Positions 1 through 64,000 of a stretch of DNA of 64,000 nucleotides are shown here, piece after piece. The notes under the pieces were generated by a model. It did no database searches and was not told where the DNA came from. It saw nothing but the letters and a program-made list of their open reading frames with translations. The translations under genes were made by a program, and so were the position numbers. Source of the DNA: Phycisphaerae bacterium (lineage in GTDB: Bacteria; Planctomycetota; Phycisphaerae; UBA1845; Fen-1342); NCBI GenBank assembly GCA_028279405.1, contig JANQNU010000036.1, positions 124,001 through 188,000 on the forward strand, written 5' to 3'. How positions within the stretch are numbered: the stretch's first letter is position 1; each line of letters opens with the position of its first letter.

Positions 1-2
1 TG

Positions 3-1115
3 TTGTCCATCGACACGGGGGCGGGGGCGGCGACCCCCGCGGCCGCGCCAGCTGAAAAGGCCTCGGAAGCGGCGCCTCAAAAGGAGACAGCGCAGGGCTC
101 CAGCACTAACGGCGAGACCCGCCAGACAGCTCCGACTGCTGCAGCGACGGCGCCGGCCCCGGCAGCTCCAGCGCCGCGGCGTGGCGACGGTCCGGTGCCC
201 GCGGCCCCGGTGGTGCGCAAACTGGCGCGCGAGTTGGGGGTTGATATTGCGGCCGTGACCGGTTCGGGTCCACACGGACGAGTGCTCAAGGAGGACGTTG
301 AGCGCTACTCTCTGGGTCATCGGGGTGGGGCGCCGGCAGCGGGCGGCATGAGCGCGGGCGATGGCGACGCGGCGCTGATGGTGCCCACCGAGGCGCTTCC
401 CGACTTCAGCCAGTACGGGACGGTGCGACGCGAAGCGGTCTCTCAGATTCGTAAGACGATTGCGAAACAGATGACCCGTTCCTGGCTCGGCGTTCCGCGG
501 GTCACCCATGGTGAGCAGGTGGACATCTCCGACCTGGAGAAGAACCGCAAGCGCTACAATGAGAAGCTGAAAGAGGGGCAGTCGAAGCTCTCGGTGACGG
601 CGATCGTGATGAAGGCGGTTGCGGTCGCGATCGCGGAGCACCCGCAGTTCAACTGTAGCTTCGATGCGGCCAACAACGAGATCATCTACAAGGACTTCAT
701 CAACCTTGGCGTGGCGGTGGATGGTCCACGTGGGCTGGTTGTACCAGTCGTGAAGGATTGCCAGGCAAAGTCGCTGCCGCAGATCGCCGCCGACCTGTTG
801 ACGATGGCGGACAAGGTACGGAACAACAAGGTTCAGATTGCCGATATGCGCGGCGGCACCTTCACGATCACGAATGTCGGAGCGCTGGGCGGGACGTTCG
901 CGACGCCGATGGTCAACAGTCCCGAGGTGGCGATCCTGGGGATGGCCAAGGCATCGTGGGAGCCGAAGATCGTCGATGGTGAGATCAAGCCGCGGTTCAT
1001 GCTGCCGCTGTTCATGTCGTTCGACCATCGTGTGATCGACGGGGCCGACGCGGCTCGCTTCTGCAACGAAATCAAGGACATGCTGGAGAATCCCCTGCGG
1101 CTGCTCGGGGTTTGA
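3..1115 (+). CDS. 2-oxo-acid dehydrogenase complex E2 (dihydrolipoamide acyltransferase), 5' partial
   Basis: Acyltransferase core of a 2-oxo-acid dehydrogenase complex; it passes the acyl group from a lipoyl arm to CoA in the cytoplasm. The window opens inside the gene: the first in-frame TTG is at base 3, but no lipoyl domain is present, so the true start lies upstream. In order one sees an Ala/Pro-rich linker, a peripheral subunit-binding domain (about visible residues 66-102, ending GPHGRVLKEDVE) and the CoA acyltransferase domain (about 135-370) with the catalytic DHRVIDG motif (His342, Asp346). The E3 gene follows after a hairpin terminator, so E1 is expected just upstream. Pyruvate is the default substrate guess; this half of the protein does not settle it. 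Confidence 0.93.
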   Translation: MSIDTGAGAATPAAAPAEKASEAAPQKETAQGSSTNGETRQTAPTAAATAPAPAAPAPRRGDGPVPAAPVVRKLARELGVDIAAVTGSGPHGRVLKEDVERYSLGHRGGAPAAGGMSAGDGDAALMVPTEALPDFSQYGTVRREAVSQIRKTIAKQMTRSWLGVPRVTHGEQVDISDLEKNRKRYNEKLKEGQSKLSVTAIVMKAVAVAIAEHPQFNCSFDAANNEIIYKDFINLGVAVDGPRGLVVPVVKDCQAKSLPQIAADLLTMADKVRNNKVQIADMRGGTFTITNVGALGGTFATPMVNSPEVAILGMAKASWEPKIVDGEIKPRFMLPLFMSFDHRVIDGADAARFCNEIKDMLENPLRLLGV

Positions 1116-1130
1116 TCGGGTGAGAAGAAG

Positions 1131-1154
1131 GGCCGCTACGAGCGGCCTTTTTTT
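1131..1154 (+). terminator. Rho-independent terminator between E2 and E3
   Basis: Perfect 7-bp stem (GGCCGCT / AGCGGCC) with an ACG loop, followed by seven Ts. It lies 15 bases after the E2 stop and about 50 bases before the E3 ribosome binding site. It should end or attenuate the E2 transcript, so E3 may have separate or reduced expression. Confidence 0.85.
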
Positions 1155-1205
1155 GTCGCCGGAGCCAATTTCGGCATCGCAGTCAGACATTTGGAAAGGA
1201 CGCGC

Positions 1206-2618
1206 ATGGTCGTCGGAGAACTGACGGAAGAAACACAGTTGCTGGTCATCGGCGCCGGCCCCGGGGGGTACGTTGCGGCGTTCCGGGCGGCGGACCTCGG
1301 TCTCGAAGTGACGCTGGTCGACGCCGCTGAGTTGTTGGGCGGCGTGTGCTTGCGAGAGGGTTGTATCCCGTCGAAGGCGCTGCTGCACGTTTCGCACCTG
1401 ATCGAGAGTGCGTCGGAGGCGTCGTCGTTCGGCATCGGATTCAAGAAGCCGACGATTCAGGTCGAGAAGCTGCGCGATTGGAAACAATCGGTCGTCGACC
1501 GGCTGTGTGGCGGCGTCAAGTTGCTGGCGGGCAAGCGTAAGGTGCGGGTGATCCAGGGAAGGGCACAGTTCGAGGATTCGAAGACGGTCCGTATCGAAGG
1601 TGGCGAAGTTGCCCGCGTCAAGTTCAAGAACTGCATCATCGCCACGGGTTCGAGCATCAAGCACTTGCCGGAGTCGGTGATCCCGGCGGATTGCCGGATC
1701 GATTCGACTGAAGCGCTTGAACTGAAGGACATTCCCAAGTCGCTGCTGGTTGTGGGCGGCGGGTACATCGGGCTCGAACTGGGGCAGGTGTACGCCGGTC
1801 TGGGTTCGAAGGTAACGGTGGTGGAAGCGTTGGATCGCATCCTGATGGGGTGCGACGAGGATCTGGCGCGTCCGCTGATCGCTCGATTGCGCAAGCAGTT
1901 TGATGCGATCCACACGGGCGCGATGCTGGAGGGAGCCAAGCCGACGAACAAGGGCGTCGAGGTCAAGTTCAAGAAGGGGGCCGAGACGCAGAAGGTGATC
2001 GTCGACAAGGTGCTGGTCTCCGTGGGCCGGTCGCCGAATACGCAAGGGCTGGGGCTCGAGAACACCAAGGTGGTCGTCAACGATCGCGGCTTCATCGAGG
2101 TGGACGATCAGCGACGTACGGCGGACAAGCGGATCTTCGCAATCGGCGACGTGGCAGGTGACCCGATGCTGGCGCACAAGGCCAGCCGCGAGGGCATGGT
2201 GGCGGCCGAGGTCATTGCGGGGCAGTCCTCGACCTTTGACGTCCGCGCAATCCCGGCGGTCGTGTATACCAGCCCGGAGATCGCGTGGTGCGGCCTTACC
2301 GAAGCGGAAGCCAAGGCGCAGGGTAAGTCGGTCAAGGTCGGCAAGTTCCCGTGGGGCGCTTCGGGACGTGCGATCGCGATGGGCCGCACGGATGGCTTGA
2401 CCAAGATTCTCGCGGATGCCGAAACGAATCGGGTTCTGGGCGTAGGCATCACAGGTGAGCACGCCGGCGACTTGATCGCGGAGGCCGTGCTGGCGATCGA
2501 GATGGGCGCCACCGCCGAAGACCTGGCGTTGACGATCCACCCGCACCCGACCACGTCGGAGACGATCATGGAGGCGGCCGAGTCGTTGCTGGGTCACGCG
2601 ATTCACGTGTTGAAGTAG
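1206..2618 (+). CDS. lpdA: Dihydrolipoyl dehydrogenase (E3)
   Basis: FAD enzyme that reoxidises the lipoyl arm of E2 with NAD+. The start is set at ATG 1206 because GGAAAGGA (1193-1200) sits 5 bases upstream; an upstream in-frame TTG at 1191 would lie inside that site. The protein is 470 aa, normal for the family. Motifs: FAD-binding GAGPGGYVAAFRAADLG near the N-terminus, the redox disulfide CLREGC (Cys48 and Cys53), an NAD-binding GGGYIGLELG stretch, the second FAD contact FAIGDVAGDPMLAHKA, and the catalytic HPHPTTSE at the C-terminus. It follows E2, consistent with service in the same complex; bacterial E3 is often shared with other complexes. Two hairpins without T-tracts follow the gene. 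Confidence 0.95.
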   Translation: MVVGELTEETQLLVIGAGPGGYVAAFRAADLGLEVTLVDAAELLGGVCLREGCIPSKALLHVSHLIESASEASSFGIGFKKPTIQVEKLRDWKQSVVDRLCGGVKLLAGKRKVRVIQGRAQFEDSKTVRIEGGEVARVKFKNCIIATGSSIKHLPESVIPADCRIDSTEALELKDIPKSLLVVGGGYIGLELGQVYAGLGSKVTVVEALDRILMGCDEDLARPLIARLRKQFDAIHTGAMLEGAKPTNKGVEVKFKKGAETQKVIVDKVLVSVGRSPNTQGLGLENTKVVVNDRGFIEVDDQRRTADKRIFAIGDVAGDPMLAHKASREGMVAAEVIAGQSSTFDVRAIPAVVYTSPEIAWCGLTEAEAKAQGKSVKVGKFPWGASGRAIAMGRTDGLTKILADAETNRVLGVGITGEHAGDLIAEAVLAIEMGATAEDLALTIHPHPTTSETIMEAAESLLGHAIHVLK

Positions 2619-2660
2619 GCAGCAAGCTGCCTTGACCGGCAGTCGCCTAAGGCGACTGCC
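2617..2660. repeat. Two adjacent intergenic palindromes (members of dispersed families)
   Basis: First palindrome, 2617-2632: arms AGGCAGC / GCTGCCT with an AA loop, overlapping the lpdA stop codon. Second, 2638-2660: perfect 10-bp arms GGCAGTCGCC / GGCGACTGCC with a TAA loop. Neither has a T-tract. Both designs recur elsewhere with changed but still pairing arms: the AA-loop type at 24422, 48669 and 48808, and the GGCA...TGCC type at 6309, 48090, 53867 and 56885. They look like dispersed palindromic units rather than simple terminators. Confidence 0.7.
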
Positions 2661-2687
2661 CCGACCAGAGCGCGCGAGGGCATCTTC

Positions 2688-3569
2688 ATGATCGGGATCA
2701 TTGGTGGGACTGGGCTAGGCGAGGCGCTGCTGGGTGAGGCAACGGGCGGTGAGCACCGCGAGGTGGAGACGCCGTTCGGAAGACCGAGCGCGCCGATCCA
2801 GCTGGCGAACTGGCACGGGCTGGACATCGCGATTCTTGCGCGGCACGGGATCGGGCATCGGCTCAACCCGGCGCAAGTGCCGTATCGCGCCAACATCTAC
2901 GCGTTGAAACAGCTTGGCGTGACGCACATCCTGGCCAGTGGCGCCGTTGGTTCGCTTCGTGAGGAGCTACACCCGCGCGACATCGTGATCGTCGACCAGG
3001 TGATCGACAAGACGGTTCGTCGGACGCCGACGTTCTTCGATGATGACTTGGCGGTGCATGCTGAGTTCGCCGAGCCATACTGCCCCGCGTTGCGCGAAGT
3101 GCTCATTCGCGTGTCGGAGAAAATGGACTTCACGGTGCGCCCGAAGGGCACTTATGTGTGCATGGAGGGGCCCGCGTTCAGCACGGTGGCCGAGTCCCAC
3201 ATGCATCGCGGTTGGGGGGGCGATCTGATCGGCATGACCAGCATGCCCGAGGCCAAGCTTGCCCGCGAGGCAGAGATTGCATACGCCGCCGTCGCGCTGG
3301 TGACGGACTACGACTGCTGGAAGCCGCACGATCCGAACGTGCCGAAGCAGGCCCTTCTGGCCGAGATCATCGGGCATCTCAAGGCCGCGACGGCCAACGC
3401 CAATACGTTGATCCGGGCGGCGATCGAGCACTTCGCGTCCCATGACTTACCCCCGTCCGCGGCCCATCGGGCGCTCGATCTCGCGGTCTGGACAGCACGC
3501 GATCAGATCTCGCAGAAGACGCGCGACCGGTACGGCGTGCTGCTGGAGCGTTTCGTCGCCAGCCTCTAG
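2688..3569 (+). CDS. mtnP: S-methyl-5'-thioadenosine phosphorylase
   Basis: Splits methylthioadenosine with phosphate into adenine and methylthioribose-1-phosphate, the first step of methionine salvage. The ATG at 2688 has GAGGG a short distance upstream. The 293-residue protein has the purine phosphorylase family marks: the N-terminal phosphate loop GIIGGTGLGE, the middle segment ASGAVGSLREE, then CMEGPAFSTVAES and the substrate segment GMTSMPEA, followed by VTDYDCW whose Asp is expected to contact the adenine ring. The GMT and TDYD pair favours methylthioadenosine over guanosine or inosine. The last ~30 residues after the catalytic core are a helical tail. It lies 69 bases after lpdA on the same strand, but two hairpins intervene, so co-transcription is uncertain. 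Confidence 0.92.
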   Translation: MIGIIGGTGLGEALLGEATGGEHREVETPFGRPSAPIQLANWHGLDIAILARHGIGHRLNPAQVPYRANIYALKQLGVTHILASGAVGSLREELHPRDIVIVDQVIDKTVRRTPTFFDDDLAVHAEFAEPYCPALREVLIRVSEKMDFTVRPKGTYVCMEGPAFSTVAESHMHRGWGGDLIGMTSMPEAKLAREAEIAYAAVALVTDYDCWKPHDPNVPKQALLAEIIGHLKAATANANTLIRAAIEHFASHDLPPSAAHRALDLAVWTARDQISQKTRDRYGVLLERFVASL

Positions 3570-3929
3570 CCCCGCGGACCACATCACCACTTGCTGATAA
3601 TGGGCCCTCGCTCGTACCAGGTGCGCGCGCCACCGCGTGTTTGGGTTAGCGTCGTGCGCGCGGGCCCGATTCGCTGGTGCGCAGCGTTTGCGCAGCGGGT
3701 GCGGGCTGCTGACGGTGTGGTAGATGTTCCGTTCATTTGACTGCGGCATTTCTCTCAGCCGATTGGCGAGCGGGCCGATAGGAAATCACGAGGTCCTCCG
3801 TAACGACCCATCTTGCGAGGTGCGGTTTCGTCGTGGACGCGGCTCGTGTGCGCTCATGCGGGCGTGCCGTCGTCCGCTGCTGCCGCCAATGTCCGTGACT
3901 GGTATCTGGCCCCGAACTTGGAGTGCACG
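3570..3929. other. Intergenic region, no gene seen
   Basis: About 360 bases between mtnP and the acidic lipoprotein gene. A 69-codon open frame at 3724-3933 has no ribosome binding site and a composition like non-coding GC-rich DNA, so it is not called. Promoter elements for the lipoprotein gene are expected here, but no convincing -35/-10 pair was found. Confidence 0.5.
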
Positions 3930-5675
3930 ATGAAATTGTGGCTGCAACTGACCTTCGGAATGACCTTTCTGCTCGCGGCCTTGAGCCTGGGCGGGTGTCC
4001 GCCCACGACCGGCGGTTTCGGCGATGGGTTCGACGATGACATCGACATGAACGATGACATGAACGATGACGACTTCGATGACGAAGACGACGACGACATC
4101 GACGACGATGACATGGATGACTTCGGCGACGGGTTGGCGATCAGCGGGTCGGTAGGGGCAGAGCTGGCGGCGCGCCGTGCGACGCAACAAAATCTGGATG
4201 ACTCCGACGACGACACGCTCGATGATACAGTCGACGACACGCTCGATGATACTGAAGATCCCTTTGCGGGCGGCGACTTCGATCAGTTCCAGGTCGTTGC
4301 CCAGTCGGCCGACACGCTGAACGTCTACACCACGCTCACGGATGAGTTTGGTGAATTCGTTCTGGAGCTTCCGGAAGACGAAGAAGGCAGCCTGTTCATG
4401 ATCACGTTCCTCGGGTTCGACAGCCAGTCGCTGGGGACGGTGATCTTCGAGAACGACGGTGACATGGGCTTCACCGGTCTCGAGGTATTCGGAAACGTCG
4501 ACCTCGGTTCGCTCGACATTCCGTTGACGCCGGGCGCCGGTCCGGTCGTGCCGGGTGACGACGCCGACTTCACCGACGGTGAAATCGCGACGGACGTTTT
4601 CGCACGGTTGAACGAGGACGGTGCGCCGGTGGGTGCGGACAGCATCGGCAAGGGCGACGACTCGCAGACGGACGAGCCCAGCGACGATGAGCGGCAGCGC
4701 TGCGACGCTGACCGGGATGGTCTCATCGACCTGTTTGACGCCGACGACGATGGTAACGGGACGGTCGACGACTTCGACCCGAATCACACTGCGGTCGATC
4801 CGGCGATGGAAGACGGTGTGCGGCTCAACTTCTTCATGAATCTCAAAATCGGCGAGCAGGACGCTGCCATCTTCTTCCAGGGTGACGAGGACGGGATCGC
4901 TGACCTGCTGATGACCAAGACTGTGATCACTTTCGAGGTGCGTGCCGAAGAGAGCCTCACCAAGGAGATCACCGGCGTGCGCATCATCGGGCCGCCGGCA
5001 CCATCCGCCCCGTATCTGGAGACGGCCACCATCAACAACACGACGACCCTGTGGTCGGACGAGGGCTTTGAACTCGACATGGCTGGTGAGAATCACTTCC
5101 AGCAGTTCGTCGTCCCGAACGCCTTCATCAACGGTGGCGACACCTTCACTGCCGAGGTGACCTTCGACGACGGCACCACCGGCGTATACAACCGGATGAT
5201 CAACTACGTCTTCAAGAGTATTCCGAAGCTCGAGCAGTTCGGCTCGCCGGACGCCGTGACGCCGATCACCGGTCCGGACCCGATGCTTACCTTCGACGGG
5301 ACGAAGAGTCTGGTGCTCGAGTGGGCACCGCCGGTGGATGAGATGGGCAATCTGCTCGTCGACCTCGACTATCGGTTCGAGGTGTTCTTCTACGACGCCA
5401 ACAACATGCAGATCAACGGCATCGATGGCGAGGCCACCTGGCCGACGCCGCCGGCGAAGTGGGACGTCAACACCACCGCATTCAGCATCTCTGGACCCGA
5501 GTTGGCAACGCTCTCGGATGACAACACGCTGACCGTAGATCTTCCCCAGGAGATCTTCGTGGACACGGTCGAGACGACTGACGGTCCGGTCAATGTCAGT
5601 GCGTACAAGATCGACATCGCGTCGCAGAACAACGGCAATAACTCGGCGCTGATGCTCCAGTTCGAGAAGTTCTAG
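3930..5675 (+). CDS. Acidic, calcium-binding-like lipoprotein
   Basis: Putative exported lipoprotein of 581 aa. ATG 3930 is chosen because it starts a clean lipoprotein signal (MKLWLQLTF..., lipobox LGGC with Cys near residue 23); the frame is open further upstream but that part is not signal-like. Residues ~30-65 are almost all Asp, Glu, Asn and Met, followed by a second Asp-rich patch near residues 90-112. Around residues 254-280 there is a thrombospondin-type-3/EF-like calcium loop run (DADRDGLIDLFDADDDGNG). The rest appears to be beta-sandwich extracellular modules. No enzyme motif is seen. A strong terminator follows, so it is probably monocistronic. Calcium-dependent structure and surface location are inferences from composition. 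Confidence 0.75.
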   Translation: MKLWLQLTFGMTFLLAALSLGGCPPTTGGFGDGFDDDIDMNDDMNDDDFDDEDDDDIDDDDMDDFGDGLAISGSVGAELAARRATQQNLDDSDDDTLDDTVDDTLDDTEDPFAGGDFDQFQVVAQSADTLNVYTTLTDEFGEFVLELPEDEEGSLFMITFLGFDSQSLGTVIFENDGDMGFTGLEVFGNVDLGSLDIPLTPGAGPVVPGDDADFTDGEIATDVFARLNEDGAPVGADSIGKGDDSQTDEPSDDERQRCDADRDGLIDLFDADDDGNGTVDDFDPNHTAVDPAMEDGVRLNFFMNLKIGEQDAAIFFQGDEDGIADLLMTKTVITFEVRAEESLTKEITGVRIIGPPAPSAPYLETATINNTTTLWSDEGFELDMAGENHFQQFVVPNAFINGGDTFTAEVTFDDGTTGVYNRMINYVFKSIPKLEQFGSPDAVTPITGPDPMLTFDGTKSLVLEWAPPVDEMGNLLVDLDYRFEVFFYDANNMQINGIDGEATWPTPPAKWDVNTTAFSISGPELATLSDDNTLTVDLPQEIFVDTVETTDGPVNVSAYKIDIASQNNGNNSALMLQFEKF

Positions 5676-5733
5676 GTCGCGAACGAAGCGGAGTGCATTC
5701 GGCCCGGGGCTTGGTACCTCTGAATGCACGGGA

Positions 5734-5769
5734 GACCCGTACGGACCGCGCGTCCGTGCGGGTCTTTTT
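5734..5769 (+). terminator. Rho-independent terminator after the acidic lipoprotein gene
   Basis: A 12-bp stem (5734-5745 with 5753-5764, one G-T pair) and a 7-base loop are followed by TTTTTGTTT. It lies 59 bases after the stop codon. There is no T-tract on the other side, so it serves the plus strand only. Confidence 0.85.
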
Positions 5770-5771
5770 GT

Positions 5772-6245
5772 TTAGTCCATGAGCCATTTGTTCAGCCACA
5801 ACGCAACGACCACGAACAATACGATCAGGGCGCCGCTCAGACAGAGCAGCCACCACATGTTGCGATGTCTATTGCGCCGTTTGTCGATCGCCCAGTAGCC
5901 TGCTGCCACGACCGGTGCCGCCAGCATATACATCCCCATCCACCCGCAGGCGTCGACGGCATAGCCGCTCAGGCTCGTCACGAGCGGGCTGATCTCTTTC
6001 GGGTCATCGATCCAGGCGCGTGGGGGGTGGCCGAGTGTCGCCCACGCTGCGAGCCAGGATGCCAACATTAGTCCGATTGCGATGACGGGGAAGCATAGGA
6101 TGACCACGGCGGTCCAGAACAGGGGCGAGGACCGTCCGTACGATGCGAACGTCTCTTCGTCGTCGGGGTCGAATGCGCGCCCGCACTCGGGGCAGCGGGC
6201 CTGTTCCAAGCCGTCGAGTTGGTAGTCGCAGTCGAGGCAGTTCAC
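5772..6245 (-). CDS. Small membrane protein with N-terminal zinc ribbon
   Basis: 157-aa protein of unknown function, GTG start at 6245. The N-terminus (about residues 1-25) holds two Cys-x2-Cys pairs (CLDC and CPEC) that should form a zinc ribbon; three hydrophobic segments follow, one near residues 40-70 and two in the C-terminal half, separated by a polar loop. The ribbon-plus-membrane layout recurs in the gene at 28654-29382 of this window (CDKCGYSLRGL / CPECG). Such proteins are frequent in planctomycetes, but no role is established to my knowledge. It converges on the upstream lipoprotein gene. No enzyme motif is visible. Confidence 0.7.
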   Translation of the reverse strand: MNCLDCDYQLDGLEQARCPECGRAFDPDDEETFASYGRSSPLFWTAVVILCFPVIAIGLMLASWLAAWATLGHPPRAWIDDPKEISPLVTSLSGYAVDACGWMGMYMLAAPVVAAGYWAIDKRRNRHRNMWWLLCLSGALIVLFVVVALWLNKWLMD

Positions 6246-6308
6246 GTTTGCATTGTAGCCGTCCGACGGAGATTGGCGGTGTTTGGCGTAGCCGCGCGGC
6301 CCTGACGG

Positions 6309-6331
6309 GGCACGGGCGGTCTGCCCGTGCC
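6309..6331. repeat. Intergenic palindrome, GGCA...TGCC family
   Basis: Perfect 9-bp arms GGCACGGGC / GCCCGTGCC around a 5-base loop, between the stop of the 6358-9150 gene and the start of the zinc-ribbon gene. No T-tract follows on either strand. It shares outer ends and size with palindromes at 2638, 48090, 53867 and 56885. Confidence 0.65.
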
Positions 6332-6357
6332 CATGTCGGTTGACGGTGTCAGTGCGC

Positions 6358-9150
6358 TTACTTGCGGTCTACCGCATCGTTACCGAGGGTGCTGTTGCAG
6401 ATGATGGTATTGCCGTGGATCACATCGCGAGCGGTCGGGCAGCTCGGCGTTGTTCCGGCGATCAGACCGCCTCGCGCCATGACCGTATCGCCGGCCACGC
6501 ACGTGCCGAGATTCTCCAGTTCGTAGAGATGTCCATAGATATCGTCTCGCAGGAGGAGGCAGTCTCCGGACCGTACGAGCGTGCCGCGCGCGAAGAAGCA
6601 TTTACCGATTTCGTTGTCGGGGATCGCCAGCGCCGGGGCGGCAGGGAAGCAGAAGGGGTTATCCGTGCGGACGTCTCCACGGACCCAGATCCTTGTGCCG
6701 ATGTTGAAGCCGAAGTGGTTCTCGATCGCGTAGATCTCGCCACAATCCGCTCGGAAGTGGTAGCAGCCGCCTTGGGTAACGAACTCGACGCGGCCGCAGC
6801 CGCTGAACGTGCGGCACGGGCACCCGATTCCGATCCTGGTGAGGATGTTGGCGTCCGTATTGTCGACGTCGCCGTCGAAGTCGAGGTCGCCTTCGGCGTA
6901 TCCGACCAGGTTCGTCTGTCCGAGGTTGTGGTGGAGGATCTGCTCGTCATTGACGTCCACGCAGGAGTCGAAGTTGAGATCGCCGTAAGGGATGATGAAC
7001 AGGCGTTCCTCGAACTGGGACCGGCACCCGACTTGTCCGGTTGGCGAGCAGTTGCTTCCGCCGGGCGGCAGGGTGATCGTCAGGCTCGGAATGTACGGCT
7101 CGAAGAGACCGAACCCATTCGGGAAGTGGTAGGAATAGGGATGGTAGCTGACGATCCGATCGCCGTAGTCGTTGACCGCACGGACGACCCAGATGTATTC
7201 GAGCGGGCTGCCGTCAGCCGGCGGAAGCGCACAGGTCGGCACTTCGAGATTGTCGCTGAATCGGACGATCTGGCTCAGGACGATCTGGAACGCCGGCACT
7301 TCGCGCACCGTCTCGTACTTTCGCAGCAACTTCACTTCGTAGTGGTCGACGTATTGCGCGTGTCCCCAGCGGAAGTCGATGCAGTTGTCGGCGTCTTGGA
7401 CGATCGAAGCGCCGTCCGCGGGTGAGGTGAGTGCGAAGGGGCCGGGGGCGACGCCGAGTGGCGTGGTAGTGTTGTACGCGAATCGTAGGCGTACGGTGCG
7501 TTCTTTGAGCGGGCCGGCGAGTTGCAGGGTCAGCGTTGCGTTGAAGGTTGACGGCCAGTCGGATTGGGCGGCAACGCGGACGGTCAGGTTCCCCCCGGCG
7601 GGAATGGTCACGGTGCCGCTCGGAGCGTCCAGCAGTTGCCAGTCGACGCCGCGACCCTCGCTCAGGCCGAGGTCGACGGTGACGGGGCAGACACTCTGAT
7701 TGGTGTACACGACGGTCGCTTCGGCCCGCGTACCCACGATCACGGGAGCGGGTGTCAGCGAGACTTGCTCGTTGTCATCGACCGAAATGCCGTTGACGGT
7801 AATGTCGACCGTCTCGTTCAGGTTGGCGGAGTCGAACACGCACGGGCGTGCCAGGCTCGGCGAGATCTGGTCGATGGCGCACTGCGTAAAGTAGGAGCGG
7901 TCGCTGAAGACCGTGGTGCCGTTGATCGATTCCAGGTAGCAGCGGAACTGCTGCACGTGTCGGAAGTACATGATGCTGCAGTCGGTTGATCGGCACGATT
8001 CGCCACACGCGTCTGCAACGCCGAAGCAGTAGACGGCGCCCCAGACGAGTGCCGAGTTGTGTGAGAAGCCGGCGACGGCGTCCCATGGGACGCCGAACTG
8101 CGTGCTGGCGGCGTCGGACACGATCAGGAGGCCGTTGGGGCTCGTGCAGACCCTGCGGATACCGCCGGTGGCGTTCGCCGTATCGTGTCCGCGACCGGCG
8201 AGATAGGCGACAAAGGCGAGGTTCTCTTCAGTGATCGTGTCGGCCCACTCAGTGCGCATGATGCTGAGCAGCTGTTGCGTGTCGTTCGTGTAGGGATAGG
8301 GTGTCTCCTCTGCGGTCAGTCGCAGGCGGACCGTTCCCACGAGATGACGCAACGAGAGGTCGCGTTCGTACTTGGCGTTCACCGCATTGATGATGAACTC
8401 GATGTGCGCGACGGTCTCGCAGATTTCGCCGCTGGGACCGTCGGTCAGCGAAACGAAGATATAGTCGGTGTCGATTCCGATCTCGACCAGATGCAGGTCG
8501 GGAGTACAATCGACGAGCGGCGGCGTGATCGGATCGCACTCCGGAGGCACACCAGTGCTCAAGGCGACGTTGCGATCGAGCGTACCGGCCGGTCCCTCTA
8601 GCGCAGCCGTCGGCTCCGCGTTCGCCGACGCAATCGGCAGCTCAGCCGACGCAAGCGTCTCCGGTGAGATGATCACCGAAAGACCGTGCGGCGCATCCGG
8701 CAGCAACTCGCGCAGCGCAGCAACCGGATAGGTGCGTCCATCCGTTCGATAGATCACGCCCATCGGTCCTCGGGGGCTGTCAGATCCGACGAACCGTGAT
8801 CCGGGCCATTCGAGGACCGTTCCACGCCGCGTTCGGACCGGGCCCGGCGATACCTCCCGTTCGCGCCCGTCCGGCCCGGACACCAGCACCTTGAAATGGG
8901 GCCCGCGAAACGATACCCGTTCGAGGCTGACGGTGATCGGCTCGCCGTCGATCACCGCCGCATACTCCGACAGCGCCCCGTCGTCATATCGCTTCTGCAG
9001 CAGTGACGATCCGCTTGCGAACTCCTGGAGACGATGCACCCATTCCGCGTTCGGACCCTCCCCGGCGAGGATCGGCTGATCCTCCGCCTGGATTGGCCTG
9101 GCCGCGAGACTCGCAAGCGCGAGCAGGACTAGTTGTCGACGAGCCACCAT
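6358..9150 (-). CDS. Large secreted metzincin-like protein with degenerate zinc site and dockerin-like tail
   Basis: 930-aa exported protein; ATG 9150 has AGGAGG at 9159-9164. It has a Sec signal peptide (cleavage likely after PIQA), then a propeptide-like region. Around residues 220-430 it resembles reprolysin-type (M12) metallopeptidases: the fold region HLVEIGIDTDYIF, a helix with ETVAHIEFIINAVNAKY, and the Cys-rich end. The site expected to read HExxHxxGxxH reads HNSALVWGAVY (364-374): the glutamate and two histidines are lost, Gly371 stays. Next come beta-sandwich regions, a dockerin-like EF-hand pair (about 720-777, GDLNFDSCVDVND and GDLDFDGDVDNTD) and two tandem Cys-containing beta modules. 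It is probably a non-catalytic binding protein; peptidase activity is unlikely. Confidence 0.75.
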   Translation of the reverse strand: MVARRQLVLLALASLAARPIQAEDQPILAGEGPNAEWVHRLQEFASGSSLLQKRYDDGALSEYAAVIDGEPITVSLERVSFRGPHFKVLVSGPDGREREVSPGPVRTRRGTVLEWPGSRFVGSDSPRGPMGVIYRTDGRTYPVAALRELLPDAPHGLSVIISPETLASAELPIASANAEPTAALEGPAGTLDRNVALSTGVPPECDPITPPLVDCTPDLHLVEIGIDTDYIFVSLTDGPSGEICETVAHIEFIINAVNAKYERDLSLRHLVGTVRLRLTAEETPYPYTNDTQQLLSIMRTEWADTITEENLAFVAYLAGRGHDTANATGGIRRVCTSPNGLLIVSDAASTQFGVPWDAVAGFSHNSALVWGAVYCFGVADACGESCRSTDCSIMYFRHVQQFRCYLESINGTTVFSDRSYFTQCAIDQISPSLARPCVFDSANLNETVDITVNGISVDDNEQVSLTPAPVIVGTRAEATVVYTNQSVCPVTVDLGLSEGRGVDWQLLDAPSGTVTIPAGGNLTVRVAAQSDWPSTFNATLTLQLAGPLKERTVRLRFAYNTTTPLGVAPGPFALTSPADGASIVQDADNCIDFRWGHAQYVDHYEVKLLRKYETVREVPAFQIVLSQIVRFSDNLEVPTCALPPADGSPLEYIWVVRAVNDYGDRIVSYHPYSYHFPNGFGLFEPYIPSLTITLPPGGSNCSPTGQVGCRSQFEERLFIIPYGDLNFDSCVDVNDEQILHHNLGQTNLVGYAEGDLDFDGDVDNTDANILTRIGIGCPCRTFSGCGRVEFVTQGGCYHFRADCGEIYAIENHFGFNIGTRIWVRGDVRTDNPFCFPAAPALAIPDNEIGKCFFARGTLVRSGDCLLLRDDIYGHLYELENLGTCVAGDTVMARGGLIAGTTPSCPTARDVIHGNTIICNSTLGNDAVDRK

Positions 9151-9736
9151 TGCAATTCCTCCTCAGATTGGGCCATGACTTGTCGACAGGTCAGCCTGAC
9201 CGCGTTGATATCGACGAGCCTTGGCGAGGTAATCGCGCATCTGATCCAACAACCCGTTCGGAGGTCGAATGCGCGGGATACACAACGACTCCCGGTCGCT
9301 GTGGATGGTGGGGAACGAACCCATCGTGTGCGTGGTATCGAGGTTGATCGAGATTGATGTTGCTGTAAAACCGAATCGCGGCGTGCACAGGGGGCCTCCG
9401 CCGATCGGCAACGATCGGTCAGCGGAACAGGGCACACTCAAGCCGGCGCGCCTCGGACGGACTGCTGCAAGATCGGCGTGGCCGGCCGGTCAGGGCGAGG
9501 CGCCACGTCGCCCTTGAAGCAGGCAAACAAGTCGGAGGAACGCGCCGACACCGCTCTTCAGCACAGCCTGGGACCGGGAAGCCCGGCTGTTCGGGGGCGC
9601 GCTCCTTTGTTCTATACGACGTGAAACAGTGATCTATCCGGACGTTTTCTTTTTGGACGAGTGCGGAGCAGCCTGCTGAGCCTGGCTTCTTCGTTGGGGA
9701 GATGCAGATGCGCCAGGTGTCGGCGCACGGTCGTCG
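9151..9736. other. Intergenic region, no convincing gene
   Basis: About 590 bases between two minus-strand genes. Minus-strand frames of about 90-100 codons cross 9129-9441, but they overlap in different phases, lack a ribosome binding site and match no family I recognise. The bases nearest 9159-9164 are the AGGAGG of the metzincin-like gene. No clear hairpin terminator for the HD-GYP gene was found. Confidence 0.5.
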
Positions 9737-11440
9737 CTACTCCGTTTCCTCGACGTCGGATGGCGAGTAGTCGCGCATCGAGGGCGCGCGGGTTGACAGA
9801 TACCAGAGCGGCGGCATGAAGCCGTTGGCGGACGCCTCCCCTTGTCCGAGCGCCTCGGCAAGCTCGCGGAAGCGGTCGACCTGGCGCTCAAAGGCCTCGA
9901 CGACCAATGGGTCGAAGTGCCGGCCCTTTTGCTGGATGATGATATCGGCGGCGGCGGCGTGAGAGATCGGCTCCTTGTAAACGCGCCGCGTCGTCAGCGC
10001 ATCGTATACGTCGGCCAATGCGACGATCCGGGCCGGGAGCGGGATGTCGTGGCCGCTGAGGCCTTCGGGGTAGCCGCGCCCGTCGAATCGCTCATGGTGG
10101 TAGCGTGCGATCTCCTCCGCCGTCCGCATGAAGCGTGAATTGGGGAATCGCTCACGTACCGATCGTAAGCATTCGGCACCCGCGCCGGCGTGGGTGCGCA
10201 TGATCTCCATCTCTTCATCCGTCAGCCGGTCGGACTTCAACAGGATGCTGTCGGGGACCGCGACCTTACCGACATCGTGCAACGGCGTCGCCCGACGAAG
10301 GTCATCGATGAACGCATCGTTGATCTCCGGGAAGCGCGGGTGTCCGCGAAGCTCCTCGGCCAACAGCACGGCGAAAGTCGTCACGCGGTCGAGATGCCGG
10401 CCGGTGTTGTTGTCGCGGGCTTCGGTGAGTTCGACCAGCGCCGCGACGATCGAGTCGCGCGCCTGTTCGCGCGTGTGCCGCGCCCGGATGGCCAGGACCG
10501 CGGCCGCGACCGCGGAACATAGCAGTTCGATGCTCGGGATTTCTTCGTCACGGTAGACGGGAATCCCGTAGCGACCGTGGAACCAGGCCACGCCGATGAC
10601 GTGCTGGTCGCTTCCCGGGTCCGTCCCCGGAGAAACGAGCGGGACGAGCAACGCCGGGCTGGTGGCTTCCTCATCCCTTGCGGGCTGCGTTTCCGGTTCC
10701 GGAATGCGTCGTGTCTGCGCATCTCGAAACACGCCGTGAACGGTGGCGTCAGGGTGCGGTCGATGGTCTACGCGCCAGTCAGCGGGAATCTCGCCCGTGC
10801 CGGTTTCGTAGATCTGGGAAAAACCCAGTTCCTCGGTGATTGGATCGACCAGCAATATCGCGCTGCCGCGTGCGCCCAGAAATGCCGTCAGCTGCTCCGC
10901 CGCCATCGCCACGACTTGCTCTTCGTCCTGGCAGTGGTTGAGGCCCGTCGTGAGTTCCAACACCGCGAGCAGCGTCGTCGAGAGTTCTCCCCGGCGCTCG
11001 TTGGCACGACAGAAGTCCTGCCATGCCGCACGAAGTTTGCTGGCGGCCGCGACGCGGGTTGCCAACACGCCCCCGTCAACCGGCGCCGGCAGGTAGTCGA
11101 ACGCTCCGGCATCGATCAGCGCCAGCGCTGCGTCAGCTTCTAATGGCGGCCCCACCAGCAACAGCGGAACTGCCGCCCCGGTCAGCATGGGACACAGCGT
11201 TCGGGCGATTTCGAGCGGGTCGGAATCCGGGCCGAAGGCGTAGATCAGGCAGCTCGGATCGGCGATGTCGTTGATCAGTGCGTGCAGTTGGACGGGGTCG
11301 AACTCCTGGCACCGCAGGTAGCGCGCCGCGGAACGATCGAGCAGATGCTCGTAGGTCGACGCCAGCACGCCGGTCTCGTCGATGACGACGGCCGTTGCAA
11401 GCGTAGTGGTCGATCCCGGTTGACTGACAGACGATGGCAC
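9737..11440 (-). CDS. Receiver-like/GAF/HD-GYP domain protein
   Basis: Probable cyclic-di-GMP phosphodiesterase. The N-terminus (about residues 12-130) looks like a CheY-type fold, but the acidic phosphorylation pocket is not obvious, so it may be a pseudo-receiver. A GAF-like sensor follows (about 160-330) and then an HD-GYP domain with TPLHDVGK (His388, Asp389), a downstream YHHERFDGRGYP motif and ALADVYDALT, all expected for activity. GTG 11440 is chosen because GGAG lies 7 bases upstream; in-frame ATG 11503 and TTG 11554 would give longer forms with weak sites. It stands alone, and its partner cyclase is not in the window. Confidence 0.88.
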   Translation of the reverse strand: MPSSVSQPGSTTTLATAVVIDETGVLASTYEHLLDRSAARYLRCQEFDPVQLHALINDIADPSCLIYAFGPDSDPLEIARTLCPMLTGAAVPLLLVGPPLEADAALALIDAGAFDYLPAPVDGGVLATRVAAASKLRAAWQDFCRANERRGELSTTLLAVLELTTGLNHCQDEEQVVAMAAEQLTAFLGARGSAILLVDPITEELGFSQIYETGTGEIPADWRVDHRPHPDATVHGVFRDAQTRRIPEPETQPARDEEATSPALLVPLVSPGTDPGSDQHVIGVAWFHGRYGIPVYRDEEIPSIELLCSAVAAAVLAIRARHTREQARDSIVAALVELTEARDNNTGRHLDRVTTFAVLLAEELRGHPRFPEINDAFIDDLRRATPLHDVGKVAVPDSILLKSDRLTDEEMEIMRTHAGAGAECLRSVRERFPNSRFMRTAEEIARYHHERFDGRGYPEGLSGHDIPLPARIVALADVYDALTTRRVYKEPISHAAAADIIIQQKGRHFDPLVVEAFERQVDRFRELAEALGQGEASANGFMPPLWYLSTRAPSMRDYSPSDVEETE

Positions 11441-11644
11441 GAGAGGGCTCCAACCCCTTGGTTCCGCACATTGCCGATGTCGTACTTCTCGTGAATCGAC
11501 CATTCCAACAACATACTTGGGTGTCGTCGGCGTACTTCGAGTGGGATTGGCCAAGACCTGATAATAAGTGTCGGGAGGGGGACGTGATGTGCGGTACCGA
11601 ACGCCGCTCGTGCACGTTGCTGGAATCTTTGAACGGTTGTGCGG

Positions 11645-12244
11645 TCAGCGACCCGGCGCGCCCGACGTTACCGGGCCACGTTCGATGAGCCGCGCGAGAA
11701 GCCGACGTTCGAGCAGTACGTCGCGTCCGAGCGAAACCCAAACGTCGTTGGACTGTCCGGGAAGCAGCCCGCTCCGGGCCGGGAGTCGACGACTGTACAC
11801 CCCGATTGCGCCCGACGTCGTTGTGACCTGGCGCTGCGCCTGACTGAAGCGTTCTTTCTGCACCTCGACGCCGACCGCATAGCGCCCGTCGCTTACGCTC
11901 GACGTTTCCGGCGCAGCGACCGTCACGGTCACCGTTCGCCGAATGGTATGCAGGCTGGATTCGAGCGTCTGATAACCGCCCGGAGCGTCGCCTCGCCAGA
12001 ACTCGAACCATTGTTTGCTCGTGGTCGGCTCGCTACGAATCAGCCCGATACTGCGGTCGATCACTTCCGGCTGGAGGTCGTGCTCGCGGAGTACCGTCAG
12101 CGCATTGTCCACGAACGCCTCATAATCGGCGATGGGTACGTCTTCGGTCGTGGGGCCGACGGCGCGTTCCGGCGCCTGACAGCCGACGAGTAAGAGCGGA
12201 ATTGAGAGCATCGGACCGATAGTACGCAAAAGTACGGATTTCAC
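11645..12244 (-). CDS. Putative lipoprotein, unknown function
   Basis: About 200-aa protein starting at GTG 12244 (AGGG upstream). The leader VKSVLLRTIGPMLSIPLLLVGC has a good lipobox (LVGC), so it is likely lipidated at Cys22. An internal ATG at 12211 would shorten the leader too far. The mature part contains a mixed alpha/beta domain with no motif I recognise; the last third has alternating hydrophobic strands and ends RLIERGPVTSGAPGR. It is divergent from the putative small RNA at 12300-12478. Membrane attachment is inferred from the lipobox only. Confidence 0.65.
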   Translation of the reverse strand: MKSVLLRTIGPMLSIPLLLVGCQAPERAVGPTTEDVPIADYEAFVDNALTVLREHDLQPEVIDRSIGLIRSEPTTSKQWFEFWRGDAPGGYQTLESSLHTIRRTVTVTVAAPETSSVSDGRYAVGVEVQKERFSQAQRQVTTTSGAIGVYSRRLPARSGLLPGQSNDVWVSLGRDVLLERRLLARLIERGPVTSGAPGR

Positions 12245-12299
12245 GAGCGGCCCTATCTGAAAAGTCCAGTGTAGGCAAAGACTTATGTCGCATAATAGG

Positions 12300-12478
12300 G
12301 CTGTTCGGAGCGGATGCAAGCGGACGCTATCGGACCGCGGGCGGCATCGCGCCGATTCTGCCGGTTTTCGGCAGAAAAAGTCGCCTGCTTGAGAATTCGA
12401 AGGAAGAATATGGGTGGAAGCTGTCGTGTCCCCCTTCGGAGCCTCGGAACGGCCTGTTCGTTCCGGGGCTCTTTTTTT
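12300..12478 (+). ncRNA. Putative structured small RNA or attenuated leader
   Basis: This stretch of the divergent intergenic region ends in a strong terminator, yet no credible plus-strand gene ends there. It contains an 8-bp hairpin with a GTTTT loop (12356-12376) and the terminator hairpin (12439-12471). A CATAAT -10-like box lies at 12291-12296, without a clear -35. Either a small RNA of roughly 170-180 nt or an attenuated leader for the membrane protein gene at 12718 would fit. It does not match 6S, SRP, tmRNA or RNase P RNA by eye. The exact 5' end is a guess. Confidence 0.4.
12439..12478 (+). terminator. Orphan rho-independent terminator
   Basis: A 12-bp stem (12439-12450 with 12460-12471, one G-T pair) and a 9-base loop are followed by seven Ts at 12472-12478. 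Nothing coding ends just upstream on this strand. Confidence 0.85.
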
Positions 12479-12717
12479 GTCGGCCCATCCGGCAGCCCCT
12501 CTCGTTCCCCGGCGATCCGCGCGTCGAGGCGCAATTCTCTCCGCTCCATCACAAGATTCCCAGGGTGCGCGACTCCCGAATCGCACACCGCGGATCGGGC
12601 CTACGCGAGCCGCTTTCGCGGCTCAATGCGGCCGTTCTCCGCGCCCGCTGTTCGCGAATCGGGTTTCAAACATATCGGGCGCTTGATCGCGGTCGCATTG
12701 TGGCCGAAAATAGGTTT

Positions 12718-13233
12718 ATGCGGACGGGATACGGACTGCTACAGACGCGCTGGGCCATCCGCCTGTTATGGGCGGTGCTCTTCGTGAGTCACACGCCGGC
12801 TTGGCTGGGAGCCTTCTCCGGCGATGATGTCTCCTGGTTGCGCCTGTTGCTGATGACGCTCACGCAGGCGTTCTTCGTACTGAAGGTCGTCGACGCGCGC
12901 TGGCTGCGAATCCCGGAGGATCCGCAGTCGATCCTGCGATTCTGCGTGATCGTGGCCTTGTTGCACGCCGGTGTGATCCAACGTAACGCCGAGCCCGTCG
13001 ATCGCTTGCTGCTCGCGGATGGCGTGCAAATCGTGCTGGCGGCGGTAGCGCTACTGGCGGCGGCCGGAGGGCGGCGCATTCTGCGTCACTACCAGAGTCG
13101 CGTCCGGTCGATGCAGAACTACGCTACTGCGCTACTTCAGCATGTCTCTGAACGTGTCGGCGTCTTTGAGCGTGCGCCACGTCTACAGCTACACATCTTA
13201 TCGCGCACGATTGATCGCGCGCCTCCTGCCTAG
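12718..13233 (+). CDS. Small hypothetical membrane protein
   Basis: 171-aa protein beginning MRTGYGLLQTRWAIRLLWA at ATG 12718. The frame is open upstream, but that part has the composition of shadow sequence. Three to four hydrophobic segments are visible (about residues 15-35, 42-58, 74-90 and 102-118), with a basic cytoplasmic tail. No family is recognised. No strong ribosome binding site is seen, so the start is uncertain. It lies 240 bases downstream of the orphan terminator, which could act as an attenuator for it. Confidence 0.5.
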   Translation: MRTGYGLLQTRWAIRLLWAVLFVSHTPAWLGAFSGDDVSWLRLLLMTLTQAFFVLKVVDARWLRIPEDPQSILRFCVIVALLHAGVIQRNAEPVDRLLLADGVQIVLAAVALLAAAGGRRILRHYQSRVRSMQNYATALLQHVSERVGVFERAPRLQLHILSRTIDRAPPA

Positions 13234-13401
13234 TTGCGACTGTCCCCGTTGAGGGCGGCGCGTATTCGTCGCCTTCGTTCTGGAAGCCGACTCGAAGGGG
13301 TTTCGAGCGGTGGCTCAATCGCAACAGCTTCGTTCTAGTCGAATTCCGCGAGACTTGGTCCAGCGCTGCGCTGCGTGGTCTCACGGTGCAGGAGTTTCTC
13401 G

Positions 13402-14805
13402 ATGCGCTCATTCTCATTGTTCACTTTCGCGCTGCTCGTGGTTGTTGGTCCGACCGCGGGAGCGCTTGCGGAAAAGTATACGTTGCTGACCGGTGTTGAT
13501 GCCCGACGGAACCCGGGCAGCAGCCGAATGATTTTCATCAACCCGGGTCCTGGTGTGCCGGGGACGTTCTTTGACGGCGACCGCTTGGCCGGTACCGCCG
13601 ACGTTGGGGCAGCAGACATCGCATATGTCGGCGATCCGGGCCAGGGCCAGCCGATGTACATGCCGAACGAGTTCGGCGCGCTCAGCTTCCTGTATCGTCG
13701 CGGCAGCGTGCCGCTCGGGCCGGCGGGTTTGTTGCCCTTCATGGGCATCGAGTTTCTCGGTGGGCCACTGCTCGACCTCGATGGCGATCTCGACAACGGT
13801 GCGCGTAGTCTGGTTCCGGTGACGGGCGAGAGTGCGGTCGAGATCCCTGAGCAGGAGAGTTTCATCGAGCTGGAGTTCGACCTGGAGAACGACAGCGTGG
13901 CACTCGTCGATCTAGACGTGACGGGCAACAACGAGGGCGGGCCCGGGCAGGGGCCGGCGATCGCGACCGTATTGATTACGATTGCCGGCACGCAGCCGGA
14001 CGGTAGCAAGACCGGCGCGATCAACAACGGGGTGGACACGCGTAGCGGTACTGCGACGCCGTTCCTCGGAAACAGTGGGACGTTGGTCGGTGTCCATCGA
14101 ATCGAGGGTCTGGGTTACGAGCTGTGGGAGGATACCCTGCTGAATTCGCCGGCCACCGGTCCGATCCTCGGCACGTTGCAGTACCTTGGCACTTTCGATG
14201 GCTGGCTGATCGAGCGCGGAACCGACGATGCATTTCCGACGCTCGCGGGTGAGGGACTCGGGGCGACGCCGTGGCCGCTCGTCGATGGTTCGCAGGTGGG
14301 CAATACCTTTGCGACCGCCAACGGGGCCGCGGGTGGCATGGCGACGATCGCGTCGGGCCTTGGCGGCGACGATTTCACGTTCTTTGGCAACGGCGGATTG
14401 GCGCTCACGGATTTCGGCGGTGACCTTGGTGCCTACCTCGATGCCGTCGTGTTGCCAGTGGCACCGGCCGAGGCGGATCGCGTGGTGTACCTCCAGTCGG
14501 CGGGTTTCGGAATCAACAACAGCTTCGATCCCGTGTTTGGCGACACGGTCGGCTACGATGCGGTGATCATCGCCGTTGGGACAGGCGATGGTTGCGCCGG
14601 CTTCCTGCGTTGCGATGCGAACTGTGACGGCGTGGTCAGCGTTGGCGACATCAATGCGTTCGTACTGGCACTGACGCAGGGACAGGCTGCGTACGAGGCC
14701 GCGTTCCCGGACTGCAGCTTCGAGTGCAACAACGATACCAATCTCGATGGTTCGGTCACGGTTTCGGACATCAATCCGTTCGTCGAATGCCTCACGGGCG
14801 TTTGA
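13402..14805 (+). CDS. Secreted protein with dockerin-like C-terminal tail
   Basis: 467-aa exported protein. ATG 13402 is chosen because AGGAG lies about 8 bases upstream and the first residues form a clean Sec leader ([20 protein letters not shown], cleavage after ALA). The body is low in charge, rich in Gly, Asp and Thr, and looks like beta-sandwich or choice-of-anchor material; no catalytic motif is seen. The last ~65 residues carry two calcium-loop units ([18 protein letters not shown] and [18 protein letters not shown]), as in four other proteins of this window. The pseudopilin-like gene follows 23 bases later, so the two are probably co-transcribed. Confidence 0.72.
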
Positions 14806-14828
14806 GTGGGGGGAGGAAGGAGTCCGTC

Positions 14829-15581
14829 ATGAAAACGAAACGGAACGCTTTCACGCTCATCGAGTTGCTGGTGGTGGTCGCGATCATTGCAGTGCTGATC
14901 GCGATCCTGCTGCCGGGACTGCGCGAGGCGCGCGGGCAGGCGCGGAAGGCTGTGTGCGGGTCGAACCTGCGGCAGGTGGGTATCGGCATCTACAACTATT
15001 GGACCGAGTGGAACGGGCGTGTGCCGCACATCGTCAGTCCGATGACCAACGCGGCCTTCGGCGATCCGGCGCGGACCGAGGCGGAGGTCGACCCGTTCGA
15101 TCGCGAATTGTGGCCCGAGTCGCTGCCGAACGTGCTGATGCCGCGCCATATGGGCGAAGTGCGTGAGGTGTTCGTCTGCCCGTCCGCGAACAACGGCTGG
15201 CCGCGGAACGTGGACGACGTCCGCTATGCGTATCGTCCGTCGAGCAGCAATCAGCCGAGCGGCTCGATTCGTCCTTTGGGGTCTTACGAGCGCGAGACGT
15301 TCGGCTTTATGGATGGACGGATGATGCGTCGGTTTCGCATGGATCTGCACGTGGACCCGTCCTCGCCGCAAGAGATCATCGACAATGCCATCGAGCTGGC
15401 CAAGTCGCGAGCGAGCTACGTTCGCGATCTGGTGAAGACACGTCGGCCCGGGGTCGACCCGGTGATCGGTCCGCACAAAGGCGGTATTCTGATGTTGAAC
15501 CGCGACTTGCAGGTCGAGTATCGCGGCCCGCAGGCTATCGCCGAAGATCTGGCACCGAACGGCGGCGGCGTGCAGTTCTGA
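14829..15581 (+). CDS. Type II secretion pseudopilin-like (planctomycete prepilin N-terminal) protein
   Basis: 250-aa protein with a class III leader: [18 protein letters not shown], where a prepilin peptidase would cut before Phe8. The hydrophobic helix is followed by [20 protein letters not shown], the signature of the large planctomycete prepilin-like family (DUF1559 and relatives). The C-terminal domain includes a short motif [27 protein letters not shown] lies just upstream of ATG 14829. It follows the dockerin-tailed protein gene by 23 bases. The genome is expected to hold many paralogues; the cargo or role of this one is unknown. Confidence 0.82.
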
Positions 15582-15594
15582 GATCGTTACGGGG

Positions 15595-15646
15595 AGGCGT
15601 CGCGGAGCGCTCGGCTGCGCTTCGCATGCAAGAAGCGACGCCTTTG
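15595..15646 (+). terminator. Probable hairpin terminator
   Basis: Nine-bp outer arms AGGCGTCGC (15595-15603) and GCGACGCCT (15635-15643) with a small inner stem (AGCGC/GCGCT), followed only by TTTG. The T-tract is weak, so termination may be partial. Confidence 0.45.
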
Positions 15647-15693
15647 TCGTCATCGCGTTCAGGCCACGGAGGGCGCCTGCTTCGCCGACACGG

Positions 15694-16194
15694 ATGGTCG
15701 GGACAATGTGGTTCGGGTTCATGACGACTGCCAATCAGATCGCGCGTACGGTTCCACGACCGATCTCGCAGGATTCCGCTCGGCGATTGGCGCGGCGCTG
15801 GTTGATCGCGTTTTCCATCGTGGTCGGGGTCGCGACCACGACCGGTACGCTGGCCTATTGTTATCCGCGCACGCTGGGACCGCTTCGGCCGTGGAATGTC
15901 TGGCTGCATGAAATCAGTGGGGACGCTGCCGTGCTGTTCAGCATCGGATACCTGATGGTCCACCTTCCGCGCGTCTGGCGATTCAAGCGATTCGTGGTCT
16001 CACGTTGGTCGGGTTTCGTGCTTCTTGGTATCTGGGGCGCTGCGGGTTTGACGGGTCTCTGGGGCCAGCTCATGCCGTTGGAGGCTGGTTCATGGACGTG
16101 GCTGGTGCACGTTTGGGCCAGTGTGTTGTGCGTGGTGCTCGGGTGCTTTCACGGATTGTGGGCGCTGCGGCCCAGCCGGTCGGGTGAAGCGTAG
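15694..16194 (+). CDS. Four-helix membrane protein with paired histidines (cytochrome b-like)
   Basis: 166-aa protein with four predicted membrane helices. Histidines sit in or at the ends of these helices: His72 (WLHEISG), His90 (YLMVHLP), His139 (LVHVWAS) and His153 (CFHGLWA). This spacing resembles DUF4405/cytochrome b561-like four-helix proteins that bind heme, so a heme role is possible but unproven. Starts at 15694, 15706 and 15721 are all possible and none has a good ribosome binding site; the first is used here. The next gene, another small membrane protein resembling DUF420, starts 28 bases later, and the two may work together. Confidence 0.6.
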   Translation: MVGTMWFGFMTTANQIARTVPRPISQDSARRLARRWLIAFSIVVGVATTTGTLAYCYPRTLGPLRPWNVWLHEISGDAAVLFSIGYLMVHLPRVWRFKRFVVSRWSGFVLLGIWGAAGLTGLWGQLMPLEAGSWTWLVHVWASVLCVVLGCFHGLWALRPSRSGEA

Positions 16195-16221
16195 TCGCAT
16201 CCGGTGTCGATCGAGGAACCT

Positions 16222-16668
16222 ATGAGCATACCACCATTCTCTATCTTCAGCGCGCTTTCGGAGATCGTCGTGACGGTCGTTGTGTTGTACACGTTGCTCC
16301 GTTGCCTGCGTGGCGGCCGCTTTCATTGGAAGTTGCTCGGTGCGGTGCTGATCTTCGAGGTTTGCGTTAATGTCGTGTACATGTCGATTCGTGCTCAGCA
16401 GGCGGAGGCGGAGGGCTCCGAACTCGCGGCGGGCATGCGGGCGTTCTACGCTGCGCACGGAATCCTGTCGCTGCTGATGCTCGTTGCGTTGATTACGTTT
16501 TACGCACTCGCCGTCGTTGACGAAAAGACGGGACGTCCGAACTGGTTCCGCCGATTCCCCACGGTGACATGGACATTCTTGTTCTTCTGGATGACTTCGG
16601 TGGTTTCGGGTGAAGCAATCTTTGTGATGCGCTACCTCTTGCCGGGAAGCGCGCCCGTCTCGACCTAG
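16222..16668 (+). CDS. DUF420-like membrane protein
   Basis: 148-aa membrane protein starting at ATG 16222, preceded by GAGGAA; an earlier in-frame GTG at 16204 overlaps that site and is less likely. Four hydrophobic helices are visible (about residues 8-30, 38-58, 78-100 and 115-140). The stretch around FYAAHGILSLLMLVALITFYA and the later RRFPTVTWTFLFFWMTSVVSG resemble DUF420, a family often near cytochrome oxidase genes. No oxidase subunit is visible nearby. It pairs with the His-rich membrane protein upstream. It converges on the ABC-2 permease gene, with only two bases between. Confidence 0.6.
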   Translation: MSIPPFSIFSALSEIVVTVVVLYTLLRCLRGGRFHWKLLGAVLIFEVCVNVVYMSIRAQQAEAEGSELAAGMRAFYAAHGILSLLMLVALITFYALAVVDEKTGRPNWFRRFPTVTWTFLFFWMTSVVSGEAIFVMRYLLPGSAPVST

Positions 16669-16670
16669 GA

Positions 16671-17963
16671 TCACTGCTGCGCCGACCAGCTCAGCAGTCG
16701 GGCGCCCAGCAAGTACCCGCCGACACCGATCGCCACTAGCAGTGCGAGTCGCAGGAGCATATCGGGGTCGGCCGGCGTCAGGCCGCGCCAGATCGCGCCT
16801 TCGAGGCTAAAGATCGCCCAGTTGACCGGGCTTACGACCGCTACCGATTGCATCCACTTGGGCATCACGAACGTCGGCACCATGGCCCCGCCGAGCATGG
16901 AGAGCATCAGCAGGATCGCCCAGCCGATGCCGCCGGCGGATGCTTCAGTGCGTCCCAGTACCGAGAGCAGCATCATGATGCCGACGAACCCGACGCCGCA
17001 GGCGCCGATGGCGAGGGCCAGAATCGGCCAGGAGTCGGGCTTCACGCCGAAGAAGAAGTACGCCACCGTGACCAGCAGCAGGCAGACGAACGTCGTCGAC
17101 AGGAAGCAGGCGAGCGCTTTACCGCCGAGGATCTGAAGGCGCGAAACCGGTGCGATCCGCAGGCGCGTGAGTGTGCCCTCACGTCGTTCGACGACCAGGC
17201 CGATGCCGAAAGCGGCGGAGCAGCCCATCAGACCCCAGACGATCGCCTGCGGGAAGGCGATTGCAAAGCTGTTGGTTGGACCCCGGCGTTGGCGGGTGAT
17301 GCTGACCATCTCGACTTCAAACGGGCGCCACTGGGCCATGGGGCTCGCCCCGGCATCATCCGTACCGCCTTGCATGACCGGGCTGGAGACGAACGTTCGC
17401 AGGCTGGTCAGGAACATGGTAAGGATCGGTGCGTCCGGGCTGTCGCTGTCACGGAGTTGCGCGAGGCTTTCGTCGACACTTTGACCGATCGTATCTGGGT
17501 CGCTGAACGATTTTTGGAACTCCTCGAATCCTTTGCGCATGATGAGCCCTTCGAGCAGTCCCGTTTCCGCGAAGCGCGCCGGGTCGGCCGCGATTTCGAC
17601 CTTCGCCGGATCGCCCCAGAACGGTCGACCAAGGGCCGTGCCGAAGCCGGGCATGACGCGCAGATACGCCGTTTGCCGCTGCAGCCGAACGTCCTCATGC
17701 GCGCGTTCCACCGAATCGTAGCGCGTCACAGCGATGTCCGGCGACTCGCGCAGACGCTCAACGAACGCCGTGGAGCGGGCGGATTGGTCCTCGTCGAGGA
17801 CGGCGATGCGGATCGCGGAGCGTGCCCGTGTACCGAATCCCGAGTAAAGGTAGCCGAAGAAGGTGGCATAGACGACCGGAAACACGACGGCGAAGAACAG
17901 CGCAGGCTTATCGCGCGTCAGCAGCCGCAGGTCCTTGATTGCCATGGTAAGGATCGCCGCCAT
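16671..17963 (-). CDS. ABC-2 type transporter permease
   Basis: 430-aa inner-membrane permease of an ABC exporter. One N-terminal helix (about residues 20-40) is followed by a large extracytoplasmic loop (to about 225), then five helices toward the C-terminus, the layout of the ABC-2 (DrrB/YhhJ-like) family. The start ATG (17961-17963) overlaps the TGA of the ATPase gene by one base (TGATG), which implies translational coupling. The substrate is unknown. It is the last gene of a four-gene minus-strand run that begins with phosphofructokinase. Confidence 0.88.
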   Translation of the reverse strand: MAAILTMAIKDLRLLTRDKPALFFAVVFPVVYATFFGYLYSGFGTRARSAIRIAVLDEDQSARSTAFVERLRESPDIAVTRYDSVERAHEDVRLQRQTAYLRVMPGFGTALGRPFWGDPAKVEIAADPARFAETGLLEGLIMRKGFEEFQKSFSDPDTIGQSVDESLAQLRDSDSPDAPILTMFLTSLRTFVSSPVMQGGTDDAGASPMAQWRPFEVEMVSITRQRRGPTNSFAIAFPQAIVWGLMGCSAAFGIGLVVERREGTLTRLRIAPVSRLQILGGKALACFLSTTFVCLLLVTVAYFFFGVKPDSWPILALAIGACGVGFVGIMMLLSVLGRTEASAGGIGWAILLMLSMLGGAMVPTFVMPKWMQSVAVVSPVNWAIFSLEGAIWRGLTPADPDMLLRLALLVAIGVGGYLLGARLLSWSAQQ

Positions 17964-18808
17964 CAGTCGCGTAGGCTCCTGCCGGTGAGGTTGAGGAATA
18001 CGGTCTCGAGATTGGGTCGCTCGATGTGGAGGTTCATGACGGCCGGGTCCGAGACCCGTTGCGAGACGACCTCGAGCGGCTTCGTCGTGGAGATCCGCTC
18101 ATCGCCCTGTTTGCGTTCGATGGTGACCACGCTGTCGCCGCCGTGGGCGTCGATCAGTCCGTTGACGGAATCGAGTGCAAGCAGTCGGCCGTGGTCCATG
18201 ATCGCGACGCGGTCGCAGAGTCGCTGGGCCTCTTCCATGTAGTGCGTGGTATAAACGACCGTTCGACCGTCGGCGTGCAACTCTCGAAGCAGTTCGAAAA
18301 TGGCCGTACGCGATTGCGGGTCGACCCCGACCGTTGGTTCGTCGAGCAGCACCAGGCGTGGGTCGTGGATGATGGCGGCCGCCAGGTTCAGCCGACGCTT
18401 CATGCCACCAGAATAGTGTCGTACGTAGTCCGTTGCGCGGTCGCGCAGTCCGACGCGCTCGAGCAATTTCTCGACGCGTGCATGGCGCGCGCGGCGGTCG
18501 AGATGATGCAGACGCGCGAAGAAGTCGAGGTTTTCGCGCCCGGTGAAATCGCCGTAGAGCGCCAGCGACTGCGGGGCAACGCCGAGTTGGGCGCGTACGT
18601 GCGGGCGCGTCGGCGTGCCGCTGTTGTTGAAGTCCACGGTCCCGCGGTCCGGTTCGAGCAGTCCGACCGCCATCGCAATCGTTGTCGTTTTTCCGGCCCC
18701 GTTGGGTCCGAGCATGCCGAAGAACTCGCCGGGTGCGATCGCCAGCGAGAGGTCGTCGACCGCCACAATGCGACCAAAAGACTTGAAGACGTTCGTGAGC
18801 GTCAGCAT
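17963..18808 (-). CDS. ABC transporter ATP-binding protein
   Basis: ATPase partner of the permease that follows. It has Walker A GPNGAGKTTT, the signature HYSGGMKRRLNLA, Walker B LVLLDEPTVGVDPQSR and the switch histidine in TTHYMEEA, in a 281-aa protein of the drug-exporter (DrrA/CcmA-like) class. ATG 18808 is chosen because it opens directly with the usual MLTLTNVFKSFG; a GTG at 18826 overlapping the previous stop would add six residues. The C-terminal ~70 residues are the small accessory domain typical of these exporters. Confidence 0.93.
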   Translation of the reverse strand: MLTLTNVFKSFGRIVAVDDLSLAIAPGEFFGMLGPNGAGKTTTIAMAVGLLEPDRGTVDFNNSGTPTRPHVRAQLGVAPQSLALYGDFTGRENLDFFARLHHLDRRARHARVEKLLERVGLRDRATDYVRHYSGGMKRRLNLAAAIIHDPRLVLLDEPTVGVDPQSRTAIFELLRELHADGRTVVYTTHYMEEAQRLCDRVAIMDHGRLLALDSVNGLIDAHGGDSVVTIERKQGDERISTTKPLEVVSQRVSDPAVMNLHIERPNLETVFLNLTGRSLRD

Positions 18809-18818
18809 GGACGCAGGT

Positions 18819-19328
18819 TCACTCACTTTCCGGAAGGCGATCCGATGTTGTCGATCGGTCGCGCGGGCCGCGGGGCAGCATTGCGACGCTCGCTGCCACG
18901 TATAGCAGCGCCCACGACATCGTATGCAGGCCGCGGACACCACGTGCGACGTCGTTCCGCAACCGGATGCTCAGTTTGTCGTCGTCGCGCGAGACTTCAG
19001 CCGATGTCGACTGATGAATCAGCAGTACGGTAATGGAAAGCAGGATCGCGACAAGGACGATCACGATCCGCAGCGACAATTTCACACCACATTGACGCTT
19101 CGTCAGGCCGATCAGGCTCAGTCCGCACCCGAGCAGGGCCAATGCTACGATCACCAGGCCGCGGAACGGCACGTCGACGCGGACCAGCAGCCCCCACGCG
19201 ATCAGTACACCGCCGAGGGCCAACAGCACCAGGCACAGTGCGCGCGCGAGCACACCACGTGGTGGAGCACCGCCGACGTCGTCCGGCGGGTGTTCGGCGG
19301 ACGGGTTGTGCAACCCGTCGTCAGTCAC
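18819..19328 (-). CDS. Small membrane protein in the PFK/ABC operon
   Basis: 169-aa protein of unknown function. GTG 19328 begins four bases after the phosphofructokinase stop, with GGGGATTGAGAG upstream. Four hydrophobic segments are visible (about residues 25-47, 52-72, 79-103 and 133-150). It carries no cysteine motif or catalytic signature. Its stop lies 10 bases before the ABC ATPase start, so it should be co-translated with the exporter. It might assist that exporter; this rests on position only. Confidence 0.65.
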   Translation of the reverse strand: MTDDGLHNPSAEHPPDDVGGAPPRGVLARALCLVLLALGGVLIAWGLLVRVDVPFRGLVIVALALLGCGLSLIGLTKRQCGVKLSLRIVIVLVAILLSITVLLIHQSTSAEVSRDDDKLSIRLRNDVARGVRGLHTMSWALLYVAASVAMLPRGPRDRSTTSDRLPESE

Positions 19329-19332
19329 GCTC

Positions 19333-20439
19333 TCAATCCCCCATACACGTGCCGACGGCGCGCGCCATTCCGATCTGCGGGTGCTCCAGCGGGATCGTTC
19401 GTTGCTGGCCCGCGACGGATTCGATCGGAACCACGTCCGCGCGTCCCCCCTGCATGACGACGAGCTGGTTCCACTCATGCATCGCGACCAACGAGATCGC
19501 CTGGTGTCCGAACTCGGTCGCGAGCACGCGATCGAACGCGACCGGCGTTCCTCCGCGCTGAACGTGGCCGAGGATCGTCGCCCGGGTTTCGAGGTGCGTG
19601 CGCTGCGAGATCTGTTCAGAGAGCACCGTGCTGACGCCGCCTAGCCGGATCGGGTCGGGACTGTCGTGGACGATCTTGTCGACGACTTGCGCGCCTCCCT
19701 TGGGCGCTGCGCCCTCGGAGATTGCAATTAGCGTGAAGCGCTTTCCGCGACTGGAGCGCGCCAGGCAAGCTTCGCAGACGGCATCGATGTCGTAGGGAAT
19801 CTCCGGGATCAGGATGACGTCAGCGCCAGCGGCGACGCCGGCGTGCAAGGTCAGCCAGCCCGCGTTGCGGCCCATCAGTTCGACCACCATCACCCGGTGA
19901 TGGCTCGAGCCAGTGGTGTGGATTCGGTCGAGACACTCGGTTGCGGTCTGGACCGCAGTTGCGAAGCCGAACGTAATATCGGTATGCATCAGGTCGTTGT
20001 CGATCGTCTTGGGGACGCCGATACACGGGATTCCGTGGCGAATGAGATTCGCGGCGCCGGTCATCGTACCGTCCCCGCCGACGCAGACGATGGCGTCCAG
20101 CCGCCGTTCGCGCACGTGCTCGACGACGCGGTCAGTAACATCCTCGACGATCGGCGTTCCGTCCTCGGCCTTTCCGACGACGAATCTGGAAGGGTCGGCC
20201 TTGTTGGACGTGCCGAGAATCGTGCCGCCGACGGTGATGATGTTGGAGACATCATCGATCGCGAGGGGGTGCATCCGGTTGCGGATCAGGCCGAGATAGC
20301 CGTCCTCGATGCCCAGTACCTCGATACCGAGCTTGTTGATCGCGGCTTTGGTAACAACCCGGATGACGGCATTGAGGCCCGGACAGTCACCGCCGCCGGT
20401 CAGGATTCCGATGCGCTTGGTGGTCTTTCGCGTTGCCAT
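19333..20439 (-). CDS. pfkA: 6-phosphofructokinase
   Basis: Phosphorylates fructose-6-phosphate in glycolysis. The 368-aa protein starts MATRKTTKRIGILTGGGDCPG at ATG 20439 (GGGGGA upstream). Family marks: GGDGT (Asp123, Gly124, Thr125), PKTIDND with Lys144, MGRNAGWL and GHVQRGG. Gly at the position equal to E. coli Gly104 points to ATP as donor, while Lys at the E. coli 124 position is shared with PPi enzymes and with the ATP enzymes of actinomycetes and plants. ATP use is therefore likely but should be tested. TATACT at 20449-20454 may be a -10 box, giving a very short leader. The downstream ABC genes look operonic. Confidence 0.95.
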   Translation of the reverse strand: MATRKTTKRIGILTGGGDCPGLNAVIRVVTKAAINKLGIEVLGIEDGYLGLIRNRMHPLAIDDVSNIITVGGTILGTSNKADPSRFVVGKAEDGTPIVEDVTDRVVEHVRERRLDAIVCVGGDGTMTGAANLIRHGIPCIGVPKTIDNDLMHTDITFGFATAVQTATECLDRIHTTGSSHHRVMVVELMGRNAGWLTLHAGVAAGADVILIPEIPYDIDAVCEACLARSSRGKRFTLIAISEGAAPKGGAQVVDKIVHDSPDPIRLGGVSTVLSEQISQRTHLETRATILGHVQRGGTPVAFDRVLATEFGHQAISLVAMHEWNQLVVMQGGRADVVPIESVAGQQRTIPLEHPQIGMARAVGTCMGD

Positions 20440-20517
20440 GAGTCCCCCAGTATAGTCACGTGCGTGCCAACCGCCAGAAAGGATTGCGGTTAGCGTGCCC
20501 GGCCAAGCGGCAGCTGC

Positions 20518-23500
20518 TTAGGTACCCGTCACCAACGCCACGAAGCAGTTGATGTCGCCAATCGTCACTTTGTCGTCATTCGAACAGTCGGCGTTCAGGC
20601 GATCGCAGTCCGGGTAGGTCGATGCATATCCGGCCGGATCGATCAGTGCCTGCACAAACGGGTTGATATCGCCGACCGTGATCTGGCCATCGCAGTTCAG
20701 ATCGCCGTCCAACCCCACCGACGGACAATCGCGCGCAGTGCCATCGCCATCATCGTCGCGGCACGCGGCCCCGGCCCCCTGCCAAGTGCCCAGTATTGAA
20801 TCGCACGCCGGCTCCGACAGCGGCAGGCAGAACGTACCGGCAATACAACACGCGCCCGCTGGCGGGCAAGCGGCGATGACGCAATCGCTTCCGCCGCCGG
20901 CAAACAGCCCGGCTTGTGCAACACACTCCGTCGGATCGATGTCTTCGATGCAAACACCCGTGGCCAGGCAGCAAGCGCCGCTGACCGCACAGGTTGTGCT
21001 GTCACACAACACGTCGTCACCGGCGTATGTCCCGTCGGCATTTTCGCAGGCCATGACCGTCAGGCCGTCGGTGCACGTACCGTCAACGAAGCAGCAGGCG
21101 CCCGAGGGCTCGCACGCATCCGCGGTTCCGCTGCCGTCGAGATCTTCACAAGTGGTCTGTGGTCCGGCCCAGTTGGCGTCGACAGCAAGACAGTTGCCGA
21201 CCGGCCACTCGAGGCAGAAGCCCGTGTCGAAGCAGCAGGCGCCGGTTTGAAGGCACGGTTCTTCCGCGCAGGTAGTGCCGACGCCGAAGAAGTAACTGCC
21301 GAGTTGGTCGCAGCCGTCCGCCGTATCGATCGTGCACATTCCGTCACTATCGCAGCAGGCGCCGCTACGAACACACAAACCTGCGGTACAGGACACGTCG
21401 TCACCTTCGTAGATGCCGGCTTGTGCCGTGCACGCAGCTGCCGTGGCCACGACGCACGACTCGTCTGAAAGACAGCAGGCGCCCGTGGCTGCGGGAAGGC
21501 ATGTCTCCGCGGCGCATGGCGTCTGGTCCCCCTGGTACACGCCAGCCATTTGCTGGCAATCGTCGGCGGTCGCAATCTCGCAGCGATCGTCAGGCAGACA
21601 GCAGGCACCGCGCACGGGGCATGTAACGTTCATACAAGCGGTCGCATCACCTTCGTAGACGCCGCCGCCGGCAGTGCACGCGTCCTCCGTCAACGATTCG
21701 ATGCAGGAACCGTCGGGCTGGCAGCAGGCGCCGCGCGGCATGCAGTTGCTCGCTGCACAGCGGGAGGCGCTCCCTTGCCAGACACCGCCGGCGCTGGCGC
21801 AGTCAGCTGTCGTCGTATCGTCGTCGCACGTTCCATCGTCGCGGCAGCAGGCCCCGATCGCCGTGCAGCTTGTTTCGGCACAGGTCAGGCCGAGTTCGAA
21901 GACACCGCCGTTCTGGTCGCATTCGAATGCCGTCCGGGTCTCGTCGCAAAGCCCGTCGCGCGTGCAGCACGCCCCGGACTCGCAAACGTCCGGCGTCATG
22001 TTCTTGTTCGCGTCCTCACAGGTGGTCGCGGCGCCTTGCCAGCGTGCTCCGGCAGAGACGCAATCGCTCAACGGTAAAACGAAACAGGTGCCGTTTGCGA
22101 AGCAGCACGCACCCGCATCGGTACACGACGCGGTTGCGCAGGTCGTATCGTCGCCGCGATAGACCGCGCCGGTCGTGACGCACGCCGTGCGATCGACAGC
22201 GTCGTCGCAGATACCGCCGGCCCGACAGCAGGCACCGGTCGGAGGGCACCAGGTCGTGTCGCAGGTCGTGGCATCGCCGACATAGTTTCCGTTGAGGGCG
22301 GTGCAAGCGGTCTCGTCCAGCGCGTTCTGGCAGGTCGCATCGGGCAGACAGCAGGCGCCGAATGGGGTGCAGGTGACATCGGCGCACACCGTACCGTCGC
22401 CTTGATAGATGCCGCTGGTGGTGTCGCAGTCTGTCATCGATCGTTCGTCGCAGCCGCCTGCAGGCGTGCAACATGCACCGGTTACGGTGCAGGTGGCCAT
22501 CGCGCAGAGAACGCCTTCACCTTGGAAGATGCCGGGCTGAGCGACACAGTCGGTCGCGCTGACATTGTCCAGGCAGGCTCCGTTCGGCAGGCAGCAGGCG
22601 CCTGGCGCAGCGCAATCGACACTGTCGCAGACGGCGCCGTTTGGATCGTACGCGCCGCCTTTCTGCGTGCATTCCTCTTCCGTGAGGTCCTGGCAGTCGC
22701 CGCCCGGCAGGCAGCAGGCGGCAAAAGCGACACAGCTTGCACCCGCACATGAGGTCGAGGCTCCTTGCCAGAGGCCGTTGACTTTGTTGCATGCGGTTTC
22801 CGACGCAGCCTCGAAGCACGTTCCGTTTGGTCGACAGCATCCGCCACGCTGGCAAAGGTCCGCGACGGCATTGTTGTCGCCGTCCGCGCAATTGGTGCTG
22901 AGCCCTGCCCAGATGCCTCCGGCACCGGCGCAGTCCGCTTCGGAGAGCAACAGACAGAATCCGTTGAAACAGCAGGCGCCGTCGGCTTCGCACGCGTCCG
23001 GCACGCCGTCGGCGAGTCCCTCGACGATGTATGCGGCCCCCGCATTGCCGGCCGGCGTATCGTTCTGCGGTCCGCCGACCAGGATCCGATCGGCGCGGGC
23101 GTCGATACTGGCGCCGAACCAGTCTCCGCCTCCGCTGTCGGCGGCATTAAGTTTGCCGGTCAGGCTCCATCGGTCGTTCGTGCGACGATAAACGTACACG
23201 GCGCCAGTGGTGTCAGCGCTACGTGCGCCGGCGAAAAGGAGATCGCCGTGCACGTCCAGCGAGACGCCGAACGCAGTAGCGCCGCTCTGGTCAGGCGGTT
23301 CGAGTGTTTGCTGAAGCGTCCAGTCTCCGGTGTCGTTGGTGTAGAGATGAACACGGCCGGTCGCGTTTCCGATTTCGCCGACCGCGAGCGTGTCGGCGTC
23401 GATCGCGACAGCGGTTCCGAACAACCCTCCGACGCTGGGGGTCGGTGGATCGATTCGCGTGCCGGTGTCCCACGTGGCGCCGTCGTGGGAGAAGATGTAC

Positions 23501-24222
23501 GCCGACCCGGCATCACTCGTGGCGCCGACGTTGTGGAGTTGAGCGCCGACGACGACACGTGCGTCTTCGACGGCCACAGCGATTCCGAACAAATCATCGG
23601 TTGCACCGTCGGCCGCTACCAGTTTCGCTTCCTGCTGCCACGTGCCGCCAACGTCGCGGAAAACGTAGGCAGCCCCGCGTCCGTCGGCGCCGGAAGCGCC
23701 GCCAACGACGAGCGTACCCTTGATTGCGACCGACTCGCCGAGGAAGGCCGACGCGCCGGCATCGTCCGCAGTCAGCTTGCGGAGCTGTGCCCAGGATTGC
23801 CCGTCGTGCCCGAACAAGTAGATTGCGCCGCGGCCGTCGAATACGCCGGTATTGTCGGCGTTTCGCGCCCCGACCACGGCTGTCGCGTTGTCGATTGCGA
23901 GCGACCAGCCGAAGAGCGCCAGTGGCTGCGGATCGGTCGGTGCCAGTTGTTGCGTGATGCTCCAGGTCCCCGGCGGATCCTCGGCGAATGCGTAGACTGT
24001 CCCGGCGTTGTTGCCCTGGTCGTCGTCGAAGTAAGCACCGACGAGCAGCCTGCCGTCAGTCAGGCCGACTGCTCGTCCGAAACGATCGCCGCCGGCAACG
24101 TCGGGTGCGTCGAGGCGCACAGCCGACGTATCGGTGCAGACCGGTGTTTTCCCAGCATGCACGATCGGCGTGAGAAGCAAGGGCAACAGGATCACGATCG
24201 ACCTTCGGCTGGTTGCGCGCAT
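20518..24222 (-). CDS. Secreted FG-GAP protein with 18 Cys-rich repeats and dockerin-like tail
   Basis: 1234-aa exported protein. ATG 24222 is chosen over 24252 because it opens a clean Sec leader (MRATSRRSIVILLPLLLTPI, cut after VHA) with GGAA upstream. Residues ~25-410 are FG-GAP-type propeller repeats (for example GGDRFGRAVGLTDGRLLVGA). From about residue 415 to 1160, 18 tandem units of about 41 residues follow, each opening GACC (units 2 and 3 vary) and holding six cysteines in the order CC-C-C-C-C with a G-x-Y/W-x-G core. The tail has a dockerin-like pair (DLNCDGQITVGDINPF and NDDKVTIGDINCF). Disulfides within each unit are likely. Adhesion or matrix binding is a guess. Confidence 0.82.
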   Translation of the reverse strand: MRATSRRSIVILLPLLLTPIVHAGKTPVCTDTSAVRLDAPDVAGGDRFGRAVGLTDGRLLVGAYFDDDQGNNAGTVYAFAEDPPGTWSITQQLAPTDPQPLALFGWSLAIDNATAVVGARNADNTGVFDGRGAIYLFGHDGQSWAQLRKLTADDAGASAFLGESVAIKGTLVVGGASGADGRGAAYVFRDVGGTWQQEAKLVAADGATDDLFGIAVAVEDARVVVGAQLHNVGATSDAGSAYIFSHDGATWDTGTRIDPPTPSVGGLFGTAVAIDADTLAVGEIGNATGRVHLYTNDTGDWTLQQTLEPPDQSGATAFGVSLDVHGDLLFAGARSADTTGAVYVYRRTNDRWSLTGKLNAADSGGGDWFGASIDARADRILVGGPQNDTPAGNAGAAYIVEGLADGVPDACEADGACCFNGFCLLLSEADCAGAGGIWAGLSTNCADGDNNAVADLCQRGGCCRPNGTCFEAASETACNKVNGLWQGASTSCAGASCVAFAACCLPGGDCQDLTEEECTQKGGAYDPNGAVCDSVDCAAPGACCLPNGACLDNVSATDCVAQPGIFQGEGVLCAMATCTVTGACCTPAGGCDERSMTDCDTTSGIYQGDGTVCADVTCTPFGACCLPDATCQNALDETACTALNGNYVGDATTCDTTWCPPTGACCRAGGICDDAVDRTACVTTGAVYRGDDTTCATASCTDAGACCFANGTCFVLPLSDCVSAGARWQGAATTCEDANKNMTPDVCESGACCTRDGLCDETRTAFECDQNGGVFELGLTCAETSCTAIGACCRDDGTCDDDTTTADCASAGGVWQGSASRCAASNCMPRGACCQPDGSCIESLTEDACTAGGGVYEGDATACMNVTCPVRGACCLPDDRCEIATADDCQQMAGVYQGDQTPCAAETCLPAATGACCLSDESCVVATAAACTAQAGIYEGDDVSCTAGLCVRSGACCDSDGMCTIDTADGCDQLGSYFFGVGTTCAEEPCLQTGACCFDTGFCLEWPVGNCLAVDANWAGPQTTCEDLDGSGTADACEPSGACCFVDGTCTDGLTVMACENADGTYAGDDVLCDSTTCAVSGACCLATGVCIEDIDPTECVAQAGLFAGGGSDCVIAACPPAGACCIAGTFCLPLSEPACDSILGTWQGAGAACRDDDGDGTARDCPSVGLDGDLNCDGQITVGDINPFVQALIDPAGYASTYPDCDRLNADCSNDDKVTIGDINCFVALVTGT

Positions 24223-24463
24223 ACGGGTTCCATGGTGCTTGGTTGAACACATTATTCCTTGTTATCGGGGAGTTTGCGCGACCCGATGCCGCACTCGGCG
24301 TGCCGTGCGCCGTTTCGGCGCCGACGCCGATGGTGAGTGGCGCAACTCTTGCGCGGCGTCAAGCCGATACGAGGCAAGTAGTGTCCTTCATTCCTCGAAG
24401 GGAACGCACCCCATGGTCGCTGGTAGCAAGCTACCCGTGCCACCCGTTCGTCAAGCTTGCCGA
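24223..24463. repeat. Intergenic region with repeat fragments
   Basis: Contains the palindrome GGTAGC-AA-GCTACC (24422-24435) followed by the GTGCCACCCG end that also closes both MITE-like units near 48.7 kb. It also holds the half-site GGAACGCACC (24401-24410) of the palindrome complete at 29473 and 49009. No gene is seen. Confidence 0.55.
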
Positions 24464-27283
24464 TCACTCCACGCGGTCGGCGGGCAGCAGCACGTACGCC
24501 ACGCCGCCGGTGGCCTGGAGCCAGACGCGGTCGAGATCCTCGCGGTAATAGGTCAGCCGACCGTCCTTTGGTGGGGCGACGGCGGGGTCGTTCACGAGCA
24601 CGTTTCCAGCAGCGTCGAAGCCGGTGATCACCAGCAGGTGGCCTGCGGTCTTCTTGTAAGGGGCGTTTCGTAGCATTCCTTCTTGTGGCGCGCGGATCGA
24701 AATGATCAACGGCTGGCCCTTGTGGATCATGGTGGCGACGTCGTCCCAGTTCGAGAAGCGCGTCAGGTAACCGGGCACGCCGAAGGAGTAGGCGGCTTGA
24801 ACGCAGCGCGGCCAGTTTCCGTAGATGTCATGAGTTGCATCGTAGGCGCGCTGCGCGACCGTTTCGGTTGGTTGACGGACGCCGCGAAATTCCATGACCA
24901 TTGCCACTGAAGTCGGACTGCAGATCCGTCCTGCGATGTCCGCCGATGCACTGCGCTGGCTGCGGAATGGTACGGGCAGGCGGCGCGGCACGACGTCGCG
25001 CGGCACGGCGTTCTGTGGCGCGGATTCGGACGGGCCGCAATCAGGGATTCCGAGTGTGTCGCTCGTGCATGTAGTGATGCGTCGGATCGCGATCGTGACG
25101 GGTTCGGGCGCGTTCGACCAGCCGAGGACTCGGTATTGCAGCCGATCGAGAAGCTGTTCGGACCGGAAATAGTCGACATCGATCTTACCGAGGTCGGACG
25201 CAACCGTCGGCATTGTCTCGGAGGGCACATTGCCCCAATCGCCGACACGCATCCAAGGGGACCAGATATCGTCGTTTACGCGCCCGACGCGCAGCTCGAT
25301 CGCTGCACCGGCACCGGCCGGAACGTCGAGATTCCATGACAGCAACGCCTCGTTGAACGCGCGTTTCGGTTTGAGGATTGGTCCTGGCGTCACCGTTTCA
25401 CGTTTCGCGGTGATCTGCGATCCGGTTTCCGCGACGATCAACTCGTGGCGCGCCGGGGCGGGCTTGGATTCCGGACAGAGGAAGTCGTCGAGATCGGCGG
25501 CCATGCGTTCGAGGTACTCCTGTCCGCGGGGATGGTGGGTCGCGCCGGCCAGCAGATACACGTGGTCTCCGTGGCGCACGCGGGCCGTGTCGAGGTGCCA
25601 GTTCTCCCACAAGCCACTCTTGCGGATGATGGTCAGATCCCGTCCGTTCAGTCCGCGGACGAACTTGGTGTTGTGGAAGTCCAGGTCGGGTGCGCGAAAA
25701 ATCTGGCGAAGTTTCGCGGAAACGCGCGGATTGACGAGCTTGCCCTGTTCCATGAGCAGGTAGTAGCGCAGGCACTGACGAACGGTGACGGCGTGCGAGT
25801 GGTCCCCGACCGGGTCGCCGACGCGCGGCGTGTCAAGGCCGTAGTGCTTGCCGCACCAGAGCCCGCCGCCGGTATCTTCGTCATAGAGACCATACTTGTC
25901 GTCGCGCACCATTTTCTGCAGGAAATCGAGTCCGACGATCTGGCTGTACTTGGCTGCCAGCTCGTTGTCGGAGCGTTTGATAACCTGCATCAGCTCCAGT
26001 TCGGTCTGCGCGTCGAGCGTTTGGAGCCGCTGGAGATCCTGTTGGAAATAGCCGGCCACGATGCAGATTTTCGGTACGCTGGCACCGTAGAAGACCGCGT
26101 CCGGCCGCAGGGCGGCGTAGCGCAGTTGTGTGAGATCGAGTACGGCAAAGGCGCGGTGCTTTTCGTCCATCGTCAGTGCGGCGCGGGCGCGTCCGTCGGC
26201 CTTCTCCATCGCCAGTCGCAGGGCGTCGTCTTGCGCGGCGTCGGCGGGCAAGCGGAACGACTGCAGTTGCATGGCGTGCGACCAGTCCCGGGGGAAGCCC
26301 GGCTCGTGCAGCGGCCAAGCGGTGATTTCCTTCGCAAGCGACTTGGGGTTCATCCGCGTGGCCCGTGGTTCCCTCCGGGCGCGCGCCATGCGCACCTCGG
26401 CGTCCGGTCGCAGGCGCAGGATTTTGATTCCGACGCAGCGCTTGTCGGACTCGAGGTAGTCGATGAGCGGCTCTTCGCGGACTGTCGGTCTTGCCGAGTG
26501 AAGAAAGTTGACCGAGTCGCCATGCGCGATCAGGCCGGTGTGACCGCACCATTGTGCGTCGCTATCGCCGCGAACGATGTTGACGAAGTCGGCGTCTTGC
26601 AGCTCGTCGAGGATCTCGGGCACGCGCTGCTTGGGAACATAGCTGTCGCTGATGGGTTCATCGGGCACATCCTGACCGATGCCGAATCGTGCAAAGAACC
26701 GCGCCCGGCGTAAGGTCTGCGTGAGCGGGACGTGCACCTGGCCGTTACCGAGTCGGGTCGTGATATCCTCGAAAAGGAAGTCGTTGTTGCGGTTCCACTC
26801 CGCGACGGTGTAGTGATTGCGCGTGAGCATCCCGATCTGCCCATCGCGGTAGCGGATGCGCTGCAGGTTGGCAAGGAACTCCCACCAGTCGTCCGCCATT
26901 GCCATGGCATACATATGTTCGGCGTGTGTCAGACAGTCGCTGCGCGTGAGGCAGTAGAGTGGATCGGGATCGTGCCCTTCGAACGGGAATTCTCCGAGTA
27001 AGTAGATCTCATAGGGCTGGCCGATGTTCTTGCGCGCCAGGTGCACGATTCGGCGTTTGACATCGCGCTCACGGGCGTGCAAGGACCGAAGGTAGCGATC
27101 CACCTCGGCTTCGCTGAAGGTGTACAGTGGTCGCGCCTCCAGCGGACGGCTGTCCGCCGTCTGTGCAACCCGTTCGGGGAGGTGCGGCGCCTCCGAGGTC
27201 GACGTCTCTCGCCGACCGGATGCGCAACCCACCAGCGCGGCCATTCCCAGACCGACGATCATCCACGCCCGACGATGGACCAT
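24464..27283 (-). CDS. Lipoprotein fusing DUF1460, class A beta-lactamase-like and C39-like peptidase modules
   Basis: 939-aa probable cell-wall-acting lipoprotein. ATG 27283 follows AAGGAG by 7 bases and opens a lipoprotein leader ending LVGCAS. Module 1 (about residues 60-320) resembles DUF1460 NlpC/P60-type amidases: Cys117 in SDCLTHAEH and His248 in CGHTGLI. Module 2 (about 360-610) has all three serine beta-lactamase/PBP motifs: SVPK (Ser402, Lys405), SDN (438-440) and KSG (555-557). Module 3 (about 765-935) resembles C39-like cysteine peptidases: Cys788 in RICSPTSVAM, His882 in AGHLLVITGF, then NDPA. All catalytic residues appear intact. A Pro/Gly-rich beta region separates modules 2 and 3. 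Peptidoglycan stem peptides are the likely substrate, by inference. Confidence 0.85.
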   Translation of the reverse strand: MVHRRAWMIVGLGMAALVGCASGRRETSTSEAPHLPERVAQTADSRPLEARPLYTFSEAEVDRYLRSLHARERDVKRRIVHLARKNIGQPYEIYLLGEFPFEGHDPDPLYCLTRSDCLTHAEHMYAMAMADDWWEFLANLQRIRYRDGQIGMLTRNHYTVAEWNRNNDFLFEDITTRLGNGQVHVPLTQTLRRARFFARFGIGQDVPDEPISDSYVPKQRVPEILDELQDADFVNIVRGDSDAQWCGHTGLIAHGDSVNFLHSARPTVREEPLIDYLESDKRCVGIKILRLRPDAEVRMARARREPRATRMNPKSLAKEITAWPLHEPGFPRDWSHAMQLQSFRLPADAAQDDALRLAMEKADGRARAALTMDEKHRAFAVLDLTQLRYAALRPDAVFYGASVPKICIVAGYFQQDLQRLQTLDAQTELELMQVIKRSDNELAAKYSQIVGLDFLQKMVRDDKYGLYDEDTGGGLWCGKHYGLDTPRVGDPVGDHSHAVTVRQCLRYYLLMEQGKLVNPRVSAKLRQIFRAPDLDFHNTKFVRGLNGRDLTIIRKSGLWENWHLDTARVRHGDHVYLLAGATHHPRGQEYLERMAADLDDFLCPESKPAPARHELIVAETGSQITAKRETVTPGPILKPKRAFNEALLSWNLDVPAGAGAAIELRVGRVNDDIWSPWMRVGDWGNVPSETMPTVASDLGKIDVDYFRSEQLLDRLQYRVLGWSNAPEPVTIAIRRITTCTSDTLGIPDCGPSESAPQNAVPRDVVPRRLPVPFRSQRSASADIAGRICSPTSVAMVMEFRGVRQPTETVAQRAYDATHDIYGNWPRCVQAAYSFGVPGYLTRFSNWDDVATMIHKGQPLIISIRAPQEGMLRNAPYKKTAGHLLVITGFDAAGNVLVNDPAVAPPKDGRLTYYREDLDRVWLQATGGVAYVLLPADRVE

Positions 27284-27318
27284 CTCGTGCTCCTTGGATC
27301 CGCGGGTATCCTTGGCAG

Positions 27319-27334
27319 GTCGGCGATCGCCGAC
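27319..27334. promoter_or_regulatory. 16-bp perfect palindrome in a divergent promoter region, possible operator
   Basis: GTCGGCGATCGCCGAC lies midway in the 101-base gap between the divergent three-hydrolase lipoprotein and topoisomerase VI A genes. A smaller palindrome, CGGAT-GGT-ATCCG, follows at 27352-27364. TTGGCA (27313-27318) and TACGCT (27336-27341) flank the large palindrome at promoter-like 17-base spacing on the plus strand. The binding protein is unknown. Confidence 0.45.
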
Positions 27335-27384
27335 TACGCTTGCCATGATAACGGATGGTATCCGCCGCTTGCAGGAGGCAAACC

Positions 27385-28638
27385 GTGGCGAAATCGGCAC
27401 GTAAGACGACCAAGAAGCCAGCTTCTCGAAAGCCAGCGACCAACGGCAAGGCGACGTCCGCCAAGACCGGGCGCTCCGCGTCCGGCAAATCCAGTGCGGC
27501 GAGACGAAAGGTCGACCGGGTGGCCGCAGGTCGGCGAATCACGGATATGGCCTCATCGATCGCGGGGCTGGTCGACGGCGAGAGCGATCCGTTCATCGAA
27601 ATCCCCTCGCGCACGCTTAGCAACGTGCAGTTCAACGAGAAGCGCGGCATCATCGAGCTGCTCGACGGCAAACAGAAGCGATTCTTCTTCAGCCTGCTCG
27701 GTCGGCGAAAAGGTGAGGGCAGCCAGGCAAAGAAGTTCATGCAGACCGTCCGCGTCGCCGAGGTATGCAAGCGGCTGATCGACGCGACGGATTCCACCAG
27801 CATCCGTGATCTCTTCTACAACCTCAAGATGCCGATCAAGACGCTCGATGGCAAGCCGGCCAAGGAGCTGATCTTCAACGAGCAGGCCGAGTCCGACCCG
27901 GTGATCGAGGACGTCGAGGTGACCGTCAATGCGCTCCGCGAAGAGCTGGGCGTGCACGCGGAGCCGAAAGGCGCGATGGTCGGGCCGATGACGATCGTCG
28001 ACGATGGCGACACCATCGACCTGACCACCATGGGCTCCGGCGGATGGCAGGTACCGAGCATCGTCGAGCCCAAGGTGATCCAGTTCAAGAAGTGCAGCGC
28101 CAAGTTCATCCTGCTGATCGAGAAGGGTGCGGTCTGGCAGCGCTTCAACAAGGACCGCTTCTGGCAGAAGCACAAGTGCATGATCATCCACGGCGGGGGC
28201 CAGCCGCCGCGCGGCGTGCGGCGATTGTGCTATCGGATGCACGCCGAACTGAAGCTGCCGTTGTATGTGCTCGTGGATAATGACCCGTGGGGTTACTACA
28301 TCTACAGCGTCATCAAGCAGGGCTCGATCAATCTTGCGTTCGAGAGCCAGCGGATGGCGATCCCCGCGGCGCGTTTCGTCGGCATGAGCAGCTTCGATGC
28401 GATGGAATTCGACATTCCGGCGCACGTGCCGATGCCGCTGACCGATGAGGATCGTCGACGGGCACGCGAGATCCGCAACTACCCCTGGTTCCAAAGCCGC
28501 GCCTGGCAGCGCGAGATCAAGCGAATGGAATCGCTCGGCGTAAAGCTCGAGTTGGAAGCACTCAGCAACAAACACTTCAGCTTCATCACCGAAGAGTACC
28601 TGCCGCGCAAGCTCAAGAGCCGCAAGTGGCTGGACTGA
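27385..28638 (+). CDS. top6A: DNA topoisomerase VI subunit A (Spo11/Top6A family)
   Basis: Catalytic DNA-cleaving subunit of a type IIB topoisomerase. GTG 27385 is chosen because AGGAGG (27373-27378) lies 6 bases upstream. The 417-aa protein opens with ~55 Lys/Arg/Ala/Ser-rich residues, then a winged-helix CAP domain with catalytic Tyr145 in SIRDLFYNLK, and a Toprim domain with Glu246 (LIEKGAVWQRF), IHGGGQPPRG and the LVDNDPWG metal site (Asp298, Asp300). Spacing and motifs fit archaeal Top6A. Bacterial topo VI is uncommon and normally needs a GHKL ATPase subunit B, which is not seen in this window. The basic N-tail is an extension relative to the core fold and may aid DNA binding. Confidence 0.9.
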   Translation: MAKSARKTTKKPASRKPATNGKATSAKTGRSASGKSSAARRKVDRVAAGRRITDMASSIAGLVDGESDPFIEIPSRTLSNVQFNEKRGIIELLDGKQKRFFFSLLGRRKGEGSQAKKFMQTVRVAEVCKRLIDATDSTSIRDLFYNLKMPIKTLDGKPAKELIFNEQAESDPVIEDVEVTVNALREELGVHAEPKGAMVGPMTIVDDGDTIDLTTMGSGGWQVPSIVEPKVIQFKKCSAKFILLIEKGAVWQRFNKDRFWQKHKCMIIHGGGQPPRGVRRLCYRMHAELKLPLYVLVDNDPWGYYIYSVIKQGSINLAFESQRMAIPAARFVGMSSFDAMEFDIPAHVPMPLTDEDRRRAREIRNYPWFQSRAWQREIKRMESLGVKLELEALSNKHFSFITEEYLPRKLKSRKWLD

Positions 28639-28653
28639 CGCGTAGCGAGCGCC

Positions 28654-29382
28654 TCACAACTGCGTCGTGCGCTGCGGGTCGGCAATGGCGTACATCCGAT
28701 GGTTGAGCTGCGACAGGATCGCGAGCAGCATGCCGAGGGTAGCAGTAATCATCGCCGCGCCGAGTGCGATGGAGCAAAGCAGACCGCCGTCGGTCCCGCG
28801 CGGAATGGTCGTGCTCCAGATCACCGCGCTGATCAGCCAGGCGAAGTAGCCCCACCAGCACCACGCGACAAATCGGGACTGCCGCGCCGCACGGAAGAGG
28901 TGCATTCGCTGCAGCGTATGACGCAAGAGCGAGAAGTAGCTTCCCAGCAGAACACTGAGGATATGCGCTACGACCGTGATAGTGATTCCGGGATTGGATG
29001 TCGCAAGGCAGACACCTAGCCCCAGCACGAAACCGGCGCCCAGGATCCAAACGAGCCGCCGACGCAGCGTCCTATCATGAAGTGAGCGGACGCCGCCGAT
29101 CAGACCTACCGGGACTGTAATCAGTAGCGGCAGGACGAGGCACCCAACCGCCGTACTCATTGTCAACCCGACGAACAGGGTCGACAGTCCATGGGCGACT
29201 ACCTCAACCACTCGGCGGTCATTCCCGCAAGCAACACGTAGCGATTGTTCGATGGACGCACCGCACTCCGGGCAGTTGCCATCGAGTGGCAGACCACGCA
29301 ACGAGTATCCGCACTTGTCGCACAACAATGTCACAGGTGTTGCGCGAGCTGCCAGCTGAAGTTGATGAAGCGCCGCTCTCAT
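28654..29382 (-). CDS. Zinc-ribbon multi-spanning membrane protein
   Basis: 242-aa protein; ATG 29382 follows GGGGA by 5 bases, while an upstream TTG at 29406 is less likely. About residues 20-45 form a zinc ribbon (CDKCGYSLRGL then CPECGAS). Five to six hydrophobic segments follow from residue ~65 to ~230. The layout matches the 5772-6245 protein and a common planctomycete type. It converges on the topoisomerase VI A gene with 15 bases between. No function is known to me. Confidence 0.68.
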   Translation of the reverse strand: MRAALHQLQLAARATPVTLLCDKCGYSLRGLPLDGNCPECGASIEQSLRVACGNDRRVVEVVAHGLSTLFVGLTMSTAVGCLVLPLLITVPVGLIGGVRSLHDRTLRRRLVWILGAGFVLGLGVCLATSNPGITITVVAHILSVLLGSYFSLLRHTLQRMHLFRAARQSRFVAWCWWGYFAWLISAVIWSTTIPRGTDGGLLCSIALGAAMITATLGMLLAILSQLNHRMYAIADPQRTTQL

Positions 29383-29875
29383 GAACGTCCCCGTCACGGA
29401 CCCCAACCCATCTTAGGCCGAATGTGAAGCGCGTCGCAGGAATGAAAGATGAATAATAGTCAGCAACGGTAGGGTGCGTTCCTTCAAGGAACGCACCACT
29501 GGTGCCTCAGCTCATGCTGTGGCGGGGCCGGCGTCTCGTCGGTCATTGACCTGTCGCTTGCGCTCCGGGCTCATTTTTGGGATCCACACGACTTTCTCAG
29601 GTCACGACTACCCGATACCGACATGCGAGCCGCGAGCGCGAGCGAGCGGTCCCAGAACCCGTCGCTTGCGCTCCGGGCTCGTTGTGTTGAGCAGTCCGGT
29701 TTGCGCCGTGGCCCCTGGCGTTGACACAGGCCTTGCAGAGGGAGCTTGCTCCCCACTCGCTCGCGCTCGCGGATCGTTGTGGTCCGTGCATCGGTGCATG
29801 ACAGGCAGGGTCCCGCTCCCCCAGCTCGTTGGGGCACCTCGCATAAGGTGGCCCACTTCGTCTATCGACCGGACG
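29383..29875. repeat. Repeat-rich intergenic region
   Basis: 493 bases without a convincing gene. It holds a perfect palindrome at 29473-29497 (arms GGTGCGTTCC / GGAACGCACC, loop TTCAA). It also holds four copies, in alternating orientation, of a roughly 25-bp GC-rich unit related to GACCGCTCGCTTGCGCTCGC: 29548-29573, 29626-29651 (inverted), 29656-29681 and about 29752-29775. The same unit occurs at 48832-48907 and 53981-54056. Confidence 0.7.
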
Positions 29876-31528
29876 TCACGCGCCGCGTTGCAGCGCCGCT
29901 GCGATCTGGAGTCCCACGAGCCGCTCTTCGTCGACGACTTCATCCGGCCCGGCGAGAAGCAGTTCCCAGCGGTAGGTGTGGTACCGGGCGCGCGCCACGA
30001 CGGTCGCCGACGGGCAGATGATGCGGCAGTTCTCGATGACGCGCCGGACGGCCAGCGGGTCGGGAATCGTGATTGCGACGGCAGCGACTTCGCTGAGCTT
30101 GGCATGCTCGAGAACGTTGAGGTGTGTCGCGTCACCAATGGCGGTAGCCAGCCCGTACTGACGCGCGACGTCGACATTCTTCTTGTTGAGGTCCATCACG
30201 AGAATGCTGTCGGCCAAGCGGTCATAGAGCGTCTCGGCCACGGCCTGGCCGGCGGGCCCGAAACCGACGATCAGCACTCGCGCCGCCGGTCGGTCGGGAC
30301 GGTCCGGATCATCGCGCTCGGTGCCGGCGGTGTCGGGCGGCGCCGGTCGCGCAGGGCTCGTTTCAGCCGCGACCGCCTTGCGCGACGCGTATGCGATGAG
30401 CAGCGGAGTCATGAAGAGCGTCACGATCGTGGCCGGTGCGATCGCAGCGAAGATGTCCCCGTTCGCGGCGTTTCCCGTCTCTTTTACGGCCTCGGAGAGT
30501 ACGAAGGAGAACTCGCCCACCTGCGCCAAGCAGAGCCCGGTCGCCCAGGCCGGTCCGTTCGAGAGGCCCAGCCCGCGCAGCAGTCCCCAGATCACCAGCG
30601 ACTTGACCAACAGGATCAGCGCGACCACTCCCGCGACCAGCGTGGCGTTCTCGACGGCCCACTGCGGGTTGGCCAGCATGCCGATCGATGCAAAGAAGAG
30701 CGTCACCAGCAATGTGCGCAGGCCGGCAATGTCCGAGCGTACCTGATTCGCGAATGGCGACGCGCCCAACAGCGCCCCGGCCACGAACGCGCCCATGGCC
30801 GGCGAAAGCCCCGCCGCATGCGCGGCGTACGCGGACCCGAGAGCGAGCAGCACCGCCATGATCACCGGCAGCTCGCGATTCCGGGCCCATTGTTCCAGTT
30901 GAAGCAGCCGAGGGGCCAGGTGATTGAGGATGACATAGAGCAGTACGACCAGCACCAGTCCGCCGATCGCCGTCCGGGCCATGAGCGTCAGCGTCGATCC
31001 GAGCCCTTCGCCCGCGTTGAGGACCACGACCAGCAACAGTAGCGGGATGACAGCGACGTCCTGGACGAGCAGCACGCCAAGCGAGTAGCGGCCGTACAGA
31101 CTGTCGAGCGCGGCGCGGTCCTGCAGGACCCGTAGCACGCAGGCCGTGCTGGAGAGCGCGACCATCGAGCCGATCGAGAACGCTGCGATCCAGCCGTGGC
31201 CGAAGGGAAGCAACAGCAGCATCACCAGCCCGATCGTCACACTGATCTGCAGCACTCCGCCGAGCAGCGGACCGCGGCCGAGCTGCAGCAACCGTCGAAA
31301 CGAGAACTCGAGCCCGATCGTGAACAACAGCAGGGCCACGCCCAACTCGGCGATCACGGGGATGTGCTCGGCCTCACGCACGAAACCAAGGACGTGCGGG
31401 CCGATCAGTGTCCCGGCGAGCAAATATCCGAGGATGGCGCTCTGCTGCAGCCGCTCGGCGATCGTGCCGAGCACGAGCGCAGAAGCGAGAATGATCAGCA
31501 GGTCCTGCAAGATCTCCCAGGCGGGCAT
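29876..31528 (-). CDS. CPA2-family cation:proton antiporter (KefB/YbaL-like) with TrkA-N domain
   Basis: 550-aa membrane antiporter, probably exchanging K+ or Na+ for protons. ATG 31528 lies 4 bases after GGGAG; a GTG directly before it is also possible. Residues ~1-390 form 12 or so membrane helices with family stretches GYLLAGTLIGPHVLGF, LFTIGLEFS, SSTACVLRVLQD and LVQDVAVIPLLLL (conserved Gln-Asp). After a Pro/Arg-rich linker, residues ~425-540 form a Rossmann TrkA-N domain (VLIVGFGPAGQAVAETLYDR) that should bind NAD(H) or nucleotide and gate transport. A TrkA-C domain is absent or only hinted at by the last ~20 residues. Confidence 0.9.
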   Translation of the reverse strand: MPAWEILQDLLIILASALVLGTIAERLQQSAILGYLLAGTLIGPHVLGFVREAEHIPVIAELGVALLLFTIGLEFSFRRLLQLGRGPLLGGVLQISVTIGLVMLLLLPFGHGWIAAFSIGSMVALSSTACVLRVLQDRAALDSLYGRYSLGVLLVQDVAVIPLLLLVVVLNAGEGLGSTLTLMARTAIGGLVLVVLLYVILNHLAPRLLQLEQWARNRELPVIMAVLLALGSAYAAHAAGLSPAMGAFVAGALLGASPFANQVRSDIAGLRTLLVTLFFASIGMLANPQWAVENATLVAGVVALILLVKSLVIWGLLRGLGLSNGPAWATGLCLAQVGEFSFVLSEAVKETGNAANGDIFAAIAPATIVTLFMTPLLIAYASRKAVAAETSPARPAPPDTAGTERDDPDRPDRPAARVLIVGFGPAGQAVAETLYDRLADSILVMDLNKKNVDVARQYGLATAIGDATHLNVLEHAKLSEVAAVAITIPDPLAVRRVIENCRIICPSATVVARARYHTYRWELLLAGPDEVVDEERLVGLQIAAALQRGA

Positions 31529-31804
31529 CACGCTCCCTCGCTTGCCACCAAGATGGGCGGAGTCACATCGACCGCCACGCGCGGTGCATCAATCCACGGC
31601 CGACGACCGATCGTAGAGCGGATCGATTCACGCCTAACGTCCGGGTGCCGACAACCGCGCCAACGGCCGGCATGGATCGGCTCCAGCGGTGGTCCTACCC
31701 GGCTGCGAGCCGCATCCTTGAACGATGGCATGATTCTCGTAGCCAGCGTCCATGAATACAAGCGCAACCCACGTGCTGTTATGATCGAGCCTGTGAGTTG
31801 CTCG

Positions 31805-32728
31805 ATGACGGAGGCCAGTCCAATCCAGACAATTGCGGTTAGCGGCACGTCAGGCCTGGTGGGCGCGCGCCTCGTTCACGCACTGTGCGACGCAGGGCAC
31901 GGTGTGCGTCGACTGGTCCGCTCACGCGCGACAACCGCGGCCGACGATGTCTACTGGAATCCTGCCGACGGTGTGATCGATCGCGAGAAGCTGAGCGGCT
32001 GCCAGGCGGTCGTTCACCTGGCGGGGACATCGATTGCCGGCCGGTGGACCGACGTTCGCAAGCGGGAGATCCGTGAAAGCCGCGTGAAAGGGACCGACCT
32101 GTTGGCGCGCACCATTGCCGGGTTGCCCGATCGGCCAGCAGTGCTGATTTCGGCCTCGGCGGTCGGATACTACGGCGATCGCGCCGACGAATGGCTGACC
32201 GAAGCGAGTGCACCCGGGAACGGGTTCCTGGCCGAGGTCGCCCGGGAATGGGAGTCTGCGACGCAGCCCGCGATTGATGCCGGCATTCGGACCGTGCAGT
32301 TGCGGCTGGGGGTCGTGCTATCGCGGGCCGGCGGTGCAATCCGTCAAATGCTGACGCCGTTCCGGCTCGGTCTCGGCGGCGTTGTCGGTTCCGGGGATCA
32401 ATACCTGAGTTGGATTGCGCTGACCGACGTCGTGCGATTGATCCAGTGGCTGCTGGCTGCGACCGACATTTCCGGCCCAGTTAACGCCGTTGCACCGGAA
32501 CCGGTCACGAATCGCGTCTTTACGAAGACGCTCGGCGCCGTCCTCGGACGTCCAACGTTCGTCCCGCTGCCCGCGGTCGCCGTCGGCGCATTGTTGGGTG
32601 AGATGGGGCGTGCGACATTGCTGGCCAGTAGCCGCGTCAAACCCGCACGACTGCTGCAAACTTCGTTCGAATTCGCCTACCCTAGACTCGAGTCGGCGTT
32701 GCGACACGCCTTGGCCGAGCCCGATTGA
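31805..32728 (+). CDS. TIGR01777-family NAD-dependent epimerase/dehydratase-like protein
   Basis: 307-aa extended short-chain dehydrogenase-like protein (YfcH/SDR39U1 type) of unknown substrate. Its N-terminal nucleotide motif reads SGTSGLVGARL, and it shows the family markers VVHLAG, ISASAVGYYGD, RLGVVLS and DQYLSWIALTDVV. ATG 31805 is used; an upstream in-frame ATG at 31781 would add eight residues. It ends 16 bases before the GH20-like gene, so the two are probably co-transcribed. Divergent from the antiporter gene across about 276 bases. Confidence 0.86.
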   Translation: MTEASPIQTIAVSGTSGLVGARLVHALCDAGHGVRRLVRSRATTAADDVYWNPADGVIDREKLSGCQAVVHLAGTSIAGRWTDVRKREIRESRVKGTDLLARTIAGLPDRPAVLISASAVGYYGDRADEWLTEASAPGNGFLAEVAREWESATQPAIDAGIRTVQLRLGVVLSRAGGAIRQMLTPFRLGLGGVVGSGDQYLSWIALTDVVRLIQWLLAATDISGPVNAVAPEPVTNRVFTKTLGAVLGRPTFVPLPAVAVGALLGEMGRATLLASSRVKPARLLQTSFEFAYPRLESALRHALAEPD

Positions 32729-32744
32729 GCGAGAAGGTTCCGAA

Positions 32745-34256
32745 ATGAAGTTCATCGGCTGGATGTACGATATCGCGCGCGAACAGTCCCCATCGGACGA
32801 TGACCTGGACGCGCTTTGTGCGAAATCGCTCGCGAGCGGGTACAACGTCCTTGGTCTCTACCTGGAGCATCGTTTCGAATATCCCTCGGCACCCTGGGCT
32901 GTCGCTCCAGGGGCCCTGAGCGGGAGGGTCGTGCGGGCGCTACAGGACAAGTATGTAGCTCGCGGGCTGCGGATCATCCCGTTTCTCAACACGCTCGGAC
33001 ACATGGAAGGTTTCGTGCGGGCCGTTGGCGGCGGGCACCTTTCCGAAGGGCCGCGCGTCGGAGCGGCGCAGCTCTGTCCGTTGCATCCGGAAACCGTGCC
33101 CTTCGTTCAAGGCCTCATCCGGGATGCGCTCGCGGTATTTGACGACGAGTGGCTTCACATTGGCGGCGACGAGACCCAGCAACTCGGCCAGTGCCCGCGA
33201 TGCGCGGCGCGCGTTGCCGAAATCGGCAAGGCTGGCCTATACGGAGAGTACTATGGGGCGCTGACGCGCTGGGTGCTGGAACAGGGCCGCCGGCCGTGTC
33301 TGTGGGGCGACATGCTGCTCGAACACCCCGAGGCCATGGACCACCTGCCGCGGGAGACGGTGATCTTCGACTGGCAGTACGAGCAGCGGCCGCACGATAC
33401 CTCGGCGCGCTTTCGCGAAGCGGGCTTCGACGTCGTCTGCTGCCCGAGCATCCAGACGTATAACTCCGGCTGGTGCTATCTGGAACCCACCCAGCGCTAC
33501 ATCGACGAACACCGCGAAGACGCGCTCGCGCTGCGGGCGGAAGGTGTACTGGTCACGACCTGGGAGTTTGCCTACTTTCAGGACTATCCATCGACGTTGC
33601 CGATCGTCTACGCGGCGGGTCGCCGACTGGCGCAGGGTGCCGCATGGGAGGACGCGATTCGCGCGGAGGGTGGTGAATCGTACGCGCGCCTGGCGGAGAT
33701 TCTCGGAGAAACGCTGCCACAGACGTGCGACTTCTTGCGGCCGCCGACGTGGCGCCAACTCCGCGACCGGTTCGTCATGCGACAGAACCCCTTCGCGCTA
33801 TGGCAGGTGTGGCGCGACGATGCCTGCGGGCCGGTCGGCGACCGGATTCTGACGCTGTGTGAAGAGGCCGATAATCAAGGGCCGCGCGAGAATTTGGTTG
33901 GAGGTGCGCTGGAGTTGCACGCGGTCGCGGTACACTTTGTAAGGCGGGTCGAAGAGGCGAACCGAGCGTGGGAATCTGCTCGCTATTCGGATGTGATCGA
34001 GTCGCTGCAGCAGGCGGAGCAGACGTTGCTCCGTTTGCAAGCGGGCCTGTCGGCCACCGCGTCGGCGGGCGGCTCACCGGTGGATCCGCATCGGCTCGAG
34101 CGGTTGTGTTCGAAGGTGCGCGTTGCGGCGCAGCGTGTGGCGGAGTTTGCCGAGCAGCCCCCCGTTTCCGGCTATCGTCCGACCTTTGAGGTGCTCGTGC
34201 ATGATTCATGGCTGCCGGAAGATCAGGCGGCGTGGCGCGCGGGAATGATTGTCTAG
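32745..34256 (+). CDS. GH20-like beta-N-acetylhexosaminidase
   Basis: 503-aa predicted glycoside hydrolase. ATG 32745 has AAGG 7 bases upstream. The first ~330 residues form a TIM-barrel with the family-20 signature HIGGDET, whose Asp142-Glu143 pair is the expected catalytic acid and its helper. Earlier PFLNTLGHMEGF and later WGDMLLEHP fit the same fold. The usual N-terminal GH20 beta domain is absent, as in minimal bacterial forms. The C-terminal ~150 residues are alpha-helical (a possible coiled coil). There is no signal peptide, so it is probably cytoplasmic. Substrates would be N-acetylhexosamine-containing sugars. Confidence 0.82.
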   Translation: MKFIGWMYDIAREQSPSDDDLDALCAKSLASGYNVLGLYLEHRFEYPSAPWAVAPGALSGRVVRALQDKYVARGLRIIPFLNTLGHMEGFVRAVGGGHLSEGPRVGAAQLCPLHPETVPFVQGLIRDALAVFDDEWLHIGGDETQQLGQCPRCAARVAEIGKAGLYGEYYGALTRWVLEQGRRPCLWGDMLLEHPEAMDHLPRETVIFDWQYEQRPHDTSARFREAGFDVVCCPSIQTYNSGWCYLEPTQRYIDEHREDALALRAEGVLVTTWEFAYFQDYPSTLPIVYAAGRRLAQGAAWEDAIRAEGGESYARLAEILGETLPQTCDFLRPPTWRQLRDRFVMRQNPFALWQVWRDDACGPVGDRILTLCEEADNQGPRENLVGGALELHAVAVHFVRRVEEANRAWESARYSDVIESLQQAEQTLLRLQAGLSATASAGGSPVDPHRLERLCSKVRVAAQRVAEFAEQPPVSGYRPTFEVLVHDSWLPEDQAAWRAGMIV

Positions 34257-34284
34257 TTTCGATGGTTGCATAGAGTAGATTAGT

Positions 34285-35190
34285 ATGTACGCGATCGAGA
34301 CCACAAAGCTGACCAAGCGCTATGGAGACTACGAAGCGCTGCGAGCGGTCGATCTCCAGGTGCCGACAGGGTCGGTCTTTGGTTTTCTGGGGCCGAATGG
34401 GGCGGGGAAGACCACGACGATTCGCATCCTGCTCGGGCTCTTGCGAGCGACGGCCGGACGTGCGCGCGTTCTGGGCCTCGATGTCTGGACGGACGGGCCG
34501 CCGTTGCGGCAACAGGTGGGGTATCTACCCGGCGATGTGCGATTCTATGATCACCTGACCGGGCGGGCGGTGTTGCAGTTCGCCGACGCGGTTCGCGGCT
34601 CGAAGGCGGCGGCCGAGGTCGAACGGCTGTCGTCACTGTTCGTTCTGCAACTGGATAAGCGCGTGCGTGACTATTCGCGCGGGATGAAACAGAAGTTGGG
34701 GTTGATCCTGGCGATGATGCATCGGCCGCGGCTGCTGATTCTCGACGAGCCGACAACCGGTCTCGACCCGTTGATGCAGCAGACCCTGTATGCGGAGTTG
34801 CGGGTGTTCGCTGAGGAGGGTCGCACGATCCTGTTCTCGAGCCACACGTTGTCGGAGGTGGACGACTTGTGCGATCATGTCGCGATCTTGCGACAGGGGG
34901 CGTTGATCGAGCAGGACCGCATCGAGGTGTTGCGCCGTCGGGCGGTTCGGCGGGTTGAGGTCACACTCGCCGACGGTCGACCGTGTGCCGCGCCGCCGAG
35001 CGCGCTGCACGTTCAGGAGCAATCGGGGACGCGGATCATCGGATCCTGGACTGGTGAGGTCACGGCGCTGCTGAAGTGGCTGGCGGAATCGCCGATAGCG
35101 GACGTCGTGATTGCCGAACCGCGGTTGGAGGATCTGTTCCTGGCGTTCTACAACGAATCCGGGGGAGTCGCCGACGCGGGCGCCAACTGA
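34285..35190 (+). CDS. ABC transporter ATP-binding protein, no permease adjacent
   Basis: 301-aa ATPase with Walker A GPNGAGKTTT, signature DYSRGMKQKLGL, Walker B LLILDEPTTGLDPL and switch SSHTLSE. Length and the C-terminal accessory domain fit ABC-2 type exporter ATPases. It begins 28 bases after the GH20-like gene and is followed by the HtrA gene, so no permease gene lies next to it on either side. It may pair with a permease elsewhere. Confidence 0.9.
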   Translation: MYAIETTKLTKRYGDYEALRAVDLQVPTGSVFGFLGPNGAGKTTTIRILLGLLRATAGRARVLGLDVWTDGPPLRQQVGYLPGDVRFYDHLTGRAVLQFADAVRGSKAAAEVERLSSLFVLQLDKRVRDYSRGMKQKLGLILAMMHRPRLLILDEPTTGLDPLMQQTLYAELRVFAEEGRTILFSSHTLSEVDDLCDHVAILRQGALIEQDRIEVLRRRAVRRVEVTLADGRPCAAPPSALHVQEQSGTRIIGSWTGEVTALLKWLAESPIADVVIAEPRLEDLFLAFYNESGGVADAGAN

Positions 35191-35384
35191 GTTTCGCGGT
35201 CGCCGCTGACGTCGAAACTTGCATCTCGAAGTAGAATTCACTGACGGTTCCGCTGGTTTGCGAATACCATCACGGGGCCGAGCAGATGTCGTTCACGGAC
35301 GGGTCCGATACCGTTATCGCGGTGTCCCCCCGCGAATTTGATGTTGCCGGCCGTGGTGACGCTTCCGTCTACGAGGAATGATCG

Positions 35385-36956
35385 ATGCAGCGTGCTCCTT
35401 CTCGTTCGATTTGGCTGATTCTGGGTGTCCTGGGCATCGTCCTGGCGGCGCAGCTTGGCGGTCCGGTGGTGACGCGGGTCGCGTACGCGGTCGAGCGTGG
35501 AAAGATTCAGGCGGATCGTGAGGAGCTGCAGCAGATCAGCGGCGAGTTGGCCGGGGTGCAAGCGGTCTCGCGCGCTTTCCATCTGGTCTCCAACATCGTG
35601 AAACCCAGTGTCGTGCATATCCGGGTCGCGGGCGGCGAGCGGAGTGCGGACGAGATCGATCGGTTGGTTGATGACTTCCTTCGTCGTCGGTCGCAGGATT
35701 TGTCGGAAGAAGAACTCGAAGAGATGTTTGGCGAAGGCGTGGAGCCCCCGGCGCCCGATGAGCGCGAACGGGAGGGATTACGTCGACTGTTTCGCCGACC
35801 GCCACCGGGTTCGGGCAGCGGCGTGATCTTCGATAGCTCGGGCTACATTCTGACCAATAATCATGTCGTCGAGCAGCGTGAGGAGTTCGAAGTCACCTTG
35901 CACGACGATCGCGAGTTCGACGCAACGCTCATCGGTACCGATCCGAAGACGGACCTCGCGGTGCTCAGGATCAAGGCACCGAAGCTGCAGGCGTTGCCAT
36001 TTGCGAACTCGGACCGCGTCAAAGTCGGCGACTGGGTGCTGGCCGTGGGTTCGCCGTTCGGCCTGACGCAAACGGTGACGCACGGAATCGTCAGCGCGAC
36101 GGGGCGAACGAACATCGGCGGGCTCAGCCGAATCGAGTACCAGGATTTCATCCAGACGGACGCTTCGATCAACCCCGGCAACTCCGGTGGCCCGCTCGTC
36201 AATCTGCATGGCGAAATTGTCGGCATCAACACGGCGATCGCCACCAACGGCGACGCAGTCAATGCCGGCGTGGCGTTTACCATCCCGTCCAATCGCGCGC
36301 AGCGAATCTCGCGGGAGCTCAAAGACAAAGGCGCTGTCGCCCGTGGCTGGCTGGGAATCGGTCTTGAGGAGATCGTCCCGAGCGACGTCGAGAAGTTCGG
36401 TCTGACTTCTCGGCGCGGGGTCCTGGTCGATCGGGTTTTCGATGGGATGCCGGCGGCGGACGCGGGCCTGACGGTCGAGGATGTCATCGTGTCCGTCGAC
36501 AGGAAGCGAGCGCGGAACATCAGTCAATTTCGCGGGATCGTCGCCGACTTCGGGCCGGGAAGAACGGTCGCCATCGATCTCGTTCGATCTGGCAAGCCGA
36601 TGCGCATCGACGTACGGCTGGGAACACAGCCGGATGACATCGACGCGGCAACGCGCCGGGCGGTCGAACGTGTGACGGTCGAGATTCCCGAGCTGGGAAT
36701 CGAAGCCCGCACCTTTCGACAGAGGCTTCGTCGGGCCTACGACGACAACGAGAGCGGCGTGTTGGTGTTGCGGGCGCGTGATTGGCCCGATCTCGATGGT
36801 TTCCTTTTGCTTACCGCCTGCAACAACGAAAGTGTGAAGAGCATCACGGCGCTGCGCGAGAAGTTGGCGCAGGTCCGCCCCGGGCAAACGATCAAGCTGC
36901 GTTTCAAGTCGGCAGTGGGGGATCATATGACCATGTCCGTCGAGCGGTTGCCGTAA
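35385..36956 (+). CDS. HtrA/DegP-type serine protease with PDZ
   Basis: 523-aa envelope protease for misfolded proteins. ATG 35385 has GAGGA 8 bases upstream. An N-terminal hydrophobic anchor (about residues 8-33) is followed by a Glu/Arg-rich linker and a trypsin-fold domain with the triad His160 (TNNHVVE), Asp190 (KTDLAVL) and Ser267 (GNSGGPLV). One PDZ domain covers about 320-415 (RGWLGIGLEE...); a second, weaker PDZ-like region covers about 430-520. The acidic stretch near residues 85-130 is a family-typical linker but unusually long. It likely acts in the periplasm while anchored by its N-terminus. Confidence 0.93.
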   Translation: MQRAPSRSIWLILGVLGIVLAAQLGGPVVTRVAYAVERGKIQADREELQQISGELAGVQAVSRAFHLVSNIVKPSVVHIRVAGGERSADEIDRLVDDFLRRRSQDLSEEELEEMFGEGVEPPAPDEREREGLRRLFRRPPPGSGSGVIFDSSGYILTNNHVVEQREEFEVTLHDDREFDATLIGTDPKTDLAVLRIKAPKLQALPFANSDRVKVGDWVLAVGSPFGLTQTVTHGIVSATGRTNIGGLSRIEYQDFIQTDASINPGNSGGPLVNLHGEIVGINTAIATNGDAVNAGVAFTIPSNRAQRISRELKDKGAVARGWLGIGLEEIVPSDVEKFGLTSRRGVLVDRVFDGMPAADAGLTVEDVIVSVDRKRARNISQFRGIVADFGPGRTVAIDLVRSGKPMRIDVRLGTQPDDIDAATRRAVERVTVEIPELGIEARTFRQRLRRAYDDNESGVLVLRARDWPDLDGFLLLTACNNESVKSITALREKLAQVRPGQTIKLRFKSAVGDHMTMSVERLP

Positions 36957-37039
36957 TCCGCGGACTGATCGGGTCCCTCGATCGCCGGCCCATCCGGCTC
37001 GTTCCACACATCGTCGTTCGTTCGGAAGGGAATCCTGAG

Positions 37040-37918
37040 GTGACGCCGCACCCCGCCCAGCGTTTCACGAAGCTATCCGCGATTCAGAAAGGCGTGCCGC
37101 TCAAGACGATGATGGGGTCGCGCCTGGTGCGGCTGATCGGCGAGTCGTTCGTGGACATCGTCCCGGGATTCGACCCAAAGCGGTTCCACGCGCGGGCCAC
37201 ACGTGGCCTGAAGGATCTTGAACTCATGGAGCGCGCGGCGCGAATCGGACAGGCGATGATGGAATCCCTGCCAACCGATTTTGACGAGGCAGCTCCGTTG
37301 CTGATCCGGTCGTTCGGACCGCGATTGGAAGCAACGGAGAACAACGGGCTGGCGCCGTTCTACTATCTCCCACATGCGCAGCTGATCGCGAACTTTGGTA
37401 CTTCCAGCTTCGATTGCGGCATGCGGGCCAACTACGAGCTGACGCAACGATTCACGGCTGAGTTCAGCATCCGGCCGTTCTTGAGTGCGCAGCGTGCGAA
37501 GTGTCTGCGGGTGCTACGACGTTGGACTACCGATTCAAATCCACACGTTCGCCGACTCGTGAGCGAAGGGACGCGCCCGCGGCTTCCCTGGGCCGGTCGA
37601 CTTCGCGAGTTCCAGGAGAACCCCAAGCTGGCACTGCCGTTGCTTGAACGGCTCAAAGACGATTCGGAATTGTACGTTCGTCGATCGGTTGCCAATCACC
37701 TCGGCGACATCGCCAAGGACCATCCCGACGTCGTGTTTGACGTGTGCCGGAGATGGATCGATGAGACGGAGAATGGGGACCCGCAGCGGCAACGACATCG
37801 TCGATGGATCGTTAGGCACGCAGTGCGACTGCCGGCGAAGAAAGGCGAGCAACAAGCGGTTGCAATTCGAGAAGCCGCGGCGAATCGTCCGGACGGCGCC
37901 GTTCGGCGCCGCCGTTGA
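37040..37918 (+). CDS. HEAT-repeat DNA alkylation repair (AlkD-like) protein, C-terminally short
   Basis: 292-aa protein. GTG 37040 is chosen because GGAAGGGA lies upstream. Helical HEAT-type repeats resemble the AlkD-like DNA glycosylase superfamily; matching stretches include LVSEGTRPRLPWAGRLREF and DDSELYVRRSVANHLGDIA. Homologues I recall continue after RHAVR with a beta-sandwich domain of some 80-100 residues; here the frame ends in a basic tail (AVRRRR). Only about 85 bases follow before the next gene, so the domain is missing rather than frameshifted in place. Base excision activity is not assured. It starts 83 bases after the HtrA gene. Confidence 0.75.
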   Translation: MTPHPAQRFTKLSAIQKGVPLKTMMGSRLVRLIGESFVDIVPGFDPKRFHARATRGLKDLELMERAARIGQAMMESLPTDFDEAAPLLIRSFGPRLEATENNGLAPFYYLPHAQLIANFGTSSFDCGMRANYELTQRFTAEFSIRPFLSAQRAKCLRVLRRWTTDSNPHVRRLVSEGTRPRLPWAGRLREFQENPKLALPLLERLKDDSELYVRRSVANHLGDIAKDHPDVVFDVCRRWIDETENGDPQRQRHRRWIVRHAVRLPAKKGEQQAVAIREAAANRPDGAVRRRR

Positions 37919-38003
37919 GTCCGACACGAATCGCCTCGGCTGTCGTTTGCCAGAACACGTACGGCCGAGCAGATGCGCTCAGATGTTGAAGGCGCTGCCC
38001 GAT

Positions 38004-39368
38004 CTAGCCGCCAAGGTACCCGAGCGTGCGTGCAACGGCGTCGGCGCCGGCGTCGAGGTCGGGGATCCGGACCTTCTCGTTGGGCCCATGGGCGTTGCAG
38101 GTGGGACCGGCGAACCCGAGCATCAGGCTGTCGGCTCCCAAGACCTCCTTGAACATCGGGAGAATCGGCAGACTACCGCCTTCGAAAATCAGCGCGGTCT
38201 CTTTTCCGAACGCTTCGCTGAGTGCACGTCGAGCCGCTTGCATTTCGCGGCTGTCGGTCGGCGCGCCGTAGGCGTCGGCACAGCCGTGGTTCAGGATCTC
38301 CAGGCGTACCGCATCCGGGCATCGAGCGCGGATCGTCTCGTCGAAGATCGCGCTGAGCTTCTCGGCGTTCTGGTTCGGCACGAGCCGCATACTGACCTTG
38401 GCGCCCGCAGCGGCGGGAACGATCGTATTGGCACCCTCGGCCATGTACCCGCCGTAGATGCCGTTGACGTCGAGCGTCGGCCGCACCGATCGGCGTTCCG
38501 GGGTTGTGTAGCCCTCTTCGCCGCGCGTGCCCGGGCTGCCCAGTTCGGCGACGTACTGCGCTTCGTCGAACGGGAGCGCTGCGATTTCTTTCCGCAGCGC
38601 GTCGCTCGGCGGCACGACGTCGTCGTAAAAGCCGGGAATATTCACCTGTTGCCGCTCATCGTGCAGCGATGCCACCAACTCGGCCACGATGGTTGCCGGA
38701 TTGCCGACGACCCCGCCGTGCGTGCCGCTGTGGAGATCATGCTTCGGACCGCTGAGCTTGATTTCCTTGTAGAGCAGGCCGCGGGTGCCGCATGTGATCG
38801 TGGGATAGCCATCCTCGAACATCCCCGTGTCCGAGATGATCACCTGATCGCAAGCGAGTCGTTCCCGGTGCTCCTTGACGAACGGCGCGAGATTAGGTGA
38901 TCCGATCTCCTCCTCGGCCTCGATCAGGAACTTCAGGTTGACCGGCAGCTTGCCGCGGACCGCGAGCCAGGCGGCCGCTGCGCGCAGGTGGATCAGCACT
39001 TGCCCCTTGTCGTCGGCCGAACCGCGGCAAACGAGCCACTGGTCATCGACGATGGTCGGCTCGAATGGGCCGGCGTCCCACAATTCGAGCTTGCCGACAG
39101 GCTGAACGTCGACGTGTCCATAGACGAGATAGGTCGGCGCGCCGGGTACCTCGCAATGCTCGGCGTAGACCAGCGGGTGCCCTGCGGTTTCATGGATCGT
39201 CGACTTCAGCCCGATCTTGGAGCATAGCGCGTGGGTCCACTCGACCGCTCGGCGGACGTCGGCCTCGTTTTCGGCCTTGGTGCTGATACTCGGGATCCGG
39301 CACAACTCGATCGCCCAATCGAGGTGTTCCTGCCGGTGCTGCTTGAGGTATTCGCTGAGGTCGTTCAC
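38004..39368 (-). CDS. M20-family metallopeptidase (dipeptidase-like)
   Basis: 454-aa zinc peptidase, likely a cytoplasmic dipeptidase or acyl-amino acid hydrolase. GTG 39368 follows GGAGAAGAAG closely. Metal and catalytic segments: YGHVDVQP, GSADDKG, EAEEEIGS (the catalytic base and a ligand), ISDTG and NAHGPNE near the C-terminus. The dimerisation domain lies between about residues 205 and 320. A sigma-70-like promoter lies at 39445-39473. It is divergent from the PP2C phosphatase gene. Confidence 0.92.
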   Translation of the reverse strand: MNDLSEYLKQHRQEHLDWAIELCRIPSISTKAENEADVRRAVEWTHALCSKIGLKSTIHETAGHPLVYAEHCEVPGAPTYLVYGHVDVQPVGKLELWDAGPFEPTIVDDQWLVCRGSADDKGQVLIHLRAAAAWLAVRGKLPVNLKFLIEAEEEIGSPNLAPFVKEHRERLACDQVIISDTGMFEDGYPTITCGTRGLLYKEIKLSGPKHDLHSGTHGGVVGNPATIVAELVASLHDERQQVNIPGFYDDVVPPSDALRKEIAALPFDEAQYVAELGSPGTRGEEGYTTPERRSVRPTLDVNGIYGGYMAEGANTIVPAAAGAKVSMRLVPNQNAEKLSAIFDETIRARCPDAVRLEILNHGCADAYGAPTDSREMQAARRALSEAFGKETALIFEGGSLPILPMFKEVLGADSLMLGFAGPTCNAHGPNEKVRIPDLDAGADAVARTLGYLGG

Positions 39369-39716
39369 CTTCTTCTCCTGTCGGTCCTCGTACGCCGCGA
39401 GACCGGTTTCCTGGAATGTTGGGGTTCGCCCTTTCCCAGTTTCCTTTATACAACACGCGTCAGGCCGCGACAAACCGCGCACTGTGCGGACGATCGTCGA
39501 ACAACGGATGGGCACCGAGTGCCGGACAGCTGATTCCTGAGGCCAACTGTGACCCGCTGAGGGCGTTCCGTCGGCTGCAAAAAGTCGTTTGCTCCGCCGA
39601 GCCCATACGTCGAGAATACCCGCCTCAGTGGCGCGCACGTGCGGCCATCTACGACGGGGTGCATCGGTTCGTTGGCACCGGGGTCCGTCGTTGTTTCCAA
39701 ACGCCCGGACGACGCG
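39369..39716. other. Divergent intergenic region
   Basis: About 350 bases between the M20 peptidase and the PocR-GAF-PP2C gene. Apart from the minus-strand promoter, no plus-strand promoter or structured element is clear. Open frames crossing it lack start signals. Confidence 0.5.
39445..39473 (-). promoter_or_regulatory. Predicted sigma-70 promoter of the M20 peptidase gene
   Basis: On the minus strand TTGTCG (39468-39473) and TATAAA (39445-39450) are separated by exactly 17 bases. The predicted leader is about 70 bases to GTG 39368. Confidence 0.55.
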
Positions 39717-41399
39717 ATGATCCGCGATTTTCTCGACACCGCGTGGCTCGAAGACTTCCTCGACGGTCTGACCCATACGACCGGTCTGGGGCACTACGTG
39801 TTTCACCAGCATGGTGGTCTTGTTGCGCGGCCGGAAGCGCACGCGAACGTCGCGCGCGAGCGCGAACTGACGCAATTGCCCGCCGATCTCAACATGAGTC
39901 CACTGGCACCCGCCGATGCGCCGCCCGCCGAGATCGGCTTCGTTACTATGCATGATGCGTGCTACGTCATCGCGCCCATCTACATCGATGATCATCGCGG
40001 CGGCTTTGTCGCGATCGGGCCGTTCGCTGATGCCGATGGGGCCGGGGCGGGTACACCGCTTCCGCGGTTGGAGCGGATCGGCAGCGCCCCCGGTGTCGTG
40101 GGGGCGCGCTGGACCGCGCGGATGCTGACGCAGGTCTGCCAGCGCGAGGCGCGGCTGATCACGGCCGGCGAAGAGATCTCCATGCTCGGAGACGTCGCCG
40201 AGCTGCTGCACGGTGACGCCGATCTCCAAGCGGTGCTCAATCGAATCGTGACCGAGACGGCACGCGTGATCAACTGCCGCTTCTGTATGCTTCGGCTCCA
40301 TGACGAGACCCGGGGCGAACTGCGACTTCAGGCCGTTCACAACCTTTCGCCGGCGTATATTCAAAGGGCCCGCGTCTTCCCCGATGACAACCCGATCGAT
40401 CGGGAAGCGTTACAAGGCCGCATCGTCTATGTCGAGGACGCGCGAAGTGACCCACGGATGCCATTCCCGGAGGACGTTCGGCGCGAGGGTATCGTGAGTG
40501 GATTGACGGCCGGACTGATCTATCGTGGGCGCCCGGTCGGCGTGCTCCGGGTCTACACCGACCGTAAAGTGCGGTTTCGGCGTGCCCAGCACAAGCTGCT
40601 GCGCGCGGTCGCGTATCAGGCGGCGTCGGCGATCGTGCACGCGCAGCTGGTGGAAGAGCGGATTGAGTCGCTCGAGACGCAACGGCAACTTGAACTTGCC
40701 GGCGACCTGCAGGCGCGAATGATGCAGGCACGACCTCCATTCAAGCAGCAGGTGCAAACCGCCTCGATCTACCAGCAGAGCCATCATGTCGGTGGCGACT
40801 TTTGCGATTTCTTCCTCTTGCCGGACGGGCGCCTGGCGGCGACGGTCGCCGACGTCGTCGGTAAACAAATCAAGGCGTCGTTACTCGCGACCTACGTTCG
40901 CGGCGCCTTGCGCGCGACAGCACACTCCACCGCCGATCTCGGCGAGATGATCACCTGTCTGAACCAGCAACTGTGCGGGGATACGCTTCCGTCCGAGTTT
41001 GTGACGCTCTTGATTCTCGCGATCGACGAGGATGGGCGGTCGATGGACTACGTCTGCGCCGGCCACGAGCCGGTGCTTCGTTGGCGCGACGGACGGATCG
41101 ACAGCGGCGATGACGGTGGGCTCGTGCTCGGCGTCGATCCGTCGGCATCCTACGTCACCAGCCGGTTGGACCTCGCACCGCAGGATGCATGTCTGCTCTA
41201 TACCGATGGAGCGATCGAAGCCATGAACTTTGCCGGCGAGTTGTACGGCCGCGAGCGGCTGGCCGCTGCGCTTGCACAACACGGCGCACTTGAGTTGGCC
41301 ACGGCCCTGCGCGCCATCCAGTGGGACATTCGCCGGTTCTCCGGACTCGTCGAACAGTCTGACGACCTGACGCTCGTCGGGTTGCGCATCACCCAGTAG
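39717..41399 (+). CDS. PocR-GAF-PP2C (SpoIIE/RsbU-type) serine phosphatase
   Basis: 560-aa signalling phosphatase. ATG 39717 (MIRDFLDTAWLEDF) is preferred to an upstream GTG at 39639; neither has a strong ribosome binding site. Order: a PocR-type small-ligand sensor (about residues 5-150), a GAF domain (about 165-310), a short coiled linker (EERIESLETQRQLELAGDLQ) and a SpoIIE/PP2C phosphatase (about 350-560) with HHVGGDFCDFF, VADVVGKQIKAS and EQSDDLTLV metal-site motifs. It likely dephosphorylates an anti-anti-sigma or other regulatory phosphoprotein in response to a ligand. No RsbV/RsbW-type partner is in the window. Confidence 0.9.
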   Translation: MIRDFLDTAWLEDFLDGLTHTTGLGHYVFHQHGGLVARPEAHANVARERELTQLPADLNMSPLAPADAPPAEIGFVTMHDACYVIAPIYIDDHRGGFVAIGPFADADGAGAGTPLPRLERIGSAPGVVGARWTARMLTQVCQREARLITAGEEISMLGDVAELLHGDADLQAVLNRIVTETARVINCRFCMLRLHDETRGELRLQAVHNLSPAYIQRARVFPDDNPIDREALQGRIVYVEDARSDPRMPFPEDVRREGIVSGLTAGLIYRGRPVGVLRVYTDRKVRFRRAQHKLLRAVAYQAASAIVHAQLVEERIESLETQRQLELAGDLQARMMQARPPFKQQVQTASIYQQSHHVGGDFCDFFLLPDGRLAATVADVVGKQIKASLLATYVRGALRATAHSTADLGEMITCLNQQLCGDTLPSEFVTLLILAIDEDGRSMDYVCAGHEPVLRWRDGRIDSGDDGGLVLGVDPSASYVTSRLDLAPQDACLLYTDGAIEAMNFAGELYGRERLAAALAQHGALELATALRAIQWDIRRFSGLVEQSDDLTLVGLRITQ

Positions 41400-41880
41400 C
41401 CGCTTCAAGCAACTGATCTTGGCGTTGCCCGCGTCGCGTATTCAGCACGTCGTCGGGACCGAGACCCCATCTACGTTAGGTCTTGCGGCGATCTTCAGCG
41501 GGTAGACGACCGTTGCGACAGATGTCGTGACGCCACGTGAATCGGCGTCACGCGTCTGCCTGACAAGCGCCCGATCGTTTCTCTGGAGAAGAAGTTTCTC
41601 CATCGGGTCCGGCCGTTCATTTGTTAGGCTCGAAGTTGCATGTGGTTTCGTCGGGATTCTTCAAATTTTTCGGTAACGGTTTCGCCCAGATGATGCCTTG
41701 AACCTAACGGGTCGGCCGCAGGTTGGATGAAGGCCGTCGGGGCCTTCAGGGCCGACTTATCCGTCGATCGGCGCTCGACGGAATCACATCAAGAGCGAGC
41801 TGTCTTTATCACAGGAGCGCGACACGTGGGGGGCTGTCGGGGAGGGTGCGCGCGGAGGCAGCTCGCGAGAGGAGCGAGAC
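41400..41880. other. Intergenic region with a long inverted repeat
   Basis: About 480 bases. A perfect 9-bp inverted repeat with a 9-base spacer (CGTGACGCC 41526-41534; GGCGTCACG 41544-41552) is the main structure and may be an operator or RNA hairpin. AGGAG just before ATG 41881 is the ribosome binding site of the next gene. No gene is seen. Confidence 0.5.
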
Positions 41881-42441
41881 ATGTTGCGTTCAACGTCACT
41901 GCTGTTGGTTCTTGGCATGGGAACAGGCCTGGCGGTCGGACAGGATCCGTTGCCGGACAAGGTGGTCGTCACCTACGTCATCTATGACGATCCGGACGCC
42001 ACCACGCCGGTGGTCGAGATGGAGGTCGACCTGTGGCTCGACCCGCAGAGTCGCTCAGGGGATGACGTCACCTGGGAAGTCGATCGGGTTCTCGTTCGCG
42101 ACATGACAGGTAGCACGGTGGAGGACGCGTGGAAGGACACTTCACCCACTGTCACGGGCACGACGTGGACCGTGACGCACGCCGATGCGGACAACATAGA
42201 CAATGACGACTTCGTTGATCCGCCGGTGATCACGGGAACGGCGTCGCCTGAAGCCGGCACGACCGGCGATCTCGACTATGACTTGGAAGGGTTGACGTAC
42301 ACGCCGCCGCAGTCCGGCGAGCACTTCACCAACAAGACGGGAAAGCTCTCGTACGTCTTTACGTTCCCGTCGCCGACGCCGGAACTCGACAATAATGATC
42401 CCGTATGGGTGGAACCACTCGAGATCGGGTGGCCGACCTAA
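41881..42441 (+). CDS. Small secreted protein, unknown function
   Basis: 186-aa exported protein. ATG 41881 has AGGAG upstream and opens a Sec leader (MLRSTSLLLVLGMGTGLAVG, cut likely before QDP). The mature part is acidic, rich in Asp, Thr and Pro, and looks like a single beta-sandwich; it has no cysteine and no catalytic motif. It ends EIGWPT. It converges on the kinase gene at 42489. The 480-base upstream region suggests independent regulation. Confidence 0.68.
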   Translation: MLRSTSLLLVLGMGTGLAVGQDPLPDKVVVTYVIYDDPDATTPVVEMEVDLWLDPQSRSGDDVTWEVDRVLVRDMTGSTVEDAWKDTSPTVTGTTWTVTHADADNIDNDDFVDPPVITGTASPEAGTTGDLDYDLEGLTYTPPQSGEHFTNKTGKLSYVFTFPSPTPELDNNDPVWVEPLEIGWPT

Positions 42442-42488
42442 GGGTCATTCAATCAACAACGACCGTTCATTCACTGGGGCGGGCTCGT

Positions 42489-45260
42489 CTACTGCTCGCG
42501 AGCGGATTCGAGTTTGCCTCGGGTCTTTTTGATTGACTCGTAGAGCTGGCTTCGTATCGCAAGAATATCTTCGGTCTCGATGTTGACCGGGGCGCTGTCG
42601 AGCAGTTGACCTGCCTCATCGAGGGCGCGCGTCGCTTCGTCCACGTGAGGCGCGCCAATTTTTGCCGCTGCGCCGGCGAAGTTCGTCTTTGCCGTCGCAA
42701 GTTCATAGATCGCCCGGATTGAGTCGGGATTCTGCCGATAGAAGTGTCTTGCATGAGGTACCGCTTGTCGCGCTGCTCGAAGCGCCCCGGTTCGGTCTTC
42801 TGCCAGTGATAGCACGCGCGACAGCCGTTGGTAAACACTGCCGAGCATGCGGTGGAGACGCTCGTTCTCAGGTTCCGCCTCTGCCATCGCTCCCAGCGTT
42901 TCGATGGCTGTGTTGAACGCGTCGATCGCGGCACCGCGGTGCCCGAGCGTCACCAATAGCTTGCCGCGCATGGCGACGTAGGCCATATAGGTTTCTAGAA
43001 GGTCGGAATTGTCGCGGAAGCGCGTCCACATGGACTCGAAGGATTGCTCCACGAGATCTGCCTGGGCGTACGAGGCATCCTCCCGGCCGTCCCTCAGATA
43101 GTATTCGGCTAGCTTCGTGCGGGTCATTATCAGCTGCTTGGCCCAGGCGTACGCGCCGGGATCGAAGCGGTTCAGCAACGTCCAATGCGCTACTGATTTC
43201 TCGAGGAGTTCGATGGCCTTTTGCGTGTCGTTGTTTCGGTTGTAAAACGTGGCCACTCGCCCTAGAAGCATCGCCAGTGCCATCCGCGACTCACCGTTCG
43301 CCGGGTTTGCCGCTTGTCGATGCTCGAGGATTGCGATGCTGCGCTGGAAGTCGCGGTCGGCTTCAACCTTCCAGCCCTCTTCGTTGAGCAATTGGCCGCG
43401 ACTTCTAAAGGCGTGCGCCGCGAGTCCGTCCCAATCACCCGACGACCGCACTGTCTCCTTCTCATACAAGGCGATGGTGGCGTCCAGGTGTTTCAGCGCT
43501 TCCTCGCGGCGATCACGTCCCCTCAAGGAATCGCCGAGTTGAACCTCGAACGCGAACAATTCGAAACGCGTGGCCTGCGCTGCGACGGACTCGGCTTCGT
43601 TTCGGAAGAACTGTTGTGCGCGCGGGTAGTACTTCTCGGGTTGGTCGGTTGCCTCGGCCAGCTTTCGGTACGCCCGGACGATCGTCGCAGCAGATGCGTC
43701 GGTATGCGGCCGGGCATTCCATTGGGCGAGACTGCCTTCCAACGATTGCTCATAGTGGGCGACAGCTTGCGCATGCCTCCCACTTTCAAGTGCGACGTCA
43801 CCTCGGCGTTCATCGATTCGTTGCAGGATGTCGGGGTCTGTCGCGGTGTGCTCCGCGAGCGTGGACAGGCGTTCATCGACCCCTTCGAGCGCTTCTCCCC
43901 GCATGGCTCGTCCGCCCACCAGGGTGGTCATACGGTCTAGCGTGTCCATACTCGCGTCGAATTCGTTGAATGCCAGTTTGGTGGCGGCGCGTGCGTTCAG
44001 CAATGCACTCCAGACCATGCCCGTTGCCACGCTGAACACGAGGAAAATCGCGGCTACGGCGCCGACCGCGACGCGATAGCGCCGAAGTGTCTTGCGGAGC
44101 ATGTACCAGCGATGCTTGGCACGGGCGTCGACGGCTTCACCTTTGAGAAAACGCTCGAGATCGTCTGCGAAGTCATTCGGGCTTGGGTATCGTGCCGTCT
44201 TGTCCTTGGCCAGTGCGCGTTGCAGAATCGCCTCGAGGTCGCGGTTGGCGTCACGGACGTTTGCTCGCCGTTCGGGGTCCGCTTCGGCGAACGCTCGTCG
44301 GAGCGGCATCGGTTCGCGGTTGACGATCTGCTCGCGGACGTACCCGAACTCGCCGACGACGTCGTATGGAAAGGACTCGGTCAGCAGTTGATAGAGGATC
44401 ACGCCCAATGAGTAGACGTCCGAGTGGACGTCTGTACCGTTGGCTCCGGCACCCACGTGTTCAGGGCTCATGTACTTGAGCACGCCCATGATCATGTTGG
44501 GCTGCGAGACGCGGCTATCCGGCGCTTTGCCGACTTCCTTCGCCAGACCGAAGTCGAGAAGGTGCGGCACGCCCTGCTCATCGACGACGATGTTCGCCGG
44601 GTGCAGATCGCGGTGGATCACACCGCCGGCGTGCGCGGCCGCCACTGCGCGGCAGACGTCGACGAACAGCTCGACGATCTCGCGGACCGTCAGATCGTGG
44701 AGCAGCGTATGGTCCTCGATGTTGAGGCCGTCGATGTACTCCATCGCGAAGTAGAGGCGTCCGGCGGCGACGCCTGCCTCGTATAGCGTCACGATGTTGG
44801 GGTGCGTCAATCGCGAACAGAGTTCGGCTTCCCGTTCGAAGCGAATGCGCTCCTCGATCGACGGATTCAGACCGCCAAGGAAGATCTTGAGTGCAACATG
44901 GCGGTTGGTGGTCAGTTGGATGGCGCGATAGACAACGCCCTGGCCGCCGTAATGGATCTGGTCCTGAATCTCGTAGGCGCTGAGCGCCTCGCGCAGGCCC
45001 GGGAAGTTGTCGATCGGAATCGAGTGCGGGTGCTTACGCGGCTTCTCTTTTGCCTTCTCGGCGGCATCGAAGATCCAGCGCGTGTTTTCGATGGCCTGAT
45101 CGAGTTCGGGGAGCAGAAAGGCATACTCGCTCTTGAGGGCGTCGAAGTCGGGGGGTTCCTGCGACTGACTCCATCGCAAGATTGCTTCGTCCAGGATCGT
45201 CGCCGCCTGCTTTGCTTTCCGCTCCGAGGTGAGGTTGAGCGCGCTGCCCTTGCGTCTCAT
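42489..45260 (-). CDS. Membrane Ser/Thr protein kinase with TPR-like C-terminal region
   Basis: 923-aa receptor-like kinase. Its ATG (45258-45260) overlaps the sigma factor TGA as ATGA, so the pair is translationally coupled. The kinase domain (about residues 95-365) has a glycine loop HYGGQGVVY, VALK lysine, catalytic loop HRDLHPAN (Asp218) and DFG in LLDFGLAKE. The usual Lys after HRDL is His220, an uncommon change. One membrane helix (about 392-415) leads to ~500 extracytoplasmic helical residues that look like degenerate TPRs. It likely phosphorylates a partner that controls the coupled ECF sigma factor. The gene ends 48 bases from the convergent secreted-protein gene. Confidence 0.88.
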   Translation of the reverse strand: MRRKGSALNLTSERKAKQAATILDEAILRWSQSQEPPDFDALKSEYAFLLPELDQAIENTRWIFDAAEKAKEKPRKHPHSIPIDNFPGLREALSAYEIQDQIHYGGQGVVYRAIQLTTNRHVALKIFLGGLNPSIEERIRFEREAELCSRLTHPNIVTLYEAGVAAGRLYFAMEYIDGLNIEDHTLLHDLTVREIVELFVDVCRAVAAAHAGGVIHRDLHPANIVVDEQGVPHLLDFGLAKEVGKAPDSRVSQPNMIMGVLKYMSPEHVGAGANGTDVHSDVYSLGVILYQLLTESFPYDVVGEFGYVREQIVNREPMPLRRAFAEADPERRANVRDANRDLEAILQRALAKDKTARYPSPNDFADDLERFLKGEAVDARAKHRWYMLRKTLRRYRVAVGAVAAIFLVFSVATGMVWSALLNARAATKLAFNEFDASMDTLDRMTTLVGGRAMRGEALEGVDERLSTLAEHTATDPDILQRIDERRGDVALESGRHAQAVAHYEQSLEGSLAQWNARPHTDASAATIVRAYRKLAEATDQPEKYYPRAQQFFRNEAESVAAQATRFELFAFEVQLGDSLRGRDRREEALKHLDATIALYEKETVRSSGDWDGLAAHAFRSRGQLLNEEGWKVEADRDFQRSIAILEHRQAANPANGESRMALAMLLGRVATFYNRNNDTQKAIELLEKSVAHWTLLNRFDPGAYAWAKQLIMTRTKLAEYYLRDGREDASYAQADLVEQSFESMWTRFRDNSDLLETYMAYVAMRGKLLVTLGHRGAAIDAFNTAIETLGAMAEAEPENERLHRMLGSVYQRLSRVLSLAEDRTGALRAARQAVPHARHFYRQNPDSIRAIYELATAKTNFAGAAAKIGAPHVDEATRALDEAGQLLDSAPVNIETEDILAIRSQLYESIKKTRGKLESAREQ

Positions 45261-45889
45261 GAGGCCGGCTCCGGCGGTGTGTCGTCCGTCTGTTGATGGT
45301 GTCCGATCGAACTCAGGGAGAGCACCACGTTGCTCAGCGATTCGCGTAGTTCGCTCAGCCCCTGATGAATCAGCTTGGCCACCATCGCTTCCGACCGGCC
45401 GGTGCGCTCCGCAATCTCCCGGCGAGAAAGTCCCTCGAAGCGGGAGAGCTGGATGACGGTGCGCATGTGTTCCGGAAGCCGCGCCAGCGCGATCGTGACC
45501 GCGCTCGCCGCTTCCTGAGCGCTGATGACCCGACTGGGCGTTTGGCGGTGGCGGTGTAGCTCGTTGATCAGGTTCAGGGAGGATGTCTGCAGGCGGCCCG
45601 GGTCGACGCGCCGGACTTTCCCGCCGCGCTTGATGCGGTTCCAATCCCGGATCAGGTTCAGCAGAATATGTCGCGCGGCCTTGGTGAGCCAGTAGTCCCA
45701 GTTATTCACGGAGCCCGGGGGCGCTTTGTAGGCGTCGATCGCGAGTTCCTGAAGCACATCGGCCGTCGAGATGGTGCTGCGGAGGCGGGCTGGGATCTGG
45801 CCGGCGAGGAAGCGGCTGAGGCGCTCGTGATTGTCACACAGTGCTTGGGTCACTTCGCTTTGCCAGGCGTCGGCAGTTGGCGTCTTCAC
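45257..45889 (-). CDS. ECF-like RNA polymerase sigma factor
   Basis: 210-aa sigma-70-family factor. GTG 45889 is chosen because AAAGGAGG (45898-45905) lies 8 bases upstream; an ATG at 45913 would precede that site. Region 2 covers roughly residues 25-95 (STADVLQELAIDAYKAP, then WDYWLTKAARHILLNLIRDW) and region 4 roughly 135-190, with the helix-turn-helix RREIAERTGRSEAMVAKLIHQG. It overlaps the kinase start by four bases. No anti-sigma gene is adjacent, which suits a kinase-controlled ECF system. A -10-like TACAAT lies upstream on the minus strand (45937-45942). Confidence 0.88.
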   Translation of the reverse strand: MKTPTADAWQSEVTQALCDNHERLSRFLAGQIPARLRSTISTADVLQELAIDAYKAPPGSVNNWDYWLTKAARHILLNLIRDWNRIKRGGKVRRVDPGRLQTSSLNLINELHRHRQTPSRVISAQEAASAVTIALARLPEHMRTVIQLSRFEGLSRREIAERTGRSEAMVAKLIHQGLSELRESLSNVVLSLSSIGHHQQTDDTPPEPAS

Positions 45890-46325
45890 GGGGTTCGCCT
45901 CCTTTCGGCCCATCGCGAGTACCCGAGATTGGCGACATTGTAACGGAAACCTCCACCCGAGTCGGCGCATTGCCGGCGTAGAGGCCGCGTAAGTCTTTAC
46001 CTGCCATGAGGGTAGCACGATGATCCGTCGATCGCGTTGCCGCGCGCCCGGCTGCCAGCCCCGCGGACATGCCGCGCTGCTGCTGCCAATATGACAGATC
46101 ATGCTCTATCGGGTCGACAACTGACGTGTGAGCATAACTTCTTTTTTGAGAAGTGTTTACGAATCTGTTGCAGGTTGTCTTCGAACTGGCACGCCGATTG
46201 ATAGAGGTGGGGTGATGCGCGGTGCGTACACCCGCTTCGACGATTGCTTTCAAAACGAGCATAACCAGGCTCTTTCGTGATCGCCGCCGACGGGCGTGTC
46301 GGTTGGCCAGGAATGGAGAGATTCG
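45890..46325. other. Divergent intergenic region between ECF sigma and groEL
   Basis: About 436 bases. On the plus strand a short inverted repeat ACTTCT-TTTTTG-AGAAGT lies at 46137-46154. A CIRCE element (TTAGCACTC / GAGTGCTAA) was looked for and is not present. GGAGAG precedes the groEL ATG. No groES or other gene is seen. Confidence 0.5.
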
Positions 46326-48014
<1,689 letters not shown>

Positions 48015-48089
48015 GCCGGACAGCCGCGTGCACCGTTCACGCGTCTTCTCAAACGCCGCGTGCTGTCGATCGAGCACGCACGGACAATC

Positions 48090-48112
48090 GGCAACCGGCA
48101 TCGCCGGTTGCC
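48090..48112. repeat. Intergenic palindrome, GGCA...TGCC family
   Basis: Perfect 10-bp arms GGCAACCGGC / GCCGGTTGCC with an ATC loop, 75 bases after the groEL stop. No T-tract follows. Same size and ends as the palindrome at 2638-2660. Confidence 0.7.
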
Positions 48113-48222
48113 CCCTACGTCACCGGCGGGGCAAAGCCGGCGAACATAGCGCACAGGCCGGACGAGACCCAAGAGGTCCCGCCGGCCTTGTCGTTTCTTG
48201 TTTCTTGGGGAGTTGCTTCGGG

Positions 48223-48441
48223 CTACGCGGACGCGAGGCGCCACCGGCGTTGTATGGCTCCAACGCTGGCAGCCTGGTAGACGGCGGCGAAACCGACGAG
48301 TGAGTAGACCACCTTGGCGAGTAGCGACGTGTTGCCGCCGAAGAGCGTGGCAACCAGGTCGAACTCGAACATCCCCCACAGGCCCCAGTTCAGACCGCCG
48401 ACGACCAGCAGCACCGCTGCGATAACATCCAACTGCTTCAT
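48223..48441 (-). CDS. DUF378 family small membrane protein
   Basis: 72-aa protein with two membrane helices; ATG 48441 follows AAGGAG. The stretch MKQLDVIAAVLLVVGGLNWG and later VVYSLVGFAAVYQ match the DUF378 family (YuzA-like). The function is unknown. The gene converges on groEL, and its upstream side is the repeat-rich region at 48.5-49.0 kb. Confidence 0.85.
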   Translation of the reverse strand: MKQLDVIAAVLLVVGGLNWGLWGMFEFDLVATLFGGNTSLLAKVVYSLVGFAAVYQAASVGAIQRRWRLASA

Positions 48442-48550
48442 TGTCTTTCTCCTTGTGAGGTTGCTCACCTGATCCCGGCCGCTTTCGGCCAGCCACCGAT
48501 ATGTTCGCTCACGGGGCGTGGTTGGATTCAATACGGGTCGGCGTTTGTTC

Positions 48551-48832
48551 TGGGTGGCACCGGCAACGCAAAGGGGGAATGCCCCGTTGTTCGCAAGTGT
48601 TGGGGACGTGCGTTTGAACAAGTCGCTAGTGAATTCAGCAAATACTGCACAAGCACCCCCAGAACACTGATAGCAAGCTACCAGTGCCACCCGTCGTTTG
48701 GGGCTTTCTGGGTGGCACTGGCGGCTCGTCCGCCAGTGTTGGGAACGCGCGCTTGATCAAGTCGCTAGTGAACTCAGCAAATATTGCACAAGCACCCCCA
48801 GAACACTGGTAGCTAGCTACCAGTGCCACCCG
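48551..48832. repeat. Two tandem MITE-like repeat units
   Basis: Two units begin with GGGTGGCAC and end with GTGCCACCC, giving terminal inverted repeats (48551-48692 and 48709-48831). Their shared 98-base 3' part (48596-48693 and 48735-48832) is the same length in both and differs at 8 positions by eye. Each unit ends in an AGC-AA/TA-GCT palindrome (48669-48682, 48808-48821). Unit 2 also contains a 9-bp hairpin (CACTGGCGG / CCGCCAGTG). No open frame is present. A related end occurs at 24422-24446. Confidence 0.7.
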
Positions 48833-48907
48833 ACCGCTCGCTTGCGCTCGCGGCTCGCACTGCCGCCTCCTGGGCCCAACACGAGCCGCGAGCGCGAGCG
48901 AGCGGTC
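48832..48907. repeat. Long GC-rich inverted repeat
   Basis: 26-base arms, 48832-48857 (opening GACCGCTCGCTTGCGCTCGC) and 48882-48907 (closing GAGCGAGCGGTC), pair with one G-T exception across a 24-base spacer. The same arm unit recurs at 29548-29775 and 53981-54056. Confidence 0.75.
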
Positions 48908-48999
48908 AACGCGCGCTCCCGCTTCGGGCTCATTCCGTATGGTTGCCGGTCGCGTGGCGTGTTCCTGACACGCTCCCAACGCCGGGCGCGGTTCGTGCA

Positions 49000-49036
49000 A
49001 AAAAACAAGGGTGCGTCCCACAATTGGAACGCACCC
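49000..49036 (-). terminator. Rho-independent terminator of the SBBP-repeat gene
   Basis: Read on the minus strand, GGGTGCGTTCC pairs with GGGACGCACCC around a 6-base loop (one G-T) and is followed by TTGTTTTTTT. It lies about 33 bases after the stop at 49070. The arms match the palindrome at 29473-29497. Confidence 0.85.
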
Positions 49037-49069
49037 TCGCAGTGATCGGTCGCGCTGCGTTGGCCCGCC

Positions 49070-50917
49070 TTACGACGCGCGGCGACGACCGGCCGTCATC
49101 AGGCCTGCGAACGCGAACCCGAGCGTCGCCATTGCGGTCAACGGACAGATCGGCGTCGGAGGAATCGGCGGAAAGATCGGGCTGAGACCACTTGGCGCGA
49201 TCTTGAGCACGTATGACTCGGCCGGGCTGAATGCGAATCCACCAATCTGGAAGAACTCGGCATTCGGATCGTAGTTCGGATCGATGAACGGGTCGGAGAA
49301 AGAGTAGCCCGCGATGTACGCGTTCCCGTCGGCGTCGAGCGCCAGACCCTGGGCATCGTCGGAGCTGGCGCCGCCGAAACGAACCGAGTAGTCGATCCGT
49401 CGACCGTCGCTGGTGAAGGCCGTAAGGAAGCAGTCGGTGATGGTGGCGTTGAAGTAACGCTGCTTCGAGATCAGGTTGGGCGTTTCCGGGAACTCCTCGA
49501 ACGCAGAGGTCGAGCCGACGACCACGATGCGGCCGTCCGGGTCGAGTGCGATATCGTTGCCGAACTCGGTGCCGCGGCCACCGAGGTAGGTTGAGTAGAG
49601 CAGATTGGCGCCATTCGGACCGAGCTTGGACACGAACGCGTCGGCCGATGAGATGTCGCCGGACTGCCCGTCCGTGCCGGGAGTGTCCAGCGTGCGATCG
49701 ACGGCATCATTCGTCGTCGGGAAGAATGGCGAGAAGGTCGCGCCGACGACGTACGCGTTCCCGTCACGATCGACAGCGATGCCGGTGCCGAAATCGGTAC
49801 CGTAGACGTTCCCGTATCGCGGATCGGGTTCGCGCTCCTGGTCGCCGTCGCCGAGGTAGGTGGAGTAGACCAGCTCGGTGCCGTCGGAGTTGACCTTGGC
49901 GACGAACGCGTCGCCAATACGATCGCCGTCGGCTCCGGCCGGTCGATCTTCGAATGCGGCGGCGCGGTAGGCGCCTGGCGTCGTCGGGAAGTCGGGCGAG
50001 TTGGTTTGGCCCGTGACGTACGCGTTGCCGTTGGCATCGATCGCGACTGCGGTCGCATAATCGGGGAGCGTGCCGCCGATGTAGGACGAGTAAACAAACT
50101 CCGTGCCGTCGGCGTTGACCTTGCACACGAATCCTTCGGGGGCGCTCACGCCGCCGACTTGGCCTTCCATCGGTTCGGCTCCGAAGAATGGGTCGAACGC
50201 ATCTTCAGTGACGGGAAACAGTGGCGAGAGGGTCTCGCCGACGACGAACGCATTGCCGAACTGGTCGACGGCAACACCAAGGCAGGAGTCGGAAGCGGTC
50301 ACGGTTCCAAACTGCGGTTCTTCCGGATCTTCGAGGCGATTGGCGTCGCCGATGAACGTGGAGTAGACGACGCGACCGTTGGGGTCGAACTTGGTCAGGA
50401 ATCCTTCGCCGACGGCGGGCGAGCCGTTGTTGAAGGGTTCAGTCGACAGGGCGCCGGGGGTGGTCGGGAAGTCGATCGAGTGGGTCTGGCCGACGACGTA
50501 TGCGTTGCCGTTGCGGTCGACCGCGACATCCCAGCCGGATTCGTCGCTGGTGCCGCCGAGGTACGTCGAGTAGACCATGTCGCCGTTCCGATCGAACTTC
50601 GCGACGAAGGCGTCACGCGCCGTGACGGTACCGACCTGGCCATCCATCGGTTCCGGGCCGAGGTACCGGTCGAATGCGTTGCCGACGATCGGAAAGTCCG
50701 GCGTAACCGTATGACCGACGACCCAAATGTTGCCGTCGAGGTCGATTGCAACGGCTTGTGCGCGGGTCTCTTGCAAACCGCCGAACACGTCGAAGAAGTC
50801 GAGTTCCGGGGTGAAGTTCGCTGGCAAGACGTTGGGTTGCGCGAGCGCGCTGCCGCTCAAAGACGCGACGATTCCCCCAAGAACGGCTTTGACGAGAAAT
50901 GGGCGCACTGAGTCCAT
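49070..50917 (-). CDS. Secreted SBBP beta-propeller repeat protein with C-terminal anchor
   Basis: 615-aa exported protein. ATG 50917 follows GGAAGGAGA and opens a Sec leader (cut after ALA). The body is made of repeated ~65-residue units with the SBBP pattern, for example DAFVAKFDRNGDMVYSTYLGG, DVAVDRNGNAYVVGQT and DFPTTPGA; about eight units fill residues ~45-570 and should form a propeller. The tail has a Pro stretch, a hydrophobic segment (TAMATLGFAFAGLMTAG) and a final RRR, like PEP-CTERM-type sorting signals though without a clear PEP motif. Divergent from the first caspase-like peptidase gene, with 318 bases between. Confidence 0.84.
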   Translation of the reverse strand: MDSVRPFLVKAVLGGIVASLSGSALAQPNVLPANFTPELDFFDVFGGLQETRAQAVAIDLDGNIWVVGHTVTPDFPIVGNAFDRYLGPEPMDGQVGTVTARDAFVAKFDRNGDMVYSTYLGGTSDESGWDVAVDRNGNAYVVGQTHSIDFPTTPGALSTEPFNNGSPAVGEGFLTKFDPNGRVVYSTFIGDANRLEDPEEPQFGTVTASDSCLGVAVDQFGNAFVVGETLSPLFPVTEDAFDPFFGAEPMEGQVGGVSAPEGFVCKVNADGTEFVYSSYIGGTLPDYATAVAIDANGNAYVTGQTNSPDFPTTPGAYRAAAFEDRPAGADGDRIGDAFVAKVNSDGTELVYSTYLGDGDQEREPDPRYGNVYGTDFGTGIAVDRDGNAYVVGATFSPFFPTTNDAVDRTLDTPGTDGQSGDISSADAFVSKLGPNGANLLYSTYLGGRGTEFGNDIALDPDGRIVVVGSTSAFEEFPETPNLISKQRYFNATITDCFLTAFTSDGRRIDYSVRFGGASSDDAQGLALDADGNAYIAGYSFSDPFIDPNYDPNAEFFQIGGFAFSPAESYVLKIAPSGLSPIFPPIPPTPICPLTAMATLGFAFAGLMTAGRRRAS

Positions 50918-51129
50918 AGCGATCGAATCTCCTTCCCGGCCGAGTTGGCCGACGTGGCGAGCGGGAACCCTCCGGCTCACAAGCTGAGCAATCGCCGTGC
51001 CAGAACTGAATTCGCGATTCCAGCCCCTGGGCAACGATTTCGACAGGGCTTCTCCCGGGAGTTGGGTGGGGAATTTGCGGGAAATAGTGCGCAGGTTCGG
51101 GAGCGGTTTCGCTATAGTGGAGGTCGGAA

Positions 51130-51235
51130 AATCTTTGCCCCTTCTTTACCGTTTTGGACCAGCCGACCCGGCTGGCTCCGCGACTTCCGGGTGAAAGAGC
51201 GAGGTCTCCCAAGTCTCACCCAAAGGAGGTATTAC
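51130..51235 (+). promoter_or_regulatory. Conserved 5' leader of the first caspase-like gene
   Basis: Shares blocks with 54131-54249: AATCTTTGCC (51130-51139), GACCAGCC, CGACTTCC and GGGTGA (51189-51194) / TCACCC (51216-51221), ending at AAAGGAGGT (51222-51230). The GGGTGA/TCACCC arms can pair directly next to the Shine-Dalgarno. A further hairpin CCAGCCG/CGGCTGG (51159-51175) is found only in this copy. TATAGT (51113-51118) may be the -10 box. Confidence 0.6.
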
Positions 51236-53821
51236 ATGCTTCGACGTTATCTGGGCGCCATCGCGTGCGTTATCGGCGCCGCGCTACCCGTGCATGCGGG
51301 CATCGTTCTCGACCGGGCAACCGCCGTGGATGCAGTGATCGCCGAACTCGGGATCACGGATCCGATCGAACAAGCCGTTTGGTCATCGTATTCGGACCAC
51401 GGCTTCGGCGCGGGCTTCGAGGGCCTTTTCCCGGCTGGGACGACCATCCGGCCGGCCAAGGCTGACTCCGGCAACGAAGTCACCCTGGTTGCCCCTATGT
51501 ATGTGTTCATGGTGGACGACGATCCACGGGCAGCGTTCGAGCATGACGTCCGATTCGTCTACGTCGACGCGACCGCTGCGACGCCCAACGTCGTCGATGG
51601 CACGATCGTCGCTCAGGACCAGAGTTGGTGGCCGGTGGTCACGCTCCCGGGCGGGAAGACGGAAGAGGAGATCTACGGGCCCTATAACGGGACCAGCAAC
51701 GAGCCGGCCGGCGCGTCGAATCCGGACGGTTTCGTCTTCGGCCACCTCGAGCTCGGCGACGGCCTGCTGGCGCTGCCGGCATCCGTTGGACTCGGCGGCG
51801 GCGGGCCGGCGGCGCAGAATCCATGCGGCCTGATCATCACCGGGGTCGACCCCAACTCCAATCGCGCCAATGACAAGGCCTTTGACGGCAGTGCGGATGC
51901 CATGAAGCAGCAGCTTCGCAACGACGGCGTGCCCGCCAATCGGATCCAGGACAAGCGACACGCCAAGCAGTCGGATATCACCGCGGCAATCACGGCGTTG
52001 TGCAATCTCAACCCGCCATGCGACAAGATCTACGCCTACATCGGCGCCCATGGTTACGCCGCCCAGGGAACCACGGAGGGTGGCATCGAGCTGAACGATG
52101 GCAGCGGAAACATCGAGAACGTCCCCGAATCCAAGATCTGCGAATTGTTGAAGCCACTCGGCGACAAGAACGTCCCGGTCTGCATGTTCATCGAGAGCTG
52201 CCACGGCGGTGAGTTCGTGGACACGCTGCGTCCGAAATTCAAGCAGGGCATCATCATCACCGGCGCCGACGCCAACAACAAAACCTGGATGGACAACGTG
52301 ACTGGCGCTGGCCACATCGGTTTTTACATGTGGGCGTTTCTGCGCTGCCTGAACTCGACGGATCCAGCCGCCGACCTCGATGGTGACGGCAATGTCAACT
52401 GGGCAGAGGCCTTCAAGTGGGTTTGTGTCGGAGACAACGGCAAGGTTCCCTGGGGCGGGCGCCAGTGGGACGTGAAGACAAAGAACCCGGTTCTTTCGGG
52501 TCTACCGACCACTTATAAGAACTGGACCGCACCCGGCTCGGGGCGCAAGTACACCGAGTGCTTCTACGACACGGACAATGACGGTGCTTACGATCGCCAC
52601 GACTGGGGTGTGGACCTCGATTGTGACGGTAACCTCGATTACCTCTACCTCGAAGATGACAAGGACGAGGACGGCAAGCCCGAACGTAAGGTGTGCTTCT
52701 ACGACGATGATGACGACGGCGACTTCGATCGTCGCGTCGAGTTCTCGGACACCGACGACGACGGCACCTGGGACGGGATCGAGCTTTGTTTTAACAACAA
52801 CGGCAACTGGGAGCCGATCGCGTTCGCGCCGCGGCGCTCGGTCAACCGGATGTCGGTGCAGCCCAATGCCGGTCCGCGCGACGGCGGCGTCCCGGTCGAG
52901 ATCATCGGCAACGGCATCAACTGGAATCCGGACACGGAACTGTGCGTGATCCTTGGTTCGAACGTCGAGTTCTACAAGCCGCTCGGCCCCAATCAGCTCT
53001 TTGCGCAGACCCAGGGGTACTGGGAAGGTCCGCAGGACGTGATCATCATCGACTTCAACCCGGACAGCCCGTCTCACGGCTTCGACCAGCTGCAGAACGG
53101 CTACTTCTATCAGCCCGAGTTGCGCATCGACTTCGTCGATCCGGCGCATCTGCCTTGCGAGTTGGACTCGCTGCTGCATGTCTTCGGTCACCAGTTCAAC
53201 CCCAACACGCAGGTCTTCATCGAAGGCCAGCCGCTCCCGACCACGTTCATCACGCCTGGTGAACTGCACGTCGACGTTCCCGGCGGTCTCTTCTGCGATC
53301 AACTCGTCGGTGTTGAAGTGCTCAACCCGGATGGTTCGAACATGTTCGCACCGGAGTCGTTGCTGTTCGGTCCGCCGCTGGACCTGCTGCCGCCGCAGAT
53401 CCTGTGCCCGGATCCGCTGCAGCTGACCGCCGGTCCTACCGGTTGGGTTCCCTTGCCGCCGTTCTATACGGCTGATGGCCAGGACCTGTCCGGACCGGTC
53501 CTAATCACGCGCAACACGCTTGGCGCTCTATCTGTCGGTCAAACGCAGATTGAGTTCGAGGCCCGCGATGCGTCCGGCAACACGACGACGTGCACGTCGA
53601 TCGTTCGCGTCCAGCCCGGCGGTGGCTTGCTCGGCGACATGAACTGCGACGGCGTCGTCAGCGTGAGCGACATCAACGCGTTCGTTCTGGCGTTGACCGA
53701 TCCGGCGGCGTACCAGGCGCAGTTCCCGGATTGCGACATCCAGAACGGTGACATGAACGGTGACGGTGTTGTTTCCGTCGGCGACATCAACGGCTTCGTC
53801 TCGGCCGTGACCGGCGGCTAA
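51236..53821 (+). CDS. Secreted caspase-like cysteine peptidase with EF-like, IPT/TIG, HYR and dockerin-like domains (copy 1)
   Basis: 861-aa exported protein, ATG 51236 with a near-perfect AAAGGAGGT 5 bases upstream. Sec leader MLRRYLGAIACVIGAALPVHA. About residues 22-190 look like a propeptide. Residues ~200-380 have a caspase/legumain-type (clan CD) fold with His272 in YIGAHGYAAQ and Cys322 in FIESCHGGEF, an intact dyad. Residues ~445-520 are Asp-rich calcium loops (DTDNDGAYD, DDDDDGDFDRR). Two IPT/TIG-like domains and an HYR-like domain follow, then a dockerin-like tail ([30 protein letters not shown]). The neighbour at 54250 is a close paralogue. Substrate and trigger are unknown; calcium activation is a guess. 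Confidence 0.83.
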   Translation: MLRRYLGAIACVIGAALPVHAGIVLDRATAVDAVIAELGITDPIEQAVWSSYSDHGFGAGFEGLFPAGTTIRPAKADSGNEVTLVAPMYVFMVDDDPRAAFEHDVRFVYVDATAATPNVVDGTIVAQDQSWWPVVTLPGGKTEEEIYGPYNGTSNEPAGASNPDGFVFGHLELGDGLLALPASVGLGGGGPAAQNPCGLIITGVDPNSNRANDKAFDGSADAMKQQLRNDGVPANRIQDKRHAKQSDITAAITALCNLNPPCDKIYAYIGAHGYAAQGTTEGGIELNDGSGNIENVPESKICELLKPLGDKNVPVCMFIESCHGGEFVDTLRPKFKQGIIITGADANNKTWMDNVTGAGHIGFYMWAFLRCLNSTDPAADLDGDGNVNWAEAFKWVCVGDNGKVPWGGRQWDVKTKNPVLSGLPTTYKNWTAPGSGRKYTECFYDTDNDGAYDRHDWGVDLDCDGNLDYLYLEDDKDEDGKPERKVCFYDDDDDGDFDRRVEFSDTDDDGTWDGIELCFNNNGNWEPIAFAPRRSVNRMSVQPNAGPRDGGVPVEIIGNGINWNPDTELCVILGSNVEFYKPLGPNQLFAQTQGYWEGPQDVIIIDFNPDSPSHGFDQLQNGYFYQPELRIDFVDPAHLPCELDSLLHVFGHQFNPNTQVFIEGQPLPTTFITPGELHVDVPGGLFCDQLVGVEVLNPDGSNMFAPESLLFGPPLDLLPPQILCPDPLQLTAGPTGWVPLPPFYTADGQDLSGPVLITRNTLGALSVGQTQIEFEARDASGNTTTCTSIVRVQPGGGLLGDMNCDGVVSVSDINAFVLALTDPAAYQAQFPDCDIQNGDMNGDGVVSVGDINGFVSAVTGG

Positions 53822-53862
53822 CAAGCCGTCTGGTGGTTGACTGACAATTCTGCCCTCCAAAC

Positions 53863-53900
53863 CAGTGGCACAGGCCTAGCGCCTGTGTCGCTGTTTTTTT
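53863..53900 (+). terminator. Rho-independent terminator after the first caspase-like gene
   Basis: A 13-bp stem (53863-53875 with 53881-53893, two G-T pairs) with a 5-base loop is followed by seven Ts. Its core is the GGCACAGGC member of the dispersed GGCA...TGCC palindrome family. Confidence 0.85.
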
Positions 53901-53980
53901 CGACACGCGCTCCGGCGCGCTCACTCAACCGGTCGCAATATCCACCAACCCAGAGTGGGGCGGGTGTTTCACCCGCCGTT

Positions 53981-54056
53981 GACCGCTCGCTCGTGCTCGC
54001 GGCTCGCACTGGCGCCCGCTAGCCTCGCAACGAGCCCCGAGCGCAAGCGAGGGGGC
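53981..54056. repeat. GC-rich imperfect inverted repeat
   Basis: Left arm 53981-54006 (opening GACCGCTCGCTCGTGCTCGC) and right arm 54031-54056 with several mismatches, spacer 24 bases. Same element as 48832-48907, which is almost perfect; the spacer length is identical. Confidence 0.65.
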
Positions 54057-54130
54057 AGCAACGGCGGGCGAACGCCGCCAGCCACCGTAGCGCCGTTTTG
54101 CCGCGGAGAGCATCCTCCCCGGCGACAAAA

Positions 54131-54249
54131 AATCTTTGCCTCTCCGTGATCGCTTTTGAACCAGCCGGCGTAACTATGCGGACGACTTCCAGGGTGAACG
54201 AACGAGTGTCTTTAACGTGTCTCTCAATCTCACCCATAGGAGGTGTCCA
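54131..54249 (+). promoter_or_regulatory. Conserved 5' leader of the second caspase-like gene
   Basis: Shares with 51130-51235 the blocks AATCTTTGCC (54131-54140), ACCAGCC, CGACTTCC and GGGTGA (54192-54197) / TCACCC (54230-54235), followed by AGGAGGT (54238-54244). The hairpin loop is 32 bases here and 21 in copy 1, while the arms are unchanged. Confidence 0.6.
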
Positions 54250-56841
54250 ATGCTTCGACGTTTCTTGGGCTCGATCGCATGCGTCATGGGGGCGGCACTG
54301 CCCGCCTACGCCGGCGTAGTGCTAGATCGCGCGACGGCGGTCGATGCGGTGATCAACGAACTCGGGATTACGGATCCAATCGAACAGGCGGTCTGGTCCT
54401 CATACGCGGATCATGGCTTCGGGCCCGGCTTCGAGGGCCTGTATCCAGCGGATACAACCGTACGACCAGCCAAGGCCGATTCGGGTAACGAGGTCACTTT
54501 GATCGCGCCGATGTACGTGTTCATGGTCGACGACGAGCCGCGGGCGCTGTTCGAGCACGACGTCCGGTTCGTCTACGTCGATGCCACAGCCGCGACGCCC
54601 AATCTCGTTGACGGGACGATCATCGTACAAGACCAGAGCTGGTGGCCGGTGGTCACGCCTCCGGGTGGACCGGAAGAAGAGATCTTCGGTCCGCTCAACG
54701 GTAGCAGCGATGAGCCGGCGGGAGCGGACAACCCGGACGGGTTCGTCTTCGGGCACCTTGAACTGGGCGACGGTCAACTCGAGCTTCTCGCATCCGCAGG
54801 GCTCGGCGCCGGCGGAGCGGCTCCGCAAAACCCCTGCGGCATGATCATCACCGGCGTTCCGACGAATCCCGCCCGTGCCGCTGACAAAGGATTGAACGGG
54901 AGCGCTGACGCATTCAAGCAGCAGCTTCGCAATGACGGCGTGCCGGCGAACCGTATTCAGGAGAAACGCCACGCTACGCAGGCGGACATCACTGCCGCGA
55001 TCACGGCGCTGTGTAACCTCGATCCACCGTGTGACAAGATCTTCGCCTACATCGGCGCCCACGGCTACGCTGCGCAAGGCACGACTGAAGGTGGAATCGA
55101 GCTGAACGATGGCAGCGGTGGCATCGAAAACACCTCCGAGTCGAAGCTCTGTGAACTGCTCAAACCACTCGGCAACAAGAACGTTCCAGTCTGCATGTTC
55201 ATCGAGAGTTGCCACGGCGGCCAATTGACCGACACGCTGCGCCCGAAATTCAAAGGAGGCGTCATCATTACCGTCGCTGACGCCAACAACAAAGGTTGGG
55301 CGGACAACGTGACCGGTTCCGGATTCATCGGATTCTACATGTGGGCATTTCTGCGCTGCCTGAACTCGACCGACCCGGCTGCCGACCTCGACGGCAACGG
55401 CGATGTCGACTGGGCCGAAGCCTTCAAATGGGTCTGTGTCGGGGACAACGGCAAGGTGCCGTGGGGCGGACGCCAGTGGGACGTCAAAACCAAGAATCCC
55501 GACCTCGCCGGTCTACCGACCACCTACAAGAGCTGGACGGGGCCGGTTAGCGGTCGCAAATATACCGAGTGTTTCTACGACACGGACAGTGACGGTGCCT
55601 ACGATCGGCACGACTGGGGCGCGGATATCGATTGCGACGGCAACCTCGATTTCCTCTACCTCGAAGATGATAAGGACGAGGACGGCAAGCCAGAGCGCAA
55701 GGTGTGTTTCTACGACGACGACGATGACGGCGACTTCGATCGGCGCGTCGAATTCACTGACGGCAACGATGACGGTATCTGGGACAACATCGAGATCTCG
55801 CGCAACCAGAACGGCGAATGGATCGCGTTCGTGTCGGCGCCGCGGCGCTCGGTGAATCAGATGGCCGTGTTCCCGCCCAACGGTCCGCGCGACGGCGGCG
55901 TGGCGGTCGAGATCACTGGGAAGTCGATCAACTGGAACCCCTCGAGCGAACTGTGCGTGATCATCGGTTCGACCGTCGAGTTCTACGAGCAGTTCGGCCC
56001 GAACGTGCTGTTCGCGATGCCGCAAGGTTATTGGGAAGGTCAGCAGGATGTTGTCGTCATCAGCATCGGAGCTGGTCCGGACGCCGGTATCGGGTTCTTC
56101 GACGTTCTGCAGGCCGGGTACACGTATGAGCCCGCACTACGGGTCACCGAGGTCGACCCGGCGCACCTGCCTTGCCTGACAAAGGACGACCAGGTGCGAG
56201 TTCTCGGATCGCTCTTCACCGTCTCGACCGAAGTCCTGTTCAATGGGCTTCCGATGTCGAGCACCTTTCTCTCGAGCGAAGAGCTGCTGGTCGATGTTCC
56301 GGCCGGTATGTTCTGCGACGAGGTCGTTAGCGTCGAGGTGCGCAATCCGGACGGGGCAAACATGCTTGCCCCCGACGCGCTGATCTTCGACGGGCCGCTC
56401 GACCTGCAGCCGCCGACGATCGTCTGCCCCGATCCGCTCACCCTGGTTGCGGGCCCGAACGGCTGGGTTCCGCTGCCGCCGTTCCATACCGCTGACGGCC
56501 AGGATGATCTTGGGCCGGCGTTGATCACGCGAAACACGCTTGGAGCGCTCGCGGTCGGTGAGACCGAGATCCACTTCGAGGCGCGCGACGCGTCCGGGAA
56601 CACGACGCAGTGCTCGGCGCCGGTCAACGTCCAGCCCGGCGGCGGCTTGCTCGGCGACATGAATTGCGACGGCGTCGTCAGTGTGAGCGACATCAACGCG
56701 TTCGTTCTGGCACTGACTGACCCGGCGGCGTACCAGGCGCAGTTCCCAGATTGCGACATCCAGAACGGTGACATGAACGGCGACGGCACCGTTTCCGTCG
56801 GCGATATCAATGGCTTCGTCGCGGCGGTGACCGGAGGCTGA
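54250..56841 (+). CDS. Secreted caspase-like cysteine peptidase, tandem paralogue (copy 2)
   Basis: 863-aa exported protein with the same domain order as the 51236 gene and most residues shared. Sec leader MLRRFLGSIACVMGAALPAYA; AGGAGGT 5 bases upstream of ATG 54250. His271 in YIGAHGYAAQ and Cys321 in FIESCHGGQL are intact. Asp-rich calcium loops (DTDSDGAYD, DDDDDGDFDRR), IPT/TIG-like and HYR-like domains and the dockerin-like tail ([15 protein letters not shown]) follow. Differences gather in the IPT/TIG part and in the loops after the catalytic Cys (GQLTDTL against GEFVDTL), which suggests changed binding rather than lost activity. An inverted repeat follows, but its T-tract is broken. Confidence 0.83.
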   Translation: MLRRFLGSIACVMGAALPAYAGVVLDRATAVDAVINELGITDPIEQAVWSSYADHGFGPGFEGLYPADTTVRPAKADSGNEVTLIAPMYVFMVDDEPRALFEHDVRFVYVDATAATPNLVDGTIIVQDQSWWPVVTPPGGPEEEIFGPLNGSSDEPAGADNPDGFVFGHLELGDGQLELLASAGLGAGGAAPQNPCGMIITGVPTNPARAADKGLNGSADAFKQQLRNDGVPANRIQEKRHATQADITAAITALCNLDPPCDKIFAYIGAHGYAAQGTTEGGIELNDGSGGIENTSESKLCELLKPLGNKNVPVCMFIESCHGGQLTDTLRPKFKGGVIITVADANNKGWADNVTGSGFIGFYMWAFLRCLNSTDPAADLDGNGDVDWAEAFKWVCVGDNGKVPWGGRQWDVKTKNPDLAGLPTTYKSWTGPVSGRKYTECFYDTDSDGAYDRHDWGADIDCDGNLDFLYLEDDKDEDGKPERKVCFYDDDDDGDFDRRVEFTDGNDDGIWDNIEISRNQNGEWIAFVSAPRRSVNQMAVFPPNGPRDGGVAVEITGKSINWNPSSELCVIIGSTVEFYEQFGPNVLFAMPQGYWEGQQDVVVISIGAGPDAGIGFFDVLQAGYTYEPALRVTEVDPAHLPCLTKDDQVRVLGSLFTVSTEVLFNGLPMSSTFLSSEELLVDVPAGMFCDEVVSVEVRNPDGANMLAPDALIFDGPLDLQPPTIVCPDPLTLVAGPNGWVPLPPFHTADGQDDLGPALITRNTLGALAVGETEIHFEARDASGNTTQCSAPVNVQPGGGLLGDMNCDGVVSVSDINAFVLALTDPAAYQAQFPDCDIQNGDMNGDGTVSVGDINGFVAAVTGG

Positions 56842-56880
56842 CAAGCCGCGTGTCGCTGATTGGCAATCCGATCTCCAACC

Positions 56881-56911
56881 CAGTGGCACAGGCCCAGCGC
56901 CTGTGCCGCTG
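56881..56911. repeat. Intergenic palindrome after the second caspase-like gene
   Basis: CAGTGGCACAGGC and GCCTGTGCCGCTG pair around a CCAGC loop. It occupies the same place as the terminator of copy 1, but the run after it is TTGCTAT, so termination may be weak. Confidence 0.65.
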
Positions 56912-56931
56912 TTGCTATGCGGGCAGTCGGT

Positions 56932-58458
<1,527 letters not shown>

Positions 58459-58613
58459 TGGATTTTCCAGTGGACGATGTTACGTCAACCTATACGCTAC
58501 TGGACCTGCATGGGTCGTCAACCACCGTTTTGCGGTGCGGTCCGAATCTTGTGGCGGATCATCCGAACCGGTTCGATTCGCGAGCGTATGGACTTTGAGA
58601 CGGTAGGGAATGA

Positions 58614-59213
58614 TTGAAGACGGACGAGCAACTACTGTCGGACCATCTCGATGGCGTGTCGGGCGCCCTGGACGAACTTGTCCGTCGTTACGTGAGCGAT
58701 CTTTATCGGTTCGTGGCACGGTTTGTGGGCAACCAGCAGGCCGGCGAGGACATCGTGCAGGATACGTTTCTCCAGGTGCATCAGTCAGCAGGGTCCTTCG
58801 ATCCGACGCGTCGTTTCAAGCCGTGGTTGTACACGATCGCCGCGAACAAGGCTCGGGACCATCTGCGGGCGCGGGTTCGACGGCCGGAGCAGACGCTGGA
58901 ATCCGCCAAGGATCCCGAAGGAGTGGCTTGGCGTGACACGTTGCCGGCCGAAAGTGTCGATGCCAGCGAGGCACTCAGCGAAGAAGAGCGCGCTGCTCGG
59001 GTTCGCAGTCTGATCGAGCGACTCCCGGAGCACCTGCGTGAGATATTGTTACTAGGGTACTATCAGCAACTCCCGTACGCGGACATCGCCGAGGTGCTGA
59101 GCATCCCGCTGGGGACGGTCAAGAGCCGGCTTCACGCGGCAGTGCAGCAATTCTCGCGGCTCTGGGCGGCGCACGGGATTCCGGTTTCAGAGGACCAGGA
59201 CGGATCGTCATGA
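58614..59213 (+). CDS. ECF RNA polymerase sigma factor
   Basis: 199-aa ECF sigma. TTG 58614 is the start, with AGGGA 5 bases upstream. Region 2 covers about residues 22-92 (YRFVARFVGNQQAGEDIVQDTF, then RFKPWLYTIAANKARDHLR); region 4 covers about 130-182 (LPEHLREILLLGYYQQLPYADIA, LSIPLGTVKSRLHAA). It overlaps the next gene by four bases (ATGA), a typical sigma/anti-sigma arrangement. Confidence 0.93.
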   Translation: MKTDEQLLSDHLDGVSGALDELVRRYVSDLYRFVARFVGNQQAGEDIVQDTFLQVHQSAGSFDPTRRFKPWLYTIAANKARDHLRARVRRPEQTLESAKDPEGVAWRDTLPAESVDASEALSEEERAARVRSLIERLPEHLREILLLGYYQQLPYADIAEVLSIPLGTVKSRLHAAVQQFSRLWAAHGIPVSEDQDGSS

Positions 59214-60223
59214 ATGAGGCGTTCGATCCAACGCTATTGGAACTCCACCTCGGCCATTTGTCCGAGGAGGAGCAGGCTCAGTTGCTAGCGCGGATCCGCG
59301 ACGACGCTGACCTGGCTCGTCAGAACGAAGCGGTCCAGGCGCTGTTCGAGCGACTGAAGCTCGTCCGCGACGAGCCCTCGGTCCCTGCAGACCTCGCCGA
59401 GCGGGTGGTCGCGCACGTGCATGCCAATGCAGATGCACTGCGCGTCGTGCGCCCGGCGGACAGCTTGACGCGCACGATCGAACGCGAGCAGCGGCTACGG
59501 CTCTATCACGGGAGCTTGCGGGACATTCTGGCGATTGCGGCGGTGATCGTGCTGATGGTCGGCCTGGGTGTGCCGAGCGTGCTCCACGTACGCAGCCGAA
59601 ATCAGCGTATCGGCTGCTCGCAGAACCTGGCCCAGTTGGGACAGAGCATGCAGCGCTACGCGGCGTCGCATGCGTCCAACCTGCCGTTCGCTGGTTGGGA
59701 GCCGACCATGCGCTGGAAGCCGACGGCGGATGGACGCGCGACCCTGGCGCACAACCGCCGACACATGTATCCCCTCTTGCAGGGAGCGTTCGTGCAAAAC
59801 CCGCGGATCTTCATTTGCCCGTCGCGCTGGGACGTGCCGATGGCCGCGAACGACGTGAGTCGGCACCAGACGTTTCCGGAATCGCGTAACGTAAGCTATG
59901 CCTACTACAACATGGCCGGTGTGCGACCGACGCTCGAGGACGATCCGACGCTGCCGATTCTCTCAGACGATAACCCGCTCTTCGAGGACGGCACCCCGCT
60001 GATCGAGTTCCGTCGGCGAACGTCCAGCGATCCGACGCAGATCAACTCCGGGGCCCACCGGGCCGCGGGTCAGAACGTGCTTTCACTCGATGGCGGCGTT
60101 CGTTGGCGCGTCACCCCCCTGGTTGGCATTGAGCAGGACAACATCTGGACCCTCGAGGGCGTGTCCAGCTACACGGGCGCCGAAGGCCCGCAGTCCACCA
60201 CCGATGCACATCTGATCAAGTAA
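59210..60223 (+). CDS. Putative anti-sigma factor fused to a pseudopilin-like periplasmic domain
   Basis: 337-aa single-pass membrane protein. The ATG overlaps the sigma stop. Residues ~1-95 are a helical cytoplasmic part in the position of an anti-sigma domain; no HxxxCxxC zinc motif is present. One helix (about 104-125, ILAIAAVIVLMVGLGVPSVL) crosses the membrane. The remaining ~210 residues look like the soluble part of planctomycete prepilin-like proteins: CSQNLAQLGQSMQRYAASH after the helix, then FICPS, and near the end GGVRWRV. This suggests that a sigma regulator borrowed a pseudopilin-type sensor domain. Anti-sigma activity is inferred from gene order only. Confidence 0.72.
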   Translation: MNEAFDPTLLELHLGHLSEEEQAQLLARIRDDADLARQNEAVQALFERLKLVRDEPSVPADLAERVVAHVHANADALRVVRPADSLTRTIEREQRLRLYHGSLRDILAIAAVIVLMVGLGVPSVLHVRSRNQRIGCSQNLAQLGQSMQRYAASHASNLPFAGWEPTMRWKPTADGRATLAHNRRHMYPLLQGAFVQNPRIFICPSRWDVPMAANDVSRHQTFPESRNVSYAYYNMAGVRPTLEDDPTLPILSDDNPLFEDGTPLIEFRRRTSSDPTQINSGAHRAAGQNVLSLDGGVRWRVTPLVGIEQDNIWTLEGVSSYTGAEGPQSTTDAHLIK

Positions 60224-60344
60224 CGCGCACCCATTCAGCGGTGCGCCGAAGATTGACACTAAACAGTTGTATTGCGGCGGAGCACGCTACCGACCCGATC
60301 CGGTCAGCCGCGCAGCAGTACCCGCCTGAACAGGAGGGGTGGGG

Positions 60345-60479
60345 CTATGCGACGTTGACGCGGCGGCCGAGTCGGCGCTTGCGGTTGATGAGCTTGCGAC
60401 CCTTGGAGGTTCGCATGCGCGCGCGAAAACCGCACTTACGCTTCCGTTTGATCTTGCTGATGCGATGTGGGTAGTGCAT
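60345..60479 (-). CDS. rpmH: 50S ribosomal protein L34
   Basis: 44-aa ribosomal protein (MHYPHRISKIKRKRKCGFRA, then a Lys/Arg-rich end), ATG 60479 with GAGGAA upstream. The sequence fits L34 except for a slightly unusual N-terminus. Its usual downstream partner rnpA is not present: the next base pairs hold only a short gap and the end of the pseudopilin-like gene on the other strand. A well-formed promoter lies at 60550-60578. Confidence 0.93.
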   Translation of the reverse strand: MHYPHRISKIKRKRKCGFRARMRTSKGRKLINRKRRLGRRVNVA

Positions 60480-60549
60480 GGTCGATTGTTCCTCGGCCGA
60501 ATCAAAACGCCGGTCCGAATACCTGCCGGACCTTGATTTCGAGCCCGGC

Positions 60550-60578
60550 AGTATGGCCCCTCTGGCCCGAATTGTCAA
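60550..60578 (-). promoter_or_regulatory. Sigma-70 promoter of rpmH
   Basis: On the minus strand a consensus TTGACA (60573-60578) and CATACT (60550-60555) are separated by 17 bases. The transcript would start near 60543, leaving a leader of about 65 bases before ATG 60479. Confidence 0.75.
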
Positions 60579-60676
60579 ACCCCATCCAGGGTTGGGCAGC
60601 CGGCAAGGTTACCGGACGAGGCGGAAGACGCTCCTGGCGGTTCCGCTGGGGGAGTCGAATTGGTTATAGTTGGGTC

Positions 60677-61267
60677 ATGTTCGCGCAAACGACCACCCAT
60701 GCCACGTTACTTGCCCGGATCGCAAAAGGCGACGATGTCGCGGCATGGCGCGAATTCCACGACCGCTATCGCGACCTGATTCACGGATTCGCCAGGCGGC
60801 GCGGGTTGCAACCCTCGGATTGCGAAGATGTTACGCAGGAAGTGCTGCTGTCGCTTTCGAAGGCGCTGCCGGGGTTTGCGTATGATCCCGCAAAGGGCAA
60901 GTTTCGTTCGTACTTGAAGACGATCGTCCTAAGGACGATTTTTCGCAGAAGATGTCAGAAGGCGGGGGAGCAGGGGCTAACACCTATTGAAGAGGCGGAT
61001 CGCGCCGCTGAGCGCGACACGGAGAGCGACTCGATCTGGGAGCTGGAGTGGCGGCAATACCACATGCGCCAGGCTTTGCGGGCGGCGCGCGCCGAATTCA
61101 ACGATACGGATCTGGCGGCGTTTCAAGCGTATGCGGTCGAGTCCCAGGACGTTCAGACCGTGGCGCAAACGCTCGGGCTGAGTACCGATCAGGTCTATCA
61201 GGCCAAGTCGCGAATCCTCAAGCGGTTGAGTTCGATCATCGCGCAACAGGTCGCTGAGGAAGGCTAG
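60677..61267 (+). CDS. ECF-like RNA polymerase sigma factor (kinase-linked)
   Basis: 196-aa sigma factor. ATG 60677 (MFAQTTTHATLLARIAKGDD) has no clear ribosome binding site, but TATAGT lies 6 bases upstream (60665-60670), so the message may be leaderless. Region 2 covers about residues 25-93 (WREFHDRYRDLIHGFARRRG, DVTQEVLLSLSK); region 4 lies near 145-190 (VQTVAQTLGLSTDQVYQAKSR). The Ser/Thr kinase gene begins about 100 bases later, the same pairing as at 45.3 kb but in separate, non-overlapping frames. Confidence 0.87.
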   Translation: MFAQTTTHATLLARIAKGDDVAAWREFHDRYRDLIHGFARRRGLQPSDCEDVTQEVLLSLSKALPGFAYDPAKGKFRSYLKTIVLRTIFRRRCQKAGEQGLTPIEEADRAAERDTESDSIWELEWRQYHMRQALRAARAEFNDTDLAAFQAYAVESQDVQTVAQTLGLSTDQVYQAKSRILKRLSSIIAQQVAEEG

Positions 61268-61366
61268 CCGCAGCCCGTCGGAGGCTCGACTCCGCGTCCG
61301 GCTGCGCGGGGCCGGTGGTCCGGCAAGTCGCCGGCCGTAGCCGTTCGAACGACGATGGAGGTCGCG

Positions 61367-64000
61367 ATGGACGCGTCGTCCGACTGGTATCACGATCAGG
61401 AGCAACTGGTCGACATCATTCGAGGCGGCGCTGCCGCGCTGCACCCCGTTCCGCGCATCACGGGTTATGACGAGATTCGTGAGATCAGTCGCGGGGGGCA
61501 GGGGGTCGTCTATTGTGCCGTGCAACGATCGACCAACCGGACCGTTGCCGTCAAGGTCGTGCTGGACGGCGCCTTGGCCACGCCGGCCCGGCGCCGCCGA
61601 TTCGAGCGTGAGATCGAGTTGGTGGCCGGCCTGCGGCACCCGCACATCGTTCGCGTCTATGACAGCGGCGAGACCGAAGACGGGCGGCTGTACTACGTGA
61701 TGGAGTTCATCGAAGGCGTTCCGTTGGACGCGTTGCTGCCGTCGGCCGGGGCATCCGACGCGCGACGCTACTTTGGCAATGTTCGCGACACGCTCGCTTT
61801 CTTCGCCAAGATCTGCGACGCCGTCACGTTCGCTCACCAGCGTGGCGTGATCCATCGCGATCTGAAGCCGAGCAACATTCGGGTCGATGCGCAGGGATCG
61901 CCGCACGTATTGGATTTCGGGCTCGCGAAAGAGATCGATCAGGTCGATCCGCATACGGCGGTCAGTGTCACCGGTCACTTCGTCGGATCGATGCCGTGGG
62001 CGAGTCCCGAACAGGCGCGGGGCGCCGTGGGGCAGATTGACGTCCGGACGGACGTGTACGCGCTAGGAGTGATCCTCTATCAGCTATTGACCGGGCAGTT
62101 TCCCTACGCCGCGACGGGATCGCTCTCGGAGGTGCTGGAGACGATCCAGAAGGTCGAGCCGACGCGACCGCGTGCGTTGCGGCGCGAGTTGGACGACGAG
62201 GTCGCAACGATGGTCTTGAAGTGTCTCGCGAAGGAGCCTGAGCGGCGTTATCAATCCGTCGGCGAACTTGCCGGTGACCTGCGGCGGTATTTGGCCGGCG
62301 AGCCGATTCTCGCCAAACGCGATAGCGCCTGGTACACCTTGCGAAAGGGTCTGGCCCGCTACCGCACGGCGGTTCGGGTCGTATCTGTGCTGGGCCTGGG
62401 CACACTTGCGTGGGCGATTTCGGTCTCGATCTTCTATCGCCGAGCGACGACGGCCGAGAACCTGGCGCAACAGAATCTGGGTGCGGCACGGACGGCGCGG
62501 ATCCATGCCGAGCGCGAGGCGGCGAAGGCCGGTGCCATCAATACGTTTCTGCAGGATATGTTGCGATCGGTCGACCCGTGGGAGGAGGGACGCGATGTGC
62601 GGGTCAAGGACGTGCTGGACAAGACCGCCGGCGAGATCGATCGGCGGTTCGCCGACCAGCCGGAGGTAGCCGCTGCACTGCACGCGACCCTCGGCGCGAC
62701 TTACCTGCAGTTGGGCGCTGATGCCGCCGCCGAGCGCCATCTCACGCAGGCCCATCAGATGAACGAGTCGCTCTATGACGAGGACGCACTCGAGATGTCT
62801 CGTCATCTGATTCGCATGAGTCATCTGCATCTGCGGCTGGGTGCGTACGACGAGGCCGAGCAGGCTTCGCGAACCGCGGCTGAGAACATTGAGCGGTTGC
62901 TCGGCCGTGATCATATCGAGACCCTGCGGGCAGCCGAGAACCGTGCGATGGTGCTGAACCACCGTGGAGAGGCGCAGCCGGCCATCGAACGCTGGGAGGA
63001 GCTGTTGCCGCAGATCATTGCGGTGGCGGGAGAAAACAGCCGGGAGCACCTGAAGATCACGCACAACCTCGCGCAGGCGTACCAGATGCAGGGTGAACTC
63101 GACCGTGCCCGGGCGCTTTTCGAGGATTTGCTCGAGCGGCAACGGCTCGTCCTCGGGCCGCAGCACGTCGAGACCTTGACCTCCCTGAACGTCCTGGGAA
63201 CGGTCCTGCGCTACCAGCAGCAGTTCGAGCCGGCCGAGAAGGCGATGCGCGAAGCGCTGGAAGGGTTGCGGGCGGCGTTGGGGGAGGACCATGTCTCGAC
63301 GCTGATCGTGCTGGCCAGCCTCGGCAACCTGATGGCCGATATGGGGCGGATGGATGAGGCCGAGCGCTACATGCGTCGGGCGCTCGAAATCCGCAAGGCG
63401 CAGTATGCGCCCGATCATCCCGAAACGTTGGTCGCAATCAGCAATCTGGCGGTGCTGTTGAGCGACACCCGCCGGCCCGACCAAGCGGAGGCGGTTTTGC
63501 GCGAAGCGCTGGACGCCGCTCGTCCGCAGCTCCCGGAAAGCAACACGCAGCTCCAGACACTGCTCAACAACCTCGCGTACGCGATCCAGCAGCAGGAGCG
63601 TTATGCGGAGGCGGCCGCCATGTTTCGGGAGGCGTACGACCTCCGTCGGGAGCATCTTGGACCGAAACACGCCCACACACTGCTGTCGATGCGCAACCTC
63701 GCCTACGCTTTGTTCAAGATACCGGACGCCGAGGCGGCGGCCGCGTTGTACCGGGAAGCGATCAGCCTGCACGAAGAGGCGTTGGGCCCGGAGTCATTCG
63801 ACACCATCATCTTGATGAACAACTACGCGCAGCTTCTGGTCAGCCAGGATCGGTTGGCGGAGGCCGCCGATCTCGCAGCGACGGTCGTCGACCGGGCCCG
63901 CGTGGCACTGCCCGCGAAACACTGGGCGATCTTCGCGTTCCAGGGCAACTACGGAACGTATCTGATGCAGATCGATCGGAACGACGAGGCCGAGCGCGAA
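61367..64000 (+). CDS. Membrane Ser/Thr protein kinase with TPRs, 3' partial
   Basis: Receptor-like kinase running off the window end after 878 codons. ATG 61367 has GGAG upstream. The kinase domain (about residues 34-295) has the glycine loop SRGGQGVVY, Lys63 in VAVK, catalytic HRDLKPSN (Asp165) and DFG (Asp183). One membrane helix lies near residues 333-358 (VVSVLGLGTLAWAISVSIF). From about residue 390 onward, TPR repeats of the kinesin-light-chain type follow (for example NLAQAYQMQGELDRARALFE and related 42-residue units). Its partner sigma factor lies just upstream. Unlike the 42489 kinase, the catalytic loop is canonical. The C-terminus is missing. Confidence 0.92.
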   Translation, partial: MDASSDWYHDQEQLVDIIRGGAAALHPVPRITGYDEIREISRGGQGVVYCAVQRSTNRTVAVKVVLDGALATPARRRRFEREIELVAGLRHPHIVRVYDSGETEDGRLYYVMEFIEGVPLDALLPSAGASDARRYFGNVRDTLAFFAKICDAVTFAHQRGVIHRDLKPSNIRVDAQGSPHVLDFGLAKEIDQVDPHTAVSVTGHFVGSMPWASPEQARGAVGQIDVRTDVYALGVILYQLLTGQFPYAATGSLSEVLETIQKVEPTRPRALRRELDDEVATMVLKCLAKEPERRYQSVGELAGDLRRYLAGEPILAKRDSAWYTLRKGLARYRTAVRVVSVLGLGTLAWAISVSIFYRRATTAENLAQQNLGAARTARIHAEREAAKAGAINTFLQDMLRSVDPWEEGRDVRVKDVLDKTAGEIDRRFADQPEVAAALHATLGATYLQLGADAAAERHLTQAHQMNESLYDEDALEMSRHLIRMSHLHLRLGAYDEAEQASRTAAENIERLLGRDHIETLRAAENRAMVLNHRGEAQPAIERWEELLPQIIAVAGENSREHLKITHNLAQAYQMQGELDRARALFEDLLERQRLVLGPQHVETLTSLNVLGTVLRYQQQFEPAEKAMREALEGLRAALGEDHVSTLIVLASLGNLMADMGRMDEAERYMRRALEIRKAQYAPDHPETLVAISNLAVLLSDTRRPDQAEAVLREALDAARPQLPESNTQLQTLLNNLAYAIQQQERYAEAAAMFREAYDLRREHLGPKHAHTLLSMRNLAYALFKIPDAEAAAALYREAISLHEEALGPESFDTIILMNNYAQLLVSQDRLAEAADLAATVVDRARVALPAKHWAIFAFQGNYGTYLMQIDRNDEAERE

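Follow-up and report, generated by a model that had tools for sequence, protein, structure and literature searches.

A recurrently shuffled three-enzyme lipoprotein of Phycisphaerae planctomycetes, probably involved in the dismantling of peptidoglycan fragments

The enzymes of the DUF1460 (AmiA) family are known from peptidoglycan recycling; the DUF1460 enzyme of Bacteroides reportedly cuts the bond between MurNAc and L-Ala, and the characterized enzyme is said to work on small muropeptides. These proteins are NlpC/P60-type amidases with a Cys-His-His triad (PMC10318531), and several structures have been solved (2IM9, 2P1G, 4H4J/4Q5K/4Q68). PBP-A of Thermosynechococcus (2J7V), a DD-carboxypeptidase and endopeptidase, contains a leucine, Leu158, at the position that in class A beta-lactamases holds the deacylating Glu166 (PMC11189452). 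Natural enzymes without this glutamate, namely PBP-A and LRA-5, which has Val166, have little or no activity as lactamases (PMC11189452, PMC12777564) and, in the case of LRA-5, the MICs are the same as those of control strains (PMC12777564). Relevant here are also the Peptidase_C39_2 proteins (e.g., PDB 3ERV) and the D-Ala-D-Ala dipeptidases VanX/DdpX (Peptidase_M15).

The window, that is, the entire 64,000-nucleotide stretch of DNA analyzed here, belongs to a Phycisphaerae planctomycete and encodes a 939-aa protein at 24464..27283 on the minus strand (ATG at 27283, stop codon at 24466-24464); the initial annotation had the coordinates and the length right and did not give the strand. The reading frame stays open in the 5' direction as far as a GTG at 27400, a possible alternative start that would overlap the 5' end of the divergently transcribed gene for topoisomerase VI A (27355). 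We place the start at ATG 27283 because a Shine-Dalgarno-like AAGGAG (27290..27295, minus strand) is located 6 nt upstream of it. The protein has the sequence hallmarks of a bacterial lipoprotein, namely, a signal peptide with the lipobox LVGC (27224..27283, minus strand), in which the predicted lipid-anchored residue is Cys20, and the corresponding alignment column is at least 90% conserved among the 12 full-length relatives.

Three Pfam domains, each scoring above its Pfam cut-off, were detected in this protein, namely, AmiA/DUF1460, Beta-lactamase2 and Peptidase_C39_2, so that each of the modules matches its family (PF07313, PF13354 and PF13529, respectively); no NCBIfam model matched the 939-aa protein. 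The full-length AlphaFold2 model has a pLDDT of 91.5 and a pTM of 0.88, with low confidence confined to about the first 39 residues, and modules 1 and 2 of the model match 2IM9 and 2J7V, respectively. The following residues are invariant in all 12 full-length proteins, which come from ten genera and, apart from the window's own protein, are 52-56% identical to it: Cys117, His248, His262, Ser402, Lys405, Ser438, Asn440, Lys555, Gly557, Gln776, Cys788, His882, Asn898 and Asp899. Such invariance, which for the catalytic residues extends to the alignments of the individual modules (46, 36 and 16 rows), is therefore not due to chance. Together, the Pfam scores, the invariant residues and the model bear out the original proposal that a single lipoprotein combines three intact hydrolase modules, and Cys117, His248, SVPK 402, SDN 438, KSG 555, Cys788 and His882 are all found where they had been placed; the annotation did not include His262 and a beta domain described below.

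Module 1 (residues 46-305; 26369..27148, minus strand) shares both sequence and fold with AmiA of Bacteroides and the rest of the DUF1460 family. The PF07313 (AmiA-like) profile matches residues 85-281 with an E-value of 1e-24 (87.5 bits vs a cut-off of 27), and comparison of the module, as it appears in the full-length model, with 2IM9 yields Z 26.6 and rmsd 2.4 over 245 residues; in the Foldseek ranking for the lipoprotein model, 2IM9 comes first and PBP-A second. The invariant Cys117 (26933-26935), His248 (26540-26542) and His262 (26498-26500), all on the minus strand, align with the Cys-His-His triad, and we assign His262 as the residue that completes it because such a triad has been described for DUF1460 (PMC10318531). 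The solved DUF1460 chains consist of 240-333 amino acids, whereas module 1 is the N-terminal part of a multi-enzyme lipoprotein.

Module 2 (residues 339-606; 25466..26269, minus strand) is a serine hydrolase of the class A lactamase/PBP-A fold, as indicated by PF13354, the fold match to 2J7V and hhalign. The PF13354 (Beta-lactamase2) profile matches residues 379-578 just over the cut-off (E 2e-5, 24.4 bits vs 22), and the class A motifs are all present, namely, SxxK (402-405), SDN (438-440) and KSG (555-557), whose motif columns include Ser402 (26078-26080), Lys405, Ser438 (25970-25972), Asn440 and Lys555 (25619-25621), on the minus strand. The best match among lactamase-fold structures is PBP-A, 2J7V (Z 25.5, rmsd 2.9, 234 residues), with the best class A lactamases close behind (Z about 24-25). 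An hhalign comparison with PBP-A (E 3e-8) places SVPK on STIK, SDN on SDN, KSG on KTG and Val492 (25808-25810, minus strand) on Leu158; the HMMER alignment is shifted out of register in the segment from SxxK to the omega loop, and we chose the hhalign alignment because it puts SDN on SDN. By this profile alignment, the catalytic Glu166 of class A beta-lactamases has no counterpart in module 2: the corresponding column contains V in 20 rows, L in 19 and I in 7, with Glu in 0 of the 46, so that the module, like PBP-A, combines a class A fold with an aliphatic residue where Glu166 would be. Given that PBP-A is the best match and that V, L or I occupies this position in 46/46 rows, module 2 is probably a DD-carboxy/endopeptidase rather than a beta-lactamase. 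Of the initial description of this module as a transpeptidase or lactamase-fold enzyme, the fold thus stands and the beta-lactamase alternative is disfavoured. The identity to PBP-A is only about 20%, and the distance between the serines of SxxK and SDN is 36 residues vs 61 in PBP-A; this spacing, shorter by 25 residues, identifies module 2 as a divergent branch which, unlike PBP-A, has a distinct GLWxGKHYG...GDPxxDHSH omega-loop region, which includes Lys479-His480-Tyr481 and His497, and is fused to other enzymes.

The serine hydrolase is followed by an all-beta, non-catalytic sandwich or jelly-roll domain (about residues 612-765; 24989..25450, minus strand; AlphaFold2 pLDDT 84) that has no Pfam match. 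Its fold matches are weak and generic (Kex2/furin P domain, lectins, viral capsid; Z 8-9), and a search of PDB sequences with the jelly-roll profile gave chance-level matches only; in all relatives seen, this domain is the immediate N-terminal neighbor of C39. Module 3 (residues 766-932; 24488..24988, minus strand) is, judging from Pfam and the invariant residues, a C39-like cysteine peptidase: PF13529 (Peptidase_C39_2) matches residues 769-901 with an E-value of 1e-18 (68.4 bits vs a cut-off of 24), and Gln776, Cys788 (24920-24922), His882 (24638-24640), Asn898 and Asp899 (24587-24589), on the minus strand, correspond to the Gln, Cys, His and Asn/Asp of Peptidase_C39_2 proteins. The difference from these proteins lies in the context: no ABC transporter is present on the chain, and the jelly roll and the serine peptidase stand before the C39 module. 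Bacteriocin-processing C39 peptidases have an ABC transporter as partner and double-glycine leaders as substrates; ABC-type genes are found in the window at 17963-18808 and 34285-35190, several kb from the lipoprotein gene.

Matches to the lipoprotein are present in 52 of the 114 genomes of the host's order. A search of genome contigs detected relatives with an alignment as the query, whereas a single-sequence query gave none. The full amidase-serine-jelly-C39 layout was found in ten genera that belong to three families, in two cases with an added M15 domain, so that the architecture is conserved in other planctomycetes, a check that had been named beforehand. Origin of the fusion as an assembly artefact is rejected on the grounds of its recurrence in ten genera and in independent assemblies, including the single-chromosome CP070691 and CP054190. 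The other architectures identified with BLAST and Pfam are amidase-serine, amidase-serine-M15, amidase-serine-jelly-C39-M15, amidase-jelly-C39-M15, in which the serine module is missing, serine-jelly-C39, NAGPA-serine-jelly-C39 and S9-jelly-C39, along with every module alone; in the S9-jelly-C39 protein (L082), the C39 module is fused to a prolyl oligopeptidase. M15, the VanX-like dipeptidase family, is a module of relatives only, with no such domain in the window's protein; it appears as a fourth module in L059, L064 and L069-L073 (Pfam for L059, L064, L069 and L073, and blastp for the named copies). The fusion relatives that have names are mostly Phycisphaerales/Phycisphaerae MAGs, and all those with named records derive from MAGs or uncultured bacteria. 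The amidase alone was found in Opitutae, Sumerlaeota, KSB1, Neomarinimicrobiota and Alteromonas, the serine module alone in Verrucomicrobiota, Acidobacteriota and Planctomycetota, and, in a phylum-wide sample, it was mainly the C39 half of the lipoprotein that was detected. To the extent of our limited literature search, neither this layout and its shuffling nor, as had been surmised, any enzyme with this order of modules has been described; the lipoprotein represents a new architecture made of known parts.

In the phylogenetic tree of the amidases, all fused forms comprise one clade (88/94), and in that of the serine modules, a branch (99/90) separates the stand-alone proteins from the others. 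Because of these two groupings, the trees fit a single fusion of amidase and serine modules, after which modules were gained and lost, with moderate support for the deeper forks; the tree of the jelly roll and C39 is poorly resolved. The window's amidase clusters with amidase-serine-M15 proteins (96/86); the serine module of the same protein clusters with that of L067 (100/57), and this split placement could reflect module exchange. The genome to which L067 and L068 belong encodes both a serine-jelly-C39 protein and a separate amidase-serine protein, the latter with the serine module on a long branch and SEN replacing SDN; a split and relaxation after duplication is a possible explanation for this pair. 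In another genome (G263), a second gene (L091:1808-3958, minus strand) joins what by eye is a zinc-amidase-like (Amidase_3-like) N-terminal half to a serine module. The amidase-serine-M15 protein L111, from a record titled Alphaproteobacteria, falls among Phycisphaerae in both trees, and the source is likely a mislabelled or contaminated MAG.

To characterize the genomic context, we compared 21 loci of the same order that encode an amidase-first fused chain, the window included, with 11 single-module loci; some of these loci come from close relatives, so that fewer independent lineages than loci are represented. NagB-type genes are present in 11/21 fused loci vs 0/11 single-module loci, and ROK regulators in 7/21 vs 0/11. 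Among the fused loci, GH20 (with the window included) and AXE1 are each found in five, metallophosphatase-PQQ in eight, and M15, within or beside the gene, also in eight. In the window, the gene for a GH20 beta-N-acetylhexosaminidase-like protein (32745..34256, plus strand; PF00728, E 2e-16) is homologous to the GH20 genes adjoining relatives of the lipoprotein, and lies 5.5 kb from the lipoprotein gene on the opposite strand, in a separate transcript. The neighbors of L067 are Amidase_2, NAGPA and a LysA-like gene, and L057 has next to it a gene (L057:11373-14564, plus strand) in which an M15 dipeptidase, a transglutaminase-like domain and Beta-lactamase (PF00144) are on one chain; a Transglut + PF00144 version of it is found at L055:12188-15679. 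The window also contains, immediately 3' of the lipoprotein gene (20518-24252, minus strand), the gene for a secreted-looking 1244-aa protein with FG-GAP repeats, then numerous Cys-rich repeats of the GACCxxDGxC type and a dockerin-like C-terminus. The divergent neighbor of the lipoprotein gene (27355-28638, plus strand) encodes subunit A of DNA topoisomerase VI, a mostly archaeal enzyme, subunit B of which is encoded elsewhere in the genome (C81:21206). Farther away, two tandem paralogue-like genes (51236-53821 and 54250-56841, plus strand; 861 and 863 aa) have near-identical starts, and the 861-aa product contains IPT/TIG and HYR domains.

The window's genome contains six Mur-ligase-family matches, and therefore probably encodes its own peptidoglycan synthesis. 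It also has a NamZ-type exo-muramidase and, on another contig, NagB. Since neither M15 nor SLT nor AnmK was found in this genome (estimated 95.5% complete), the search leaves the recycling route via anhydro-muropeptides incomplete; this route is weakened in particular by the absence of SLT and AnmK. An alternative for the dismantling of peptide-free glycan is the Bacillus pathway, in which NamZ acts together with a hexosaminidase.

That the function of the lipoprotein is peptidoglycan-related is well supported, whereas the finer role is weakly resolved. We consider it probable that the protein is a lipid-anchored envelope enzyme that dismantles soluble peptidoglycan fragments or stem peptides, for recycling or scavenging, because the architectures combine stem-peptide enzymes (AmiA, PBP-A-like, M15) and NAGPA, and because NagB, ROK, GH20 and M15 surround the fused genes while Mur ligases, NamZ and NagB are encoded in the genome; the peptidoglycan turnover suggested initially is thus indirectly supported by domain families and gene neighbors. 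From what was observed, namely, the families and folds, the invariance of the catalytic residues, the lipobox, the repeated reshuffling of modules and the gene neighborhood, we infer possible substrates, an order of cuts and a cell location. Module 1 would cut the MurNAc-L-Ala bond and free the stem peptide; module 2, as a PBP-A-like serine peptidase, would take off the terminal D-Ala or open D-Ala cross-links; module 3, the C39 cysteine peptidase, would cut the remaining peptide; and the jelly roll might be a spacer or binding domain. The released sugars would pass to GH20/NamZ and NagB-type enzymes, a VanX-like M15 dipeptidase joined to the same chain might contribute in the relatives, and the source of the fragments could be either the wall of the host itself, in which case the system would serve recycling, or foreign bacteria, in which case it would serve scavenging. 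In view of the S9 fusion in L082, the substrate of the C39 module could be something other than peptidoglycan. Conceivably, although here we are doubtful, one polypeptide assembled by repeated module exchange carries out the entire dismantling of the stem peptide as a one-piece recycling machine, with the substrate handed between packed sites for sugar release, D-Ala trimming and peptide cutting and, in the relatives, D-Ala-D-Ala splitting.

Should the same enzymes face outward, they would degrade peptidoglycan remains of foreign bacteria, and the cell would import the amino sugars and amino acids as nutrients. Such scavenging or predation as the specific role appears rather unlikely: it is compatible with the lipoprotein nature of the protein, with the GH20, NagB, ROK and GntR-regulator neighbors, which resemble a catabolic, inducible set, and with the failure to find AnmK and SLT in the genome, but the host has Mur ligases for peptidoglycan synthesis of its own and DUF1460 is familiar from recycling. 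An action on the intact sacculus, in division or cross-link editing, instead of on soluble fragments, is improbable, even though PBP-A-like modules can be DD-endopeptidases (PMC11189452) and glycan binding by the jelly roll is conceivable. Only 52/114 genomes of the order have any match to the lipoprotein, so that roughly half lack it, which would be odd for a core division enzyme, and division genes were not seen nearby. Furthermore, the DUF1460 enzyme that has been characterized reportedly acts on small molecules of the muropeptide type.

The initial annotation also raised the possibility of defence against peptide antibiotics, for which we found nothing in support. In its full form, in which module 2 is a genuine class A beta-lactamase and peptide antibiotics are destroyed by the C39 module, this explanation is very improbable: the SxxK, SDN and KSG motifs and the matches of class A lactamases to the fold agree with it, but PBP-A matches better, the Glu166 position is aliphatic throughout, enzymes of this kind are poor or inactive lactamases (PMC11189452, PMC12777564), and the genes next to the relatives are concerned with sugars and the cell wall.

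The presence of peptidoglycan in planctomycetes was disputed until 2015 (PMC4432595, PMC4432640), and in the literature searched we found no paper describing its turnover or salvage in these bacteria. By the Rosetta-stone argument, the fusions link the DUF1460, PBP-A-like, C39-like and M15 enzymes functionally, and suggest that C39-like and lactamase-like proteins now annotated by family name alone have a role in peptidoglycan metabolism; the stand-alone PBP-A-like proteins of Verrucomicrobiota and Acidobacteriota, in particular, could pass wrongly for resistance genes. The conserved and repeatedly shuffled combination of stem-peptide enzymes in a single polypeptide offers a concrete way into planctomycete peptidoglycan turnover.

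Follow-up and report, generated by a model that had tools for sequence, protein, structure and literature searches.

Topoisomerase VI with unlinked subunit genes in a Phycisphaerae bacterium, and signs of separate histories for its two subunits

The hallmark of topoisomerase VI (topo VI) is ATP-dependent relaxation and decatenation by an A2B2 complex that makes breaks with 2-nt overhangs, and a gene for the A subunit that stands by itself raises the question of what its product works with. Such a gene lies in a 64,000-nucleotide stretch of contig JANQNU010000036.1 from a Phycisphaerae bacterium (the whole stretch is called the window here), where a preliminary description recognised the Spo11/Top6A motifs, saw no subunit B nearby, and proposed either a distant B subunit or a different complex of the Spo11/MTOPVIB kind. 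The features of the locus are as follows:

27385 to 28638, forward strand: top6A, topoisomerase VI subunit A, 417 aa, from a GTG start at 27385 to a stop ending at 28638 (Pfam, NCBIfam and PDB matches)
27373 to 27378, forward strand: Shine-Dalgarno-like AGGAGG, 6 nt ahead of the top6A GTG (read from the sequence)
27385 to 27510, forward strand: N-terminal extension of Top6A, Lys/Ala/Ser-rich, about 42 residues, before the conserved part (placed from the starts of the PDB matches)
27817 to 27819, forward strand: codon of the catalytic Tyr145 (IRDLFYN) in the winged-helix/CAP domain of Top6A (invariant in the alignment)
28120 to 28122, forward strand: codon of the Toprim Glu246 of Top6A (LLIEKG; invariant in the alignment)
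28276 to 28284, forward strand: codons of the Toprim D298-N-D300 of Top6A (VDNDPWG), the metal-binding DxD (both Asp invariant)

The first identification of the protein held up throughout. Pfam matches to TP6A_N (E=2.8e-15), TOP6A-Spo11_Toprim (3.8e-57) and Topo_VI_alpha (4e-6) place the winged-helix, Toprim and small all-beta domain of topo VI alpha in the correct order, and the protein scores 501.8 bits against the NCBIfam model NF003333, ‘topoisomerase subunit A’ (cut-off 465). Tyr145, Glu246, Asp298 and Asp300 are invariant across 57 aligned Top6A proteins, giving the winged-helix Tyr and the Toprim Glu and DxD that mark a type IIB subunit A. The closest solved structure is Top6A of S. shibatae (2zbk_A, E=3e-72; 247 bits, against 162 for M. 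mazei), and the solved archaeal proteins align with the whole of the window protein save its N-terminal extension, their matches starting at about residues 44-53 of a 427-aa reading, equivalent to 34-43 of the 417-aa protein. Both neighbouring genes lie on the opposite strand, one divergent upstream and one convergent downstream (a 250-aa gene without an assigned product), so top6A looks like a separate transcription unit. The divergent neighbour, at 24464-27283 on the reverse strand, is a 939-aa lipoprotein-like ORF with AmiA-like amidase, beta-lactamase-like and C39-like peptidase domains; at 20518-24252, also on the reverse strand, a 1244-aa predicted secreted protein carries FG-GAP_2 repeats, then tandem Cys-rich GACC-type units and a dockerin-like end.

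The missing partner is found elsewhere in the same genome. The assembly (5.63 Mb in 92 contigs, 95.5% complete) holds one copy of top6A, and the genome-wide search for top6B that the preliminary description had called for, made in six frames, returned one complete gene: an intact 667-aa ORF on contig C81 (G000:C81:20006-22009, forward strand), with none beside top6A. This protein scores 522.4 bits against TIGR01052 (cut-off 380.7) and 201 bits against PF09239, and carries the GHKL ATPase motifs EAVDNSLDA, DNGPGI and QQGIGIS, the transducer lysine loop SESKEA and the motif DWRNY. Its nearest solved relative is M. mazei Top6B (2q2e_B; 535 bits, against 310 for S. shibatae), aligned over residues 96-584, and its H2TH region is judged from that continuous alignment only; GHKL, H2TH and transducer parts are thus all present in a Top6B of the same genome. 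Domains and active-site residues are the same as in both subunits of the S. shibatae (2zbk) and M. mazei (2q2e) enzymes. In contrast to these, both bacterial subunits have basic, low-complexity N-terminal extensions (about 95 aa in Top6B, L003:1198-3201, and about 40 in Top6A) with no counterpart in the solved archaeal proteins. The topo VI gene set is complete and its subunit genes merely unlinked, so that the first of the two initial proposals, a distant B subunit, was right; the reading as an orphan Top6A is rejected by the complete Top6B, and with it goes the apparent oddity of an orphan Spo11-like enzyme in this genome.

Neither the pairing nor the separation of the genes is peculiar to this genome. 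Among 198 Phycisphaerae genomes, counting top6A on matches over the cut-off, top6A occurs in 118 and top6B in 119; both are present in 116 of the 121 genomes having either, leaving two with A only (each 73% complete), three with B only, and 77 with neither. The earlier remark that bacterial copies are rare is therefore outdated for this group, in which about 60% of sampled genomes have topo VI; in 2024 the bacterial enzyme was known from 17 families (PMC11302465). Gene order varies by family: top6B directly precedes top6A in most of f7, f10 and f17, in all of f13, f20, f21 and f23, and in about half of f4, and the two lie far apart or on separate contigs in nearly all of f1 (the source family) and in f2, f14, f16, f18 and f22. 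Within f1 the genes are about 206 kb apart on one contig in G101, and about 4.5 kb apart, A then B, in G106. Other families, too, have unlinked pairs in complete genomes made up of one or a few contigs (G002, G018, G038, G056, G063, G069), and because several of these split cases are single-contig assemblies, the separation is not an assembly effect: unlinked subunit genes are the rule in several families, the source family included. One further genome, G062, has a topo VI pair that groups with family f13, and two full-length rpoB genes (contigs C51 and C102), which hint at contamination or duplication.

These data bear directly on whether the window protein might act without B, or with a Spo11/MTOPVIB-like partner, as a maker of programmed breaks. 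Spo11-type meiotic complexes share A-subunit homology with topo VI, and their B-like partner lacks H2TH and often a working ATPase. In favour of such a role, top6A and top6B are not adjacent in the source genome, and eukaryotic Spo11 works with shortened B-like partners (PMC11746154). Unlike those TOPOVIBL proteins, however, the only Top6B here is full-length and single-copy, with intact GHKL ATPase motifs, an H2TH region within the M. mazei alignment and the transducer lysine; in the class A is hardly ever seen without B, or B without A, and the same genes stand adjacent, B then A, in other families. The different complex suggested at the outset is thus unsupported, and we regard a programmed break-maker as very improbable. 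Another type IIB group, topoisomerase VIII/Mini-A, is plasmid-borne or mobile and consists of a fused A-B chain or a stand-alone mobile A; the source genome instead has separate full-length A and B ORFs, both over the curated cut-offs for topo VI.

If the enzyme is an ordinary topo VI, its task may be sought in what else the genome encodes. The source genome has one PF00521 protein with a GyrA box (GyrA) and one PF00204 protein (GyrB), and no ParC/ParE was detected in its 92 contigs, though at 95.5% completeness a copy may have been missed. Given this single gyrase and the lack of any detected topo IV, topo VI is most likely a dedicated decatenase. Across the class, a second type IIA A-subunit is present in 0 of the 120 topo VI genomes in which type IIA enzymes could be counted, and in 17 of the 77 genomes without topo VI (eight in f10, eight in f19, which is all of that family, and one in f15). 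None of the second copies checked has a GyrA box, and a ParE-sized gene lies no more than a few kb from most of them; by these features those in genomes without topo VI are ParC/ParE-like topo IV. An apparent second gyrA in the topo VI genomes G019 and G141 is a gyrA split at contig ends, not topo IV. Family f10 also includes G080, in which six PF00521 matches on contigs C31, C9 and C16 may come from a mixed bin or from additional type IIA genes; one match, of 590 bits, differs from its relatives in having a QRRGGRG GyrA box.

Topo VI and topo IV therefore do not overlap in any of the 198 genomes, making Phycisphaerae a large natural data set on the role of topo VI in bacteria. In a phylogenetic test of the exclusion, three independent contrasts fell on well-supported branches; each went in the expected direction (sign test p=0.25), but so few do not reach significance, and the exclusion is suggestive but unproven. 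The class-wide pattern agrees with a published survey (Allen and Maxwell 2024; PMC11302465), in which topo VI bacteria outside Pseudomonadota and Terrabacteria are without topo IV, and which cites, as the authors’ unpublished data, complementation of an E. coli parE-ts mutant by M. mazei topo VI. Bacterial topo VI, including in Planctomycetota without topo IV, is thus already known from that survey, whose planctomycete members (Anaerohalosphaera, Sedimentisphaera, Pirellula, Lacipirellula) share Top6A, Top6B and gyrase with the present genome and, like it, lack topo IV. It is also possible, though rather unlikely, that topo VI has some task other than decatenation, such as relaxation of positive supercoils or repair, and that chance in descent explains why topo IV genomes lack it. 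Whole families with neither topo VI nor topo IV would fit such a task, as would the small number of supported contrasts; against it stand the lack of any overlap, the intermixing of topo VI and topo IV genomes within f10 on the GyrA tree, and a report (PMC8837201) that topo VI is a preferential decatenase. Gyrase alone can suffice, since topo VI and a second type IIA enzyme are both missing from many genomes of the class; nearly all sampled genomes of f6, f8, f15 and f24 are of this gyrase-only kind. In the source genome, topo VI probably serves as a decatenase beside gyrase, doing the job of topo IV in other bacteria. The two would then hold the same place as second type II enzyme, although topo IV is type IIA with a differently built A subunit.

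Taking these lines together, we think it very likely that the window gene specifies subunit A, the DNA-cutting part, of an ordinary A2B2 topo VI whose B gene is unlinked and which is most likely a decatenase. From sequence-level evidence we infer the assembly, the activity and a role in chromosome segregation. Two Top6A subunits would bind one duplex, and Tyr145 of each, with the metal site formed by Glu246, Asp298 and Asp300, would make the double-strand break; a second duplex would be passed through on ATP-driven closure of two Top6B subunits.

The enzyme itself is ordinary, and the part that a specialist might find new is the ancestry of its subunits. Trees of 57 Top6A and 56 Top6B proteins do not agree. 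Within the class, Top6A forms two deeply separate groups paired with a single Top6B lineage: the first, with the window gene, is placed with DPANN archaea, Myxococcales and a Kuenenia bin, and the second (f12, f16, f18, f20, f22 and part of f14) with M. jannaschii and M. mazei. A single Top6A clade is rejected for the class (p=2e-7) and for the source genome’s order (p=3e-66); for Top6B, the data do not reject a single class-wide clade (p=0.37), and the order is monophyletic with support 92/86. With full-length Top6B, a grouping of the methanogen-type genomes with M. mazei is not quite rejected (AU test, p 0.056), and it is rejected (p=5e-6) once the C-terminal tail and the long S. shibatae branch are removed, whereupon the Top6B of G095 also returns to its own family. 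By eye, an RpoB+GyrA tree is closer to the Top6B tree than to the Top6A tree. Judged from these trees, Top6A in the class has not shared the history of the Top6B body. For bacterial topo VI, two or more transfers had already been noted (PMC11302465); compared with the enzymes of that survey, the genes here are unlinked and Top6A is of DPANN-like type, and with one class sampled much more widely the A and B histories differ.

A Top6A whose history is unlike that of the species and of Top6B might be taken for a redundant or decaying remnant of a transferred topo VI. This we consider extremely improbable: the ORF is intact, with a ribosome-binding site and an invariant active site, its homologues in related genomes are 69-83% identical over nearly the full length, and Top6B has no other A subunit to use. 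A redundant copy is rejected, there being no second A subunit in the genome, and no normal top6AB operon was found elsewhere in it, where there is one A gene and one B gene only.

The working topo VI that we prefer carries a further pattern at the point where its subunits meet. Residues 551-625 of Top6B split the two Top6A types most (divergence 0.48-0.88, versus 0.12-0.31 elsewhere), and the length after the transducer lysine is 117-244 residues with the DPANN-like A type and 82-88 with the other. Within the order, where groups set by Top6A type cut across families, fixed Top6B differences between A types occupy 8 of 50 columns at 551-600, versus 1 of 449 at 101-550. With B-body distance removed, the distance of the Top6B tail correlates with that of Top6A (partial r 0.79 for all, 0.49 within the DPANN-type set, 0.48 within the order); control segments give 0.30 or less, barring one, roughly the H2TH segment (0.56, 0.14 and 0.51 respectively). 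In the alignments, then, the A-docking end of Top6B changes with Top6A type, unlike the rest of Top6B, which suggests that the docking end has either co-adapted to Top6A or been transferred along with it. The pattern is not proof, since the Top6A types come from the very data being compared and the permutation test takes no account of common ancestry.

We lean slightly towards a modular topo VI, in which a resident Top6B has repeatedly received a new Top6A, through exchange between the DPANN-like and methanogen-like lineages and also between families. Every such swap would bring, or select for, a matching docking tail, about the last 60-100 residues, and Top6B would join an ATPase body passed down by descent to an A-binding end open to exchange. 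A partial literature search found no earlier report of this pattern, nor any work joining ‘topoisomerase VI’ with Phycisphaerae. If the swaps are real, these natural Top6A/Top6B hybrids with matched tails would reveal the residues that set A-B pairing specificity, at the interface that became Spo11-Rec102/MTOPVIB in meiosis. The conflict and the tail pattern could instead be an artefact of long branches, or of faster change in A and the B tail, with no exchange at all, an explanation that we find unlikely. Outgroup branches are indeed long, in all comparisons the Top6B tail changes more quickly than the body, and the roughly H2TH segment gives similar partial correlations in two of the three sets. 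Yet the conflict persists among close relatives inside the order, where long outgroup branches matter less and where A rejects the monophyly that B shows; and in G095 the Top6B body is nearest its own family (71%), while its Top6A and Top6B tail are both nearest another.

Follow-up and report, generated by a model that had tools for sequence, protein, structure and literature searches.

Two adjacent genes of a Phycisphaerae bacterium, here named A and B, probably encode exported cysteine peptidases of clan CD that are paralogues of each other, belong to a divergent bacterial and archaeal branch resembling family C13 (legumain) and are made as pre-pro-enzymes. They lie in a stretch of 64,000 nucleotides of contig JANQNU010000036.1 (the window, on which all their coordinates are given). 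Judged by their sequences, they are divergent members of a widespread and little-studied two-domain family of bacteria and archaea. Caspase-fold enzymes are mostly discussed for intracellular cell death. This family would place the fold outside the cell, and in many phyla, and its front domain may be a built-in inhibitor.

The gene pair and its modules

Genes A (51236..53821, 861 aa) and B (54250..56841, 863 aa) are tandem open reading frames on the plus strand, as are all features of the pair described below, and their products are 78% identical. The sequence AGGAGG, a ribosome binding site, precedes the ATG start of both (51224..51229 for A and 54238..54243 for B). By eye, residues 1-22 of A (51236..51301) form a signal peptide and the N-terminus of B is also typical of one, from which we infer that both proteins are exported. 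In each protein, about 165 residues make up the N-terminal domain. The catalytic region follows, then five DxDxDG loops, one IPT/TIG and one HYR domain, and finally a tail of two repeats. The initial annotation had described two adjacent genes of about 860 residues with the dyads His272/Cys322 and His271/Cys321, and both the coordinates and the residues were confirmed. The divergent neighbour (49070-51034, minus strand) encodes an exported SBBP beta-propeller protein (Pfam SBBP, 167 bits).

The N-terminal domain, marked by the motif DDxPxAxxxHxxR and putatively an inhibitory propeptide, spans 51341..51682 in A and 54349..54660 in B (family profile A7, E 2e-16 and 5e-15, respectively), and the catalytic domain spans 51815..52510 in A, where it has the caspase/legumain fold and ends with the EF-hand-like loop of the family, and 54829..55518 in B (family profile A8); A and B are themselves members of both profiles. 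From the sequence and the family alignment, the catalytic His272 and Cys322 of A are encoded at 52049..52051 and 52199..52201, and the His271 and Cys321 of B at 55060..55062 and 55210..55212. The EF-hand-like loop of A (DLDGDGNVNWAE, 52373..52408) is kept in much of the family, and the five Asp-rich DxDxDG repeats that follow it (52568..52780) were not seen in the relatives L111 and L148. Counting both, Asp-rich loops start at residues 380, 445, 460, 475, 490 and 505 of A, and the initial annotation had noted such loops in the pair. The adhesive domains were also correctly annotated, since the IPT/TIG domain (PF01833; best stretch at 53126..53332 in A, 56143..56352 in B) and the HYR domain (PF02494; 53381..53611 in A, 56401..56631 in B) are above the Pfam cut-offs.

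The C-terminal tails (53624..53818 in A and 56644..56838 in B) each contain two DxNxDG repeats and score 14.9 (A) and 15.8 (B) bits with Pfam Dockerin_1, under the cut-off of 22.9. The dockerin-like module of the initial annotation hence retains its two loops and falls short of the family by score. That the two proteins share the same tail is real, but it is not specific to the pair: this module of 65 residues (GDMNCDGxVSVxDINxFVLALTDPxxY...VTGG) occurs in about 150 places of the genome (e.g., L003-L020; 150 of 184 candidates were scored), and in all of the 17 cases inspected it was found at the stop codon or at most nine residues from it. It is a general C-terminal module of this organism, probably for sorting or anchoring. 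A cellulosome was ruled out, because the best match to cohesin (PF00963) in the genome had 16.2 bits, under the cut-off of 24.1.

A stem-loop followed by a T run, resembling a terminator, lies between the genes (53863..53893), and the leaders of 119 bp upstream of A and of B are about 70% alike, so the two genes may be transcribed separately. The base composition of the region is that of its surroundings. The duplication seems old given the Ks between A and B of about 1.2-1.6 in the N-terminal and catalytic domains, values above 1 that rule out a recent event. The corresponding Ka/Ks of 0.05 and 0.09 indicate strong purifying selection and, together with the intact dyads, agree with the earlier view that both catalytic sites are preserved. 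Change was faster in the IPT/TIG part (Ka/Ks of 0.25-0.47). The least constrained window of the core comprises Cys322 and the next loops (Ka/Ks of 0.17, versus 0.02-0.05 on either side). In the tail, Ks is as low as 0.40, which fits gene conversion or a shared constraint on this module. Both genes appear to be kept by selection, the changes being mostly in the adhesion modules and partly next to the active site, a pattern that fits divided roles. Binding modules and loops do differ between the copies, as first annotated. The split specificity proposed at that time is weakly suggested by the window around Cys322 and by the adhesive modules, which stop short of divided specificity itself. The pair is a natural case in which to test how duplicated genes diverge. 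The locus L112, from a Paludibacteraceae genome, carries the two-domain ORF twice in less than 5 kb, at 2-811 and at 3144-5027 on the minus strand, and local duplication is thus not unique to this window.

The catalytic domain and its relatives

Neither A nor B passed the cut-off of any peptidase family in Pfam, NCBIfam or PHROGs, and the searches of PHROGs and Rfam returned nothing. A fragment of B matched Pfam C13 (PF01650; E 0.065, 13.2 bits) under the cut-off of 22.8, with no match for A, and the PADLOC profile 'caspase' matched B (E 0.011). The AlphaFold model of the catalytic region, built from the two sequences of A and B, had a mean pLDDT of 59, with values of 70-89 across most of the first 120 residues. 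Its elements follow the order beta3-His85, three short strands, alpha3, beta4-Cys135. This is the order of the clan CD topology, in which a small piece of three strands likewise separates beta3 from alpha3 (PMC4357240), and in this model of moderate confidence the His ends beta3 and the Cys ends beta4 of the core, on adjacent strands. Foldseek produced 52 matches in the PDB with E<=0.001, and 49 of the best 50 were caspases, a metacaspase or a SAVED-CHAT filament; viral matches were headed by metacaspase-like proteins. The TM-scores were below 0.5, which makes the assignment firm in the kind of fold, not in its detail.

The profile-profile alignment with 30 C14 domains from the same phylum (98% probability, E 2.5e-14) brought both residues of the dyad into register and included the post-catalytic acidic loop. 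When searched against the PDB, the A8 profile retrieved metacaspase-4 (7.4e-19) and legumain (1.4e-15) with the dyad aligned, and also other asparaginyl endopeptidases and the GPI-anchor transamidase. Only three columns are invariant in the alignment of 18 catalytic domains, i.e., the His (H85), the adjacent Gly (G86) and the Cys (C135), and all 18 members thus have the Gly that is conserved beside the catalytic His in clan CD. The profile and invariance evidence derives largely from the family, and the A8 profile includes A and B themselves; hence, their independent links to the clan are the pairwise matches, the C14 profile alignment and the fold. A clan CD fold with an intact dyad is supported for both proteins. 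The clan CD type had been suggested from the sequence, and the model with its Foldseek matches, the A8 profile and the invariant residues all agree with it: two of the checks proposed at that stage, structure prediction and a clan CD profile search, respectively gave a caspase fold and retrieved metacaspases and legumains.

Roughly 1000 genomes, drawn from the family, the order, the class and the phylum, gave no relative from outside the genome of A and B when these two alone served as queries. Nothing close was found in 60 relatives and 392 genomes of the phylum, the 397 genomes of the class had weak matches only, on the acidic loop, and marginal matches in 114 genomes of the order were rejected on inspection. 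Large collections of genome contigs and viral contigs returned nothing (nor did the viral contigs with a four-row query), and plasmids and phages had no relative, the single plasmid match being a chance one inside a modular synthase. The reading of A and B as orphans was overturned by the N-terminal domain. A search for C13 in the phylum led to L097, whose N-terminal domain shares a short motif with A and B, and a scan with this motif (DD[DEQ]PxAx[FW]xHxxR[FY]) identified 56 loci, among which 42 have an ORF with both the N-terminal and the catalytic domain. These two-domain loci span Bacteroidota, Verrucomicrobiota, Acidobacteriota, Pseudomonadota, Chloroflexota, Actinomycetota, Planctomycetota and other phyla, as well as two kinds of archaea. 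In Planctomycetota the N-domain family is rare (4 other genomes of 376).

Two relatives from Verrucomicrobia align with A over almost 400 residues, covering both domains (L111, 32% identity, E 3.6e-39; L148, 29% identity, E 1.8e-37). The former passes the Pfam C13 cut-off (25.1 bits), as do most other relatives, and the annotation of at least one relative reads 'C13 family peptidase'. A and B fit the two-domain family that we define here by the N-domain motif and a C13-like catalytic domain in one ORF. Many members of the family have an EF-hand-like loop (consensus ADxNGDGxVxxxEA) behind the catalytic domain, and relatives from other phyla have the same core with other tails or modules (GEVED, DUF11, TPR, BACON, HYR-like). 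The core travels between lineages and the end modules are local. In two loci, L127 (4473-4997 and 1722-4469, minus strand) and L170 (1456-1959 and 764-1540), the N-terminal and catalytic domains are encoded in adjacent separate ORFs, which may reflect split genes, a natural separation or a sequencing error.

It is unlikely that A and B belong to family C14, i.e., that they are bacterial metacaspases or orthocaspases rather than part of a C13-like branch. Pfam assigns 15 of the 18 aligned catalytic domains to C13 and three to C14, and its C14 profile (PF00656) has no match in the entire genome, A and B included. The strong alignment with the planctomycete C14 domains, in which both the dyad and the acidic loop are in register, does argue for C14, but with its 30 sequences this profile has more depth than the C13 set, which has five, and this is a bias towards C14. 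The best Foldseek matches, which are C14 and CHAT structures, and the PADLOC match of B point in the same direction, as does a quick tree in which some Pfam-C13 sequences are further from the A/B clade than C14 is (support 0.93); yet this tree has low deep support and lacks eukaryotic legumain. We class A and B as clan CD enzymes that are C13-like, going by the Pfam matches of the family, and as proven members of neither C13 nor C14. They could also be inactive pseudo-peptidases working as adhesins or surface scaffolds, given that adhesive modules and tail make up half of each protein and that planctomycete caspase homologues are often devoid of the dyad (64% intact, PMC3501461). We regard this as very improbable, because His, Gly and Cys are the sole residues kept across 18 diverse relatives and both copies have retained them, at a Ka/Ks of about 0.09, over an old duplication.

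The N-terminal domain

The N-terminal domain has the invariant residues D, D, P, A, H, R and P. We found no Pfam family and no solved relative for it, and its structure model is of poor reliability. A kinship with PepSY has no support other than one sub-threshold match (L163, 16.8 versus 24 bits). A stand-alone N-domain ORF of 121-214 aa accompanies the protease ORF in 16 of the 42 loci that have a two-domain ORF, at a distance of about 200 bases or less and always in the same orientation, either upstream (12 loci: L110, L115, L124, L131, L138, L142, L149, L150, L158, L161, L163, L164) or downstream (four loci: L126, L130, L154, L155). Several of these ORFs have lipoprotein-like starts, and none has a Pfam or NCBIfam annotation. 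The protease SpeB and its adjacent inhibitor Spi, a propeptide analogue, have the same gene arrangement (PMC2873492), and gingipain is a clan CD enzyme with an N-terminal inhibitory prodomain (PMC4357240). By analogy with these two cases, and given the stand-alone copies, we read the N-terminal domain of A and B as a putative inhibitory propeptide. The apparent propeptide of the initial annotation is thereby supported indirectly, through the relatives; there is no stand-alone N-domain gene beside A and B.

More generally, and tentatively, it is quite possible that the DDxPxAxxxHxxR domain is a new and widespread inhibitory propeptide fold that acts in cis and in trans beside C13-like peptidases in both bacteria and archaea, as an analogue of SpeB-Spi in clan CD. 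Alternatively, it might bind a substrate or a partner, in which case the stand-alone copies would be separate binding proteins. This is possible, if rather doubtful: members of profile A7 match no Pfam propeptide family, the single PepSY match being below the cut-off, and some of the two-domain proteases and their neighbours have no obvious signal peptide, but adjacent genes on the same strand that share the N-terminal domain of the protease are what is seen in SpeB/Spi. If the propeptide reading is true, a protease with its inhibitor in cis and in trans would be a ready system in which to study how secreted clan CD enzymes are silenced.

Proposed function and comparison with known systems

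We propose that A and B would be exported by Sec and that their N-terminal domain would then fold beside the catalytic domain and restrain it until removed or displaced, as the relatives suggest. The dyad (His272/Cys322 in A) would cut peptide bonds, an activity that is putative and follows from a computed fold and dyad. The residue two positions before the Cys is acidic (E-S-C), which is also the case in metacaspases and legumain; from this we guess, weakly, that cleavage is most likely to follow Arg/Lys or Asn, and not Asp. The EF-hand-like and DxDxDG loops may bind calcium and stiffen the extracellular enzyme, the IPT/TIG and HYR modules may hold it to a surface or substrate, and the tail would be the common C-terminal module of the exported proteins of this genome. 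Both copies seem to be under selection and to differ mainly in the adhesive modules and in the loops after the catalytic Cys. Their likely job would be extracellular protein processing or scavenging.

The initial annotation took this make-up to stand alone. This was not upheld: the two-domain core is present in many phyla, with a relative already annotated as a C13 peptidase, and extracellular clan CD enzymes are known, e.g., C11, C13 and C25 in sediment archaea (PMC6461988) and gingipain (PMC4357240). Extracellular metacaspases have also been discussed (PMC3501461). Hence, the novelty lies in the set of domains and in the N-terminal module, not in an extracellular enzyme of caspase fold.

Among known systems, SpeB-Spi (C10 protease) resembles many of the relatives in having a stand-alone N-domain gene adjoining the protease. 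It differs in the arrangement, which is absent at A and B, and in the unrelated fold of the protease, which in SpeB is of the papain type. Gingipain R (C25) and clostripain (C11) are, like A and B, secreted bacterial clan CD enzymes, but no sequence relation to A and B was detected and their prodomain is different. Gingipain has bound calcium besides its N-terminal inhibitory prodomain (PMC4357240). The metacaspases and orthocaspases of C14 are similar to A and B in fold, dyad, D/E-x-C motif, post-catalytic acidic loop and profile alignment, whereas A and B are found in a genome that has no Pfam C14 match, are predicted to be exported, and are multi-modular with a DDxP N-terminal domain. Family C13 (legumain, GPI-anchor transamidase; PF01650) shares the clan CD fold and the HG...C dyad with the A/B family, whose profile finds legumain in the PDB and whose members pass the C13 cut-off in the relatives. 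A and B themselves are under this cut-off, they have the N-terminal DDxP domain instead of the C-terminal prodomain of legumain, and they add the EF-hand-like loop and the IPT/TIG, HYR and dockerin-like modules.
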